A stretch of 64,000 nucleotides of DNA, from assembly GCF_036785885.1 (NCBI RefSeq), contig NC_092323.1, positions 16,004,501 through 16,068,500 of the forward strand, given 5' to 3'. The notes under the pieces were generated by a model. The model ran no database searches. It saw nothing but the letters and a program-made list of their open reading frames with translations, and was not told where the DNA came from. Positions 1 through 64,000 of this stretch are shown one piece after another. Numbering within the stretch: position 1 is the first letter of the stretch; the number at the start of each line of letters is the position of its first letter. This DNA comes from Coffea arabica (lineage: Eukaryota; Streptophyta; Magnoliopsida; Gentianales; Rubiaceae). The position numbers and the translations under genes are program-made.

Positions 1-112
1 CTATTACCAACCAGTTTAATCAGACCTGAATAGTTTTAACCTCCCACTTCATACGTTCGCCTCAGCCCATTTGAAAATTAAAAAACATTCCTGACCTGAA
101 TAGTATTTCTGG

Positions 113-175
113 TTTGCAACTATGTCAGCAGCATTAGGTGGTTTAATCTTTGGTTACCATATTGCAATTTCAAGT
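113..175 (+). pseudogene. Sugar-transporter-like relic (first membrane helix motif only)
   Basis: A short open stretch reads FATMSAALGGLIFGYHIAIS. This resembles the first transmembrane helix of plant monosaccharide/proton symporters of the MFS sugar family, where GGLIFGYD-IGIS is typical. A possible splice donor (GTAAGC at 174-179) follows at once. The Asp that follows GY in STP-type transporters, important for proton coupling, is His here. I see no downstream exon in the first kilobase. It may be an exon fragment, a pseudogene relic, or chance similarity. The motif is visible; the assignment is inference. Confidence 0.25.
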
Positions 176-327
176 AAGCTTTTATTGTTTTGTAGAGGTT
201 ATACAATCCTTAACAACGTACAAGAGCTAATCAACTTCTATGGTGATGGTAATTATACTTTTGACATGAACATAATTAACTCAACATTACATGCATGCAT
301 ATTTTGTGGACCTTTAATTCTATTCAA

Positions 328-804
328 GGCAAATTACACTTTTCATCCTGTGGTTTAGTGATTGTTTACATAACTCCCCTATGGTTTCAAAAGCTATACA
401 TAAGCCCCCTCATTATTTGGATTAAAGTGTCAATATGACGAAATTTGTAATCCATAATGGAATCAGCTAAAATGTCAAAAATATCCTTATGTAAAGTTGA
501 AAATTATTTATTAATCATTGGGGGGTTATGTATATATATTGAAAATCATAAAGGGGTTATATGGTTAAATATAAAATCATGTTGGGCTAGAGTGTCATAC
601 TTATTATATTTATATATTTTCGTCACTTCAGTCATTTTAGTCAAGGGTAATTTCGAAATTTTTATAAGTTCCGTTACGGATGATTATATTCGCCACATTG
701 ATACTTTAATCTAAACTATGAGAGGATTATATATAATTTTTTAAAACTATAGGAGAGTTATGTGAAAATTAGCTATACTACAGGGGATAAAGTGTAATTT
801 GTCC
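328..804. mobile_element. Foldback MITE, family A copy 1 (Mutator-like type)
   Basis: The segment begins GGCAAATTACACTTT and ends AAAGTGTAATTTGTCC, so its ends are inverted repeats. The interior is itself a long imperfect palindrome (motifs around 'cataactcccctatggttt' recur inverted near 740-790). The same sequence with the same ends recurs at 47502-47964, which has a 9-bp target duplication. No convincing target duplication flanks this copy, so it is probably older. No coding capacity. Confidence 0.7.
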
Positions 805-3800
805 TTATATTTATGGTAGAGTAATGATTAATGGTAGGAAACAGGGCTATGGATATAAATAGATGGAGATGAGCGGGTACAATTGCATAGATTAGTACAA
901 GTATTAGAAGCTTGGTAGTGTAATTATTACAAAATTTGTTCTACACAAAACCAGATTCATGAGTATATTAAAAAATATCGTAAAAGTTAGACAATTTGAG
1001 ACAAAATTCAGCTGAACCTTTCCCTGTTTCATTCCAGGGCCATGTAAAAGTAGAGAACACGAAATTGGATTGATGCTAGGATACTCATCCTATTAAGCTG
1101 ATATAAAACTTCGAAATTTTCTTTTCCCTTTGTTGGATTTTTGGCAATCAAAAGAGTTGTCAATTACTCACTCGAATGAGTTCTATTTCTACAGGTGGCT
1201 TAACTCATACCTAGTTTATTGGAAGAATTCTTCTGTCCTTCTGCATGTCGGAACGGGAAGCTGGATCATTCGGCGGCAAACCTAGACTGCAATTCCAACT
1301 CGTGGCTAATTATAGCCGATACCCACAAGTTCTTCAACCTCTAAACTTATAATATTTTTGGGGTAAGGAACCCCATTATATTGGTGCTACAAGAAACTAA
1401 AATGTAAGACGAATGGCATATTTTGGTCTATGTGTCACCAATCAAAAGGTACTTTGATTGGGAGAGGAGTAAATTCCACGTAAAGTGGCCTAATACTAAA
1501 TTATTATATCAAAGTAGAGATCCTTCATATAGGCCAAATAAATCACGGAACTTTACTACAAATTCATAGGATTACGCAGATACAAATTTGCAATTTATAT
1601 CATTCAAGCACAAATTTTGTTTATTACATATACTCCAATTATTTGTATTCAGAGTCACATAAGTGGGCTCGTGGCTCTAAATCATTCTTGTAGTATTAGG
1701 CTGAGCAAAGTTAATAACAATTATAAAGGCTCTAAAGTCCGATAATGAATCCATAAATTTTAAGCTATCATGCTTATTTTTTTTCTTTTTTTGGTTTTAG
1801 TCTCAGGCTTTAAGCCCCTAATTGGATTTTAGGTTCTAGGCCCATAAATTTGATTTGGGTTGCAAGACCCAGAATTGGATGTTGCTGAGTTCAACTTGCA
1901 AATGGTCTCTATTTTTGTGCCCCCTTGTACTCGTACACATGGGATCCTCGGTATAACTTTGCAGTGATAACTCAGTGTCATACTGTCACTTTTATATTTA
2001 TACAAAATGTTTAGTTTATTTACGTTGTCACATGCTCTTTAATTTTTTTAATAATTCAAATTGATTTGATTTAACTTAAATTTTTTTTTATCTTTACGTG
2101 ATAAGCGGGATTAGCACTGAAATTAGCATCGAACAGTGGCAACGAGGGTCCTAACTAAGTACTCATGAGTAAGAACTAATTCTTTGCTCACCCTATCTAT
2201 CTTGCAAGTCATAAATACAATACAAGTGTAGACTAGAGAATGCCCGTACACTGCACATACATTGCACGCAGTTGGAGTTATTTTTTGTAACATAGTTAAT
2301 CAAGAATAGTTGCTTTTTTCTCAAGAAAGTTCTCAAACGTTGCAAGAATGATGCTTTCTTATAATTGTTCTTCTTCGCACTACTATTTAAATTTAGGTTC
2401 CAACTATCGATTGAAATTTTTATAACCCGAAAGTTCAACAAGTTGAAAACAAATGGTATTTCTCTCCAAGAACTCAATACGTTTTAGTCAGAACTGACAT
2501 TCAAAACTTTAGGCCGATAGCGCTTGTAGCAACTGTTAACATTAGGGTGAATGGTCAGAGACAGTTGTTGAGAATGGTCTGTTCGCCGCTGCATTGGAGG
2601 TCAATATGCAATATTTCTTTCACCACATAAAAGTATATATGCTACAGGATCTTTGAAGTAGTCTATTGGTCTTTCGTCTCTTAATGAAACTAATAGAATA
2701 TCAGCCCTATCAGCTATTGTATCATCAAAATCTTTAACATTGTCTACGAAGAAATACCCATAGAGCCAGCACTCTCTTTACATTGCAAACCTGGTACTGG
2801 GGGCTCTACCTCTTTACAATATCCTCTCCAATACCTAAATAGTTGGCTTCCTTACTCATTCCACCTGATGCTATGGATAAAGTGAGTATCATGCCTCTTT
2901 GCGCCCCCAAATGGTTTGATCTCAGAAACATGATTTGCGTTGTAGCTAATATAGTGATGGGCTCAAATAAACTTCCCATGGCATCAACAAAATTTTACAC
3001 AGACTTGGCCATGAAAATAACTATATGGACCAACCAACAGCCTCGCATTAAAACTATTGCAGTTTTGATCAAATTCCTTGTGAGTAGCCAAGAATATCAT
3101 GTGGAGAATTATTAGGCAACTATTTAAGGCACATGAGTGCAGAGTTTGTCTTTTCCTTTGTATATTTTTTATTCTCCAGTTAACAGTATACAAGGTTTCT
3201 TGACCTGATTCTTAATTTCCATGTTAACACTATCAAAATGCGATGGTTACCTATTTCATGTGAAATTTGTAGCTTTGCATGCCCCTGCCTATGTAGCTGG
3301 TGAAGGTCAAAATATGTGTACGTCTAAGGCATCCAACTCCCATACTCCAACCGGATGCCCACAAACGAAACCAATAAGGCAGTAAAACGTTGAGCATGGC
3401 AAAAACATAGGTCAAGAGATCTCTACCTTAAGCATCTAATTTTCCCCCATAAATCCTGTTTTAGGGTGGAATGTTTATTACTTCTTCGACTGATATCATG
3501 ATATCTAATTTCTATCGCCTCACACACATCAGTTGATCAAGCAACCGTGATGGGTATGAAGAACAAACTTGAGTTCCATCAATTTCTTTTTTCTTTGTAA
3601 TTTTTGGATACCAAATTAAAGGCTTAATTTCATTAGCTATATGGTTTAAGACCTAAAATGGAGGGTTCTTCTCTTAGTGCCTTCCGTTGATTCCGCATAA
3701 TATAAAATCAACTTTGTGGACTTGAGAATCACACAATAGGAAAAACCAACTACATAAAATAATATTACCAGAAGGCCCCTGATTAATACTAATGATTCTG

Positions 3801-4210
3801 CTACTAAATGGTTGAAATTTGATAATCCATTAGAAATAACCTGCTAAACCATAAAATCAAAAAAATTATGTTTTACATGATATTGTTGAGATATATAAAG
3901 TGTGTAAACGTATGCATCTGATATTTCATTTGAGTACGTAACCTTGTGGGATGGTCCCCCATTCCAGGGAAAATCAAGTTTTGATGGAATTGACTCTAAG
4001 TCAACGGTCATTAGGTATGTTGATCTTCTAGCATTTGCATTTTCCAAGCTTGCAGAAACTACACGGAAAAGAGAACTGAAAGAAGTTTCTAATGAAGTAT
4101 GAACAAGTCAAAATCAATTAAAGTAGAGCCTTCTAGCTAATCTTCCTGTTAAATAGAAAATGCGTATGTGTTACTGAAACAAATTAGATACCTCTTCATT
4201 TCTCTCCCTC
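805..4210. other. Intergenic region upstream of the first lectin receptor kinase
   Basis: No gene is supported here. A stretch around 1225-1330 is more GC-rich than its surroundings and may be a foreign fragment, but I could not identify it. The minus strand around 2590-2760 is open for about 54 codons without a recognisable family. The last few hundred bases are the presumed promoter of the kinase at 4211 and contain W-box-like cores (GTCAAC near 3999-4004, GTCAAA near 4108-4113), which are common by chance. Confidence 0.4.
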
Positions 4211-6607
4211 ATGGCTAACTTGATACTCAAATTCTTGACACTTCTGATTTTGATTTATGCTGGAACTGGATACTTTGATCCAGTAAAGGGCAACAACATA
4301 ACCTTAGGTTCTAAGCTCTTCCCTCAAAATATTTCTTCATGGCTTTCACCTTCAGGCACTTTTGCATTTGGTTTCTACAAGAAAGCTGATGGATTCGCAG
4401 TGGGCATATGGCTGCAGACTAAAACTCCTGATCCAGTCGTTACATGGACTGCAAATAGAGACGATCCACCGATCCCTTCAGACGCCTATCTTGAGTTGAG
4501 CAGGGAAGGCAGGCTTCTCCTTTGGACCAAACAAAGTGTAGGAGATATTCTTTATAATCTAACAAAGCCTGCAACTTCAGCTTCTTTGCTTGATTCAGGT
4601 AATCTTGTATTCTTCAATGGAAGTAATGTTCTGTGGGAAAGCTTTGATTATCCAACAGATACCATATTAGGAGGACAGGTTGTGCCATTGGGATATACCT
4701 TTTTCTCCAGTGTATCGGCAACTGATCAGTCAAGGGGAAGGTTCATACTTGAGTTCCAGGGTGATGGAAATCTTGTGGCCTACCCGGTAAACGTTACATC
4801 GGCATCTTCTTATTCTTATTGGTCTACTAGAACTTTCGGATGGACTAATGGCAGGGAGCAACTGGTTCTCACTGAAAGAGGTCATCTATACTTGAATTTA
4901 ACGTCAAGAATTAATGACAGTGTGCATACTATAGCACAAAGCTCATATAATCAAAGCCAGCAGAAGACTGTATACAGGGCAACTTTTGATATTGATGGCA
5001 ATTTTAGGCTGTATTTGCACATCTTTGAAAGCAGCGGTAATTCGACCATGAAAATCTTGTGGTATGCATTACAGAATCTGTGTGAAGTAAAAGGTCACTG
5101 TGGTGTTAACGCCTATTGCTCATTTGATGCCAGCACAGGCAACAATTGTTTCTGCTTTCCTGGCTTCATCTACTTTGAACCTGAAAAGAAATTCTTGGGA
5201 TGCTACCGGAACTTCACATATGAAAGATTTTGTGGAAGGAAAGAAACTTCACAGCCTTACAATTACACAGTGTTAATGAACATGAGCATTGGAGGCTATT
5301 CATATGGTAAGAGTCCAGTGGCCCAGGAGGAATGTGGCCCGTCTTGCATGAATGATTGCAATTGCTGGGCTGCTCTATATAAAAGTGGTGACTGCAATAA
5401 ATACAGGCATCCAATCCTCTATGCAACCCAAGGTAAGAATCAATCAGGAATAGCTTTCATAAAACAAAGCCATAATAGTTCTCAATCCGCAGAAGCAAAT
5501 GCATTCCTTGAGCAGAGAGCAAAGAAGGTGGGTAAGCGCAAGAGGAAAATGATCCTAATTCTGGCTCCTCCTTTTGGCTTCTTATCAGTTTTGTTTACAC
5601 TGCTTGCTGTTTTCAGTTTCTTATTGTACAGAAAGAGAGCTCTTAGATATCAAAGGCTATTAGATATGGAAAATTTGGGCCTTAATAAGGAGTTCACTCT
5701 TCGATCATTTTCCTACAATGAGCTCGAGAGAGCTACTGATGGATTCAAGAGAGAGGTAGGAAGGAATTCTTATGGAAAGATCTATGAAGGAACCATATCT
5801 GAAGGTAATAGAAAAGTTTCGGTAAAAAGGCTGGAAAAATTTGATGCTGAACCAGAAGGAGAATTTACAGCAGAAATGACTGTCATGGGACGAATTCATC
5901 ATAAGAATGTTGTTCAATTGGTAGGCTTTTGCATAGAGGGTGTTAAAAAGCTTCTTGTGTATGAATTCATGACAAACAGATCGCTCGTGGATGTGATCTA
6001 TAAGGTTGATAGAAGGCCATTCTGGAAGGAAAGAATGAGACTTGCAGTGGATATAGCACAAGGGCTTCGATATTTGCACGAAGATTGTGATACACGTGTA
6101 GTTCATTGCAACATAAAGCCAAGAAACATACTGGTGGATGACAATTGGACAGCTAAAATATCGAACTTTGGGTCTGCAAAGCTTCTAGCACCTAATCAAA
6201 CAGAAAATATGGTAAAGGAAAGAGAGGAGAGAGGGTACTCAGCACCAGAATGGCACAAGACTGCCTCAATTTCAGAGAAGGTAGATGTCTATAGCTATGG
6301 ACTTGTGCTGTTGGAGACAATATGTTGCACAAGTGATCTGATTATCAATGTTGAAAGCCCAGATGAACCCTTTCCTAGTAAGGTGTATAGGTACTTTAAG
6401 ACCAAAGAACTGAGAAACCTTATTGGAGATGAAGATGTAGATATGGAGTCACTAGAGAGGATGATCAAAGTTGGATTATGTTGCATTCAGAAAGATCCTG
6501 ATTTAAGGCCTCCAATGAAAAATGTGATTCTAATGTTAGAAGGCACCCTGGATGCACCTATTCCCTTTCCTCCAACCTTCTCCCAGGCACTTGTTACTCC
6601 TACATAG
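4211..6607 (+). CDS. G-type lectin S-receptor-like kinase, predicted pseudokinase
   Basis: An intronless 798-residue type I membrane receptor. Order: signal peptide (~1-22), B-type (bulb) lectin domain (~30-155, with SWLSPSGTFAFGFY), EGF-like cysteines (~288-330, CEVKGHCGVNAYC), PAN-like cysteine module (~340-430), membrane span (447-473), kinase domain (~511-783). The frame starts at the first ATG after stops and matches its paralogues in length. The kinase keeps the beta-3 lysine (K539, VSVKRLE), the alpha-C glutamate and APEW. However, the catalytic-loop Asp is Asn (HCNIKPRN, N634), DFG is NFG (N652), and the glycine loop is GRNSYG. Both aspartates needed for phosphotransfer are therefore missing, each explicable by one G-to-A change (GAC to AAC). 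Its paralogue lies 1.1 kb downstream on the same strand. In rice, related OsLecRK genes underlie Bph3 insect resistance. A signalling or scaffold role without catalysis is inference. Confidence 0.95.
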   Translation: MANLILKFLTLLILIYAGTGYFDPVKGNNITLGSKLFPQNISSWLSPSGTFAFGFYKKADGFAVGIWLQTKTPDPVVTWTANRDDPPIPSDAYLELSREGRLLLWTKQSVGDILYNLTKPATSASLLDSGNLVFFNGSNVLWESFDYPTDTILGGQVVPLGYTFFSSVSATDQSRGRFILEFQGDGNLVAYPVNVTSASSYSYWSTRTFGWTNGREQLVLTERGHLYLNLTSRINDSVHTIAQSSYNQSQQKTVYRATFDIDGNFRLYLHIFESSGNSTMKILWYALQNLCEVKGHCGVNAYCSFDASTGNNCFCFPGFIYFEPEKKFLGCYRNFTYERFCGRKETSQPYNYTVLMNMSIGGYSYGKSPVAQEECGPSCMNDCNCWAALYKSGDCNKYRHPILYATQGKNQSGIAFIKQSHNSSQSAEANAFLEQRAKKVGKRKRKMILILAPPFGFLSVLFTLLAVFSFLLYRKRALRYQRLLDMENLGLNKEFTLRSFSYNELERATDGFKREVGRNSYGKIYEGTISEGNRKVSVKRLEKFDAEPEGEFTAEMTVMGRIHHKNVVQLVGFCIEGVKKLLVYEFMTNRSLVDVIYKVDRRPFWKERMRLAVDIAQGLRYLHEDCDTRVVHCNIKPRNILVDDNWTAKISNFGSAKLLAPNQTENMVKEREERGYSAPEWHKTASISEKVDVYSYGLVLLETICCTSDLIINVESPDEPFPSKVYRYFKTKELRNLIGDEDVDMESLERMIKVGLCCIQKDPDLRPPMKNVILMLEGTLDAPIPFPPTFSQALVTPT

Positions 6608-7722
6608 CCTAAATGATACCTATCATTCAACTATGTAAAATTTGCAATCATTTACATACTTGGAATGCTGTTTTTTCCCAGTAAGTTACATACGTTTTTA
6701 TTCATTTCCTCAGCTATAGAGAGTAAAAACTTCAAATTTTGAGTTTCACCAGACTTTTTGTTCTTTTGTCCCTGTGTGTCATAGATTTCTGTAACACTGG
6801 AGATTTATCATCATGATGAGATCCATTTTGATGCATTATACATTCCTGTGGAATAATATCAATTCCTTTTTTTTCTTTTTGGTGGAGTGATGGTTGTACT
6901 TGTGATGAATATTCTCCATTTTGAAATATCAAATCAAATGCGTTTGATCAGGTCATTCTGATGAATAGGACCAATTATTACTACAAGTAATGTAATTTGA
7001 CTGAGTAATAGCACGCATGAATGATGACCCAATCTCCCATACCCTGAGCAGACTCAATTGGTGTTAGTCGAAGTCATAGGCAGGAAGCTAACTAGAAGTA
7101 TATAATCTGTACCCAACTTCACATAGCCAGTGAAATTCATCAAATCTTTATAACCAGTGTCTTTGAGATTGATGTACAGCCCTTGACAGTTTAAGAGCTA
7201 GGTGGTTGTTCAATCTTTATCACAATATTATTGACTTGTTGTGGCGACCTCTTAGGACGCGGATTGGAACCCAATTTACAAAATCATAAAAAGATATATA
7301 AGCTGTAAGATACAATTTTTAATTTCAATTTATAGTATTTAAAATCAAACGTCATGCAACAGTGCTGCTGCAAGGTACTCGGAAGTTTCAGATGTACTAT
7401 CATGCTAAGTAACCTCGTTGATTAATCAGGCTTGAACCTATGAAAAGTTGATCTTGTCTTCTTTTGCGCGTCCTACACGGTATAGACTTTTATGGTTGTC
7501 CGTGAAAATTCAAAGACTTTGTCTTAGGAAGATTCTGTGTCCTCTCAACGAAGACTTAATGAAGTTGACTTATCCCCAAGCCGGCTGCCTATTTTTTTTT
7601 TGTTTCCCTCAGATGTAAAAGTAACCATGCTAATGAATTTCTTTATCACTACTAATCTCCTGATGCTAATACCAATTTCTGCCTCTACAAAATCCAAATA
7701 ATCCCATCTAATCTCTCCATTT
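6608..7722. other. Spacer between tandem lectin receptor kinases
   Basis: This 1.1-kb spacer holds the 3' flank of the first kinase and the presumed promoter of the second. I see no gene or clear repeat. A W-box-like core TTGACT lies at about 7565-7570, some 155 bases before the next ATG; WRKY-bound W-boxes are common in defence receptor promoters, but this is weak evidence. Confidence 0.4.
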
Positions 7723-10068
7723 ATGGCTTTTTTTATAGTCGCTGTTTATTTATCATTTTTGCTTGCAACAACCTTTGAAGCTGCTAAAGCTCAGCCTGAT
7801 GCAAATATGATAGGATTGGGTGCTACACTTTATCCTAGCAGTCAACCTTGGTACTCACCTTCCAAAAGGTTTGCATTTGGATTTTTTCCAGAAGGGAGTG
7901 GCTTTAGAGTAGGAATTCGGATAGTTGGAAGTGCCAATAATGTCACCGTGTGGACTGCCCAAAGGGATGATCCAGCTGTGTCGTCGAGCTCAAGTCTTGG
8001 TTTCATCGATGGAAAGCTTCAGTTGAAATATGAGCAAGGTCAGCTTCACACAATTGCTGATCCTTCAAAACCTGCGAGCTATGCTTCCATGCTTGACTCT
8101 GGAAATTTTGTGCTCTATGATCAATATAAAAGTATTATATGGGAGAGCTTCATATTTCCAACTGATACCATATTAGGCGGCCAGGCACTTGACCCTGGAA
8201 AAGAGTTGATCTCTAGTTTGTCTCCAATCGACCACCCGTCAGGTCGATTTCATCTGAAAATGCAGTATGATGGAAATCTTGTTGCATATCCTGCCGACTC
8301 CGCAGATGACTCGGTAGATTCCTACTGGAACACGGGGACTATGAATAACCCCAAGACTAAGCTGATTCTTACTAATGTCACCGGCAAATTATTACTGGCT
8401 GATGCTACTGGTACCTCAGTGATACAACCTGTGGCATCACCACTTTCAAGGGTAAACGGAAGTCTTTACCGTGCAACACTTGGTTATGATGGAAATTTTA
8501 GATTGTTTTCTCATAGCTTTGATGCAGAGGGAAAATCTAATATGTCGACAGAGTGGGAAGCAATTGCTGATCTCTGTGACGTGAAAGGTTTCTGTGGCTA
8601 TAACAGTTATTGCAGTAGGATTGATGGCGAACCCCAGTGCTTCTGTATGCCAGGTTACAGTTTCACAGACCTCAACGAGACAAGTGGTGGCTGTGAGAGG
8701 AACTTCACTGGGAGCAAGTGCATTTTAGGCAAGGAAGATGCCTCCCATATTAACATGACTTCTCTGAATGTAGGGTGTGATGATCGGCCTTATTTTCTAG
8801 CGCCCATGCGCGAGAAGGAAGATTGCAATCATTCCTGCTTGGAGGACTGTGATTGTGATGCAGCTATATATTCTGAACCCACTTGCTCTAAATACAAGCT
8901 TCCACTCAAGTATCTCAAGAATACAACTGGTACCGTACCATCTATTGCTTTCTTCAAGCTGTCTATTGACATTAGCAGAAGTCTGAACGGTGATACTCAG
9001 AAACAGCCGTGGTCAACTATCCTTGCTCTAAGTCTGAGCTTCGTAACATATTCCTGCATCATCCTTGCAGTCTTCACTATCTTCATCTTTAAGTTCCGTA
9101 TCTTGAAGTACAGAAAACTACTTTTTGAGACCAGAACAACTGGCTTAATGAAGGGATTCACTCTTCGAACATACACTTACAATGAGCTAAAGAAGGCTAC
9201 CAAGGGGTTCAACCAGGAATTAGGTAGAGGCGGATTTGGAGCAGTTCACAAAGGCACTTTTGACAAAGGCAGAAGCTTTGTGGCGGTGAAAAGATTAGAG
9301 AAGGTGGTCGAAGAGGGTGAAAGAGAGTTCCGAGCTGAAATGAGGGTAATTGGCAGAACTCGACACAGGAATTTGGTCCGCTTGCTTGGATACTGTATTG
9401 AGGGATCGAAGAGGCTTTTGGTTTACGAATATATGAGCAATGGTTCCCTCGCTGATCTTCTCTTCAAAGGACAATGGCGTCCGAATTGGGATGATAGAGT
9501 TCGGATTGCACTAGACGTTGCCAGAGGCATACTCTATCTCCACGAGGAGTGCGAGTCTGCAATAATTCATTGTGACATAAAGCCTCAGAACATCTTACTT
9601 GACGAATCTTGGAGGGCAAAAATCTCAGATTTTGGTATAGCTAAATTACTAATGCCGGAACAAACGAGAACAAACACTCATGCCAGGGGGACAAGAGGGT
9701 ATATCGCACCAGAATGGTTCAAAAACGTTCCCATATCCGTGAAGGTGGACATTTACAGCTTTGGAATAGTTCTACTGGAAATTGTTTGCTGCAGAAAGAA
9801 CTTGGCATACAACCTGTCAAGGCCGGAAGAAACCCTGCTGCCTGCCTGGGCTTATAAGTGCTTTGAGGCCAACGAGCTGGGCAAACTCATCAGAGGCGAA
9901 GAGGTAGACAGGAGGACCTTTGAGAGAATGGTTACAGTTGCATTATGGTGTATTCAGGATGAACCGGCTCTTCGATTTCCAATGAAGACGGTGATGATGA
10001 TGCTGGAGGGGATCATTGATGTACCTATTCCACCATGTCCATCGGATGAATTCAGCGTCCATTACTAA
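7723..10068 (+). CDS. G-type lectin S-receptor-like Ser/Thr kinase, catalytically complete
   Basis: An intronless 781-residue receptor kinase of the LECRK/RLK1 type found at the plasma membrane. Signal peptide ~1-24, B-lectin domain ~30-155 (WYSPSKRFAFGFF), EGF-like region ~283-318 (CDVKGFCGYNSYC), PAN-like cysteines ~335-415, membrane span ~431-455, kinase ~497-765. All kinase landmarks are intact: GRGGFG loop (from G501), K523 in VAVKRLE, HCDIKPQN with D618, DFG with D636, and APEW. The ATG at 7723 is followed directly by a good signal peptide. It is tandem to the catalytically defective paralogue at 4211-6607 and shares more detail with it (juxtamembrane FTLRxxxYNEL) than with the two minus-strand members. 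The ligand is unknown; the relatives studied act in defence. Confidence 0.96.
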   Translation: MAFFIVAVYLSFLLATTFEAAKAQPDANMIGLGATLYPSSQPWYSPSKRFAFGFFPEGSGFRVGIRIVGSANNVTVWTAQRDDPAVSSSSSLGFIDGKLQLKYEQGQLHTIADPSKPASYASMLDSGNFVLYDQYKSIIWESFIFPTDTILGGQALDPGKELISSLSPIDHPSGRFHLKMQYDGNLVAYPADSADDSVDSYWNTGTMNNPKTKLILTNVTGKLLLADATGTSVIQPVASPLSRVNGSLYRATLGYDGNFRLFSHSFDAEGKSNMSTEWEAIADLCDVKGFCGYNSYCSRIDGEPQCFCMPGYSFTDLNETSGGCERNFTGSKCILGKEDASHINMTSLNVGCDDRPYFLAPMREKEDCNHSCLEDCDCDAAIYSEPTCSKYKLPLKYLKNTTGTVPSIAFFKLSIDISRSLNGDTQKQPWSTILALSLSFVTYSCIILAVFTIFIFKFRILKYRKLLFETRTTGLMKGFTLRTYTYNELKKATKGFNQELGRGGFGAVHKGTFDKGRSFVAVKRLEKVVEEGEREFRAEMRVIGRTRHRNLVRLLGYCIEGSKRLLVYEYMSNGSLADLLFKGQWRPNWDDRVRIALDVARGILYLHEECESAIIHCDIKPQNILLDESWRAKISDFGIAKLLMPEQTRTNTHARGTRGYIAPEWFKNVPISVKVDIYSFGIVLLEIVCCRKNLAYNLSRPEETLLPAWAYKCFEANELGKLIRGEEVDRRTFERMVTVALWCIQDEPALRFPMKTVMMMLEGIIDVPIPPCPSDEFSVHY

Positions 10069-11588
10069 AATTGTTGCTATCATTTCTCATTTGGTGCATC
10101 TTTCCAATAATACATAAATGCACTAGCACTAGATCAGATGCTGCAGCAACTTCTTCCTGATATAAAGATCTTTCTGTTTGAAAAGAAGAATGTTGATCAA
10201 TAGTCAAATAATCCTTTTCAGGGTTCTGTGTATCAAATGCTTCTCTAATCGTACACATAAGATTTCAAATTTCAAGTTACTACTGCTCATCTCTCCCTTA
10301 TTCCAAATTTGCATCATTGCACTCAAACTTTTCAGATAAGAAGAATATGAACAAAAACAAATGCAGCCACGAAAGAAAATTCGTCCACCTTCATATACAT
10401 TTAAGCAAGAATGACAAACATAATGTAGCAATACATATAGAAAAGTGTAAGACTGGGGAAGCTAAAGTAGTTGAGCCATGAAACAGTTGTTTCACCATCT
10501 ATGGCGAAAGCCAAGCAGGACTCCTCAAGAAATAGTACAAATATCTAGTATACTTTTCATCCCTAAAGAGAGGTAATAGTAGTTTTATAAACCCTTATGT
10601 GTATACTAACACAGAAAATATGCATATTTACTAGTAGACTTGGCTGTGCACTTTTTGATTTTTCTTTTATGCTGTGCAGTTATCTGTTCATAGCACCACC
10701 CACAGCAACCATCAATTACAAGTAAAAATGTATTAATAATTGATTAAGAAATATTTGTGTGATTTAATTATCTTCAAGTTTTTATCATCAGTTAATACAT
10801 TTTCCCCAAGTGTTAGACATTGTTAATAATTCAATTTTCAGATAACTTCATGACCACAAAAACAACTCAATCAAAAAATAGTGTCTTTTATCACCGGTTA
10901 ATGATAACCTTTGATTGCTGATTGCCTGGTACTAATTCTTGGATTTATCTCTTGCTGGAAGTACCAAATCTATTCATTAGTAAAATAGTTGATAATTAAA
11001 AAAAATTAATATAGCACCAAATAATTTAACCCTAAAGAAGACAAAAAAAAATCTTTTTGTAGTTTGAAACCATTTTAAATAGATTTCCCTTTGTGTACTT
11101 TAAAACAAAATTTGCCTATAATTGCGATTGCTTTATTTTGTCTCATCATATTTACATCTTCATACTTTTGACTTTGTTTTTAACTTTAGATTAATATACT
11201 TTTTATTTTCTCATGGAGAGAAACTATGTTCTTTTTTTTAAAATGAATATTCTAATAGTATATTTTGAATTGGGTTTAAAATGTTACAAAATTTTGAAAA
11301 TAAGTGAATCAAGTGATATTTTTCAAATTTCACCGGTGTTGGGTGATATTATTAAAAATCTCAGAGGAGGTTTTCCAAATTATCCCTAATTATTTATTTA
11401 TTTATTCATTTATTTATTGTGAAAGGATTACCTTCTCAATTATTCGCAAGAATTTAACTTAATGAGCTATCAACTTTTGGACAAAAAAAAAAAAAAATCT
11501 CTTTTGGACCCAAAAAAAGAAAAAAAAATCTCTTTTGGACCTCTATACAGCAGCAGCAGACAGCAAGGCATTGGTAAACCCGCAGAAA
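10069..11588. other. Intergenic region with a truncated MITE end and A-rich repeats
   Basis: No gene is supported. Near 11310-11392 the sequence resembles one arm of the long-TIR MITE found at 58526-59272 (motifs gtgatatttttcaaa, ggtgatatt, aattatcccta), but I could not find its partner arm. A duplicated A-tract plus TCTCTTTTGGACC occurs at about 11480-11541, just before the UPF0235 gene. Confidence 0.35.
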
Positions 11589-12728
11589 ATGGCTCCAAAT
11601 AAGAAATCCAAACCCAAACTCAACTCAGCCGAGTCAACTCAGTCTCCATCCACTTCTCAATCCAAATTCCCCGCCTGCCTCCGCTCCGTTCCTCCTTCCT
11701 CCGTCGCCATCACCATCCACGCCAAGCCCGGTTCCAAGCTCGCCACCATCACTGGTCCTTCTCTTTCCCTGCTTTCTTATATACTTTTCAATTTAAATTT
11801 AAACTCTGATCATATTATAAGCTGTATGAATATAATAATTCTATTTTCTTGCAAAAAATGGAAGAACAGATATTAATGATGAAGCATTAGGAGTCCAAAT
11901 TGATGCCCCTGCCAAAGACGGCGAAGCTAATGCTGCACTTCTTGATTACATCAGCTCTGTAAGTTCTTCATTCTTCATTTTTTCAATTATATATTAGTTG
12001 GATTTTCTTTTTACTAATATCATTTATAATTTAAAAATTTTTAATTTGAAGTCTGATACTAGTTTGGAACTTAGCTTGGATCAAGTTGGATATATGAAGG
12101 GTTTTATCATTAATTAGAGTTTTGTGAATTGTATTTTTATTTTTTCAATTGATTTGAGAATTTTTATTTACTTCTATTGTATGGCCTGGATAAGAAGGAA
12201 CTTTTGGCCTAAACTCTGGAGGATTATTGCTAATGAAGTTGCTAATGAAGTTGATTTAAGTATCTGTGTAGGAAATTTGTTGATGCGATGTACATCTTAT
12301 GATTATATGTTTCTGAAGTTGGTAAATGCGAAAAATAAGTCGGAAAATGATGAATTGAATGCAGAGTGTTTTAACTGATTCTAACAAATGTACGAGGTTA
12401 AACAGCAGTGCATAACGTTAAACTAGCTTGGTTTTTGTTGCTAGAATGCATTTATGTATCCTGAGGATTGGACGAATTTAGGTTGATGTTAATTTTCAGA
12501 TGGCTGCATTGAAGAAAAAAGATAGATTTGGTAGATTCAAAGGACTGGATACATTCTGGTAGGCGATATTAAGATTTGATTTTCCTTCCTCAACAGGTGA
12601 TAGGGGTCAAAAGAAGACAAGTTTCTATAGGCTCTGGTTTGAAATCACGGGACAAGGTTGTGGTTGTAGAGGAAGTAACTTTACAGGGTGTGTTTGATGC
12701 GCTTGACAAAGTATTAAAGGGCCAATAA
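11589..12728 (+). CDS. UPF0235 (DUF167) family protein, three exons
   Basis: I reconstructed three exons: 11589-11754, 11870-11958 and 12597-12728 (stop TAA 12726-12728), giving 128 residues. Introns run GT..AG (11755-11869, 11959-12596); the first donor (GGTCCTT) is weak, the second (GTAAGT) is consensus. The joined product has a low-complexity Ser/Pro/Lys N-terminus (~1-30), then the DUF167 signature: [13 protein letters not shown], then [16 protein letters not shown], then [11 protein letters not shown] and KSRDKVV near the C-terminus. The length and order match the small UPF0235 proteins of plants, animals (C15orf40) and bacteria (YggU). The biochemical function is not established. The ATG at 11589 is the first in frame; the upstream open frame has no ATG. 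It has no evident link to the receptor kinases. Confidence 0.9.
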
Positions 12729-13907
12729 AAGGTAGTTTGTTTCAGCTCTTTCACCATGACAATACGATGAATAAGCAATGTGCCTATGAGGCTTTCTAAT
12801 TATGTTGGTATTATGAGGTATCTGATGACAGTTTCTGGTTTGTGGCGGTAGCAGGTCTTTGAAAGTATGGTGGAATCATTTCCTTACAATGGGGTTATCT
12901 CATACAATTTTTTAATTGATATTTCTGTGTACTTCTTCCATCTTCAAGAGTTGAGTATGGTGTACTATCTTGTATTTCAGCTTTCTCGTGGAAGCTACAT
13001 ATCTAGTTTGTTTTTGTACTTCTTTCTGCCAATGATAAATGAGCACTAGATGCTTGGGGATTTTTAGTGGTAGGATTCTTGTATTTATGTGATTGTGATA
13101 TTGAAATCCAGTTTTACACAATTGCATATTAAGATGTATGGCCAGCATATCTTTCTATTTAACATATCTTTCTGTAGGATCAGAGTTTTATATTTCCATG
13201 CAGTCAAGGATTAGTAATTGGCTGAAGGTGTTGTCAGAGCTATTTTGCTTGAGTTTGATATTGGAGTTCATTTCTGCTTTGATGCATGGTATGTCATCAT
13301 AGTGTGTATGCCCAACATATGTTTCAAATTTTAACACATATTCTGTCAGTAAGAGTTTGGTATCAATAAAATCAAGGATTAGTAAGTGGCTGGCGATACT
13401 GCCATGAATTTGTCCTCCTTGAGTTATTACTTTGACTCTTCTGCCTTCCACTAGTTGCTGATGGTTGCACTTCTAAGATGTCATATGCTTGCCACCTGTC
13501 ACCCTTCTCTCGATCAAGTATTGATTGGAATTGAGACTAACACTATTCTTTCTCATCCAATCCTCGTTTCCTTTCAATCTTATTATCTTGCAGAGTGTAA
13601 TTTTCTAGGGCAGTATTGTCATAATGAAAATGTACATTTGACTAGGAATCACACCTATACAAGAATTATCGGTTTAGTTGAAAGAATATATTGGAAGCCA
13701 TTTCTGTTAGAACTTGGTAGAGTTATCAATGTTGGTTACATCGTGGACATATTTATATTATTAGCTAGGGCAAACTGTTAAAACCAGCAGACCAATCGGC
13801 AAAGAGTTGGGCTGCTTGCCTTGAAAAATTGTTGAACACCATAAGTGATTTATAATTCACAATTGAGAAGAAAAGGGAAAAAAAGAAGATTTTTTTTTTT
13901 GTTTTTT

Positions 13908-13909
<2 letters not shown>
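12729..13909. other. Downstream flank of the UPF0235 gene
   Basis: No further gene is supported. A short direct repeat (TCAAGGATTAGTAA followed by TGGCTG) occurs near 13204-13225 and 13373-13394. Open frames here are short and match nothing recognisable. Confidence 0.35.

Positions 13910-13956
<47 letters not shown>
13910..13956 (+). repeat. Homopolymer of 47 consecutive G
   Basis: An uninterrupted run of 47 guanines follows T-tracts at 13891-13909 and ends at TTGAAGG. Such a run is far outside the usual plant homopolymer range. It could form stacked G-quadruplexes if real. It could equally be an assembly or sequencing artefact, since the true length of poly-G is hard to call. No gene spans it. 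Confidence 0.95.
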
Positions 13957-13958
<2 letters not shown>

Positions 13959-14464
13959 GAAGGAGAATGCAGATAATGGTACAGGGGATTAAAGACTTTC
14001 TATTGTTTTCTTAGATGGAAAATAGGCCGTGATAGTTGATCGTTAGTCTTGTGGTGTAAACTGCTAATGATATGAACTCGGAGGTAAAGTGTAAGTTATA
14101 GGGTGTTTAAATGTTTGATTTGTAAACTTTGATCATGGTTTATGTTCTTGCAGAACCATCAAAATCTACATATTACAATTGAATTGTAACGTTAATCATC
14201 CCTATATATCGGACTCTTTGAAAAGGGATGGGAATATGCAGCTAATATCCCAGTACATTGATATGCTTGCAAATTGAATATAGTTACATGCAGGAAAACT
14301 TTAAATGTTTTAGTAGAAATCTAAGTTCAGACTGTGAATTATGAGGAATATTTTAAAAGAGGTATTGTAAAGCAATTCTTTTATTGCTGCATCACATTTA
14401 TCTAATACTGGATTACATTTGACACTAGTTGAACAAAGCATAACAAAAGAAAGAAACTGTCGTG
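13957..14464. other. Short intergenic region, 3' flank of the third lectin receptor kinase
   Basis: Contains the likely 3' untranslated region of the minus-strand kinase that ends at 14465. I see no gene, and no repeat beyond the poly-G run that borders it. Confidence 0.35.
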
Positions 14465-16831
14465 CTAGGTAGAACTGAGAAAAGAAGTAGGATTTGGTGG
14501 TATTGGGATATCTACTGTCCCTTCTAGCATTAGCAGAACTTTCTTCATTGTGGGACGAAGTGAGGGCTCTCCTTGGATGCACCAGATAGCTATCTTGATC
14601 ATTCTTTCCAGTTGTCTCATGTTAACAAGCTCATCATCAGCAAACAATTTATGCAACTCTTGAGCCTCAAAGCAATCATAAGCATATTCTTCAAGAATAG
14701 CTTGATCCTCGGGGAAGCTCCAATCAATGTTCTTTCGGCGACATATGATCTCGAGCAGCACAATCCCATAGCTGTACACATCTGCTTTAACTGTGACTGG
14801 CAATTTTTTATGCCATTCTGGTGCAACATAGCCTTTTGTCCCTCTGATTGCAGTAAAGGTTTTGGTCTGATCATGCTTTAAGAGTTTTGCTAGGCCAAAA
14901 TCTGAGATTTTTGCACATCTGTGTTCATCCATGAGGATATTTTGAGGTTTGATGTCACAATGGATGATTTGTGTCTCACACTCTTCATGTAAGTAGAGAA
15001 TACCTCTTGCAATGTCACAAGCAATTTTAATCCCTTCATCCCAGTTGGGCTGGTTCTCTTTGGCATAAAGGACATCCGCCAATGATCCGCTGCTCATGTA
15101 TTCATACACTAGAAGCTTCTTAGGTCCATCAGCACAGTAACCAAGTAACCGGACAAGATTACGATGATGTGTTTTTCCAATCACTGCCATCTCATTATGG
15201 AACTCCCTTTCTGCTTCCCCTTCAGCTAATATTTTTTCCAGTCTTTTCACGGCGACTGTCTTCTGGAAATCCATCAGCATACCTTTGTAAACAGTTCCAA
15301 ATGCTCCTTGTCCCAGCTCTTCTTTGAAGTCATTTGTTGCCCGCTCTAGTTCTGCATAGGTGAATGCCCGCGGGGCAACATCGCCGATTGGTTCAGCATT
15401 CTTGTATCTGGACATGTTTTTGTGAGCACCTAATTGATGTATATGAATAAGAACCCCAGAAATTACAAGTATCACCAGGGCAAAAACAAGAAGTGAAATG
15501 CTGATGATTAAGATATCCAGACGCAACTTTTTCTTGGGGTGTAATTGGGGATAGCTCGGACCACCTCCAACTGGGGAACCAGGCATGCCCACCTTCACAA
15601 GAGCAACTTTTGGATTAGTCAGCACTCTTTTCCCATATTTCAATGGAAGCCTTTGCTTGCTGCATCCACCATCTCCAAATAACGCTGCGCCACAGTTGCA
15701 ATCGTTTAGACAAGCCTGTTCGCATTCTTGTCTTATGCTTGTCTTGAATGTGTCATATGAAGCATTTTCCCAGACTGTGTTTGGTATTGGCATCATTGTG
15801 AATCTGAGGATTTCTTTCGGGGATTGACATCCCTCTTGTGAAAAATTTCTCTGACACCCTGAGCTGAGGTCACCTGGAGAAATAAAATCGAATCCTGGAA
15901 TGCACTTACATTCGATGTCAGTATCTACATTGCTGCAGAAGGCATTGAGTCCGCATATGCCTTTGGGTTCACATTTATTTGATGTAGTGTTATACCTGAC
16001 GATCCAGTTGTCTTTGTACTGGAGAGAATATGAATATAGCCGAAAAATACCATCCACATCAATGGTTGCGCGATAGATTGTTTTCTGATCGGGGAATCCT
16101 TGAGTGACATTGAATATTATGGTGCCATTGTCCCTCAACAGGTAGAGATATCCATTTGGGTCAAGATTCAGGGTCACATGCGGCCCGCCATTATTAGTGT
16201 ATGATGAGTAGTAAGCATATGGATCTAAACTCGGTGCATCTGTAGGATATTGCACCAGGGTTCCATCTTGCTGCATAATTAGGCGGAAAGGCCCTGTTGA
16301 AGGATCATTTTCTGAAGCACTTGAAAACAGCTGCCCCTGACCTTGCCCGTCATCAGTTATAAGACGCTGAGTGGGTAAAAGGGTGTCAGTTGGATAATCA
16401 AAACTCTGCCATATGGTGTTGTTAGCAGAATTGTACAGGACAAAATTTCCTGAATCTAGCATAGAAGCTGAAGCAATCTTGTCTTCAGCAAGATTGACAA
16501 TGTCTACTTCTTGGCCTGGTGACTGCTGCAGGATTAGCCTTCCATCATTGGTTAGAACCAGTGTAACATTCAGTGGATGAATGGCACTATCCCTATTGGC
16601 TGTCCATACTACGGTCTTATCAGGAATTCCTCTGAGGGAATCAGGAATTCCATTGAGGAAAACTCCCACAGCATAGCCATTGCCTATGGGATAGAACCCA
16701 AAGGCATAAAGCCCTGAAGGTGACAACCATGATGAGTTCTTGCCAGTGGGTGTAAGAGTAGAACTCGGGCTAATTCGAGCAGCTGCTAAGGAAAATGCAG
16801 ACAAAAAGAGTAAGAACAAAAGGGCAGCCAT
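14465..16831 (-). CDS. G-type lectin S-receptor-like Ser/Thr kinase, catalytically complete
   Basis: An intronless 788-residue receptor kinase. I place the start at the ATG whose complement is 16829-16831, because it begins a clear signal peptide (MAALLFLLFLSAFSLAAA). The frame is open 26 codons further upstream, but that part has no ATG and is basic and unlike a leader. Domains: signal peptide 1-19, B-lectin ~25-165 (SWLSPSGLYAFGFY), EGF-like (CEPKGICGLNAFC), PAN-like cysteines, membrane span ~438-465, kinase ~503-775. Catalytic features are intact: GQGAFG loop (from G507), K529, HCDIKPQN with D626, DFG with D644, APEW. Closest in detail to the minus-strand paralogue at 52356-54695. A perfect 9-bp inverted repeat sits about 240 bases upstream of the ATG. 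Confidence 0.95.
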   Translation of the reverse strand: MAALLFLLFLSAFSLAAARISPSSTLTPTGKNSSWLSPSGLYAFGFYPIGNGYAVGVFLNGIPDSLRGIPDKTVVWTANRDSAIHPLNVTLVLTNDGRLILQQSPGQEVDIVNLAEDKIASASMLDSGNFVLYNSANNTIWQSFDYPTDTLLPTQRLITDDGQGQGQLFSSASENDPSTGPFRLIMQQDGTLVQYPTDAPSLDPYAYYSSYTNNGGPHVTLNLDPNGYLYLLRDNGTIIFNVTQGFPDQKTIYRATIDVDGIFRLYSYSLQYKDNWIVRYNTTSNKCEPKGICGLNAFCSNVDTDIECKCIPGFDFISPGDLSSGCQRNFSQEGCQSPKEILRFTMMPIPNTVWENASYDTFKTSIRQECEQACLNDCNCGAALFGDGGCSKQRLPLKYGKRVLTNPKVALVKVGMPGSPVGGGPSYPQLHPKKKLRLDILIISISLLVFALVILVISGVLIHIHQLGAHKNMSRYKNAEPIGDVAPRAFTYAELERATNDFKEELGQGAFGTVYKGMLMDFQKTVAVKRLEKILAEGEAEREFHNEMAVIGKTHHRNLVRLLGYCADGPKKLLVYEYMSSGSLADVLYAKENQPNWDEGIKIACDIARGILYLHEECETQIIHCDIKPQNILMDEHRCAKISDFGLAKLLKHDQTKTFTAIRGTKGYVAPEWHKKLPVTVKADVYSYGIVLLEIICRRKNIDWSFPEDQAILEEYAYDCFEAQELHKLFADDELVNMRQLERMIKIAIWCIQGEPSLRPTMKKVLLMLEGTVDIPIPPNPTSFLSST

Positions 16832-17072
16832 GATGTTTGAGAAAAGGATATTTGCTCGTTTTATGTGGACTTTTTTTTCTCTCTCTTTTTCTAATTCTGG
16901 TGTTTCCAAATTGGAGGGGATAACAATTTTGAATGTCTAAGCTGCAATTTATAGAAGATTTTTCATTGCAAAAGAAGTATTGAAGTCCTGCTAGACGTAA
17001 AACGCGTGGTGAAGAATTTTCATGTTGTTGATAAATATGATTATCTTGATTTCACAGGAATAGTGCTTGACT

Positions 17073-17093
17073 CCAAGTCATTGCATGACTTGG
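17073..17093. promoter_or_regulatory. Perfect 9-bp inverted repeat upstream of the third kinase
   Basis: CCAAGTCAT, TGC, ATGACTTGG: two perfect 9-base arms around a 3-base loop, about 242 bases upstream of the ATG at 16831. Each arm contains TGACT/AGTCA, the core read by WRKY (W-box) or bZIP factors, and an additional TTGACT (17068-17073) abuts the left arm. A dimeric binding site is plausible but not shown. Confidence 0.35.
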
Positions 17094-17554
17094 ACTCAGA
17101 CTTCATCAAAGTTGGCAGTGGTGGAAATTTTGCGTGGATTGGCTTTCCCACGTGAAAGAATTTTGCAATAGGCAGATGCCTGTTGGCATTTGGGGTAAAT
17201 ATAACTTTGTAGAATTCAATCGTGCTTGATATTATTTGTGTAGTTTTCAGCTGTTTGGGCCGGATATTATAACCCTGTTCTGAACTTGGAATGAGCAGAT
17301 CAAAATGATGAGCTTTAAAGCAGTTGCGAGACTGAGATGTGAAGTGCTTTATGCCTAAACTTTAATACGTCCTGATTATTCTTGCCCCCTAAGGTATGCT
17401 TACTTCTTTATCAATTTTATTCCCAAATCTCAATTCTGGTTCCTTCAGCAACTGTATTCCTCCTTTAGTCCAGGCTCACCATTTCCAAGTTGGATTGCTT
17501 TTTAACTCTGGATATGATATGGGTGATTAATAATCATTGACATAAGCAACCGTT

Positions 17555-17608
17555 TTTAGAGAGGTAAAATCAGTATGCTAATTTAGAGAGGTAAAATCAG
17601 TATGCTAA
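17555..17608 (+). repeat. 27-bp tandem duplication
   Basis: Two identical adjacent units (TTTAGAGAGGTAAAATCAGT plus TATGCTAA... in register), followed by a partial third start (TTTAGATG). Probably a replication-slippage product. No function is evident. Confidence 0.85.
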
Positions 17609-17897
17609 TTTAGATGTGAAATCAAATTATTTCTAATCAAATTATCGTTTACCCGAAAATTGACTCCAAAAAAATTGTGTAAATTCATTATTCATGCCAA
17701 AAAACTGGAGGTAAATGTACTGTATTCTGGTCTTAGGTCCTTCAAAATACTTTTCCAATCAAGAGTGATTCACTCTGTAGAATTATAGAATAGTGAGGAG
17801 TCTCGGGACCCCAAATGCAATTTCCTGCCAGTTGGCAAGAAGGAAAGTTCGGTGCCTTGTGAATTACGGTGGACCACTTGGAATGTCATCAAGTATA

Positions 17898-18360
17898 GGT
17901 TAAATTACATATAACCCCTTTGTGGTTTTGCATAATGTTAGATGGTCCCTTTAAAGTTTCAAAATAGCCATATGATTCCTCTATAACTTTATGTAAAGTG
18001 AAAAATTGATAGAATGCACAATTAGTTACGGCAATTATTTGAGAGCGCTCCAAAAGTGCTGTATCATAACATCTACTTAATTTCTTTATAATTTGCATTA
18101 ATATCCACTTTACCCGTTGTAATTTTTGCATTTATCCATGTAATCCTTATGTGGTTTTATATAAGGTGATTAAGTTGTTGTTTGATTTAGCAATTAACTA
18201 AAGACATTGTTGATATTTCAACTAACAACATTAGTAGGTTATTTTTCGTCAAATGTCGAACGTACATGAAACAATAGGGGGTGAAATGAATATTTTGAAA
18301 CATGAAGGAGGGTCATGTGGTAATAGATGAAACCACAAAAGAGTTATTTGTAATTTATCC
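17898..18360. mobile_element. MITE, family B copy 1 (Mutator-like, 9-bp target duplication)
   Basis: Ends are inverted: GGTTAAATTACATATAACCC at the left and GTTATTTGTAATTTATCC at the right, with further complementary blocks inside. The flanks TCAAGTATA and TTAAGTTTA agree at 7 of 9 positions, consistent with a decayed 9-bp target duplication as made by Mutator-like transposases. It is non-coding and related by its termini to the copy at 33528-33973 and more distantly to family A. Confidence 0.7.
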
Positions 18361-21300
18361 TTAAGTTTAATGAAACGGTATCAATTCCAGTTATATAGTT
18401 TTGTTTTGTTCCTTTTCTTTAATCTGCAATGATGTGAGTAGAATTCCTTATAAAGCCAACCAAAAAGACTTTAGATGAAAATCAAGTCACAAATCTGAAA
18501 CTTGGCTTAGTCAGCAAAGTTGCTAAGGTAATTATTGTCAGTTTTACTGAGAGTTTATTTTCTTGGTCTTGGCATAAGTTTGTCCTCGTTCATACAATTA
18601 TAACATTCTCTATAATCGAAATCTTTCTTAATATCGTGTGCAATACTCATGGGAGTCTTATTATAGATCAAAGGTATAAAGATCCCTCTTATTAACTTTA
18701 GAGGACAATTGACAATACTAACTCATAATCGCAAAACTTGACTTTGTAATCTTACTCCTAAGGACTTGATTTTGATTAGTATCCCAATGAAATAGCTTAT
18801 TAATATTTGCACTCATTTACCCCTCTTGCGCGCTCGAATTTACTCACTAAAAATATAGCATCCAAGAAATGCTAGAAACTAATTAAAGAGTGCAAATATC
18901 GCTTTCCTCCAGAAAACATATCCAACACCTGAACTTGGAATGGTGATTGTAATTCCAAAAAAAATTTCCAAAAATTTTCTGACTGATTGCTGCATTATTA
19001 TTATTTCTCTATCAGACTTGGAATATTTTTCTCCATGGAACTAAAATTCAATTGAAATAATTATAGTTGTTCAAAAAAATTCCATGTCTCATTGCTACAT
19101 TGCCTTGCTGCTAGAAACCACAGGCGAATGGTCCTGACCTCGACAGCCATTTTCATCAGATATCATGTGCTGAGAAGTGGCTGCTGACTCTAGTCTTCGG
19201 AACTCGTGTGAGAAAAATTGGCAGTTTCAATTTTTTTTTTTTTTTAAAGATTGTATTCTTCTGCCAAATAAAGAGGGTAGATTACAAATTTCAATGTCAA
19301 GCAAAATTTTAAGTATTTACAAATAATCCAATTTCATATTTTTTTTTAACAAAATATATGCGAAACCTGCTCTTATCTTTATTTCTTTAACAGTAGTTTT
19401 TATATCGTATAATTAATCTTTTGTCTGATTCCAATGGTGCTTGCTTGTCAAAACTTTCACAAATAGCCTATCAACAGTATCTCTATATTTCAACTTTTCG
19501 CAACCACTTCTCAACCTTCTTAAACTGGATTTTGATTTTTCATATTTTGTTCTCGATTGATTTTGATTTTGTAAAATTGGTTCTTGAAAATTAGATCTTT
19601 TAGAACGACTTATGTGTTCTCGTTTATTGTTAGAAAATCTATTTGAATAAATGCATAGATAATTTTAAAAAAAAGTTAAAAAAAGTTGATTTTGACCAAA
19701 AAGATGACAATGTTAGCCTTATATGCCACATGAATAAATCTTTATGCTAATTAAATAATTTTTGATGTAATTACTCTTTTTTCTTTGTGAAGATTGAATA
19801 TTGGATGACCAAAAGAAGGAACAGATAGATGAATCTCGAAGTCGAATAAGAGTAGGAAGAAATTAGAGACATCATAAAAATTATCAAATCTTTAGATTGT
19901 TTAGTAATTATGTTGAAATTTGAATGGTATTTTTGTCTGCATGAAAAAGTGAACCAGAATCAGAATCCAAAAGCATCTCAAGACCTACTTTTGATTTTCA
20001 GTTTTTCTAGGTACAAAAATTTTAAAATTAGGTTTTCAAAATCAGTTGAAAACACAATAAAAAATTGCTTTTCAAAAATCAAAAAATAGAATTAGGTTTC
20101 TAAAATCATGTGAGAATAAGGCCTCTGTTACTTTACCCCCAATATGTGGCCAGTTATTCCTTTTAACTCCTCTTTATTCAAGCCTCCTACAGCAAGCAAA
20201 CTCTAACTTTAGAATGTCAACTAGGATGAAGGAAGCACTACATAAATATGAAACAAAGTCAAAAAAAAAAAAAAAAAAGGCAGCTAGTGCTAAAACTCTG
20301 TTTATTTGAATTAACATCAACTAAAATAATGTAAAACTAAACACCAATTAATGACTTTTAATCTTTCAATTCTTTCCCAAATTCATGGAATCAAATCCAA
20401 GCTTCAACTCTTCCCCAATTTTATTGAATATACTTGAGGGCTCTTGCTAAAACTCCAGCAAATTTTTTATTTTATTTTGGCTTTATAGTTTTCCTATTTT
20501 AAGTCTCAATCATTAATCATTTATATTGTTAACTTTATTCTAAGTTTGCATTTAGTATTTTAAGGTGTATGATATATTACGCTATTAATTTATTTGGTAG
20601 TTCATCATATGACTTGTGTATTTATTGTTAAGTGATTCATGACTGTTGTGTTCGCTTTTAGATAGACATGGCCACATTTCAGATTTAAATCAAGAGCAAA
20701 ACTTGAACTTGACCAGCAGTTTGTCCAGCTTGAACCGAAACAGACTTTGTGGAAAAGGAATCAAGGCCAGAACTGTGCTGAATGTTTTGATTCAGGCTCA
20801 AATTATCCTTATAAAATAAAAACCAAATATCAATGGGGAAATTGAAATATCTTTTCCTTTCTAATTCAATTTCGATGAGAAAACTATGTATTGTTTATTT
20901 TAGTTAAAACGTTTAATAAATGTGAGGTATATTTCTTTCATATAATTTGTATCACTTTTTCTTTTTATTGTTAACTAAAAATAAATTAAGTGTCTTAATT
21001 TTCTTGAGCATCCAATTTCTTTACTTGTCCTTATTCTAAATTCAGTATTAAATTTTCTTAGTATCAGGTTCTTGATCATAAGTGATTAAGTGTAATTAAG
21101 AAAAAGTCAAAACCATAACCATAACTAAAAGGAATCAGAACTAGGCCAAAAAAAAATTCAAAACCGTAACTATAACTATCCGTAAATGGAATCGGCCATT
21201 TTTGAATCAAAATGGCGATATTGGAACCATAGCACCCTTACTTTTAGGTATTGATGTATAGGATTTTTTTTTTTTTTTAAGGAAAAAAAACTAGTACTAC

Positions 21301-21485
21301 AAAGAAAAAGCATGGCATGATAGCAATAACTTATTTAAGAGTAGGATTTACAATAATTATACTTTCGATTGTTCTCCCTCTCGAAGCTGAAATCTTGGTT
21401 TTATCATTGACAGGACTTACTACTTAAGCTCAACTTTTAATTGATTAGATTAAAGCTCATTTGAGATGATTCAAAAAATTATCAA
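18361..21485. other. Gene-free repeat-rich intergenic region
   Basis: No gene is supported. AT-rich sequence with poly-T and poly-A tracts (for example 19230-19244, 20263-20278, 21269-21280). The stretch 19500-20120 has scattered 'ttttgattttt' motifs typical of decayed MITEs, but I could not define ends. Confidence 0.35.
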
Positions 21486-21493
21486 AACTTAAG

Positions 21494-22593
21494 TAGGGAT
21501 GCATGCAAGTCAAGTAGAGTCAATTTCAAATAGTGTCATGCTCGAACTCAAGTTCAATTGTTATTGGTGCTGCTTGAACTTGAACGAGCAAAATAAACGA
21601 TCTCGACTCCTGGAAGCATCGCACGAGCTCAGGCTTGACTCGAATAGGCTGAAGAATCTGTCTAGCCTTTTTGAGCTCAAGCTACTCGAGCTCGAGCCCC
21701 ATTTTCTGGCTTGAAAATCTGCTCTCCATTTCCAAAATTTCCACAATCATTCCGCTCCTGCCACTGAAGATCAAACACTCAACCATTTTTCCAGTTTATC
21801 ATCCTGCATAAAATCCCTCCCAAAACGTTATTTATAACAATAACATGCATCATTAAAGATCCTATCTATACACTAACAAGAATACAAGATATGTAGCAAT
21901 TAGCAAAGCAAAAGCCTAATAATCACAATAAGTACTTCAGCAGAAGCAGTCAAGAATCCCAAATTCCTTGAATGGCCTGAGGCTCAGTATTTGATCGAAT
22001 TCCATCTTTCTATCCACTCTCGGATAAGCTGCAACTCGAGATCAGGGCAGCGACAGCGGCGCAATGCAACTCCAGCTCAGGTCAGCAGTGGTAGCGGCAA
22101 AGCAAGTGAAGTTGCTGTCAATTTGCTGTTTGAAGAAGATGAAGATGGAGACTTTCAAATTTCGTCTGAAGAAGAAGAAGCTGGAATAAGGGAGGAAAAC
22201 TTGGGAATTAGGATTGAGAACTTGCGATTTGTGAATTGTAATAGAAAAAAATGTTTCTGAAATTCAATTCAGCTTTTAACTTTTAATATTTTTTAGATTT
22301 TATATTGTCAAATGTTTAAATCACTCCAACATAATGTTATGAGAAAGAGGTTTATACCGTAAATTATCTAACTTATAAACCTACAATAGTAAATTCATAA
22401 CACATAATATATAAATTAAATATAAATACTTGAATAACCTCGTCGAGCTCACGAGCTTGACATATTCAAGATTAAACTCGACTCATTTTCCCATTTGAGT
22501 AGCTCGACCTTGACCCGAACTCGATCTACATCGAGTTTCAGTTGTGCTCATAATTGAGTAGGTCATGAGCTACTTAGATCATGTGCAGCCCTA
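21494..22593. mobile_element. Non-autonomous hAT-type element, 1.1 kb
   Basis: Begins TAGGGATGCATGCAAGT and ends ATCATGTGCAGCCCTA, giving short inverted ends of the hAT form. Subterminal regions are crowded with CTCGAGCTC/GAGCTCGAG and AACTCGA-like motifs on both sides, as is usual for hAT subterminal transposase-binding repeats. The flanks AACTTAAG and AGCTCAAG agree at 6 of 8 positions, fitting an aged 8-bp target duplication. There is no transposase. The middle contains an open frame of about 89 codons (21991-22260) rich in Glu/Asp, possibly captured host sequence. Confidence 0.7.
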
Positions 22594-23889
22594 AGCTCAA
22601 GCATAATTTTAGACTTGTCGAAATATGAATGTAAACTTGAACATGCAACGTTTAGCCTGATCATAATATACCCCTACTTTTGCTCCCCCCCTTCCCACCA
22701 AAACAAAGATTATTGGATGATAATCAATGTTTTAAAAGGGTTGAGATGTTAGGCAAGATAGGTTTTTGTCTCATGAGGTGAGGCAAAGCGAAAGCCCAAT
22801 GTGTCGTGCATTTGTCCCATAAATGTTTAGAACTCTCATAAATAAAAAACAAAGTATAGGAATATCTATAAATAAATATTGTGCCTTATTTCATTAACCT
22901 CTAATTTTTCAATTGTCGAGAGATTTTACCCAAGTCTTTCTATCATCCTTGAATCAAAAGCATAGAAGGAAAATTCCATAGAAGTTCTCATTACAAAACA
23001 TGCTAATGTAACATGTGACAGTGTTATTTATTACGCCTTATTTCTTATATGACACTTCTCGAGTAGCTTATGAAGATCAAGAATGTCCTCCATGATTGTG
23101 GTCAATTGGAAACAGTTTCTTCCACTTTGAAAAAGGATTTGCACAATCCCTTTTGCATCTGAATCCAGTGACACTTTCTTCCATTCAGAGGCCGTAGAGC
23201 ATCAGTAAGTGCCCGTCTCTGATCAGTAGCCATTGCCTCTGCAACTAAAGCTTTCCTACAACATTATGTCTAGAAAGCCGAAGCACGACTCGTACTTCCT
23301 ATGTTAATGCAGTTTTCAAATACATTCGAATAAACAAGAGGCGAAGGAGATCAGATCTTCTAAAATAATAATATTCACGTAAAAAAATTCAAGTCCAACA
23401 TCTCTAGGTGATCCTAGCATCAACCACCAAGATTTTGTCTAAAGAAATTAAGACTTAAATTTAGATATTTGATGTGGTGTCAAAAATACATACCACAATT
23501 ATGCAACATTTAAATTTAAAATTTAACTTTTGCACAAATATCATGAATTTAATAGTGACGATGTATATACTGTCAGTGTATATAAAATTTACTCACAAAG
23601 ACAACAACCATAACAACTTCTGAAAAGGGTAAAGTTGTCAATGAACTTTCTTAAATTTTCTCATTTTTTAACTGAAGTTCTTTGCCTCTCTAATTAGTCA
23701 GCTATTTAGAATCCCGCATTTAATTTATCATTTTTGCACATAAATGGATTAATGGGGGAGCATTCTCGACCCTAAAAAAGAAAACTTAAAACTCGTAGCC
23801 GATGAACCATTAGTCTAATGATTAAACAACTAAGGTTGGTGAGGAGGACTATACCTGTGCTCTAAATTTTAATCTAATCCCTCGTTAAC
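22594..23889. other. Intergenic region with decayed repeats
   Basis: No gene is supported. 22730-23060 looks like a degenerate transposon fragment (GAGGTGAGGCAAAGC near 22778). Near 23805-23880 there is sequence reminiscent of a decayed tRNA-related retroelement, without usable ends. Confidence 0.3.
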
Positions 23890-25539
23890 TGCAAGTGCAC
23901 AAGTCGTGAATTGTAGTATATAAACAAATTAGGATTGATCCCACAGGGAAATCAGCTATATATGAATTACTAAGACTTTTGGCTCTTTCTATTATCTAAA
24001 CTTACCAGGAATTTTTAACTAGACTAATCAGCTAAATGCTAAAGTAATACAATGCAAGTTAATAACTCGAAATAACTCAACTAAACATTAATGTTCTAGG
24101 GTATAGAATCCATCAAAAGTGCCTAAACATGGATGCATTAGCTAACTATCACTCATACTCTTGTCTTGCTAAGGATGCATTTCACTCAAACCATCAGAAC
24201 TTACTTTCGCCAATGAACCGAACTTAGTCTACACAAGTATTTTCCTACTTTCGTGGTGAAGTCTCAGGCATAAATCAGAATCTAGCGCAAGAAATGTAAT
24301 AAACATCCACTTAAGTGCACCACTACTTTCGTGTGTTCACTTCTTAGGTTCCATTCATTCATTTTCCATTATTGTCAACTATTTTCATAGACTAACAACA
24401 ACTAAAATGGCTTGTAAATGAAGATCAAGCATTCACAAGTGCTAAAGTATGAATAAATGAACTAGCAAGTACAAGATGTAGCAATAATCACTTCATTCAT
24501 CCACATTCAAGTCACAAATAGTTTCATCTCTCCCTAGAACAAGAAGATTTAGCTAGACATGGTAGGTTTAACAACAAAGCTCATATCTTCAATGTAACAA
24601 AGCATTAGTAAGACAAATAAAGAGAGTAAAGATGAAAAAATGCTCATTCAATTGAAGAAATATGATTTTCAAACTCTATCATCCTCATTTCTAACAAAAA
24701 TCCTTTAATACGTCAAGAGTTCTTCAAGTTCTTCAATAGAAAGGAAAACTAAATCTTCAACTATATCTAAGTTAAGCTAGAGAGAAAAGAAAAGAAGAGT
24801 CTCCTCCTTAGGTTCCTTCTCCCCTCAATAATATGCTTTTCTTTCTTTTTAACTCGTCTCTTCACTTCTTGTTCCAAAAATGCCCTCCATTGGAATCCCC
24901 AATATTCCTTCTTCAAGAGTACAAAGTGCCTTTTTCAACTTCCAGTCGAAAATTGTTGTGAAACAAGAGTCAAAAAGTAAGTATGAAATGCACACAAGTT
25001 GGTCTGCAAATTGCAGCAGAAAGAGAAAAATCCGAGGCCGATGATCCGAGGGCTTCCAAACAGATCCGAATTCAGATCAGTTTTTCCATTTTCTTTCACT
25101 TTTCTTGTAGAAGTTGATCCGAGACCTATTCCCTATGGATCCGAGCTCGGATCTTCTGCTCTCGGATCAACTTCTCCAGCATCAGAGATGAGGGCTCGAA
25201 TGTGTGGCCTTTGGGAATGGATCCGAACTCGAATCCTCCCCCCTGTTTGTAGCTTCAATCCTTTTTCTTTTCCTGTGCAACTCACTATCTTGTTTCATGT
25301 ACACGTTAATCTCCGTGAGTTGCCTTGCATCTGCTTCAACTAGAGAGTGTTCCATGCACTCATTACCTACAAAATACCATATGTTTCTGCATTATTCCAC
25401 TCATTTGCACATTTAGTTTACTAAGTAACATTTGAAGAAATTTTATACTAAAAGGGCATAAACATGGCTATCATCCCCTAAAAACACAACAAAACTTGCA
25501 CTTTATCAAATGAAATCAATGTAAAATATTCACTTGTCA
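23890..25539. mobile_element. LTR-like block (possible solo LTR)
   Basis: Begins TGCAAGTGCACAAGTCG with GATCCCACAGGGAA shortly after, a pattern I associate with long terminal repeats of plant retrotransposons, and ends ...TTCACTTGTCA, so TG..CA ends are possible. The interior has repeated ATCCGA motifs (25030-25230) and no gag or pol frame. No matching 5-bp target duplication was found at these ends, so limits and class are tentative. Confidence 0.35.
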
Positions 25540-26021
25540 GTTGGGTTCCAAAACTTAGAGGTACTAGATTCAGACCTCACAACACGTGAATTGTAGTCTA
25601 ATTGTATCCGTAAGCATCCAGCCCACCGATTGTGAGTTTAGATTGTAACCATCCATCCCTCCCGTTGTGGTTTTGAGCTATTTGTGATCTCATCATGATA
25701 ACTAAATCGTTGTTATTATCATTATCATTACTATTACAAAAATACCATGAATCTTGGTACCTTTGAGTGTAAGTATTTTTATAGGTGAATTTCCAGAAAT
25801 AATGCAAATGAGAGAAAAAGTCGGAGAAGTGGTGTTGTGTGAGAATGTGTGATAATTGAAGGGTGGCCGCAAATGAAATTATCAGCTACTGAAAAAACCA
25901 ATTTTTTTCCATTTTTCTTTTGCAATTGAGAAGGAAAATTTTGTTTTCATTCTTTTGCGGTGAGCTTTTTAATAGCTGCATGCACTATGCATGAGGCTAA
26001 GACCAATTTTTTTTTAATGAA
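25540..26021. other. Intergenic region, nothing recognisable
   Basis: AT-rich DNA between the LTR-like block and the telomere-like array. It includes a trinucleotide-like tract (attatcattatcatta near 25716-25732). I see no gene. Confidence 0.3.
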
Positions 26022-26224
26022 GCCCTAAAGTATAATAACTAAACCCTAAAGCCTAAAGCCTAATTCCAAATTTATAAATCGTAAATCCTACTTTATAAAA
26101 CCTAAACCCTAATTTATAAATCCTAAATCCAAATTTATAAATCTTAAACTCTAATTTATAAGTCAAAGTCCTAATTTATAAACCTTAAATCCAAATTAAT
26201 AAATCTTAAATACTATTTTATAAT
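26022..26224. repeat. Degenerate telomere-like tandem repeat
   Basis: About eight or nine imperfect units of roughly 20-23 bases combine CCTAAA/CCCTAA with ATTTATAAAT (for example AAACCCTAATTTATAAATCC). The first part (26022-26065) carries repeated CCCTAAAG/GCCTAAAG. CCCTAAA is the plant telomere unit, but the spacing here shows a minisatellite built around it, not a true telomere. Confidence 0.65.
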
Positions 26225-26529
26225 ACCAACAATCTGCTGCACAATTTGAAAGCACAAACGCAGAACCACAATGCTAGCAATTCTTCGACAGAAAATCTAA
26301 AGGCACAATTGTGGCGACACAATGGGAATGGACAAATACAGGACCACAATTGCAGGAGCTCTTCGATAGAAAACCCTAGCAATGGAACGAAGAAATTGGG
26401 GGACTCAGAAAGGAAGTTGGAGAGACTAGAGTACAAAGATGCAAATAGGGATCTAGTCGGTGATGTATTTGTAGCCAAACATTTTGCATCATTGTTATCG
26501 ATGATATCCATCCGTTGATCAATATTTAA
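26225..26529. other. Region with an imperfect internal duplication
   Basis: Around 26250-26372 a segment of about 78 bases is imperfectly repeated (AACCACAATGCTAGCAATTC against GACCACAATTGCAGGAGCTC). An open frame crosses it but begins without ATG and matches no family. Probably part of the neighbouring repeat complex. Confidence 0.3.
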
Positions 26530-26935
26530 TCAATGGCTAAAAAAAACTGCTAAAAAAAACTGTCGGTGGGCATCCTTGGAATGCGGCTAAACTGCGGCAT
26601 CCGGATTTTGAAAAAAAAAAAATTAACTTGGCACCATTGATCCACTTTTTATCAACGGTACGAAGAATTATGCCGCATCCAAGAATATTGCAGTTTTGCC
26701 AGACGCCGCAACGTAGCGTCTGAATTAAAAAAAAAAAGGTTTGCACTGGATAAAAAGCTTTGCACTGTTGATCACAAGTTGATGAACGGTGCTCAAATGT
26801 AGCTGCATCCATTGTTGGATGCGGCGTTTGAAATTTTTTTTTTTTTTTAGAAAAGCTTTGCACCGTTGATCATCACAATTTGATCAACGGTGCTTTTTTT
26901 TTTTAAAATTTCCACTATTCTTTGCATTATTAGTT
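26530..26935. repeat. Complex of GATCAACGGT and GATGCGGC repeats with A/T tracts
   Basis: The motifs TTGATCAACGGTGC / GCACCGTTGATCA and GGATGCGGC / GCCGCATCC recur in both orientations, separated by A- or T-tracts of 8-16 bases. The 3' end contains a perfect hairpin. It resembles a degenerate nested foldback transposon or short satellite. No coding sequence is evident. Confidence 0.6.
26860..26893. repeat. Perfect 13-bp inverted repeat (hairpin)
   Basis: GCACCGTTGATCA, 8-base loop, TGATCAACGGTGC. The arms pair perfectly and are followed by a run of T, superficially like a terminator, but this is nuclear plant DNA; a transposon-derived hairpin is more likely. Confidence 0.85.
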
Positions 26936-27633
26936 TAAAAAATTCGAAAACAAATTAACTTTATCCCTACGCTGCAAATTACGGCCGTGGCCCCTAAAAC
27001 AGCATTAATTTCCCCACAACACCAATTTTGGCATGATCTCTTATTTCCGTAATATTTACAGAAATTCGCCTATTTTTATGGTCTTAGTTTGTTATTTCAA
27101 TTATTCCCTTATTAATTGATGATTAAAACTTCATATTATTGCTCTTATAATTTATAACCATTAAAATTCATCATAGAAAACAATAGCTGATGACAAGATA
27201 AAATGTTAATTGATGATTAATTTCACCATATTATATAATACAATATTAATTTATAAAGAAAATCCTCATTAAACTTGTAAACACATGTGATAAAATAAAT
27301 ATTGAATGTAAAATAAATGATTTAGTAGACCCATGTAATACTATTACTAAAGTATGATGGTTGCTCATAATATCTAACAAAATGTTATCCACTAGAAAAA
27401 TACCAATCACGTGCAAAGCATGCGAAGTATCACTGGTAAAAACCATCATAGACTTGATTTGTTTACATTTGAGTTGGTAATTATTCCTTATTACCATCAC
27501 CTTAAGTTTTGGAAATATAGTTTTCTTAATTGTCTAATAACTCCTACAAATTGATGTTCAAGTTATAAATATTGTTTAAATTACAAAACAACAAAGATTA
27601 CATAACAACATAATCTTACCTGATGGGGCTTCC
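26936..27633. other. 3' flank of the SUVH gene
   Basis: AT-rich DNA downstream of the minus-strand SUVH gene. Its 3' untranslated region is probably in 27450-27633. I see no other gene. Confidence 0.35.
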
Positions 27634-29763
27634 TCAATACAACCTGTCGGTACACTTGCGAGAACCGCAGAAACACTTCTTCATCTTGATGTTTCCATTG
27701 GCATCAAGAACCCGATTGAGCTTGTAATTATAATCATATGAAAGTTCCTTCAATGCAGGTATTTTCTTGGTAGCAAAAAGCATTACATGGGGCACTCTTT
27801 TGTCGTCATGATCGTAAAGAACATTTTGAGCATAAAGATTTGGTGAGCAACTGTGGTTGATGAATCTTCCCACATTCCCATATTTCGCTGCATCAATTGT
27901 AAAGCCTTCACCATCATCAAGATCAAAAAGATATTCATCATTATCTCTTAAATCAGCTTCCTTGTCCTGGAGCAACTCTCCAGCATATTCACATATGAAA
28001 CTGCCAGATGGGATTTCAACTTGTGATCTAACACCCCATCCAGTTGATTTAGTCCTAAATATCTCCAATGGCAATCGAGGACCATGTTGGCTAACTCTGT
28101 TCTGACAAGAAGGTGGGCATTTGCAATTCGGGCCACATTCGTGCACCATTTTCTTTGCTCTAACGATGGAGCCTTCCTCATTGAACGGAAGTTCCCCTCC
28201 GTTCTTCACAGCACAAGGACATCTAATGGAGTCCGAGCATCCACCAACGCAATCACAACCTTCAGGCAATGAGACTTGATACCAATGTGGATACATTATC
28301 TTGGTTATGTAAGTAAAGTTATCTGGTTTTTCAATGCTAATTTCATTCACAACCATGATTGGGACTTTTTCCTTGCCTCCAGACACATCATATCCTGTCT
28401 CAGCATTGTTGTCCTCGAGGTCCTTTAAGGATCTTCTTGGCTTGGTAATACTTAGGTGATTACAATCTGGCTGCCTTGACGATCGAACCAATTCAAACAT
28501 CAAGGACAATTTGCCAGACTTGGATCTTTCAGGCCCAAATTTGCTCACCTTATATAGACCGTCATAGATGTACATTTTCTTTGTAGCTGTGGTTGCATCA
28601 ACAGATCCTAAGATAGTTTTACGAATAACCCTCACAGGATAATTTGCATCCATGCTATTCTTCAAGGCAAGATTACCTCGTTGGAGCTTTTGATCTTCAA
28701 ATGTCTGACCTTGGCCAGAATATAGAAGAATATCAGGAGAAGCCGCTCTGTTTCCATAACGGCGCAGACCTGAATCCACCACACTGTTAGCATACTCTTT
28801 TCCTTCAATTGTCACGTGATTAATACCAGCCATTTGTTCATGATGTAGACCAACAAGAGCAAGTTCAACCCTGAATCGGAACTGGTTGCCAATTTCAACC
28901 CCAGGAACATGTCCGAAACATGGTTCAGTATTCACCCATTTCTGCTGTTTCTTGAGAAGCATTGCTGCTTTAATATGAATCTGTTGTCTCATTGGTCCCT
29001 CCCCCAACTCTTGCTTGTATTCATCTAAGAGACTTCTGTATAGCTCATCAAAGAGCCTAAGGGCATTCTGCACATTGCTGTGACTAACAATGTTCATGGC
29101 TGCATTATCATATGGAACAATTGCCAGATTTTCCATATCCTTCACTTCGGTTTCTTCAACACTCTTTTCAGCTGTATTTCCTTTTTTTCTTTTATTATTG
29201 CAATTGATTCTTGATTGAAGTCTATTTTCCCACTCTGAAGCAGATAAAATGCGAACATCCTCGTCATCTCTTTCTTCTTCCTCTTCAGATTCACGGACTC
29301 CGGATGTTTGCCCATGCACATGATTTTGGCTTGAATTTTTTCGAGTGATTCCACCATGATCCTTGACTAATTTTTTCTCACAAAAATTACTTGATTTCTC
29401 CTCTATAATGCAACAATCTTCATCATCTTCATCTCCATGTGATTTGTTATCAGTTTTGGCTTTCATCTTGGTAATTGGCTCACCTGAGTGAAGAATTGCT
29501 TTCCTTACGAACCCATATTCCACATTAGTTGGTGCCACAATTCTCAATCGCTCAGCTGCTACAGCATTCGAAGAAGCATTGAAATTCTTGATAGTCTTCA
29601 TCGCGGAGGTAAATGGACCACAATGGACTGGAAAACTTCGGACTGAATCAGCATCTGAACGCTTGAATTTTGATGCATGTTTGTTACTTGGATAACTGTC
29701 CTCTTGAAACAGTCGCTTCCCGGGCATCTTAGCAGGAGGGGATGTGTCAGTTAACAAACTCAT
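27634..29763 (-). CDS. SUVH: H3K9 histone methyltransferase, SUVH5/6-like
   Basis: An intronless gene of 709 residues; the first true ATG has its complement at 29761-29763. The product is a nuclear enzyme that should bind methylated DNA through its SRA domain and methylate histone H3 lysine 9, linking CHG/CHH methylation to silencing. Visible order: a variable acidic/basic N-terminus (~1-280), SRA/YDG domain (~280-430, YANSVVDSGLRRYGN, DGLYKV), pre-SET with zinc cysteines (from ~502, CDCVGGCSD and CPCAVKNGG), SET (~560-690, GRFINHSCSPNL with NHSC at 636-639, ELSYDYNY), post-SET (KKCFCGSRKCTDRLY) at the C-terminus. All catalytic motifs look intact. It is shorter than Arabidopsis SUVH5/6 (close to 800), mainly in the N-terminus. 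The segment YSGQGQTFEDQKLQRGNLAL also appears shortened after SGQG compared with the usual SGQGGN..EDQKL form. Lack of introns is normal for this clade. SUVH5 versus SUVH6 cannot be decided here. Confidence 0.93.
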   Translation of the reverse strand: MSLLTDTSPPAKMPGKRLFQEDSYPSNKHASKFKRSDADSVRSFPVHCGPFTSAMKTIKNFNASSNAVAAERLRIVAPTNVEYGFVRKAILHSGEPITKMKAKTDNKSHGDEDDEDCCIIEEKSSNFCEKKLVKDHGGITRKNSSQNHVHGQTSGVRESEEEEERDDEDVRILSASEWENRLQSRINCNNKRKKGNTAEKSVEETEVKDMENLAIVPYDNAAMNIVSHSNVQNALRLFDELYRSLLDEYKQELGEGPMRQQIHIKAAMLLKKQQKWVNTEPCFGHVPGVEIGNQFRFRVELALVGLHHEQMAGINHVTIEGKEYANSVVDSGLRRYGNRAASPDILLYSGQGQTFEDQKLQRGNLALKNSMDANYPVRVIRKTILGSVDATTATKKMYIYDGLYKVSKFGPERSKSGKLSLMFELVRSSRQPDCNHLSITKPRRSLKDLEDNNAETGYDVSGGKEKVPIMVVNEISIEKPDNFTYITKIMYPHWYQVSLPEGCDCVGGCSDSIRCPCAVKNGGELPFNEEGSIVRAKKMVHECGPNCKCPPSCQNRVSQHGPRLPLEIFRTKSTGWGVRSQVEIPSGSFICEYAGELLQDKEADLRDNDEYLFDLDDGEGFTIDAAKYGNVGRFINHSCSPNLYAQNVLYDHDDKRVPHVMLFATKKIPALKELSYDYNYKLNRVLDANGNIKMKKCFCGSRKCTDRLY

Positions 29764-30070
29764 CTTCAAGTTAACCTACGAGAATCTTTGATGTTTCCTA
29801 ACTGAAATTTTGACCACTGAATAAATGGAAACAATGGTTGTTGTACCTAATTAAAACCTGAAAACAATATGAACCAATTTTGAATTTACTAATAACCAGT
29901 CAAATAAGAAAAGAAGGCAACATGTGGGTAGAGGATAAGTACACAAAAAAAAAAAAAAAAAAATGGGCTCACTATAAAACTTTGACATTATCTGACAGGT
30001 TGTCGATGCCTGTGCAATAATAAAAATAAACCTAATTGTCAATTAAAATAACCAAAACCCGATTCCAAGT
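29764..30070. other. 5' flank of the SUVH gene
   Basis: Presumed promoter and leader of the minus-strand SUVH gene, with an A-tract of about 19 bases near 29945-29963. No other gene is visible. Confidence 0.35.
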
Positions 30071-31520
30071 ACTAGAGCAAGAACTCTAGGTGTGCAATGG
30101 GTTACTTGATTCACCCCTGTTCCCGAAGAGTTTACTTGATCCGATATACCCGAATGGGATGGCTTTTTCACAAATAATTATTAATTTGTAAACAGGGCAA
30201 GTAGGGTCGTATCCTCAGGAACTGGGGATATTTGTCTCTTTTGAAATCTAAAGTAACACGGGGGATGTTTTTGTATAAAGAATGACAATTAAAACAATTC
30301 AACTAAAAATAAAATAGCCAACTAAAAATTAAATGACAATTCACTAAAATCAGAGTAATAATAATTAAAGGTCTAGCCAAGAAATAATTTCAGCAATGGT
30401 TCACCTAATTGATCATTGATGCACAAGCAATTCCAATTATTTATTAATAAATAGGTTATAACTGTTAAACAAGCGATGACAGTCAACCCCTCCTTACTGT
30501 GTCGGTGATTAAGGTACGCCCGTTAATCACTGTTCTAATTGAGAAATAGTCCTAGGTACGCCCGTAAGGTTTAATTTCCCAATTGCCTAACGTATTAAAG
30601 GAGCCCTATTCTAATCAAATAACGCACTATTAGGGTTATTTTAAATTAACTCGCATATTCCCCTGACACAAATCTAATCATGCCAGTTGTCACATTTCAA
30701 TGCAATTAAATAATTACGAATTTAATGCCCTAATTGACAATAGATTACCAAATTAACTAATTATCCGGATCCAAGACAATTGATTAATTGGACAACCATA
30801 AACATTGTAATCAAAGAATATGCGAATATTAATAAATAAAATAAAAAGATAAAATTAAATCGATCTCACAATTTTCAGACAAATCAAAGCATCCGTTGTT
30901 CCTTGACTAGACAAAGGGATTTAGCTCATTGTCAGATGAGAAAAACCCATACAAAACTGAAGAGAAAGTAGCGGCCATTGTCCTTCGATTGAGAAAGGCT
31001 CACTCCGTTCAATTGATGAAAGAAAACGTAAAATACAGAAAGTGACTAAGTCCTCCAATTGCTCCTGACATGCCGTAGGAGGAATCCACCAAAGACCAAA
31101 AGGAAAAGTCAAAAGAAAAGCTAAGCGAAGAGTCCCTGCCACACGAAGAAGGAAAAGCAACTAAAGAAAAGTAAAAAACCTAAGCTTCAAAGTAGTCTGC
31201 TCTATTTCTTCTCTAATTCTCCCCTGCTACTGTGCGGCGGCCAAGGAAAAGAAGACTCCGTCCTCCTCGGTTCAGCAGTTGCCATAAAAGGGCAAAAGTT
31301 TTTCTTTTCCAAAAATGCCCCTGGGGATAAGCGCTGTTACTTGGATTCCTTTTCTGTCAAATTGGCACTTGTTATCATATTTTTATTCTACTCTCTGAAA
31401 TAAATGTAAAATATCAAAAGTGAATAGAATCTAACAATTAATTCATATTGGGTCAGATAATAGGGGGAATTAATAATAAAATAAATGATAAAATTGCAAC
31501 CTATCATTATCCCACCCGCA
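30071..31520. mobile_element. Second LTR-like block
   Basis: Contains GGGTCGTATCCTCAGGAACT (30207-30226), duplicated GGTACGCCCGT segments (30513-30523 and 30556-30566), and a pyrimidine/purine-rich 3' part. Its organisation parallels the LTR-like block at 23890-25539. No gag or pol frame, no second LTR and no target duplication could be defined, so the limits are approximate and the class is unproven. Confidence 0.3.
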
Positions 31521-32555
31521 AATTGCTCATATATTAGCACAAGTATTAAAACTTTTACTAAAATATAATGACTTTTTATACAATGTCACTATCAAAATTT
31601 TCTATTACACTAGCATATAAAGATACACGCCACATGTAAATTGAATTTCAAATTTCAATAGAGATTATGTAGCATTCGTTTAAACATGTTGGTGTTATCA
31701 AATTCTCACACTGATAATTTATAAAAAACAGTTTTCAAATAAACAATTAACATGCCTTTAATCAATTTGTATATTGAACAAAGAATAATGAAAATTTTAA
31801 GTTTGCGAGAGATCAAAGGTTAAAATGTTGGCTCAAATGTACAACAATTGGCTCCTCTCAAATATATTGTCTCTAGATAAGATTGGAATTTTATATTGAA
31901 AATATTTTTAGCAGCTTGGAGGTACTCTTTCCTAGTTTCATGGTCGCATAAAACTTAATTGGTTAACCTGATTCTCCATTCACTGTTTTTTTTTTTGTGG
32001 TAATTAAAATGTGAAACAACATTTTGTTAGGTCAATGAAATTTGACAAAACAAATAAATTTCGCCAATCCATTAAAATCAGTTATATTGATCATCTCCTA
32101 CATTTAACTCTAAGATCTTTTGTGTGTGTGTGTGTGTATCCATGAACCAATGAGTATAGACAATCAATTAGATGGAAGTATATTTTTAAGATGACACAGC
32201 ACTATATGAACATCACAATAAATAAAGTTAATTTTGGTAGCAAAATGAGTTAAAAATTATATTTTGTGTAATTTGAATTTTCTTGTAATGCTTCCAAGAT
32301 ATTAGAAGACTTTTCAAAAAGTAGAATAATTAAATTTTGGATTTTCTTTTCATTTCTAAAAGTCTCATTTTGCTTTATTCTTTATTATGATATTCCTCTG
32401 TCTAAAATTAATTTTCATGGAAGCATTATGAGTATTCAAAAAATCAAAGAAAGACTATATATAGGAGTGCGCATAAAAGTGTGCACGCTTTCTGTGAGAA
32501 ATATAGGATGGATAAATCAATATGGTTTCTATCTTGCAGAAACGAGGTGTGGCAT
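31521..32555. other. AT-rich intergenic region with a (TG)8 microsatellite
   Basis: No gene is supported. The only clear feature is the dinucleotide run TGTGTG... at 32121-32137. Confidence 0.4.
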
Positions 32556-32563
32556 CTCCAAAC

Positions 32564-33368
32564 CATAGTTATTAAACCCAACCCGGGAAGGAACCCGGCG
32601 AAGGAGGTGGGTCAACGGGTTACTGGTTTAACCGGTGGGTGAGTGGTTGAACCGGTGGGTCACTACATATATTTAAATATTATATTTCATAATTATTTAT
32701 ATAAGATATATGATATAAATTGTAATAAATAATGCCATAACAAAAGCTCATTTAATTTAATTTGTTATAAAATAATTAATTCATATAAGAATCAATCAAA
32801 TATAAAGTTATTTATTAATATACCAAACTTCAAGTGTAAAATTTTATCTATATTTAGTGTAATTATCTAGCTTATTTATGAATTTTAAGTGTAAAAAATT
32901 ATTAAAAATAATATTTGTCTTTAAATGAATTATTTAATATGTTATTTTTGGAATCCATTTTATAACTTATAGAGTTTGGAGGGTAATAAATTTTTATTAA
33001 AAGATTCCAAATAAATTTGTTTTAGAGAAAAAAATATAGAATTGAAAAAACATTTATATATCATAATAAAGCTACTATATCAACATATTTGGAAGTAGTT
33101 TGGTGGTTAGCAGGCGGTAGTGTTGGGGCAGAGGTCCGAAGTTCGAGTTCCCACAATAGCAATATAATTTTTCCACAAAATCCGGTTAGTGACAAAACCG
33201 GCCAAAACCCACCGGGTTTCCGGTTTAACCGGTTCGACCGCCGGATCGTTGACTAAGTCAACGGTCTCTTTGCACAAACGATCTGATTCCAAACCCGGCC
33301 CGATCCAATGACCGGTCCACCGGTTTGACCGGTTCGACCGCCTGGCCGGGCCGGGTTTAATAACTATG
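32564..33368. mobile_element. 805-bp hAT-like element with perfect 8-bp target duplication
   Basis: Ends CATAGTTATTAAACCC and GGGTTTAATAACTATG are perfect inverted repeats, flanked on both sides by CTCCAAAC (32556-32563 and 33369-33376). Subterminal DNA is rich in CCGGTT/AACCGG and GGTTCGACCG motifs in inverted orientation, while the centre is very AT-rich. A tRNA-like B-box sequence (GTTCGAGTTCCC, 33141-33152) lies on its right side. There is no transposase. The 8-bp duplication suits hAT; the exact match suggests recent insertion. Confidence 0.85.
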
Positions 33369-33527
33369 CTCCAAACTAGACAAAATGTTTCTTTTTCTTC
33401 TACAATGTTGTAGGAATGATGTTTTTTTATTTTTAAGTATGAAGTATAGTTAACCCAAATTAACAAGAGAATATGTTATACTAGTAATTAATCTGCTTTT
33501 TGAACATGCCCTTATAAAAGTTTTAAA

Positions 33528-33973
33528 GGTACATTACGTATAACCCCTTGTGGTCTCATACAGTACTACATCATAACATGAGCCCTCTAATGTTTTAAAA
33601 TATACAATTTATCCCCTACTGTTTCATGTAGAAGAAAATTTGACATAACATAGCCTCTAAAACGTCATTAGTTGAAAACCAGTATTGACCTTATTTAAAC
33701 ATCAAATTGAACAATGGCATAAGGACCTTCCTATGGGTGGCTTATGTGAATAAATGAAAAAAGTACAAGGGAGTTGAACGGATATTATGATTCCACATAT
33801 TGCATCTTTGGAGAGATTCCATTGCCATCATAACCGATGGTGCTTTCTGTCTATTTTCTACTTTAATTTACATGGAACCACGGGAGGAATATATATGGAT
33901 TGGACATTTTGAAACCTTAAAGAGATTATATGGCAATACGCAAAATTACAAGGGGATTGTATGTAATTTACCC
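33528..33973. mobile_element. MITE, family B copy 2
   Basis: Left end GGTACATTACGTATAACCCC and right end GGGGATTGTATGTAATTTACCC are imperfect inverted repeats, matching the form of the MITE at 17898-18360. No clear target duplication is visible. Non-coding. Confidence 0.6.
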
Positions 33974-35753
33974 AAAGAAATAACAGCAAAGGAATTGTTG
34001 TAAAATAATTAACAACTTTGAATTTGAATTAAGTGATTTTCCTAAGAAATGTAACTTGGAATCGAAAGTTGTATGCAAGCCTAGTGCGCCTCCAAAATCA
34101 TTTGATTTTGGAGCTTTAGTTTGATAAGCAATGGAGGCAAATAGCAAATATTAAATTGCATTTATAAAACAAGAATAAATTTAGTGTTTTCTACAATTCA
34201 GTTAATAAGAATTTTTGTGATTAACTATGATTAGTTTTTCCTAAACTTTTTCACACTAATTCAATGGCTATATAGGAGATAATTTCTTTTCAACTAAGAT
34301 AATCAGAAATGATTGAATCAGTCATCTACACCCTTCAACAAAAAGATTAAGACAAACAACATGGACATATTAAAATAAAAATAAATTTTTACGATTTGTA
34401 GGGATTAGATTTTCAAAAATTACTTTTCTTAGTAACTTCATTCCCCTCTCATCCGATATAATTTGGGTTCTATCACGTTATACCAATGGGGAAAGGCAAA
34501 ACAATTTATGTAATCGGCTACTTTTCTATTCCTTCTAAGTCATTAATTTTTCAATTGAGTACTTGGCCTGTGTAGTTAGCTACATGTAAATGAATGTGTT
34601 GTGTACATGCTTGATGAGTTTCCACTACTATCAAATTGAAAAATGCATGCCTGTGTATCGAGCAAAAAGCAAAAAGAGAATACCTCAATTTTTATTGAGC
34701 TACTTGAAGCTGATATTCAAATCCAGTTCTGATTGAAAAGATGGTTTCCTTCGAAAATGGCTTTCTTATGTTTCTTGCTGTGATTAATTAAGATACTTGC
34801 GAGCTCTGTGAAACAGAATGTTTTCCATCAAAATAACAAAATTTCTTCTCTAAAATAAAATATATAGCATTTAAATTTTCTTTTTGGAAAAATAGAAAAA
34901 ATATTTTGATATCTCAAAAATGTAAATAATTCCAGACAAAAATCAAAAGAAAGGGATTTGAGCATTCGATTTTAGGATTTTGGGCCTTAGTATGTATATA
35001 GAAACAGTTCAAGAAATAAAATCTAAAAAATAATTAAAGTTTAGCATCGGATACGAACATGTCAATATGGCAATCGTCTTTCTTTCTGTTGACATCTACC
35101 TTTCGTCTTACAAAAAATTAATAGTTTTACAAATATTGGAACAAAATTTCTATACACAAACCAGCCCTATCACAAAACATAATTTGTTCCAATAAAAATG
35201 TTTATAAAAGGCAAAGGCAAGAAACAAGAACAATGTAAATTTACCAAACCAAAAGGTGAAAGTCAGGAGCAAGCTTGAGATTTCTTTTTTTTTTTTTTTT
35301 TAAAAAGGTGAAAGAATCCTATATGAATAAGAATTTGAAACTATTTGTACGGGGTTGAAACTTCAACAAAACCTATATGAAACTAAATGAATCGATTGAA
35401 CATTTGGATTTTCCAAAGCTTGACTATAGTTGAAGAAAATTAAGAGATGCTCATAAAATTCTTTTAACAAGGAATTACCTATGAGAAACAAAAACTAATT
35501 TATGCCTGAAAACAACTGTTAACACTTATCTTGAAATCAATTTTCCTACCCATAAAAGATTTGGCTCTCTTATATAAAGGAACTAATATTGCAAAGCCAA
35601 ATGTATTTCAAATGTATGACGAAGGAATAGCGATAAAGATACATGATTTAGTTTACAATTTTGACACATAAACTACTAAAAGAATGAAGAAAGAAAATCT
35701 TTAAATAAAGAATAACTCATTAGGGAAAATGTTTGTTTTATTTAACTTCAATA
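33974..35753. other. Gene-free AT-rich region
   Basis: No gene is supported. Contains a T-tract of 18 or more bases (~35283-35300). It runs up to the left target-site duplication of the cycloisomerase retrocopy. Confidence 0.35.
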
Positions 35754-36931
35754 TACAAGCCTCATTCTATTTTTTTTTCACCAGGAAAAATGCATAAAGG
35801 TAAAATATGAGCAAAACAAGATACCGTACATTGTGCATCTCATTGGCAATTTGTTGAACTAAGGATACAAGAAAAACATGATACAACCGGTGTTGCATCA
35901 AAGAAAACAGAAATGCATGCATGACTGCTCCTACTGTAGTTAGAGATCATTCTTACAAATGCTCTTCCCTGAAGAATTTTCCTTGGCTTCAGAATTGTTG
36001 GGTATGTTCGGCAAACCATGGTAATCCTGATTGAGGACACTGCTTTGAATCAGGAATAGGAACAATAGGTCCAAGGAAAATGCGCCACAAGTCCAGTGAA
36101 ATTGTAACAAGCATTGCAGCCCCCAAGGCATCAATGGCCACTCTGGGTAGGTCCCACGGATCGCCAGGTTTTTCATCAACCCTCAGAAACATTGGGAAGC
36201 TGACAATGAAATAAATTGCATAAAACAAGCTGCCAACTTTGTACATGGATGCTCGGTCCACAAACGTATAATAGGGAAAATTTGCAATAGCCACTGTCTC
36301 CAGATATGCAATGACATAAGCAAGAGCCAGAATCCAGCCAGCCTTAAAAGCCCATTGAATTGTCTCAGGCAACGCAGCAATTGCATGTTGTAGTCTACGA
36401 AGAGTAATGTTTGAAACAACATGGTAAAACAAGAAGCAGACGTGAGCAAGGAGGAAAGTTGTATGGGGTACATCATTCATCCTCCATGATGGAAAGGTAT
36501 ACGATGCGCCCAAAACTTTGAAAAAGTAGTGAGTCCAAAAGTAATTTCCAACATAACTGAAAATCATCATCCAGAGATTAGCCTTTACCCAATAGCGATT
36601 GCTCCAAGAAACATTTCTATCAGCCTTTCCAACAAATAGAAGTGGTACTACAAACGTAGGAACTGCCGAAACAAGACCAATAAGCAGATACTCCCATTCT
36701 GTGAATGTCTCATATAACTTGTAAGGAACAACAATGCCAAGGCAAAGGGTTAACCAGAAAGGTGTATATAGAAGAAAGAATATTTCGCCCCATCGCTTAC
36801 TTGGATTTTGAGCTAACCACATCATACAAGATCTATTAAACTATATTTTTGCCTTCAAAATCCACCTCAAAGGACTTTTGCAAGTACTGATCTGTTCAAA
36901 AAATGACTGAAGAGTGTTACAAGCCTCATTC
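35754..36931 (-). mobile_element. Processed retrocopy insertion: target duplications, poly(A) and cycloisomerase cDNA
   Basis: The 14-mer TACAAGCCTCATTC occurs at 35754-35767 and again at 36918-36931 (17 bases if one mismatch is allowed). Between them, read on the minus strand, lie about 92 bases of leader, an intact intronless cycloeucalenol cycloisomerase frame, about 210 bases of 3' sequence and a tract of nine A (35778-35770) ending beside the left duplication. This is the structure left by LINE-type reverse transcription of a messenger RNA. The parent gene is not in the window. Confidence 0.8.
35989..36825 (-). CDS. CPI1: Cycloeucalenol cycloisomerase, intronless retrogene
   Basis: 278 residues in one open frame. 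The enzyme (EC 5.5.1.9) opens the cyclopropane ring of cycloeucalenol to give obtusifoliol in plant sterol synthesis, in the endoplasmic reticulum membrane. The whole length matches the family from WLAQNPSKRWGE through FFLLYTPFWLTLCLGIVVPY, YWVKANLW, SYVGNYFWTHYFF, LGASYTFPSW, NVPHTTF and SGLPWFAEH, with several hydrophobic membrane segments and no break. The family usually has a few more residues before WLA; here an in-frame TAG lies six codons upstream of the first of two consecutive ATGs, so the N-terminus is slightly short. The family gene in Arabidopsis is, to my knowledge, multi-exon, so a single uninterrupted frame with a poly(A) tract and target duplications points to a retrogene. Whether it is transcribed is unknown; the intact frame suggests youth or selection. 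Confidence 0.92.
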   Translation of the reverse strand: MMWLAQNPSKRWGEIFFLLYTPFWLTLCLGIVVPYKLYETFTEWEYLLIGLVSAVPTFVVPLLFVGKADRNVSWSNRYWVKANLWMMIFSYVGNYFWTHYFFKVLGASYTFPSWRMNDVPHTTFLLAHVCFLFYHVVSNITLRRLQHAIAALPETIQWAFKAGWILALAYVIAYLETVAIANFPYYTFVDRASMYKVGSLFYAIYFIVSFPMFLRVDEKPGDPWDLPRVAIDALGAAMLVTISLDLWRIFLGPIVPIPDSKQCPQSGLPWFAEHTQQF

Positions 36932-37449
36932 GATTCGATAATATAATAGGTCTTTTTTGTTGAAAAAAATACATGTATTACAAAAGTATTCATTATTAAG
37001 TTACCATCTTAGCAAAATCACTACCTATTCTCGAACACTAACGTCCTTCCTATGTATGATTACAAAATATGAAAAATTAATACTATCCGACATGACCATA
37101 AAATGCCAACATATTCCTTTGAAGTGCGAGCCATATCTGCAAAATTAAAGTCAAGAAATAATGTTGTTGAGTTTCTCTCTAAGCTATTGAATTTGTTTGT
37201 CATAATAAAGGACTTTTGCAAGTACTGATCTGTTCAAAAAATGACTGAAGAGTGTTACAAGCCTCATTCGATTCGATAATATAATAGGTCTTTTTTGTTG
37301 AAAAAAATACATGTATTACAAAAGTATTCATTATTAAGTTACCATCTTAGCAAAAATCACTACCTATTCTCGAACACTAACGTCTTTCCTATGTATGATT
37401 ACAAAATATGAAAAATTAATACTATCCGACATGACCATAAAATGCCAAC
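36869..37449. repeat. Recent 242-bp direct duplication upstream of the cycloisomerase retrogene
   Basis: Copy 1 is 36869-37110 and copy 2 is 37207-37449, separated by 96 bases. I find only one inserted A and one C/T difference between them. Copy 1 covers the distal leader of the retrogene, its right target duplication and adjacent flank. The first 49 bases of each copy do not resemble the DNA left of the 35754 duplication, so they came with the insert; the duplication therefore followed the retroposition. Confidence 0.9.
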
Positions 37450-40400
37450 TCTGCAAAGTAATTCACGATGCCATATATGGAAAAGGCATAAAAATTGAGG
37501 CTATATGATAAATTATTAGTGACTAAAATCTTGAGTTATGACAAGGATCCTCATCTATTTCTTATATGTATAGACATTCATATTTCGTGTTCTAAATTAA
37601 ATAAAGCTTTTGACTATATGTGCATATTTTTGCATCATTTAAAAATCTACTTGGTACAATAAAAATGTTAACAACTTCTCAAGAGAGGAATTGAATAACC
37701 TATTTTGCATGATTCAATTTTATCCTTTGTTTGAATATTTATGTGCATAATTTAATGAGTAAATCTTTCCTACATTGAGAATGTATATACTATCACTATT
37801 TGATTCATGACATGTGTACAAAAGTTGAACTTCAAATTCAAACTTTGTATAGTTGTTATTCATCCAATGCTGATAGTATATCCACTGTTAGTATAGGGAA
37901 GATTAATCCTAATTTAATTATGTCTTTCAACATGGTACATTAAACTTACAAAGAATCATATTCACAACAAGCTATAGAGTATGCCTAACAAATATTTATT
38001 TTCACATCAATAATGATAAGGAATCATGTTCCAAGATAACATAAAACTTGGTAATGGGATGAAATACCTAAATACAAAGAAAAAAATTATGATTATTGCA
38101 TCCTTGAACTGATACAACTAATAAACTAACAAGGAACTAAGTTTCTATTGTCGGCTACTATAAATTTAGTAAAAAAGTTACTTAATCAAAATCACCAAAA
38201 GAAATTGTCCAGCATATTCTAAATTTTTTGACTTTTTGCCTGCTACAAAATCTAAAATCTAAGTCCAAAAGCAAATGAAAACATAAAAAAAAACCCCTTC
38301 AGAAGAAGAAAAAAAAGTTGATTAAGCTATATTATGTTACTTTTTTATGCCATACATTCAATTGGAATTAAATATATCCCACTTAATTATTATGGTCTTA
38401 GGCACATATTGAAGTTCCATTGAACCTCCTCAATCCACTTTTGCTAATGGTCGGTTTTTCCTAAAGTCAATTAGATTCATAAATAACAAAAAACAATACA
38501 TTATACATTGAATGTCATTGAATAAATTATGCAAGCACAATTAATGGATAAAATCTAATTTTAACAAAAAGAATGTGCGTATCACTAAATCTACAACAGA
38601 CTCAATTATAATTTATAAAAGGTTCAAAATGCCATTAAAAGATTTTAATTCTTGAAATGAAATTATGTTTATGGCCTCTTATTATTTCTCTAATTATTGC
38701 AGTCACCGATATCATTTTCTCCAAAATCGATATATCTTATATTAACTAAATATGATAGAAAGAAAAAGAAAAGTCTATGGTATAAAATATTTTTTGGATA
38801 TATGAAAAATTTTAGAAAGAAATTGCCACAATGTGCAAAGTCATTAATAGTCAACTACTTATTGATTTTGTTATATATCAGCACAAAATCAAGAATACAA
38901 AATTATCTTGTGCCATGAAATCTCCAATTTTCTCAAAAAGAGAAGCTTGCCTTAATTTTGTAACTACAGATGCTACCTAAAAAAACAAAGGATTAATACT
39001 TATTCTGGAAATTTTGGTATCCAACTATTTGTACCAAACCCCAGAGGTCCCTTTTTTTTTTTTTGGCCATCGTCACTTTATCTATACTATCAAACTCTAA
39101 TCTAATTTAAGGGGATACCCAATTGGGTCTACGAGAAACCGATGAAGACTGAATCACAATCAAACCAGACGGATGCACTATGCACCCGTGGGTCTCTCTC
39201 CCATTGGATGCCTCTTTTCTCATTTTTTTTCCTTGGTCTATCCAAACTAGCCCCTAATAAAGTCTACCACAGCCTCACCCTTTGTTAACCAAAACCCTAA
39301 TTCTCCCATGTCCTCTTCAGGAAAATAAAAACAAAGGACCAAAATAAAAAGATGGACTTCTTCATTTCTCATCTTTATAGACTTAGTTTTCCCTGGTCAT
39401 ACTTTTGTCTTATATCTCAAAATCCCTTTAAACTTTCACTAAACTCCTTCTAATCTTCCCAAACCCTCATAGTAACTGGATCAAACTCTGCCTTACCTTT
39501 CCTTTCGCTTATCAGCATTGTAAATTCTTGGATTAAGCTAATTTTCCTTTGATATATAAGTACATCTTTATCTTTATGATGTAGTAGCACATAGTGCTTG
39601 CACATAAATCAAGTGAGCCCTAGGTGAGCCGTTTTGCATGTATCTGACCAGCCAACTGCTACAGGAAAGACAACCAAAAATTCGAATTGGTGAAGGACAA
39701 GAATTGAGTAAGGATAGATTGGATTGATTTGAAGTCCGAAGTTCTGATTGGATTAGACCAATGAGCTCCTTTCCCACCTCTCACCCCCTTCACAAAATTT
39801 GATTAACTTGTACTTCTTCTTCATTTTTGTTGGAATTAGTATTTTTTTTTTTGGTGTTTTTTCGCTTGTGATATGTTTTTTCTAAAAACATCTTTGGACA
39901 TGGTGTTCTTTTGGGGTATTTTTAAGTTTTAAGGTAGTTCTCTAAGTACTTTTGCTGCCCCCTTCCCAATTCACCCTATTGCGCTAGGCCCATTGCCTTC
40001 TTTTTTCTCTTACTACACCAAATTTAGTGATGATAAAGGAGAGGAGAAGGTTCATGACCAGTGATAAGGAATGCAAGGTAGGAGGAAAGGGCTGCGGGGA
40101 AGGATACGGGAGTTCCACTAACCATTTTATCTTTTCATATCTATGTTAGCTAGAGTCATTTATAGGAGTGACACCAACATGACTGCTCCACTGCAAAATG
40201 AAGAGTTAGACATGAGAACAGCATAACAAATGAGAAGAGTCCAGATAACACAGCTTCAAATTTTAAACTGTAAAGAGGAATTTTGAAAATTCATATGTAC
40301 ATATTCAAATTATAAGAGTTTCATTATAATTTCTCCTTTTGTTATGGCTGAAGTAGTAATGAAAGGTTGAAAATAATTTTTATAACCTATTAAAATTTCA

Positions 40401-42385
40401 AACCAAACTTAAGCACTATGTATACTCGATGAGGCTCACATAGTACACAGACACTACATAGTCATAACTATACACCAACAACAAAGACTTGTACACTCCC
40501 TCAAAGTGTACCATAGCACAGCGCAAAAGTACCCCAAATCCAAACCGCAATGTATTGCCATGTGATACCCTTAGTTGAATGATAACATGTCCTAAACTTG
40601 AATCCTAATGACCCATTTCCATCCTACAAATTCTTTCCAAACCTCGATAGTTGCAACTTATCTGATGCATGAAAATAACAAGAAATAGAATTATTTCAAA
40701 TTGTCCAACTCAACTGGTGGAGATATTAGTTAAGTGACCATAAAGTCCCAGATCCAATTCTTAAGTTCTCCCTTCTCCCCTCGCAGTTGAAAATCTTGGA
40801 ATCTCACTTAAAAAATAAATAGTAAGTAGAATTAAGGGCTCATTTAATAATCCAATTCAACACTTAAATTTAATGGATCGGATCTTAACATATTCAGATG
40901 TTTTTGATAATAAAAAATTAAACATCTAAATTAATTAAGTGGCACTGAATTTTCTAGGCAAAACTTACTCTAAAAAATAAGTAATAAACTATTCACTTAT
41001 CATTCAATATGGTATACATTCAAATATGCTAGATTTAGTACTTAACAATTCAATAACTTAATAAAAACAAATTTTAGTTTTCAATTTTCAGATTTGAGTT
41101 TTATCAAACGCACCATAAGTACTTGAATGTCAACATTAGTTTGTACATAATATTTGATTATTTAGTGTGAAAGAAACCTTAAACAAAAATGACGTCTCAC
41201 CTACATCACGAAATAGATATCTATTAATAGAATATGTAATACATCTCATCTTGATTTAAAACCCTATCAACTATTCAAATTAACTAGACGAAGCTAATCA
41301 TAAAGCACAAAAGAACAAAAGACTCGGTCCTTGTTTTCTAAGCATAGATTTTATTGCTATTCTAGTCCAGAGGAGCATTTTTCCTAGTATAAGACAGAAA
41401 TAACAAGTACTAGTCAAACACGCCACAGAAATAATCAAAGAAATCTATATACTTCTTTTCAGGCTGCAAGTAGATAATGCTAACTTTGATAGGAAGTGGG
41501 AATGCCATGGCTTTTCAGGAGAACAAGAAACTTGGGGCAGTCAGGATTGGGATCAGGCAGGTACGGTTGAGGTTAAGTACAATTGGTATAGCCATTATAC
41601 TTATTTTAAAAGTTAAGTGATTGTATTTATATATTAAATTGTTGTACACGAGCAAAATTAACGTGTACAACTATAAAATAATGTTGCTACAAAATAATGT
41701 TATTATAAACCAAATCATATTAGATATACAATAACCGTACAACCGTACACAGAAACTTCAATCGTACTTTCCCCAAATTCGAATGAATTGTTGATGGTAG
41801 TTTAGCAAGTAGTCAACACATATATGTTGTATAATCATACTATCTTGTTATAGCCTCGGTACATGGAATGTTACATGCATGTACATTAATATCTGTAACA
41901 CAATAATAATATGATGTAATTGTACACCAAATTATTTGATGCAAAAACACAAGATTTTTATACAATCATACGAAACCAAATTCATATCTTCCTCAACTCT
42001 TAAACTTAAAATACACCGACTTTTTGCTCTTTACGTTAAGCTTGAAAGATGGAGATGGATGATATTTAGATGATATGACATATATGGAAATCGCTTGTTT
42101 GGCCAATGCTAGCCAGACCAGTCAATATAGTGTGGAGATTAAAATAACTTACTTTTTAAATATTGAGATGATGCAGACTCAACGCTATTCAATCTTCCTG
42201 CTGCGATCGCTTGGTGTAGTAGTCCTTCGCATGCCCCGCCCAACAGGGCTTGGTGTTTGACACTTTAGGTTTAAAAGAATATAAGGAAAAGGTACAGGAA
42301 TAAATTTAACATCATAAGACTGACAATTTAAAGCAGGGCAAAATAGTTGCAAAAAAAGAAAAAAGGAAAAAAAAAAAAAAGGTAC
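37450..42385. other. Five-kilobase gene-free region
   Basis: No coding region is supported on either strand. AT-rich, with T-tracts (39052-39064, 39842-39852). Around 40710-40780 there is a weak tRNA-like stretch (CAACTGGTGG... then CCCAGATCCAATTCTT) that could be a decayed SINE. Around 42195-42256 a short GC-richer patch occurs. Nothing else stands out. Confidence 0.35.
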
Positions 42386-44018
42386 GTTGCAAATCAAAAT
42401 ATAGGGCTGTTCTCACTTGGTGAAGATTTTGCAAATCACACTCCACCAAAGCAAGGCAATTTTTGTTAGAGTTTAGGTTTTACCTTTATAATCTACACAG
42501 CAGACAAGAACATTAAAAAAAAAACTATTTATAACAAGAAACTTCACCCTGTGCCAAGAAAAGTTTTTTTTTTTTTATTCCTAACCCTAGACTCTCTAAG
42601 GCAAACTGAACTTATTCTACTCCTAGAGTTAGACTCCTATTCCAATTCTATCTCTGAACCCACTCTGCCATCTCTCTTTACCAAGCATATATAGTTGGCA
42701 AAATACATCATAAGGGCATTTTGTAATTGAGTATCTAAATTTGTTTCCTTTAGCAGGCTCCCTCAATTTACACAACATTCAGTTAGGAAAATCCTATACT
42801 GAGAGACACATGATTCATACGATAGATGCAAACTAAATTATAACCCTGCTCTTGAATTTTAAAGATTTCAACATTTGTATTTGTATTCATTAATTTTAGA
42901 GAATTCCACCCACCTCTTTGATTGTGGCCCATCTAGATTCCATATTTGTATTTATCTTTTACACATATCATTGATTTTAAAGAATTCCATATTTATATTT
43001 ATTGCTTACACATATTGTCACTTACATATATTGTTAATTTTAGATATTTTAATGTTTGTGTCTATCCTTTACACGTCGTGATTTTTAGTAAAATCTCTTA
43101 CACATATTGTTGATTTTAAAGATTTCCATGTTTGTATCTATTGCTCGCACATATCATATACAGTAATTTTAAAATTTTTCATATTTGTATTTATATCATC
43201 TATCTCTTATACATATCATTGATTTTAGAAATTTCCATGTTTCTATATATGCTTACACATATCGTGATTTTCAGTAGAAGCTTTTTGTAACTCAGTTGTA
43301 ATTCAGTCAGTTATGGTATTGGTAGTAGTCTACCATGTAAACAAGGAACATGGGAAGGTTACATGTATGCTGTAATCTTCCCAAGTCTATCACTATTTTA
43401 TTTCTTTAAATGTCTCAATTTTAGGTATGAAAATTCTATACTAAACAACAATACACTTAAGCGACAAAAACAAACTAAAAGATCTATTTTAGGTATCTTT
43501 AAAATATTCACTCCCTACGTTTTAAAGCAGGACAAAAAAGTTATAAGACTGTGCGGTTCTCCTAGGTTGATATAGATTTGGCAAAAAGAAAAAAAGAATA
43601 AAAAAGGTTGCAAATCAAAATATAGGGCTGTTCTCACTTGGTGGAGATTTTGCAAATCACAATCCACCAAAGGAAGGCAATTTTTGTTAGATTTTAGATT
43701 TTGACTTTACAATCTACACAGCAGACAAGAACAGTAAATAAAAAACTATTTATAACAATAAACTTCACCCTATGCCAAGAAAAGTTTTTTTTCCCCTAGC
43801 CCTAGACTCTTTAGGCAAACTGAACTTATTCTACTCCTAGAGTTAGACTTCTATTACAATTCTATCTCTAAACAGACTCTGCCATCTCTCTTTATCAAGC
43901 ATATATAGTTGGCAAAATACATCATAAGGGCATTTTTGTAATTGAGTACCTAAATTTGTTTCCTTTAGGAGCCTTTCTCAACTTACACATCATTCAGTTA
44001 GGAAAATCCTATACTGAG
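42386..44018. repeat. ~415-bp direct repeats flanking a minisatellite
   Basis: The segment 42386-42803 recurs at 43607-44018 with scattered substitutions (both begin GTTGCAAATCAAAATATAGG and end GGAAAATCCTATACTGAG). Between them lie the minisatellite at about 42860-43265 and a tail ending CACTCCCTACGTT. The minisatellite plus tail recur at 48070-49085, so this is a dispersed, non-coding repeat family. Confidence 0.8.
42860..43265. repeat. ~46-bp minisatellite, array A
   Basis: Imperfect tandem units of the form TTTGTATTTATC-TTACACATAT-TGTTGATTTTAGAGA-TTCCATG, about eight to nine copies with indels. The same unit builds the array at 48070-48720. No protein-coding potential. Confidence 0.75.
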
Positions 44019-44362
44019 CAATAGGCCTATCAATGGGTCAGGGCCGAAATTTATTAGTCAGGGCCGAAATTTATTATTCCGAACCTAGACCCGTTATACT
44101 TTATCGGATTCGGATTTGTCCCGTTTATCTGACGGGGCGAATTTTTAAAAGAGACGGTAAATTTTTAAAAAGTTAAAAATTTTGCACCAATATAATTAAA
44201 ACCTAAAATTTGTCTAATAATAGTTGAAAGCATGACAAAGTGTGTAGATCATTCAAAAACTGCGTTTTTGTGGAAGATGGATCTTGAAATAATAATATAA
44301 ATTTATATTAGAAAATGAATGATATATGGATAGAAATAAATGTAACTGCATATTTTATTTGA

Positions 44363-45398
44363 TTTCAAAATGAAATACTTACAAACATTTTGCATTCGAT
44401 TTGATATTTTTGTACAAATGTGCAAATATTTTTTATACCAATCAACTTTTAGTATGAAAAATAATATTGGTGGTTTAATTAATTCTATTGAATTTTATGG
44501 AGTTCGTACTATAGAAAAATGTTTAGCGAGAATTGTATTTGTTGGAAGTAAATTTGCTGAACCTTTTAAAATATTTCAGTGGGATTACTATGATGTAAGA
44601 TTTGTTTTGTGATCAGTTGTTTTCTCCTTTATACTCTTACAAATTTGAAATTGAGACGCCATTGAAATCAATGATGGAACTAAGGGAGGCTAATAGGGGC
44701 CATAGCCCTGCTTAAGTTTTAAAATTTTCAATTCATATTTTATAAATATTTGTGTAAAATAAAGTTGGCCCCCTTACTTTTTTACAATTTTAATTTATAT
44801 TATGAGAGTTTATATATGTGTGTGTGCGCGCGCGCATGTGTGAATTAACTACATTTGAATTAATTTTTTTAAAAAAAGTTATTTACTTTTTACATCCCTT
44901 TATAATTAAAGTTAATATTTGATGTTTTTAGATGTCATATATTTAAATAGATGAAAATTATTTCAAAATGAAATACTTACAAACATTATACATTCGATTT
45001 GATAATTTTGTATAAAGGTGCGAGCATTTTTTACATCAATCAACTTTTAGTATGAAAATCAATATTAGTAGTTTAATTAATTTTGTTGAATTTTGTGGAG
45101 TTTGTACTTTAAAAAATGTTCAATGAAACTTGTATTTCTTCGAAGTAAACTTGCTAAACCTTTTAAAATATTTCAATGGGATCACTATGGTGTAAGATTC
45201 GTTTTGTGATCAGTTATTTTTTCCTTTATAATCTTGCAGGTTTGGAATTGAGACATCATTGAAATCAATTATGGAACCAATGGGGGCTATAGCCCGCTCT
45301 CCCTAAGTTTTAAAAATTTTAATTCATATTGTGTAAATATTTATGTAAAACAAAGTTGGGTTTCTTAATTTTTTACAATTTTAGTTTATATTATGAGA

Positions 45399-45430
<32 letters not shown>

Positions 45431-45553
45431 CTGAAATAACTACCTTTGAATTAATTTTTTCTTATAAAAATTATATATTTTTTGCGTCCCTTTATAATTA
45501 AAATTAAAATTTGATATTTTAGATGTCATATATTTAAATAAATGAAAGTTATT
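44363..45553. repeat. Tandem duplication of a ~598-bp unit
   Basis: Unit 1 is 44363-44960 and unit 2 is 44961-45553; both start TTTCAAAATGAAATACTTAC and contain ACCTTTTAAAATATTTCA, GATCAGTT, and TAGCCC followed by TAAGTTTTAAAA. They differ by many substitutions, so the duplication is not recent. An open frame of 80 codons in unit 1 is broken in unit 2, arguing against a conserved protein. Probably transposon-derived, class unknown. Confidence 0.85.
44811..44842 (+). repeat. 32-bp alternating purine-pyrimidine tract with (CG)n core
   Basis: TATATATGTGTGTGTG runs into CGCGCGCGC and then ATGTGTG, an unbroken alternating tract able to adopt Z-DNA. The equivalent position in the second tandem unit (45401-45430) is (AT)4(GT)11 without CG, so the microsatellite diverged after duplication. 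Confidence 0.85.
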
Positions 45554-47501
45554 TTGAACATGACACATAAAACTTTGTTACTGATTGAAATGTTTGTAAG
45601 TGGGATTTATCTATGGTGAAAGTATGTTACATAGTCTTTTTTCACTGTATTCAATTTGTGTGATGATAAATGAAAATGGGTTATTGATCATCAGCTTTGT
45701 GAATGATTATGAGAGTAAAATACATTATGACAATAAGATATATAGAATTGTGGAAATTGAATTCAAATGGATTCCTAAATTCTGGATATGTGATTTTTGT
45801 AGTTGTGAGTTTCTTAAATTAACAGTTAGTTATTGCTATCAAGGATGTGATAAGTGTGAGTATTGCTATTAGTGATGTAGTAGTGTCAGTAGCAGATGTG
45901 AGACGTAAATTAAAATTTGCACATATCATTTTGAAGGGTTGGTTATTATCTATTAGTTAAAATTTAGGAGTTTTGATTTTGTGAGTTAGTGGGTCAAGTA
46001 AATTGAAGAGTGGGAATGGATAAGGAGAAGAAAATAAACTAGAATCCCTTAAGATGTCTGTCCTGTAGATTAAGATGCATGTTACCATTGGAATCTCTGA
46101 TTTTGTATGTAAATATTGTACCTATTTAACAAATAAAATGTTATATACAATACAGAAAATATGTTGAAATTAAAGGTACATGAAATTAATTACCTAACAA
46201 CAGTATCGACCACGTTATTATAATGCATACACACTATTTTTGAAAAATGACATTCACATAGTTGTCCACAATTTTTGCATAACTCATAGAACATGTTTCC
46301 TCCTTTGCAAACTTGCGAGTTTGAAATTTAGCTGTCGTTGAAATGCTTGTAGGGGGGCACGTTCCATAGTGAAATTAGGTCAATGGATAAGATGGATACA
46401 TAAAAAAGTTGAAGGAGATAATAAGTTCTCAGGGAAAACGCAAGAAAGTTCTCTTAATTGGAGTGGGAAAGTAGACGAAATGTAGGGAAAACGTGAGCAT
46501 GATTATAGGATTTTTAGGAGCGGGTATAAGATTAGTTGAGAGATAATCATTTCTTAAAAAGAAGGACTCTTAATTGGAGTGGGAAATATGGGGAAAATGT
46601 GGGGAAAATGTGAGCATGATTATAGGATTTATAGTATACTTAATAACTTGATAGTATACTCAAATCGCCAATGAGGTGAAATTTGCCTAAATAAGCTTTA
46701 CAGCATCCTAATTCCTTGCAAAAAAAAAAAAGTGCTAAATAGTCTTAATTGGCATTGCAAGTTACGGCAACGTGCCAGTGGCATCTAGTCCTAATTTTTT
46801 TTGGGTCAAAATCTAGTCCTAATTGGTTCTGCTGTTTCTTGATCATGTTGTATGCTTCCGAATTCTACTTAGGGTGTAACAATTGATAATGGCTTATTCT
46901 ATTCTTTCATGGTATTAGACAGACGAAAACCACACCAGAAGTGTGGTAAATTTACTATAAACTCCTAATATTATCTCCCCTAATTTTTGTAAACTTTTTA
47001 AAAAATTTAAACTTTTATCAACAATAGACTGGTCACGCAAATTAAAAAAAAAATGGACTGGTCACACATCTCATTCTTTGCCCTAAAGAACTCAATTCAG
47101 CAAATTTCTTAGAATAATGGTGAAAAAAATCATAACAATGGAGGAACCTAGGTTTGTTTCTTTTTTTTTAGGATCTGAAATAGCCCTATTCATTTTAATA
47201 AATAAATAAATTGGCCATCTTACGTTCATTAAGAAAGGGAAAATTTTTTGGTCGTTGCACATGGATGTCCGGCCATCCTAAAAGGAAAAACAATCAATTG
47301 TAAAATTGTATTAAAATAGCATATGAATGAGAATTTGTCTTTAATTGAGGAGTAAAAAGGATTTAAAGTATAAGTAATAAACTATAAACGGCTTATGAAG
47401 TAGATAGTGAGAAAGTTTTAAAATTTAAATTTGACTGGTAATAGGGTTAGTTATAACCTAGGGTTAGTTATAACCCACTATTTTTTATGTATTAAAATAA
47501 A
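45554..47501. other. Gene-free region with a 117-bp-spaced direct repeat
   Basis: No gene is supported. The block 46446-46519 (TCTTAATTGGAGTGGGAAA ... GAGCATGATTATAGGATTT) recurs at 46563-46635. An open stretch at 45600-45872 starts without ATG and resembles no family. Confidence 0.4.
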
Positions 47502-47964
47502 GGCACTTTACCCCCCTGTGGTTTAACGTTTTTTTGCATAACCCTCCTATAGTTTCAAAAGCTATACATAACCCCCTTATGGTTTGGATTAAAGTGTCAA
47601 AGTGATGGGAATGACCATTCGTAACAGAGTCACCTAAAATGTCAAAAATACTCTTATGTAAAGTTGAAAATTATTTATTAACCAAGGGGGGTTATGTGTA
47701 TATTTTGAAAACCATAAGGAGGTTGTATGGTAAAGTATTAAAACATAAGGGGGTTATATAGTAAAATAAAAAAATCTTACGGGGTTAATGTGTCATGTAT
47801 TTATAAGGGTAATTTTGACATTTTTAGAAGTTCCGTTACGAGTGACTATTTCCGTCACTTTGACACTTTAATCCAAACCATGGGGGGTTATGTATAGCTT
47901 TTGAAACCATATGGGGGTTATGTGAAAAAACGCTAAACCACAGGGGGTAAAATGTAATTTGCCC
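47502..47964. mobile_element. Foldback MITE, family A copy 2, with 9-bp target duplication
   Basis: Inverted ends GGCACTTTACCCCCCTGTGG and CCACAGGGGGTAAAATGTAATTTGCCC in paired form (the left end lacks six bases, AAATTA, present in copy 1). The flanks TAAAATAAA at 47493-47501 and 47965-47973 are identical, a 9-bp target duplication typical of Mutator-like transposition. The interior is closely similar to 328-804. Non-coding. Confidence 0.85.
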
Positions 47965-48069
47965 TAAAATAAATACAAAAATCTAGAAAAAAGAATAGGA
48001 AGTTTGGAAGTCATTGAGAGGGTCTCTCCTCAAAACCCACCCTACAATACATATAGATATAGATTGTAG

Positions 48070-48720
48070 TTCACCTAGATTCCCAAATTTGTATTTATCG
48101 TTTACACATGTCGTTGATTTTAGAGAATTCCATATTTAAGATTCCCATATTTATATCTATCGTACGATAGATACAAACTAAATTGTGGCCCACGCAGATT
48201 CCCATATTTGTATTTATCATTTACATATATTGTTGATTTCAGAGAATTTCATATATGTATCTATCACTTACACTTTGATTTTGAAGATTCCCATATTTGT
48301 ATCTATCATGACAGATACAAACTAAGTAATGACGCATCTCTCTGATTGTACACATTCTTATATTCGTATTTATCGTTTACACATATCGTTGATTTAGAGA
48401 ATTCCATGTTTATATCTATCGCTTACACATATTGTCACTTACATATATTGTTGATTTTAGTGATTTTTATGTTTGTGTCTATCCCTTACACATATTGTGA
48501 TCTTTTGTAATGTATCTTACACGTATTGTGATCTTAGAGATTTCCATGTTATCTTACACATACTGTTGATTTTAGAGATTTTCATGTTTGTATTTATTGA
48601 TTACACATATCATATATAATATATAGTGATTCTAAAAATTTTCATATTTGTATTTATCTCATCTATCTCTTGTACATATAATTGATTTTAGAAATTTTCA
48701 TATCTTTATCTATGCGTAGC
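48070..48720. repeat. ~46-bp minisatellite, array B
   Basis: Same unit as array A (TTGTATTTATC, TTACACATAT, TTGATTTTAGAGA, TTCCATG), roughly ten or more imperfect copies. It includes the perfect 20-base palindrome TATCTATCGTACGATAGATA (48154-48173). The tail after it (48718-49085) matches the tail after array A (GGTATTGGTAGTAGTCTACC), so both derive from one larger repeat. Confidence 0.75.
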
Positions 48721-49756
48721 TCAGTTGTACCTTAGTCAATTATGGTATTGGTAGTAGTCTACCATGTAAACAAGGAATAAGGGAAAACTACATATATGCT
48801 GTAATCTTCCCAAGTCTATCACAATTTTTTATTTCCTTAAATGTCTAGATTTTAGGTTTGAAAATTTTATACTAAACAACAATACACTTAAACAATAGAA
48901 ATAAATTAAAAGATCCATTTTTTTATTTTTGGGATTTCATATTTGTGTCTATGTTAAGGGATATCATGATTTTGAGTCTTTTTTTTTTTTTGTAGGTGGG
49001 TTCTTTTAGGTATCAGTGTCCCTAATTTTTCGGTATAAGTGTCCCTAATTTTTAGGCATCTTTAAAATATTCACTCCCTACGTTCTAGGTGTCTATCAAA
49101 TCCCATCTCATGTGATGAAATGTAGCGAAGAGTTTTATACGTGTCTGTAACTTTTAAAGTCAGTGTGTCTATGATTTATTTGAGGATTAATCTTCTATTT
49201 ACACTGACCTTCGGATGCATAAAAATTAATTTGGATTTGAATATGAAATTTAAATTTTACATGTAAAAGACAAAAAAAAAATCTTATTCTAGCATCTAAC
49301 CATGAATTTTTACCTCATAGTAAAATACTCAAAAAAAGAAGTAGTTTCTATAACCGAGAGTGATTCTCTACAAATTGACAAATTGTCTTGCCTCTCAAAT
49401 CTCACGTGCAGCCAAAAAAAAAAAAATCTAAGAGTAGTGTCATAGCACTCTCTTGGTTTACTTGGATCTGTATATCCATTACTAGCCCCTAACACAAGCC
49501 TCTTTAGGCTCCCCCTTCCCTTAGATTAGGATAGAGTAGGTTATACGATGTATCGTTGCTGGTTTAAAAAAAAAAAAAATTCAAACCGACATAAGCAACG
49601 TTATAGTTTTGGCCAAATTTTGGTAGATCCAGTTTTTAAAGACTCAATCTGAATCATTGGATCTTTGAAGATCGGGTCTACCCATTGTGAGCCTATAATT
49701 TTTACATGTAAACCATTGATTATTGTTATCTCACATTTTATCTCTCTATTTATCTT
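48721..49756. other. Repeat tail and intergenic sequence before the kinase pseudogene
   Basis: 48721-49085 is the conserved tail of the minisatellite repeat, broken by an insertion around 48930-49050. The rest shows no gene; I looked for lectin-domain remains of the adjacent pseudogene and saw none. Confidence 0.4.
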
Positions 49757-51633
49757 GGTAATAAATCTATACATCCATGGAATAGGGGAAATGAATTAGT
49801 GGACATTGCTCCACGGTAGAGGTGGCAAAATGGGCGGGATGGGCGGGATTTGCTTGGGTTTGATATGGAACCGAGTCATATGGGTTTGGGCCCAACCTTA
49901 CCCATATGTGTTTTGGGACTAACTTGGGCGGGATCATTTTGGGATGGGTTTAGATTGATCCCGCCCAATACCCAAATCCATTTTCTACATATTTTTTTTC
50001 CTTTAATTCATTTTTTATTTTTATATAATTTTAATATTTTTGATTTATTAAATTTCTTTTAGTTTTATTAAATAAACATGCAAGTGCTTTATACTCAAGA
50101 TTCCCACCAAAAATTGGATTAACAAATAAAGGAAAAGATACAGCCATATTCCAACATATATCAAGATGGCCAAGGTCCTTAGGATGTTGAATATTTATCC
50201 TTATCATTGTCCAAGGTTGACAGGTCTAAACTAATTGAAATGCTGGAAATTCTTGTGGATAATGACTAGGAAGACTACTAGATTATATTCGCTGGTATGA
50301 CTATAAAAATTGTTAAAGATAATTTTTGAATCTAAGATTCCGTTTGGATTGACTTTTTTTTCAAAAAATAAGTTTTTCAAATACAATGTTACAGTAATAT
50401 ATAATAACTCAAGAAACATCCCATCCATATTAATATATCAAATATTTCAAAAAAATTTTATAGTAAAAATTTTTCATATACACTGCTACAATAAAATATT
50501 TCAAAAACACCTACCAAAAACAGTTAATCCAAACGGAGCCATGCCATTTGAGCCCAATGGGTACCCAAGTATTTCCCATCCTTTCCCATTCATTAATGGG
50601 TATAGTTGGGATGTGTCCCAACTTAAACCCAATACCAAATTATAATACCCATCCCGCCCAAAGTTCCTTTGGGCATGGGTAGCCCATTGGGACTTGGGAC
50701 AAATTGCCAGCTCTACTCCACGGTGATTTACATATGACAAGTGTATTCAAAGAAGAGTTGGGAAGGAGAGCGCTTTGGACTATCTACAAAGGTCTCTCAA
50801 TATATGAAATCTTGGGAACTTGGTTCAGCCTACTGTGGTATTCTTGTTATACTTGTGATTACTGGTGTGCAATTTCATTGTTTTATTGTTGTACTCGAAA
50901 GTGTGAAGTACTGTATCTATATAAATTAGAATTCACCCATAAAAAGCAGTTAAAAGCCACGACATGTCTAAACAGATATAAACATGAAAATTTCTAATAT
51001 CACATAACTCAACTCATGAGTCCCCGATCGTAGAAACAACCTGTCATGGTATTACCAAATACAGTAACAAATACAATTACTAGATAAAGTGCACAAAGCA
51101 CAGCCAGTTCCCAAAATTGCCGATTCTTCCAGATCAAATAAGGCTACTGGTAGGCTGTATATATAATGCATCCTCTTGAAAAGATTTGTATGGCCTGTTA
51201 TGGCCACTGAGAATTCATGTTAGTGATGAATTTTTAACATGGTCATCAATTTGTGATATCAAGCATCAAAATATACTCATGGACTAGAATAGAAGTCCAT
51301 AGATCATAGATCTCCAGTTCTGGTCTAGCAAAGATACTGCTACCCCATGTCCAGATCAGAACCTTGACTGATATCTGAGGATTGAGAGGTATTGTGGTGC
51401 TGGATCAGATTACATGTTGCCAAAAGAGTCTAGACCGGAGCCATCTAGAGCATCAACTATTCTTGAAGAATGGACTTGTACGATGAAAAAATTGACTCGA
51501 GTAACCTGGACAGAAGGATGAAAGTAGCTTTCTGGTGGATTAAAAATGAGCCAATACTTGGTCCATTGATGAAGCAAGTTCTGATGCAGTGATGCTTGAG
51601 GGAACTGTTCATCTACCCATGCCTCCTTCCTAA
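49757..51633 (+). pseudogene. Lectin receptor kinase pseudogene split by a hAT element
   Basis: Plus-strand remains of a LecRK cytoplasmic region. Left of the transposon: juxtamembrane-like NRGNELVDIAPR (compare APRAFTY in the kinase at 14465-16831). Right of it: a stop codon, FTY, then VFKEELGRRALWTIYKG (glycine loop, 50733-50793). Later: CDIKHQNILMD (51250-51285), ISSSGLAKILLPHVQIRTLT (DFG changed to SSG), GIVVLDQITCC, RRMKVAFWWIKNEPILGPLMKQVLM, and after a frameshift MLEGTVHLPMPPS with stop TAA at 51631-51633. Kinase subdomains II-V are unrecognisable. Several frameshifts and stops show it is dead. No lectin domain is visible upstream. It lies tail-to-tail with the intact minus-strand gene at 52356-54695. 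Confidence 0.85.
49817..50715. mobile_element. hAT element (899 bp) inserted in the kinase pseudogene
   Basis: Ends TAGAGGTGGCAA and TTGCCAGCTCTA are inverted repeats with one mismatch, flanked by the perfect 8-bp target duplication CTCCACGG (49809-49816 and 50716-50723). Subterminal GGGCGGGATGGGCGGGAT and its complement occur at the ends. There is no transposase. The duplication falls in the codons for the Ala-Pro-Arg of the juxtamembrane APR motif of the host pseudogene. Confidence 0.93.
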
Positions 51634-52355
51634 TCCTGTGGTCATAGCTCATTGCTAAATTCACCGAAATTCTTCAGTTTGCCTTTCCTTTATCAATATC
51701 TTCCTGAATTTTTGTAGCATTATACTAATTTCTGATTGTTCATCTGTACCATTTAAGATGAATATTATTGATGGACTCCTCGCGTATTTAAATGTTAATT
51801 GCATTGCTCTTCTGGGATTCTGAATCTACAGATTCTACACTGCTGAAAGTTGAACCACAAGCTAAGAAGATTGATCAGCTCCGATTAAATATATTTTGCT
51901 GATCATTTGCTCTAAACAATCTAGATTTGTTATGCTTCAAAACTATGATGTGCACATCCTATGGAGTACCTTTTTGAGGAGTCCAGGAGCAGAAAATTGA
52001 GTTCTGGAAAAACTTCAAAATACGTGCGGAGTCTGAGAAGTATTACAGTTTGTTGATGGGATCGGAAATGCATTAAAGAAAAGTTTTATGATGATGATTT
52101 GCCGTGGCTTCATTGGTTCAATAGCTTAAATATGTTTTATACAGCCTGAGGTCAGAATTTTCATTGGATCATCCGCTGGAGTTGAGAAGATCTACACAAT
52201 TGTGGACCAAAATTGTAGAGATGTTGACCCTCAAAAGCCAATGCACGTGGCTAAAGAAACACAAAAAATGACAGACCAAGAACCAAAGTTCAATATCATC
52301 ATAACAGGAGATAATACAACAGAAGAAAGAAGAGATGCTAGGAAATGAAATACAA
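51634..52355. other. Spacer between pseudogene and fourth kinase
   Basis: Tail-to-tail spacer, containing the likely 3' untranslated region of the minus-strand kinase (about 52150-52355). No other gene seen. Confidence 0.4.
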
Positions 52356-54695
52356 TTACATAGCACTGAAAAAAGAATCTGGACTGGGAGGAACCGGAAC
52401 ATCAGCAGTCCCTTCTAGCATAAGAACAACTTTCTTCATGGATGGTCGGAGCGTCGGCTCATTCTGGATGCACCACAAAGCAATTCTGATCATTCTTTCT
52501 AGCTTTGTCATGTCAACTACCTGTTCCTCCCCCACTAGTTTATGGAGTTCACCATCCACGAAACAATCATAAGCCCACACTTCAAGAATGGATTGTTCCT
52601 CAGGAAACCTAGAGTCTACATTCTTTCGACAGCATATGATCTCTAGCAGCACTATTCCATAGCTGTAAACATCTGCTTTAACTGTCACTGGCAAATTACG
52701 ATGCCATTCTGGTGCAACATAACCTCTTGTTCCTCTTACCGCAGTATAAGTTCTTGTCCTGTCATGATCTAATGGCTTTGCCAATCCAAAGTCCGATATC
52801 TTCGCGCACCTGCTGTCGTCCATTAGTATATTTTGAGGTTTGATGTCACAGTGGATGATCTGTGTCTCACACTCTTCATGTAAATAAAGAATTCCTCTTG
52901 CAACGTCAGAAGCAATTCTGATTCTTTCATCCCACCAAGGATGATTTTCTCGCTTGAAGAGAATATCCGCCAATGACCCATTACTCATATATTTATACAC
53001 CAGAAGCCTTTTATTTCCATCAAGGCAGTAGCCAAGCAGCTGGATAAGATTGCGGTGGTGTGTTCTCCCGATTACTCTGATTTCATTTTGAAACTCCTTT
53101 TCCCCTTCTACTAATACTTTCTCTAGTTTTTTCACAGCAACTACTTTCCCTGAATTTGGCAAAACCCCTTTGTATACAGCACCAAATGCTCCTCTGCCCA
53201 ATTCTTCTCTGAAATCATTTGTTGCTACCTCCAGTTCAGCAAAGGTGAAGGCTTTTGGAGCCGCATCCTCCACAAATTCCACATTTCCATTTTGCGTTAT
53301 TTTCTTATAGGCCCGCACCTGATTTCTGTGAACATAAACCCCTGCAATTACAGAGATCACGACTCCAAAAACAGCGAGTGAAATCCCAATAACTAGGATA
53401 TCCACACGAATTTCTTTTTTGATGCTTTTTGGAGGACTACTGGGAATTACACTTTCACTGATGGATGCAAGTGTACCCACCTTGACCAGAGCGACATTCG
53501 AGTCACTTGTCCTTTTCCCATATGTCAATGGGAGCCTTTGTTTTCTACATTCTCCATCTTTATAAAATGCTGCTTCACAGTTGCAATCATCAAGGCACTG
53601 CTTTTCACAGTCTTCTTGTGTGCTTGTTTCCATTGTAGCAAATGTATTATCTTCCCATACCGTATTTGCCAATGATCTAATCTCGTACTTGACATTGGTA
53701 ATACTATTAGATTTACAACTTTCTGCAGTAAAATTTCTCTCACAGCCTGAACTCCAATTTCCTGGATTTACAAAGTCAAATCCAGGAGGACATCTGCATT
53801 CAGCAACATTATCCATCATGGTACAGAAACCATTAGGCCCACATAGGCCTTTAGGAGCACATTTATCCTCCACAGATTCCCACAAGATGGACCTGTTGCC
53901 TTGATTTGAAGAGTATGAATACAATCGAAATATGCCATCCACATCAATTTTTGCCATATATACTCTTCCATCTTGAGGATATCCTCCTTTGGTTAGATTA
54001 GACAATATAGTTAAGCTTGAATTGATCAAGTAGAGATGACCATCACCATCCAGATTCAGAGTGACACCATTTCCAACTGTGTGAGTTGCATAGTAGGCGT
54101 ATTCGGATGTGTCTGGCGTTCTCACAGGATACTGCACCAGGTTTCCATCATCCTGCATCTTTATCCGAAAAATCCCCGTCGAATCATCAGTTTCTGAAAC
54201 ACTAGAATACAGCTCGTGACCAGTTGCCAGCTGCTGACCAGGTAACAAAGTGTTCGTCGGATCCTCAAAACTCTGCCATACAATTTTCTTATCAGAATTG
54301 TACAGGACAAAGTTTCCTGAATCCAACATCGAAGCCGAAGAAATGCTTTCAGAAGGATCAGCAATAACGATGTCCTGGCCCTGTGTGTGCTGCAAAATCA
54401 GCCTTCCATCGCTTGATAACACCAGTGAAACATTGCTTGGAAAAACAGGGCTGAGCCTGTTGGCTGTCCATATTACAGTTTTTTCAGGGATTCCCACAAG
54501 ATATATCCCAACAGCATAGCCATTGCCTTGCTGGTAAAAACCAAAGGCAAATAGACCTGAATGCGACGACCATGATGATGAGTTGCCTGTAGGTGTTAGA
54601 GAAGAACCAAGGCTTATATTTAGATGGCTTTGTTGAGCTAATGCTGTAGCTAAACAGGATACAGATGATAAAAGGAAGAGTAAGAATACAGCCAT
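52356..54695 (-). CDS. G-type lectin S-receptor-like Ser/Thr kinase, catalytically complete
   Basis: An intronless 779-residue receptor kinase starting at the ATG whose complement is 54693-54695. Signal peptide 1-20 (MAVFLLFLLSSVSCLATALA), B-lectin ~25-155 (SWSSHSGLFAFGFYQQGNG), EGF-like cysteines (CAPKGLCGPNGFC), PAN-like module (CEKQCLDDCNCEAAF), membrane span ~431-455, kinase to ~770. The active-site set is complete: GRGAFG loop, K522 in VAVKKLE, HCDIKPQN with D617, DFG with D635, APEW. The closest relative in the window is the gene at 14465-16831 (shared NGYAVGI, ISDFGLAK, NLPVTVKADVYSYGIVLLEIIC), suggesting those two are one duplicated lineage. TTGACT, a W-box core, occurs at 54789-54794, 94 bases upstream of the ATG. 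Confidence 0.96.
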   Translation of the reverse strand: MAVFLLFLLSSVSCLATALAQQSHLNISLGSSLTPTGNSSSWSSHSGLFAFGFYQQGNGYAVGIYLVGIPEKTVIWTANRLSPVFPSNVSLVLSSDGRLILQHTQGQDIVIADPSESISSASMLDSGNFVLYNSDKKIVWQSFEDPTNTLLPGQQLATGHELYSSVSETDDSTGIFRIKMQDDGNLVQYPVRTPDTSEYAYYATHTVGNGVTLNLDGDGHLYLINSSLTILSNLTKGGYPQDGRVYMAKIDVDGIFRLYSYSSNQGNRSILWESVEDKCAPKGLCGPNGFCTMMDNVAECRCPPGFDFVNPGNWSSGCERNFTAESCKSNSITNVKYEIRSLANTVWEDNTFATMETSTQEDCEKQCLDDCNCEAAFYKDGECRKQRLPLTYGKRTSDSNVALVKVGTLASISESVIPSSPPKSIKKEIRVDILVIGISLAVFGVVISVIAGVYVHRNQVRAYKKITQNGNVEFVEDAAPKAFTFAELEVATNDFREELGRGAFGAVYKGVLPNSGKVVAVKKLEKVLVEGEKEFQNEIRVIGRTHHRNLIQLLGYCLDGNKRLLVYKYMSNGSLADILFKRENHPWWDERIRIASDVARGILYLHEECETQIIHCDIKPQNILMDDSRCAKISDFGLAKPLDHDRTRTYTAVRGTRGYVAPEWHRNLPVTVKADVYSYGIVLLEIICCRKNVDSRFPEEQSILEVWAYDCFVDGELHKLVGEEQVVDMTKLERMIRIALWCIQNEPTLRPSMKKVVLMLEGTADVPVPPSPDSFFSAM

Positions 54696-57600
54696 GAATG
54701 TACTTGGAAAAAGAAGAAAGGCTTTGTATGCTGATCACTACTATCTCTTTGCTTGATATATGAAAGAATTGCACAGAGAAGTGCAGGGTTGACTCGTAAA
54801 GTCTTGGTAAAGACTAAAGACCAGGTCGCTCTGGCAGAAAAGTTGTACTCGTTTTCCTCCTGCTTGCATGAGGAAAATTGGTTATTTCATTTTCTTTTTC
54901 TACTCCTTTTTATGGCAAATGAAGTCCAGAGGTTGGTAGAGTACCTAATTCCAATGTTTATTGGGAATTCTGTAATTAGTCCAAATTTCTGAATTCTTAA
55001 AGCCACCATTTGGAATGGTGTATTTAAGTAAACTAAAGACAAATGGTGGCTGAAAGTAAGTCATATCATGAAATGATGATGCCTTTGAAGTCACCATTTA
55101 AAATAGTAACTTTGAAACCGCACTCTCAAATAACAAAATCTTTACTTTTAGAAGAACTCAAAAATATAAACTACTTTCGTAACTTCTAATAAAAATCGGA
55201 TTATTTAGGTAAATGACCCGAAGAATATTGGCCAGGAACCCTTTTTTATCTTATATATTAACACGCTAATTGTGTAGTCCTATGTCGGATAGTTATTTAT
55301 TTTTCAGAAATTAATGACCTTCAGAAAGCTCTTATAAATAGCCTATCAACAAGAGATCTTGTTGACTCTTTGCAATTTTAGCTTTTGGGTGTCATTTTTC
55401 AACCTAAAGAAAGCTGGACGCGTAGAGTGAACTGTCAGGAAGATTCCCTTCTTATGTCCAAACAGCCTGATGGGGTCCAGAATTTTTTGATCAGAGCTTA
55501 AGAAAATCTCAGCTATGACCCAGTACAGTCAATTGTAAGAATAGTAGAGCCCGCAGGATTGGGGCGAGGATTTGTGTTATGTGCGGTTGGTTTGTGTTCA
55601 AATTTTTTATATATAAATATATTATAATGTTATATTCAATATATATCAAGTATTTATTTATATCACTTTAATTGCGAGTATAATAACGTAACATAATTAT
55701 ATATCAAATAATATAAAATATATAACAATCAAACCGAACCGCATTGATTTTTCCCTCGGATAGAAGAATGTACTACTTAATTTGAGGTCACGTGAGAGAT
55801 AGGGATCTCCGACAATTTTATTTGGCTCTCTTATAGTTTTCAATATTACGTTTACCTCCCTTATTTTCATTTTCAATGTAATGATGAAGCCCAGTATTAT
55901 TGTCATTCCCAAATTCCCATTCCATGGCGTGAAAGAAATTTATAATAAAAAAAAATCCACTACAAAGAGTTAAATTGGTTGTAACAAACAATATTGAGAG
56001 ATTTATATGGAAAAAAAAATGAAGTAACAAATTTATCTTATGAAAAAAAGGCTTGAACTTGCAAAATAAATAAGGGAGAGAAATATCCCCGCCTAGTAAT
56101 CATGTAGTAGGCTGCATGAAAACCATTTAACAGTCTCCGAAAGATAAAGAGTTCATCAACCAAAAAACGACTTTAAAAATACGATATACCTATGCACCAG
56201 ACACAAATATTGAAATTCTTAAAATCAGGAAGTGAGCAATCTTTTTAATTTATGTATGACGTATAAGTCGTATGATGCTTAGACTATAATTTTCTACATC
56301 TTAATTAGCCCAAATAAACATTAATATTTTTCTAAAACGTTCCTAAGGAATAAGCATGCTTATTCTCTCAATGGCTTGGTTCATTATTTACCTCGTTAGC
56401 TTTGCATAACTAAATTTTTTAAAATCAACTTTCTCCTTTTTATTGCATTTGCCAAGCCCTTTTCTGAAATTAGTTGAATTTAAGAGTATTCAAGGGTAAT
56501 TTCGAAAAAAAAGAAGAAGCTTGTACTCACTTTATGTGAATTTTTTTTTATAAATAGGATGCCTTTGATACATTGGAACTCAAAACTTATGGCAATCTGT
56601 GTGTGTGTGGGTCAGTAAGTTTGGGACTGCTGTTATTTTCTGGTTTTTAGCTTAATGTGATTATTTTTATGGAATTTATGGTTTTGTGGTTAACATATTG
56701 CTAAATCAAAATATGATACCCTTCTCATCCTATTTTAAAGACTGGTAACCTGTTTTAACGAAGGAACATTGCAACATGAGAAACATTTTAGGGATAGTGT
56801 CATTGACAAAGAGAAATACAAGAATTCAGTGGGATTAAGATAGATATAATTGAGTCCTTTTTTTTTTTGGTTTAATTTACTCTCCCACTTCTCTTCACAT
56901 CCTTTCCGTCCTCCCACTCCTTCTTATACCCTTCTCATCTCAAACTGTTAAGTACAAAATTCGAACCTTAAACTTGACATCGGAGCTAACCACTTGGATC
57001 GATATAGTTGGTTTTTCCTTTTTTTTTTTCGCAATTAGTGAAGTTATTGTATTTCTTTTAAAATTTAGTATAAGCTTATAATCATAATTGTACTCATATA
57101 TTGGGCTAGTGTACATAAACAATATTCACGCTATAACAAAGTAATCACGTCAAAACCTCAATTGTAATTGTCCCAAATCACAATTTGTTGACTTTTTAGA
57201 TTAAAAACAGATCAAAACAAGAAAGAAGTCCTGGAAGCACAGCAAAAGGTTGCCAATATGGGAATTGGAGCGGGATAAATTTTCATTCTGTCAGTTCTTT
57301 CTCTCTTCTTTTTCCTTCTCACTTTGCTCTGTTAATTAACTCCTACTTAATTTGGTCTTTTACTACTAATTGGCCCTGCATTGGAAGTATTTAGAGGAAG
57401 TCAAGTTCATGCTCCTAGGGTCCATCATTCAAGCTTTTATATTTGCATATTTTCTCCGCAATGCATGGACGGAAACAGAATGGCATCATTATAATTTATA
57501 AACATACTTCTGATTTATAGCTCTTTCTGACAAACTTTATTTCTAGGTCTTCAAAAAATACTTTATTAACGTCATTGCTTTTTGTTTAAAAAAGACAATT

Positions 57601-57847
57601 TTTAGCAGGGGAGCAGAAGGGGGATTTGATCCCAAGATTTCTTGGTCCAGTAGGTCTCAATATTAGTCACCAAATTAAGCCCTCCACAGTTATTATTAAG
57701 GTCACTGTTTATAATTACTGGTAGCATACCATGATAATCACCTGGTCATCGTTGAACTAATTATAATGTATACCCTTTAATGCTTAGCACTAAAACTGAT
57801 TTCGCATGGATTGATAAATTTGGGCTTGTTGTCAATTGATTACTTTA
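54696..57847. other. Upstream region of the fourth kinase and gene-free DNA
   Basis: The first several hundred bases are the presumed kinase promoter. Beyond that I see no gene. At about 56944-57020 the minus strand carries tRNA-like boxes (AGTGGTTAGCTCC and AAGGTTCGAATTTT), a possible SINE relic without defined ends. Near 57600-57700 a similar weak stretch occurs (GGGATTTGATCCCAAG). Confidence 0.35.
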
Positions 57848-58275
57848 ATGGATTATAGATTCTGATTTTGGATAATCAGTTTTTGTGATATTTTCAATTA
57901 CTTTTATATTATGATTATGGATTTTTTAATAACAAAAAAAGCTAAAATCTATAACCACTTAAAGAGGAGCTTTTGCTGATTCTTATTATTCTTTATAATC
58001 AGTTTCTGTAATCAAATTTTGTAAGATTTAAAGTAACAGAAAACAAGGCCTATGTTTATTTTAACTGATTGTAGATTATGATTTTGGATAATTAGTTTTT
58101 TGTGATATTCTCATTTGCTTTTTTATTTAGATTATAGATTTTTAATAACCAAAAAGCTAAAATTCATAATTAATAAAAAAAATGTAGCTTTTACTAGTTT
58201 TAATTATTCTCTATAATCACTTTCCATAATCAAATTTTACAAAATTTGAAGCAATCGAAAACAAGACTACAATGT
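57848..58275. repeat. Tandem duplication of a ~215-bp unit
   Basis: Units of about 57848-58064 and 58065-58275 share GATTTTGGATAATcAGTTTT, AATAAC-AAAAAGCTAAAAT, TATAATC and GAAAACAAG. They are diverged. Probably MITE-derived; non-coding. Confidence 0.75.
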
Positions 58276-58525
58276 AGAGTGCTTGCAATTCACTAGTTTC
58301 TGTGTACGTGCTATTGCTGTATTTCCTTTATATTTCAAGCTGGTGTTTTTAAATCATTAATATCAAGGTTTATACACTCATTTTGATCATGCACTTAATT
58401 TAATTCACGTTTTTTTCATTTGAAAACCTTATATAAGGGACCATATTGATCAAAACTTCAAATATTAGGGACCAAATCAAAGTCAAAATTTTGAACTATA
58501 TTCAATTTGATTTTGAGCATTATAT

Positions 58526-59272
58526 AGGGATAATATCAGAAACCACCCCTAAGGTTTCTTTTAATGTTACCTAGCACTCCTAAGGTTTAAAAATATCACT
58601 TACCTCCCTTACTTTTCTTATTTGTGTAACAAAATTTTTAAAAACCCTAAACTACCCTTTCACTTGCTAAATTAAAATATTTCTAAATCACTTTGTTCAC
58701 TTCAAGAAAAATATCACCTCAAAAACAATCTCTTGTAGTACCACTACATCACATGTCATACTCCCCATCAAATTATAAATTTGAAAAATGAAAATGATAT
58801 TTGAAAAGAAATACACTTACATCAATTTTGTTATATATGGTCAAAACTGATTTCTTATAAATTTCTATTTTTTTTCCAACATCTTGTCAATCCTTGCTCA
58901 AACTATTAAACTATACCAATCATTATAAAAATCAACTTAAAATAAGGAAATGCATCATACCCTACTTTATCACAATCACAAAAAGTAAAAGATAAACAAA
59001 ATTTAGTTTATTGTAATTTACAAATAAAATATTGCATAGTTATCCAAAAAATATGAGTTAGAAAAAAAAGAAAAAGAAGAAAGTGACTTTCGTTTCTTTT
59101 TTTTTTTTCAATTTTTAAGCTCCATTTATTTGATATGTTGTGAATTATATGCCAAGTGAGGGTTAATATAGTCTTTTTACAATTATTAGGGGAGGTAAGT
59201 GATATTTCTAAAACTTTAGGAGTGCCAGGTGATGTTAAGAGAAACTTCAAGAGAGGTTTCTGATACTATCCT
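58526..59272. mobile_element. MITE with ~90-bp terminal inverted repeats
   Basis: Left arm AGGGATAATATCAGAAACC continues through CTAAGGTTT, CTCCTAAGGTTTAAAAATAT and CACTTACCTCCC; the right arm carries the complement (GGGGAGGTAAGTGATATTTC ... GAAACTTC ... GGTTTCTGATACTATCCT). The flanks CATTATAT and CATTATAG agree at 7 of 8 positions, a likely target duplication. The interior is AT-rich and non-coding. A related single arm lies near 11310-11392. Confidence 0.85.
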
Positions 59273-62200
59273 CATTATAGATTATACTTTCCCGTCAGCA
59301 GTTTTAAATCTGCTCGAAATTAGAAATTTTGACTCCACATTTGTTTTGGTCGAAATATTAAGGATCAATTCAGCACACAATCCAAACATTTGGGACCAAA
59401 AAAATATTTTTCCTAGAATTAAATAGTAATCAATATTCATTATGTATACACACACATACTAGAAATCGTTTTCTTCACGTTCAAGAACTCCAAGGCCTTC
59501 ATCCGTCAATTTTATTAGCTCTATGTTGACAATCTTCAGTTGAAGAAAGTGTCATTTGTTGGAACTTAATACATTTTTCGGCTGGATGAATGATCTCAAC
59601 AAATATTCAAGTCTAGGGTCTCATTATGGAATAGTGAATGTGGCAAGTATTAAAAGTATCTGAGGTTTGATTACTTTATCATTAGGGACGAGATTACAAT
59701 TCCTTGTGGGTGGGGAGTAGGTACTTAAGTGACGTTGAGATTGGGCCATCAACTCTCTCTTCAAGAATGTTCTCCCAATTTGCTGATTTCTGTTCTGTAT
59801 TCATAGGCATGAGATTACAATTCCTTGTGGGCCGGGATGACTACTACTTATGACAGAGAGATTGGGCCATCAACTTTCTTTGTATTTGTGTTTTTAGGGC
59901 ACCTTTTTTTACTTCTTTAAATTCTTCTTATTTTTGTCATATGTGTTTTTCATCTCCAATTATCAATCTCAAAACTCAAACCCTAAACGAAACAGTGATA
60001 AGCACTTTAACAACCCTCCTTTGGTTATTGGACCAACCTCAATTGCATTTTTGGAGCATCTTATCTTATGGTCAAGAGTTCTTACACAAATGAGCAGTAT
60101 CACTAGTTTAAAGCTAAATTTCTGGAGTGCATATTGATTATGACCATTATGCTCTTTACAATTTATAACCACGTTTCCTTTTGGAGGAAGGGATGGATTG
60201 ATTGGTATGAGTTTCCTTTTGGAGGAAGTGATGGATTGATTGGTACGAGAGGTCGAAGGAGTGGAAGTGAAAAATCTCGAATCCGAGACCTCCCACTTAC
60301 ACAGTTACACTTAAAAAGAAAATAACCACATTTCCTTTTGTTTGATATTTTAGTTGTCTTCAATGTATACTTGCCTTGTATTTTTCCGCAGAATGTCAAG
60401 AACAACTGTGGCATGGCAAAAACATAGTGCATGCTTGGTCCGTGCATGATAACATCGCTTGGAAGCTATTTCCTCCTATGTAATTTTTTTTTTTTGGGTT
60501 CTATGTAACTTAATTATGTGCTTGAGATAGCGTTAATGACTGCCACTCGTTTATAAAGATTGATACTTTTTTTTGTGAGTTTAGTTTAAGGCACTTCTAG
60601 TACTTCTTTCTTTGGTACTAGTATGATGGATTGAATTAATCTATGAATGATGTATCCACTATGTAAAGGATTCATTTATGCAAACCCTTGCTGATTATGT
60701 AAGAACAGGTCTAAATATCATAGAAAATAGCTTTAAAAAAAATATATAATAATGACAACGAAGTGTAGCGTAATTGATACAATGCTTCATCTGTAACCAA
60801 TTTCAAGTTGGAGTCATCGAAGCAAAAGGTATTTGTCATGAGAACAAGATGTTTTATGACAACAGGACCAAACCATTAGCAAAAGGTATTTATCATGGGA
60901 CCAAGACGTTGTATTTTCCATTGCTAAAGGGTTCATGATATATATATATATAACACTGACTCTTTGATCACTACTGTTTCAGAATTGTCATAATTTCCTG
61001 GCAAAAACTATTTGCAATGGCAACAAAGCTGTTTATTAAGCTTTTGCCACGGCTTCCAAACTGTGGTTTTGCTTTATGACGATTTCTAATATATATAATC
61101 TCCCACTGACTGGTTGCGTGGCCAAAGTTTTTTTTTCCGTCTTCTTTTAAGTGAAGTAAAAGCCTTTAGGGTCTCTTATGTTAGTTGCTTTTGATTTGTC
61201 CAAAAAGAAATTATATGGTTAGTTGACCAAGGACTTAACAATAGTTGATTATGAATTTTGTTTTCAATCTTTAAATCTTAAACCTATTTGAATTTTTTCT
61301 CTTTATTCTTTTTCTTTTACTTAAGAGTTTTTGCTTGCTTTTCTTTTTTTTTTTTTTTCTTTCAAGGCAACAAAACTCTTGAGTTAATCACACTTTGTCC
61401 GATTAATTGCTTATGATTTGTCAAAAAGGAAAACATTGGTTGATTATGAATTATGTGGTTAGCCAGCTTTGGATTTTCTTTCTATTCCTTAAATCTTAAA
61501 GCTACTTGATTTTTTTTTCTCTTTATTCTTTATCTTTTACTCAAAAGTTTTTGCTTTCTCTTTTTTCTTAAGCAAGAAAACTCTTATTATTCTTTGACCG
61601 GCTTTTAAGACTCCAGCATTCAAGCAATCGGCCCCGTTTGGTTAAGCGGAAACAGAAAGTAGGCAAAACAAATATCAAGGGTTTCTTTCTGATATACGAC
61701 TGAATTTTTTTTTTCAGGTTTTTTATAGTGTTGAAGGTTGAAGATAATCCTAGGAGGATAAAAGTTTGGCCATCCGTTAGAGATGAGGAATTAGAGGGAG
61801 CCAGCAAATACACGTAATTTTTTGGGTTTTGGCAGTTGATAGAAAAACATTGGACACCTCAAACTAAAAAAACAAATGGGCATTTGGAAACCCAATCTCA
61901 AACTTTCAGCCCCTAAGAAACAAACAAAATGCATTTTCAGTAATGTCGACAACACCAATGAAGCCAGAAAACCCTTTGCTGTTTGCCTTTTGAAAAATGA
62001 TAAATTACACGGATACGACTCGTGGTCGTGGTATGATATCCAAAAGGAATTGATTACGACCCATGAGCATGATACCCAAAAGAGACCGTAAAATCTACTT
62101 AATTTATGTTGATAATAAGATGAACGTATCATTCTTTATTCTCATTTTTTTCTCGTTCCACTATCTATCGAATAAATCTATTGTCCCATATTTGTCATAA

Positions 62201-62929
62201 AAATATTTCTCAATAAACTACCACGTTAAATAGTAATATTGTTTCCTTGCTTCGTTTTTTATTTCCTTTGTGAGGTTAATTTGGTCAATTTTACAGGATT
62301 TCAGTTGATAATATGTCAAATGCTAAGATTTATCTGCCAATTGACATTGAAGGACTTGCCGGTGAAATGAATAGGAGAATGGTCCACCTTGATTAGATAA
62401 ATGAACTTTTAATTTTATCCCGAGCAAATTATATACGCATTCTAGTTGATGATTTCAATTTATGAGCTGAACAAGGTTTGTCCAAGTAGGAAATCGAGCA
62501 TTATGAATTATGATGGATCCTGGGTCTCTCCGGTTGAAGTTCTATCCAATTCCGTCCAATTGTATAAATTGGCATAATTTCAGTGTAAGCTAATAACTGT
62601 TGGCACAATTGTGAGTTCCACACAAATTTAGTTATATAATTCATGTTTATATTAAAATTGTATCATTTAACACCGAAATTTTATTAGTTTATATAACTAA
62701 ATAGAATTGGAACTGCAGGGTTCCCATTTCCCATTATGACACCTAATGCACTAGTATTACTGGGATATAGTTAAAAAAAAAAAAAAATTGTAGGAAACAT
62801 CTACTAACGTGGAAACGGGGCTCACAAGTTCCATTTCATATAAGTTGGTGCAAATTAATAATTTATTTTCAACTTACACCAAATTATCCTTAATTTACAC
62901 TAAATGGTAATAATTAACTTTAAAAAAAA
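59273..62929. other. Gene-free region with several local duplications
   Basis: No gene is supported. Local duplications: 59691-59757 and 59811-59877 (GAGATTACAATTCCTTGTGG ... GAGATTGGGCCATCAACT, period 120); a 38-bp tandem pair at 60173-60248; and a diverged ~230-bp pair at about 61220-61385 and 61430-61592 (CTTTATTCTTT, CTTTTACT, GTTTTTGCTT). A (TA)n run lies at 60937-60952. Confidence 0.5.
60173..60248 (+). repeat. 38-bp tandem duplication
   Basis: Two adjacent units begin GTTTCCTTTTGGAGGAAG and end GATTGATTGGTA(T/C)GA, differing at two positions. The sequence after it (CTCGAATCCGAGACCTCCCA, 60278-60297) is a tRNA-like B-box context on the minus strand, a possible SINE fragment. Confidence 0.8.
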
Positions 62930-63297
62930 ATTATGAACAGTGCTGGACACCTATTAAGCAACCATGTAGATGACCAAAAAAATCAACAATAACAACCGGT
63001 GTTGCAATTAAAAATTCTCAGCATACACTGAACTGCACCTTATTTACATCAAACTAGACCTGACTTATACGAAAATCTTATTAATTTATACCAGAGGTCA
63101 ACTTTTGTGAAATTGTAGGAAACATAAATTGTAAAGCCCCAAATCCTAATAACATGTATGTAGGTACAAAGTAGTATGGAAAAGACAGCCAGCGAGTTTC
63201 ACATGCTGAGAATTTTTAATTGCAACACCGGTTGTTATTGTTGATTTTTTTGGTCATCTACATGGTTGTTTAATAGGTGTCCAGCACTGTTCATAAT
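62930..63297. repeat. Near-perfect 95-bp inverted repeat (foldback)
   Basis: Arms 62930-63024 and 63203-63297 are equal in length and complementary at 94 of 95 positions, separated by 178 bases. The left arm runs ATTATGAACAGTGCTGGACA ... AAAATTCTCAGCAT. A transcript would form a long stem that could feed small-RNA processing. It may be a foldback transposon or a local inverted duplication. No frame crosses it. Confidence 0.92.
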
Positions 63298-63300
63298 GTT

Positions 63301-63401
63301 TTTTTTTTAACATTTTTTTTTTTAGTATAAGCAGGAGGACTCGAACACGAGACCTCTTGCTTACACTCCCTTCCCCCATACCACCTAACTCATCCCTCTC
63401 T
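63301..63401 (-). mobile_element. Short tRNA-type SINE insertion with 19-bp target duplication
   Basis: CAGCACTGTTCATAATGTT occurs at 63282-63300 and 63402-63420, directly flanking 101 bases. Read on the minus strand the insert carries GGTCTCGTGTTCGAGTCC, a good polymerase III B-box, and ends in A-rich sequence next to the duplication, as a SINE does. It inserted at the outer edge of the right arm of the 95-bp inverted repeat, duplicating part of that arm. Confidence 0.8.
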
Positions 63402-63420
63402 CAGCACTGTTCATAATGTT

Positions 63421-64000
63421 GTTACAAATAGTTTGTGCAACCAAATAATAGAGAGATGTAAATATTCAAACACTACATTTAAATTTTTGTTTTGATGGCC
63501 AAATCATAACCCACAACAATAAGTGGAGTTTCAATTACTAGTTTTTGGATAGAGAGGAGTTAAATTAGTAGCATGTCTAACACATAAAAGAAATAATAAT
63601 GTGAGTCCGTTTAGATTGTAGATTGAAAAATGTATATGGTTCATTTTTTCATCTTACTTATACCCTAAAATTGCAAAAGTGACAAGTGATAATCACAGTT
63701 TATCCCTTAAACTTTAGGTGTGATCATACTTTACTATCCAAAATTTATATTTAGACCCCTATAAATACTGGTCAAATGTTTAAAAAATAGTTAACTTAAT
63801 CCAAAAAAAAATAAATGCATTGTTAAAATAATTAACAATATAAGTCGCTTGCTCCATCTCGAAAACAGACAATATAAAAACAACATTAGAGAATTTTGAA
63901 TTTCTTGTGAAACTATATGAAATTTGTTTTCAAGAATTACATGAGGAATTTGTCAAATATAGTTTGAAACAAAGAATATTTGGTTTTAAGCATGATATAA
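63421..64000. other. AT-rich end of window
   Basis: No gene, element end or clear repeat is visible; the sequence continues beyond the window. Confidence 0.35.

Follow-up and report, generated by a model that had tools for sequence, protein, structure and literature searches.

A retrocopy derived from the mRNA for cycloeucalenol cycloisomerase is located on the minus strand at positions 35754-36931 of the Coffea arabica sequence analyzed here, a stretch of 64,000 nt on contig C14 (“the window”), and a second retrocopy occupies the syntenic site on contig C13. Judged by its sequence features, the element is an L1-like retrocopy that carries the complete parental frame. We consider it very probable that L1-like retroposition took place before the presumed subgenomes diverged and that, since then, the copy has persisted in both lineages as a protein-coding gene.

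The open frame of the retrocopy (35989-36825, minus strand) consists of 278 codons without an internal stop and preserves the entire frame of the parental gene. Introns are absent and seven of seven parental junctions are precisely joined. Along the coding strand, the 5' copy of a target-site duplication (36918-36935), which differs by one substitution from its C13 counterpart, is followed by 52 nt of the parental 5' UTR exon 1 (36866-36917), which form the 5' end of the retrocopy, by the intron-free exons 2-7 (157, 84, 42, 111, 192, and 98 nt; 36182-36865), and by the covered 404 nt of exon 8, including the 3' UTR (35778-36181). The exon 8 sequence leads into a poly(A) tract of nine A residues (35770-35778), the first of which is possibly templated, and then into the 3' copy of the target-site duplication (35754-35771), which is exact over 14 bp in the window and over 16-18 bp in C13 if two A residues that might belong to the tail are included. 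The leader comprises at least 92 nt and reaches into the parental 5' UTR exon. All of the features listed in a preliminary description of this region, namely an intronless 278-codon frame without frameshift or premature stop, 14-bp direct repeats and a poly(A) tract on the 3' side, were thus seen. Both C13 and C14 contain a TATA-like sequence (TATATTA) that precedes the retrocopy by about 28 bp (counted by hand); at a window G+C content of 34%, it is weak evidence of little weight.

A nucleotide search of the genome to which the window belongs (1,197,963,845 bases in 131 contigs) yielded 19 matches, one of which is a duplicated piece of the leader within the window. The search recovered the window itself on C14, a full-length copy of 98% identity on C13, and two sets of matches of exon size, one on C15 and one on C16, which represent the parents. 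The same four loci, and no fifth, were found in a protein search, with 14 matches among the best candidates scored (26 of 26). Both parents consist of eight exons of 52, 157, 84, 42, 111, 192, 98, and 404 nt, and the exon-by-exon match with the copy ranges from 96 to 100%. Splice signals are present at every parental junction, including one GC donor after exon 4; this GC-AG intron follows the 42-nt exon 4 on both contigs (L010:4173-4214 and L011:4207-4248). Exon 1 belongs to the 5' UTR. The copy shares its start methionine with both parents, and an in-frame stop precedes it at a short distance. The retrocopy would be full-length relative to a parental transcript whose outer ends, in exons 1 and 8, were set by where the match with the copy stops. 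C13/C14 and C15/C16 probably represent homoeologous pairs. The multi-exon parent for which a search had been recommended was therefore found twice, on C15 and on C16, and these eight-exon genes, together with repeats that exactly bound the insert, back the initial proposal of mRNA retroposition. The enzyme had also been described as normally single-copy. Among the best candidates scored, each presumed subgenome carries one intron-bearing parent and, in addition, one retrogene.

The putative name of the enzyme rests on an assumed Arabidopsis CPI1 sequence: the copy shows 77% identity to it over 273 residues without a gap, and the copy and its parents start 13 residues later than this protein. 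Pfam returned no family for the 278-codon frame (E ≤ 0.001), the best NCBIfam hit was an unrelated model at a non-significant E of 0.31, and no match to the frame was found in the PDB up to an E of 1. Among prokaryote genome contigs, 12 stretches fit a pattern and none of them was confirmed as a relative of the protein. Cycloeucalenol cycloisomerase converts cycloeucalenol to obtusifoliol by opening the 9beta,19-cyclopropane ring of the substrate, and the retrogene would likely contribute more of this isomerase activity or the same activity with a different expression.

The relationship of the four loci was analyzed in an alignment of the two retrocopies (R13 and R14) and the two parental transcripts (P15 and P16) comprising 1,140 columns, in which a single-base gap adjoining the poly(A) tract was left uncounted. 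Seven of the seven informative substitution sites group R13 with R14 against P15 with P16. As these sites and the shared insertion site unite the retrocopies, the insertion predates the split of C13 and C14. Gene conversion with the parents was also considered, and the four-way alignment, with 0 conflicting sites, gives no hint of it. Synonymous and UTR changes are distributed as six on the stem and as 6, 10, 5, and 2 on the tips leading to R14, R13, P15, and P16, which would make the insertion roughly 1.5 times as old as the C13/C14 split, with a wide error. For the progenitors of C. arabica, one study dates the split to 4-6 million years ago (PMC11018527). If this date is taken, the insertion would be about 6-9 million years old.

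The substitutions accumulated since the split suggest that the copies did not drift freely. Both 278-codon frames are intact, with no stop and no indel between R13 and R14, and the 10 coding changes that separate them comprise eight synonymous and two non-synonymous ones (dS 0.0445, dN 0.0031). Under neutrality, about 70-78% of changes are expected to alter or stop the protein, and the chance that at most two of 10 changes are non-synonymous is 1.7e-4 to 8.5e-4 with transition biases of 1-4 and up to 1.6e-3 under a strong CpG/CHG bias. This pattern provides evidence, from only 10 coding changes, for purifying selection acting on the retrocopy frames since the split and, as read from the substitutions, therefore for a working retrogene, which has probably been kept in both presumed subgenomes. 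The preliminary description had called an extra functional copy notable, and this idea gains support from the intact frames on C13 and C14 and from their 8:2 ratio of synonymous to non-synonymous changes.

Divergence along the two contigs points in the same direction, albeit marginally. Between C13 and C14, 10 of 837 positions differ in the coding sequence, as opposed to 136 of about 5,900 aligned bases in the flanks (Fisher P = 0.04; P = 0.03 if the retrocopy UTRs are added to the coding sequence). The flanks used were 33369-35753 and 37450-40986; the near flank (36932-37108), which exhibits five mismatches and two gap openings in 177 columns, was excluded. Gap openings are absent from the retrocopy bodies, the poly(A) tract aside, and number 21 in the two flanks.

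The alternative that fits these data best after selective retention is a young processed pseudogene, neither expressed nor selected, whose frame is still open for lack of time. The copy has diverged little from its parents (dS about 0.05-0.07), in keeping with such an origin, and 10 random mutations avoid a stop with a chance of about 0.6, so that an open frame says little about function by itself. Neutral decay is, on the other hand, difficult to reconcile with the excess of synonymous changes after the split (neutral P 0.0002-0.002 over all mutation models) and with two intact, indel-free copies whose coding sequence has diverged about half as much as the flanks. We therefore regard the pseudogene reading as unlikely, though it keeps more weight than any other origin discussed below.

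Of the three amino-acid changes that fall on the retrocopy side, two appear non-conservative and count against a working gene: E151A is common to both retrocopies and ambiguous in its direction of change, and L243S is confined to the window copy. For the parent pair P15/P16, four synonymous and four non-synonymous changes were counted, a ratio that does not differ significantly from that of the retrocopy pair (Fisher P = 0.32). These parent-tip changes include R70S, located in a stretch that is common with the assumed Arabidopsis protein. It is conceivable, but unlikely, that part or most of the cyclopropane-opening step of sterol synthesis has passed to the retrogene while the intron-bearing parents are relaxing.

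The marks of the insertion event are still legible at both ends of the retrocopy. The exact 14-mer TACAAGCCTCATTC occurs three times: at 35754, at 36918 and, within a secondary duplication of the 5' flank, at 37256. Nine T residues on the plus strand, corresponding to the coding-strand poly(A), are found at 35770-35778, two bases inside the low-side repeat; the C13 tract is one residue longer (10 A as compared to 9 A in C14). Both repeats of C13 have the sequence (AA)TAGAATGAGGCTTGTA, which amounts to 16 bp, or 18 bp with the two A residues that are indistinguishable from the tail, and a single substitution in the 5' repeat of C14 shortens the exact duplication to 14 bp. The 14-bp repeats initially described are consequently true direct repeats, whereas the length of the original target-site duplication is 16-18 bp. 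A census of exact, compositionally mixed 14-mers located 300-2000 bp apart in the window revealed 33 runs, 29 of which belong to three longer repeats; after this filtering, the TACAAGCCTCATTC pair and three other isolated runs of 14-16 bp were left. Length alone thus proves little. The match with the parents, however, starts at the base adjoining the repeat at 36918 and stops at the poly(A) tract, and because the repeats sit exactly at these edges, the pair cannot be attributed to chance, an origin that had been named as a possible objection and that is also at odds with the 16-18-bp form of the same repeat in C13.

Insertions by L1-type LINE elements are accompanied by target-site duplications of about 7-20 bp, and the canonical L1 nick is TTTT/AA. 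Both the poly(A) tract and the size of the duplication agree with L1-type insertion. The coding strand has the nick context CG/AATAGA, and the nicked strand reads TATT/CG. As this site departs from TTAAAA, the insertion is termed L1-like and not L1, a usage that a survey of plant retrocopies follows for its own deviating cases (PMC4838847). In the proposed model, a spliced, polyadenylated mRNA from the eight-exon cycloeucalenol cycloisomerase gene would have been reverse-transcribed and the cDNA would have been inserted at the new locus via target-primed reverse transcription by an L1-like LINE, a step that is deduced from the poly(A) tract and the 16-18-bp target-site duplication. Transcription of the retrocopy would then have been supplied by the local flank.

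LTR integrases generate duplications of 4-6 bp, and the combination of a poly(A) tract with a 16-18-bp duplication suits a LINE-type insertion and not the activity of such an enzyme. In addition, a comparison of positions 34501-39000 with the whole window detected no LTR-like pair around the insert; the repeats seen there were a short inverted one and the duplication of the 5' flank. A cDNA carried by an LTR retrotransposon, via transduction or template switching, is consequently very improbable for this locus, even though LTR-mediated retroposition is presented as the major route in plants in a survey of plant retrocopies (PMC4838847). An ancestrally intronless gene is untenable because the parents contain introns, and a DNA-level duplicate that lost its introns later is hardly credible either, given seven introns missing at exact junctions, a poly(A) tract, a target-site duplication and a contig that differs from those of the parents.

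The upstream side of the window copy was probably rearranged after the insertion. In C14, a piece of 242-243 bp is doubled (copy A, 36869-37110; copy A', 37207-37449; 99.2% identical) around a segment of 96-98 bp, whereas C13 has a single copy of the piece and lacks the segment. The duplicated piece consists of the first 49 bp of the retrocopy leader, part of its 5' UTR, and about 190 bp of adjoining upstream flank. As both C14 copies carry the C14-specific target-site substitution, the simplest reading is a recent duplication specific to C14, with the loss of a second copy in C13 as a less probable alternative. The duplication may have altered the promoter of the window copy or doubled promoter elements.

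Several other features were observed in the window. A stretch of 177 bp (37746-37922) matches its own reverse complement at 73% and resembles a small palindromic or MITE-type element. A direct repeat of about 440 bp (42360-42803 and 43583-44018; 90% identity) has a spacing of 1.2 kb, and two directly adjoining tandem copies of about 600 bp (44362-44963 and 44960-45554) share 85% identity. The retrogene is surrounded by a cluster of G-type lectin receptor kinase genes, represented by four long frames (4211-6607, 7723-10068, 14465-16909, and 52356-54695) with B-lectin, S-locus glycoprotein, and kinase domains. An intronless frame of 711 codons (27634-29769, from a TTG) exhibits SRA, Pre-SET, and SET domains, as in SUVH-type histone methyltransferases.

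If the constraint on the copy is real, the gene number for this sterol step has been doubled in both halves of the crop genome. The locus offers a clear example of how a LINE-type retrogene arises in a dicot, as its target site, its tail and the origin of its leader can still be read, and the presence of two homoeologs makes its survival testable. A literature search revealed no report of a cycloeucalenol cycloisomerase retrogene among the matches listed, in a coverage outside which most subscription journals lie.

Compared with Arabidopsis CPI1, the coffee retrocopy is intronless, and the coffee parents have eight exons. The kind of event is already known: the coffee case is a further member of the L1-like retrogenes of dicots. 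L1-like retrocopies with poly(A) tracts and target-site duplications were described in Arabidopsis and cassava, most of them with non-standard features, and a single cassava case fits the mammalian model perfectly (PMC4838847). As in these examples, the coffee element is a copy of a spliced mRNA with a poly(A) tract and a target-site duplication, with no flanking LTRs found, and several of the published cases likewise depart from the standard target site (PMC4838847). Unlike the copies covered there (PMC4838847), the coffee retrocopy retains the whole frame along with a leader extending into the 5' UTR exon; one homoeolog still has a perfect target-site duplication, and having two of them permits a test for selection. 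The retention of an mRNA-derived extra copy as a gene has parallels in CYP98A8/CYP98A9 and tomato SUN, which are mentioned in the same source (PMC4838847); these genes have reported roles, whereas the coffee copy is known from its sequence and the change in its protein is small.
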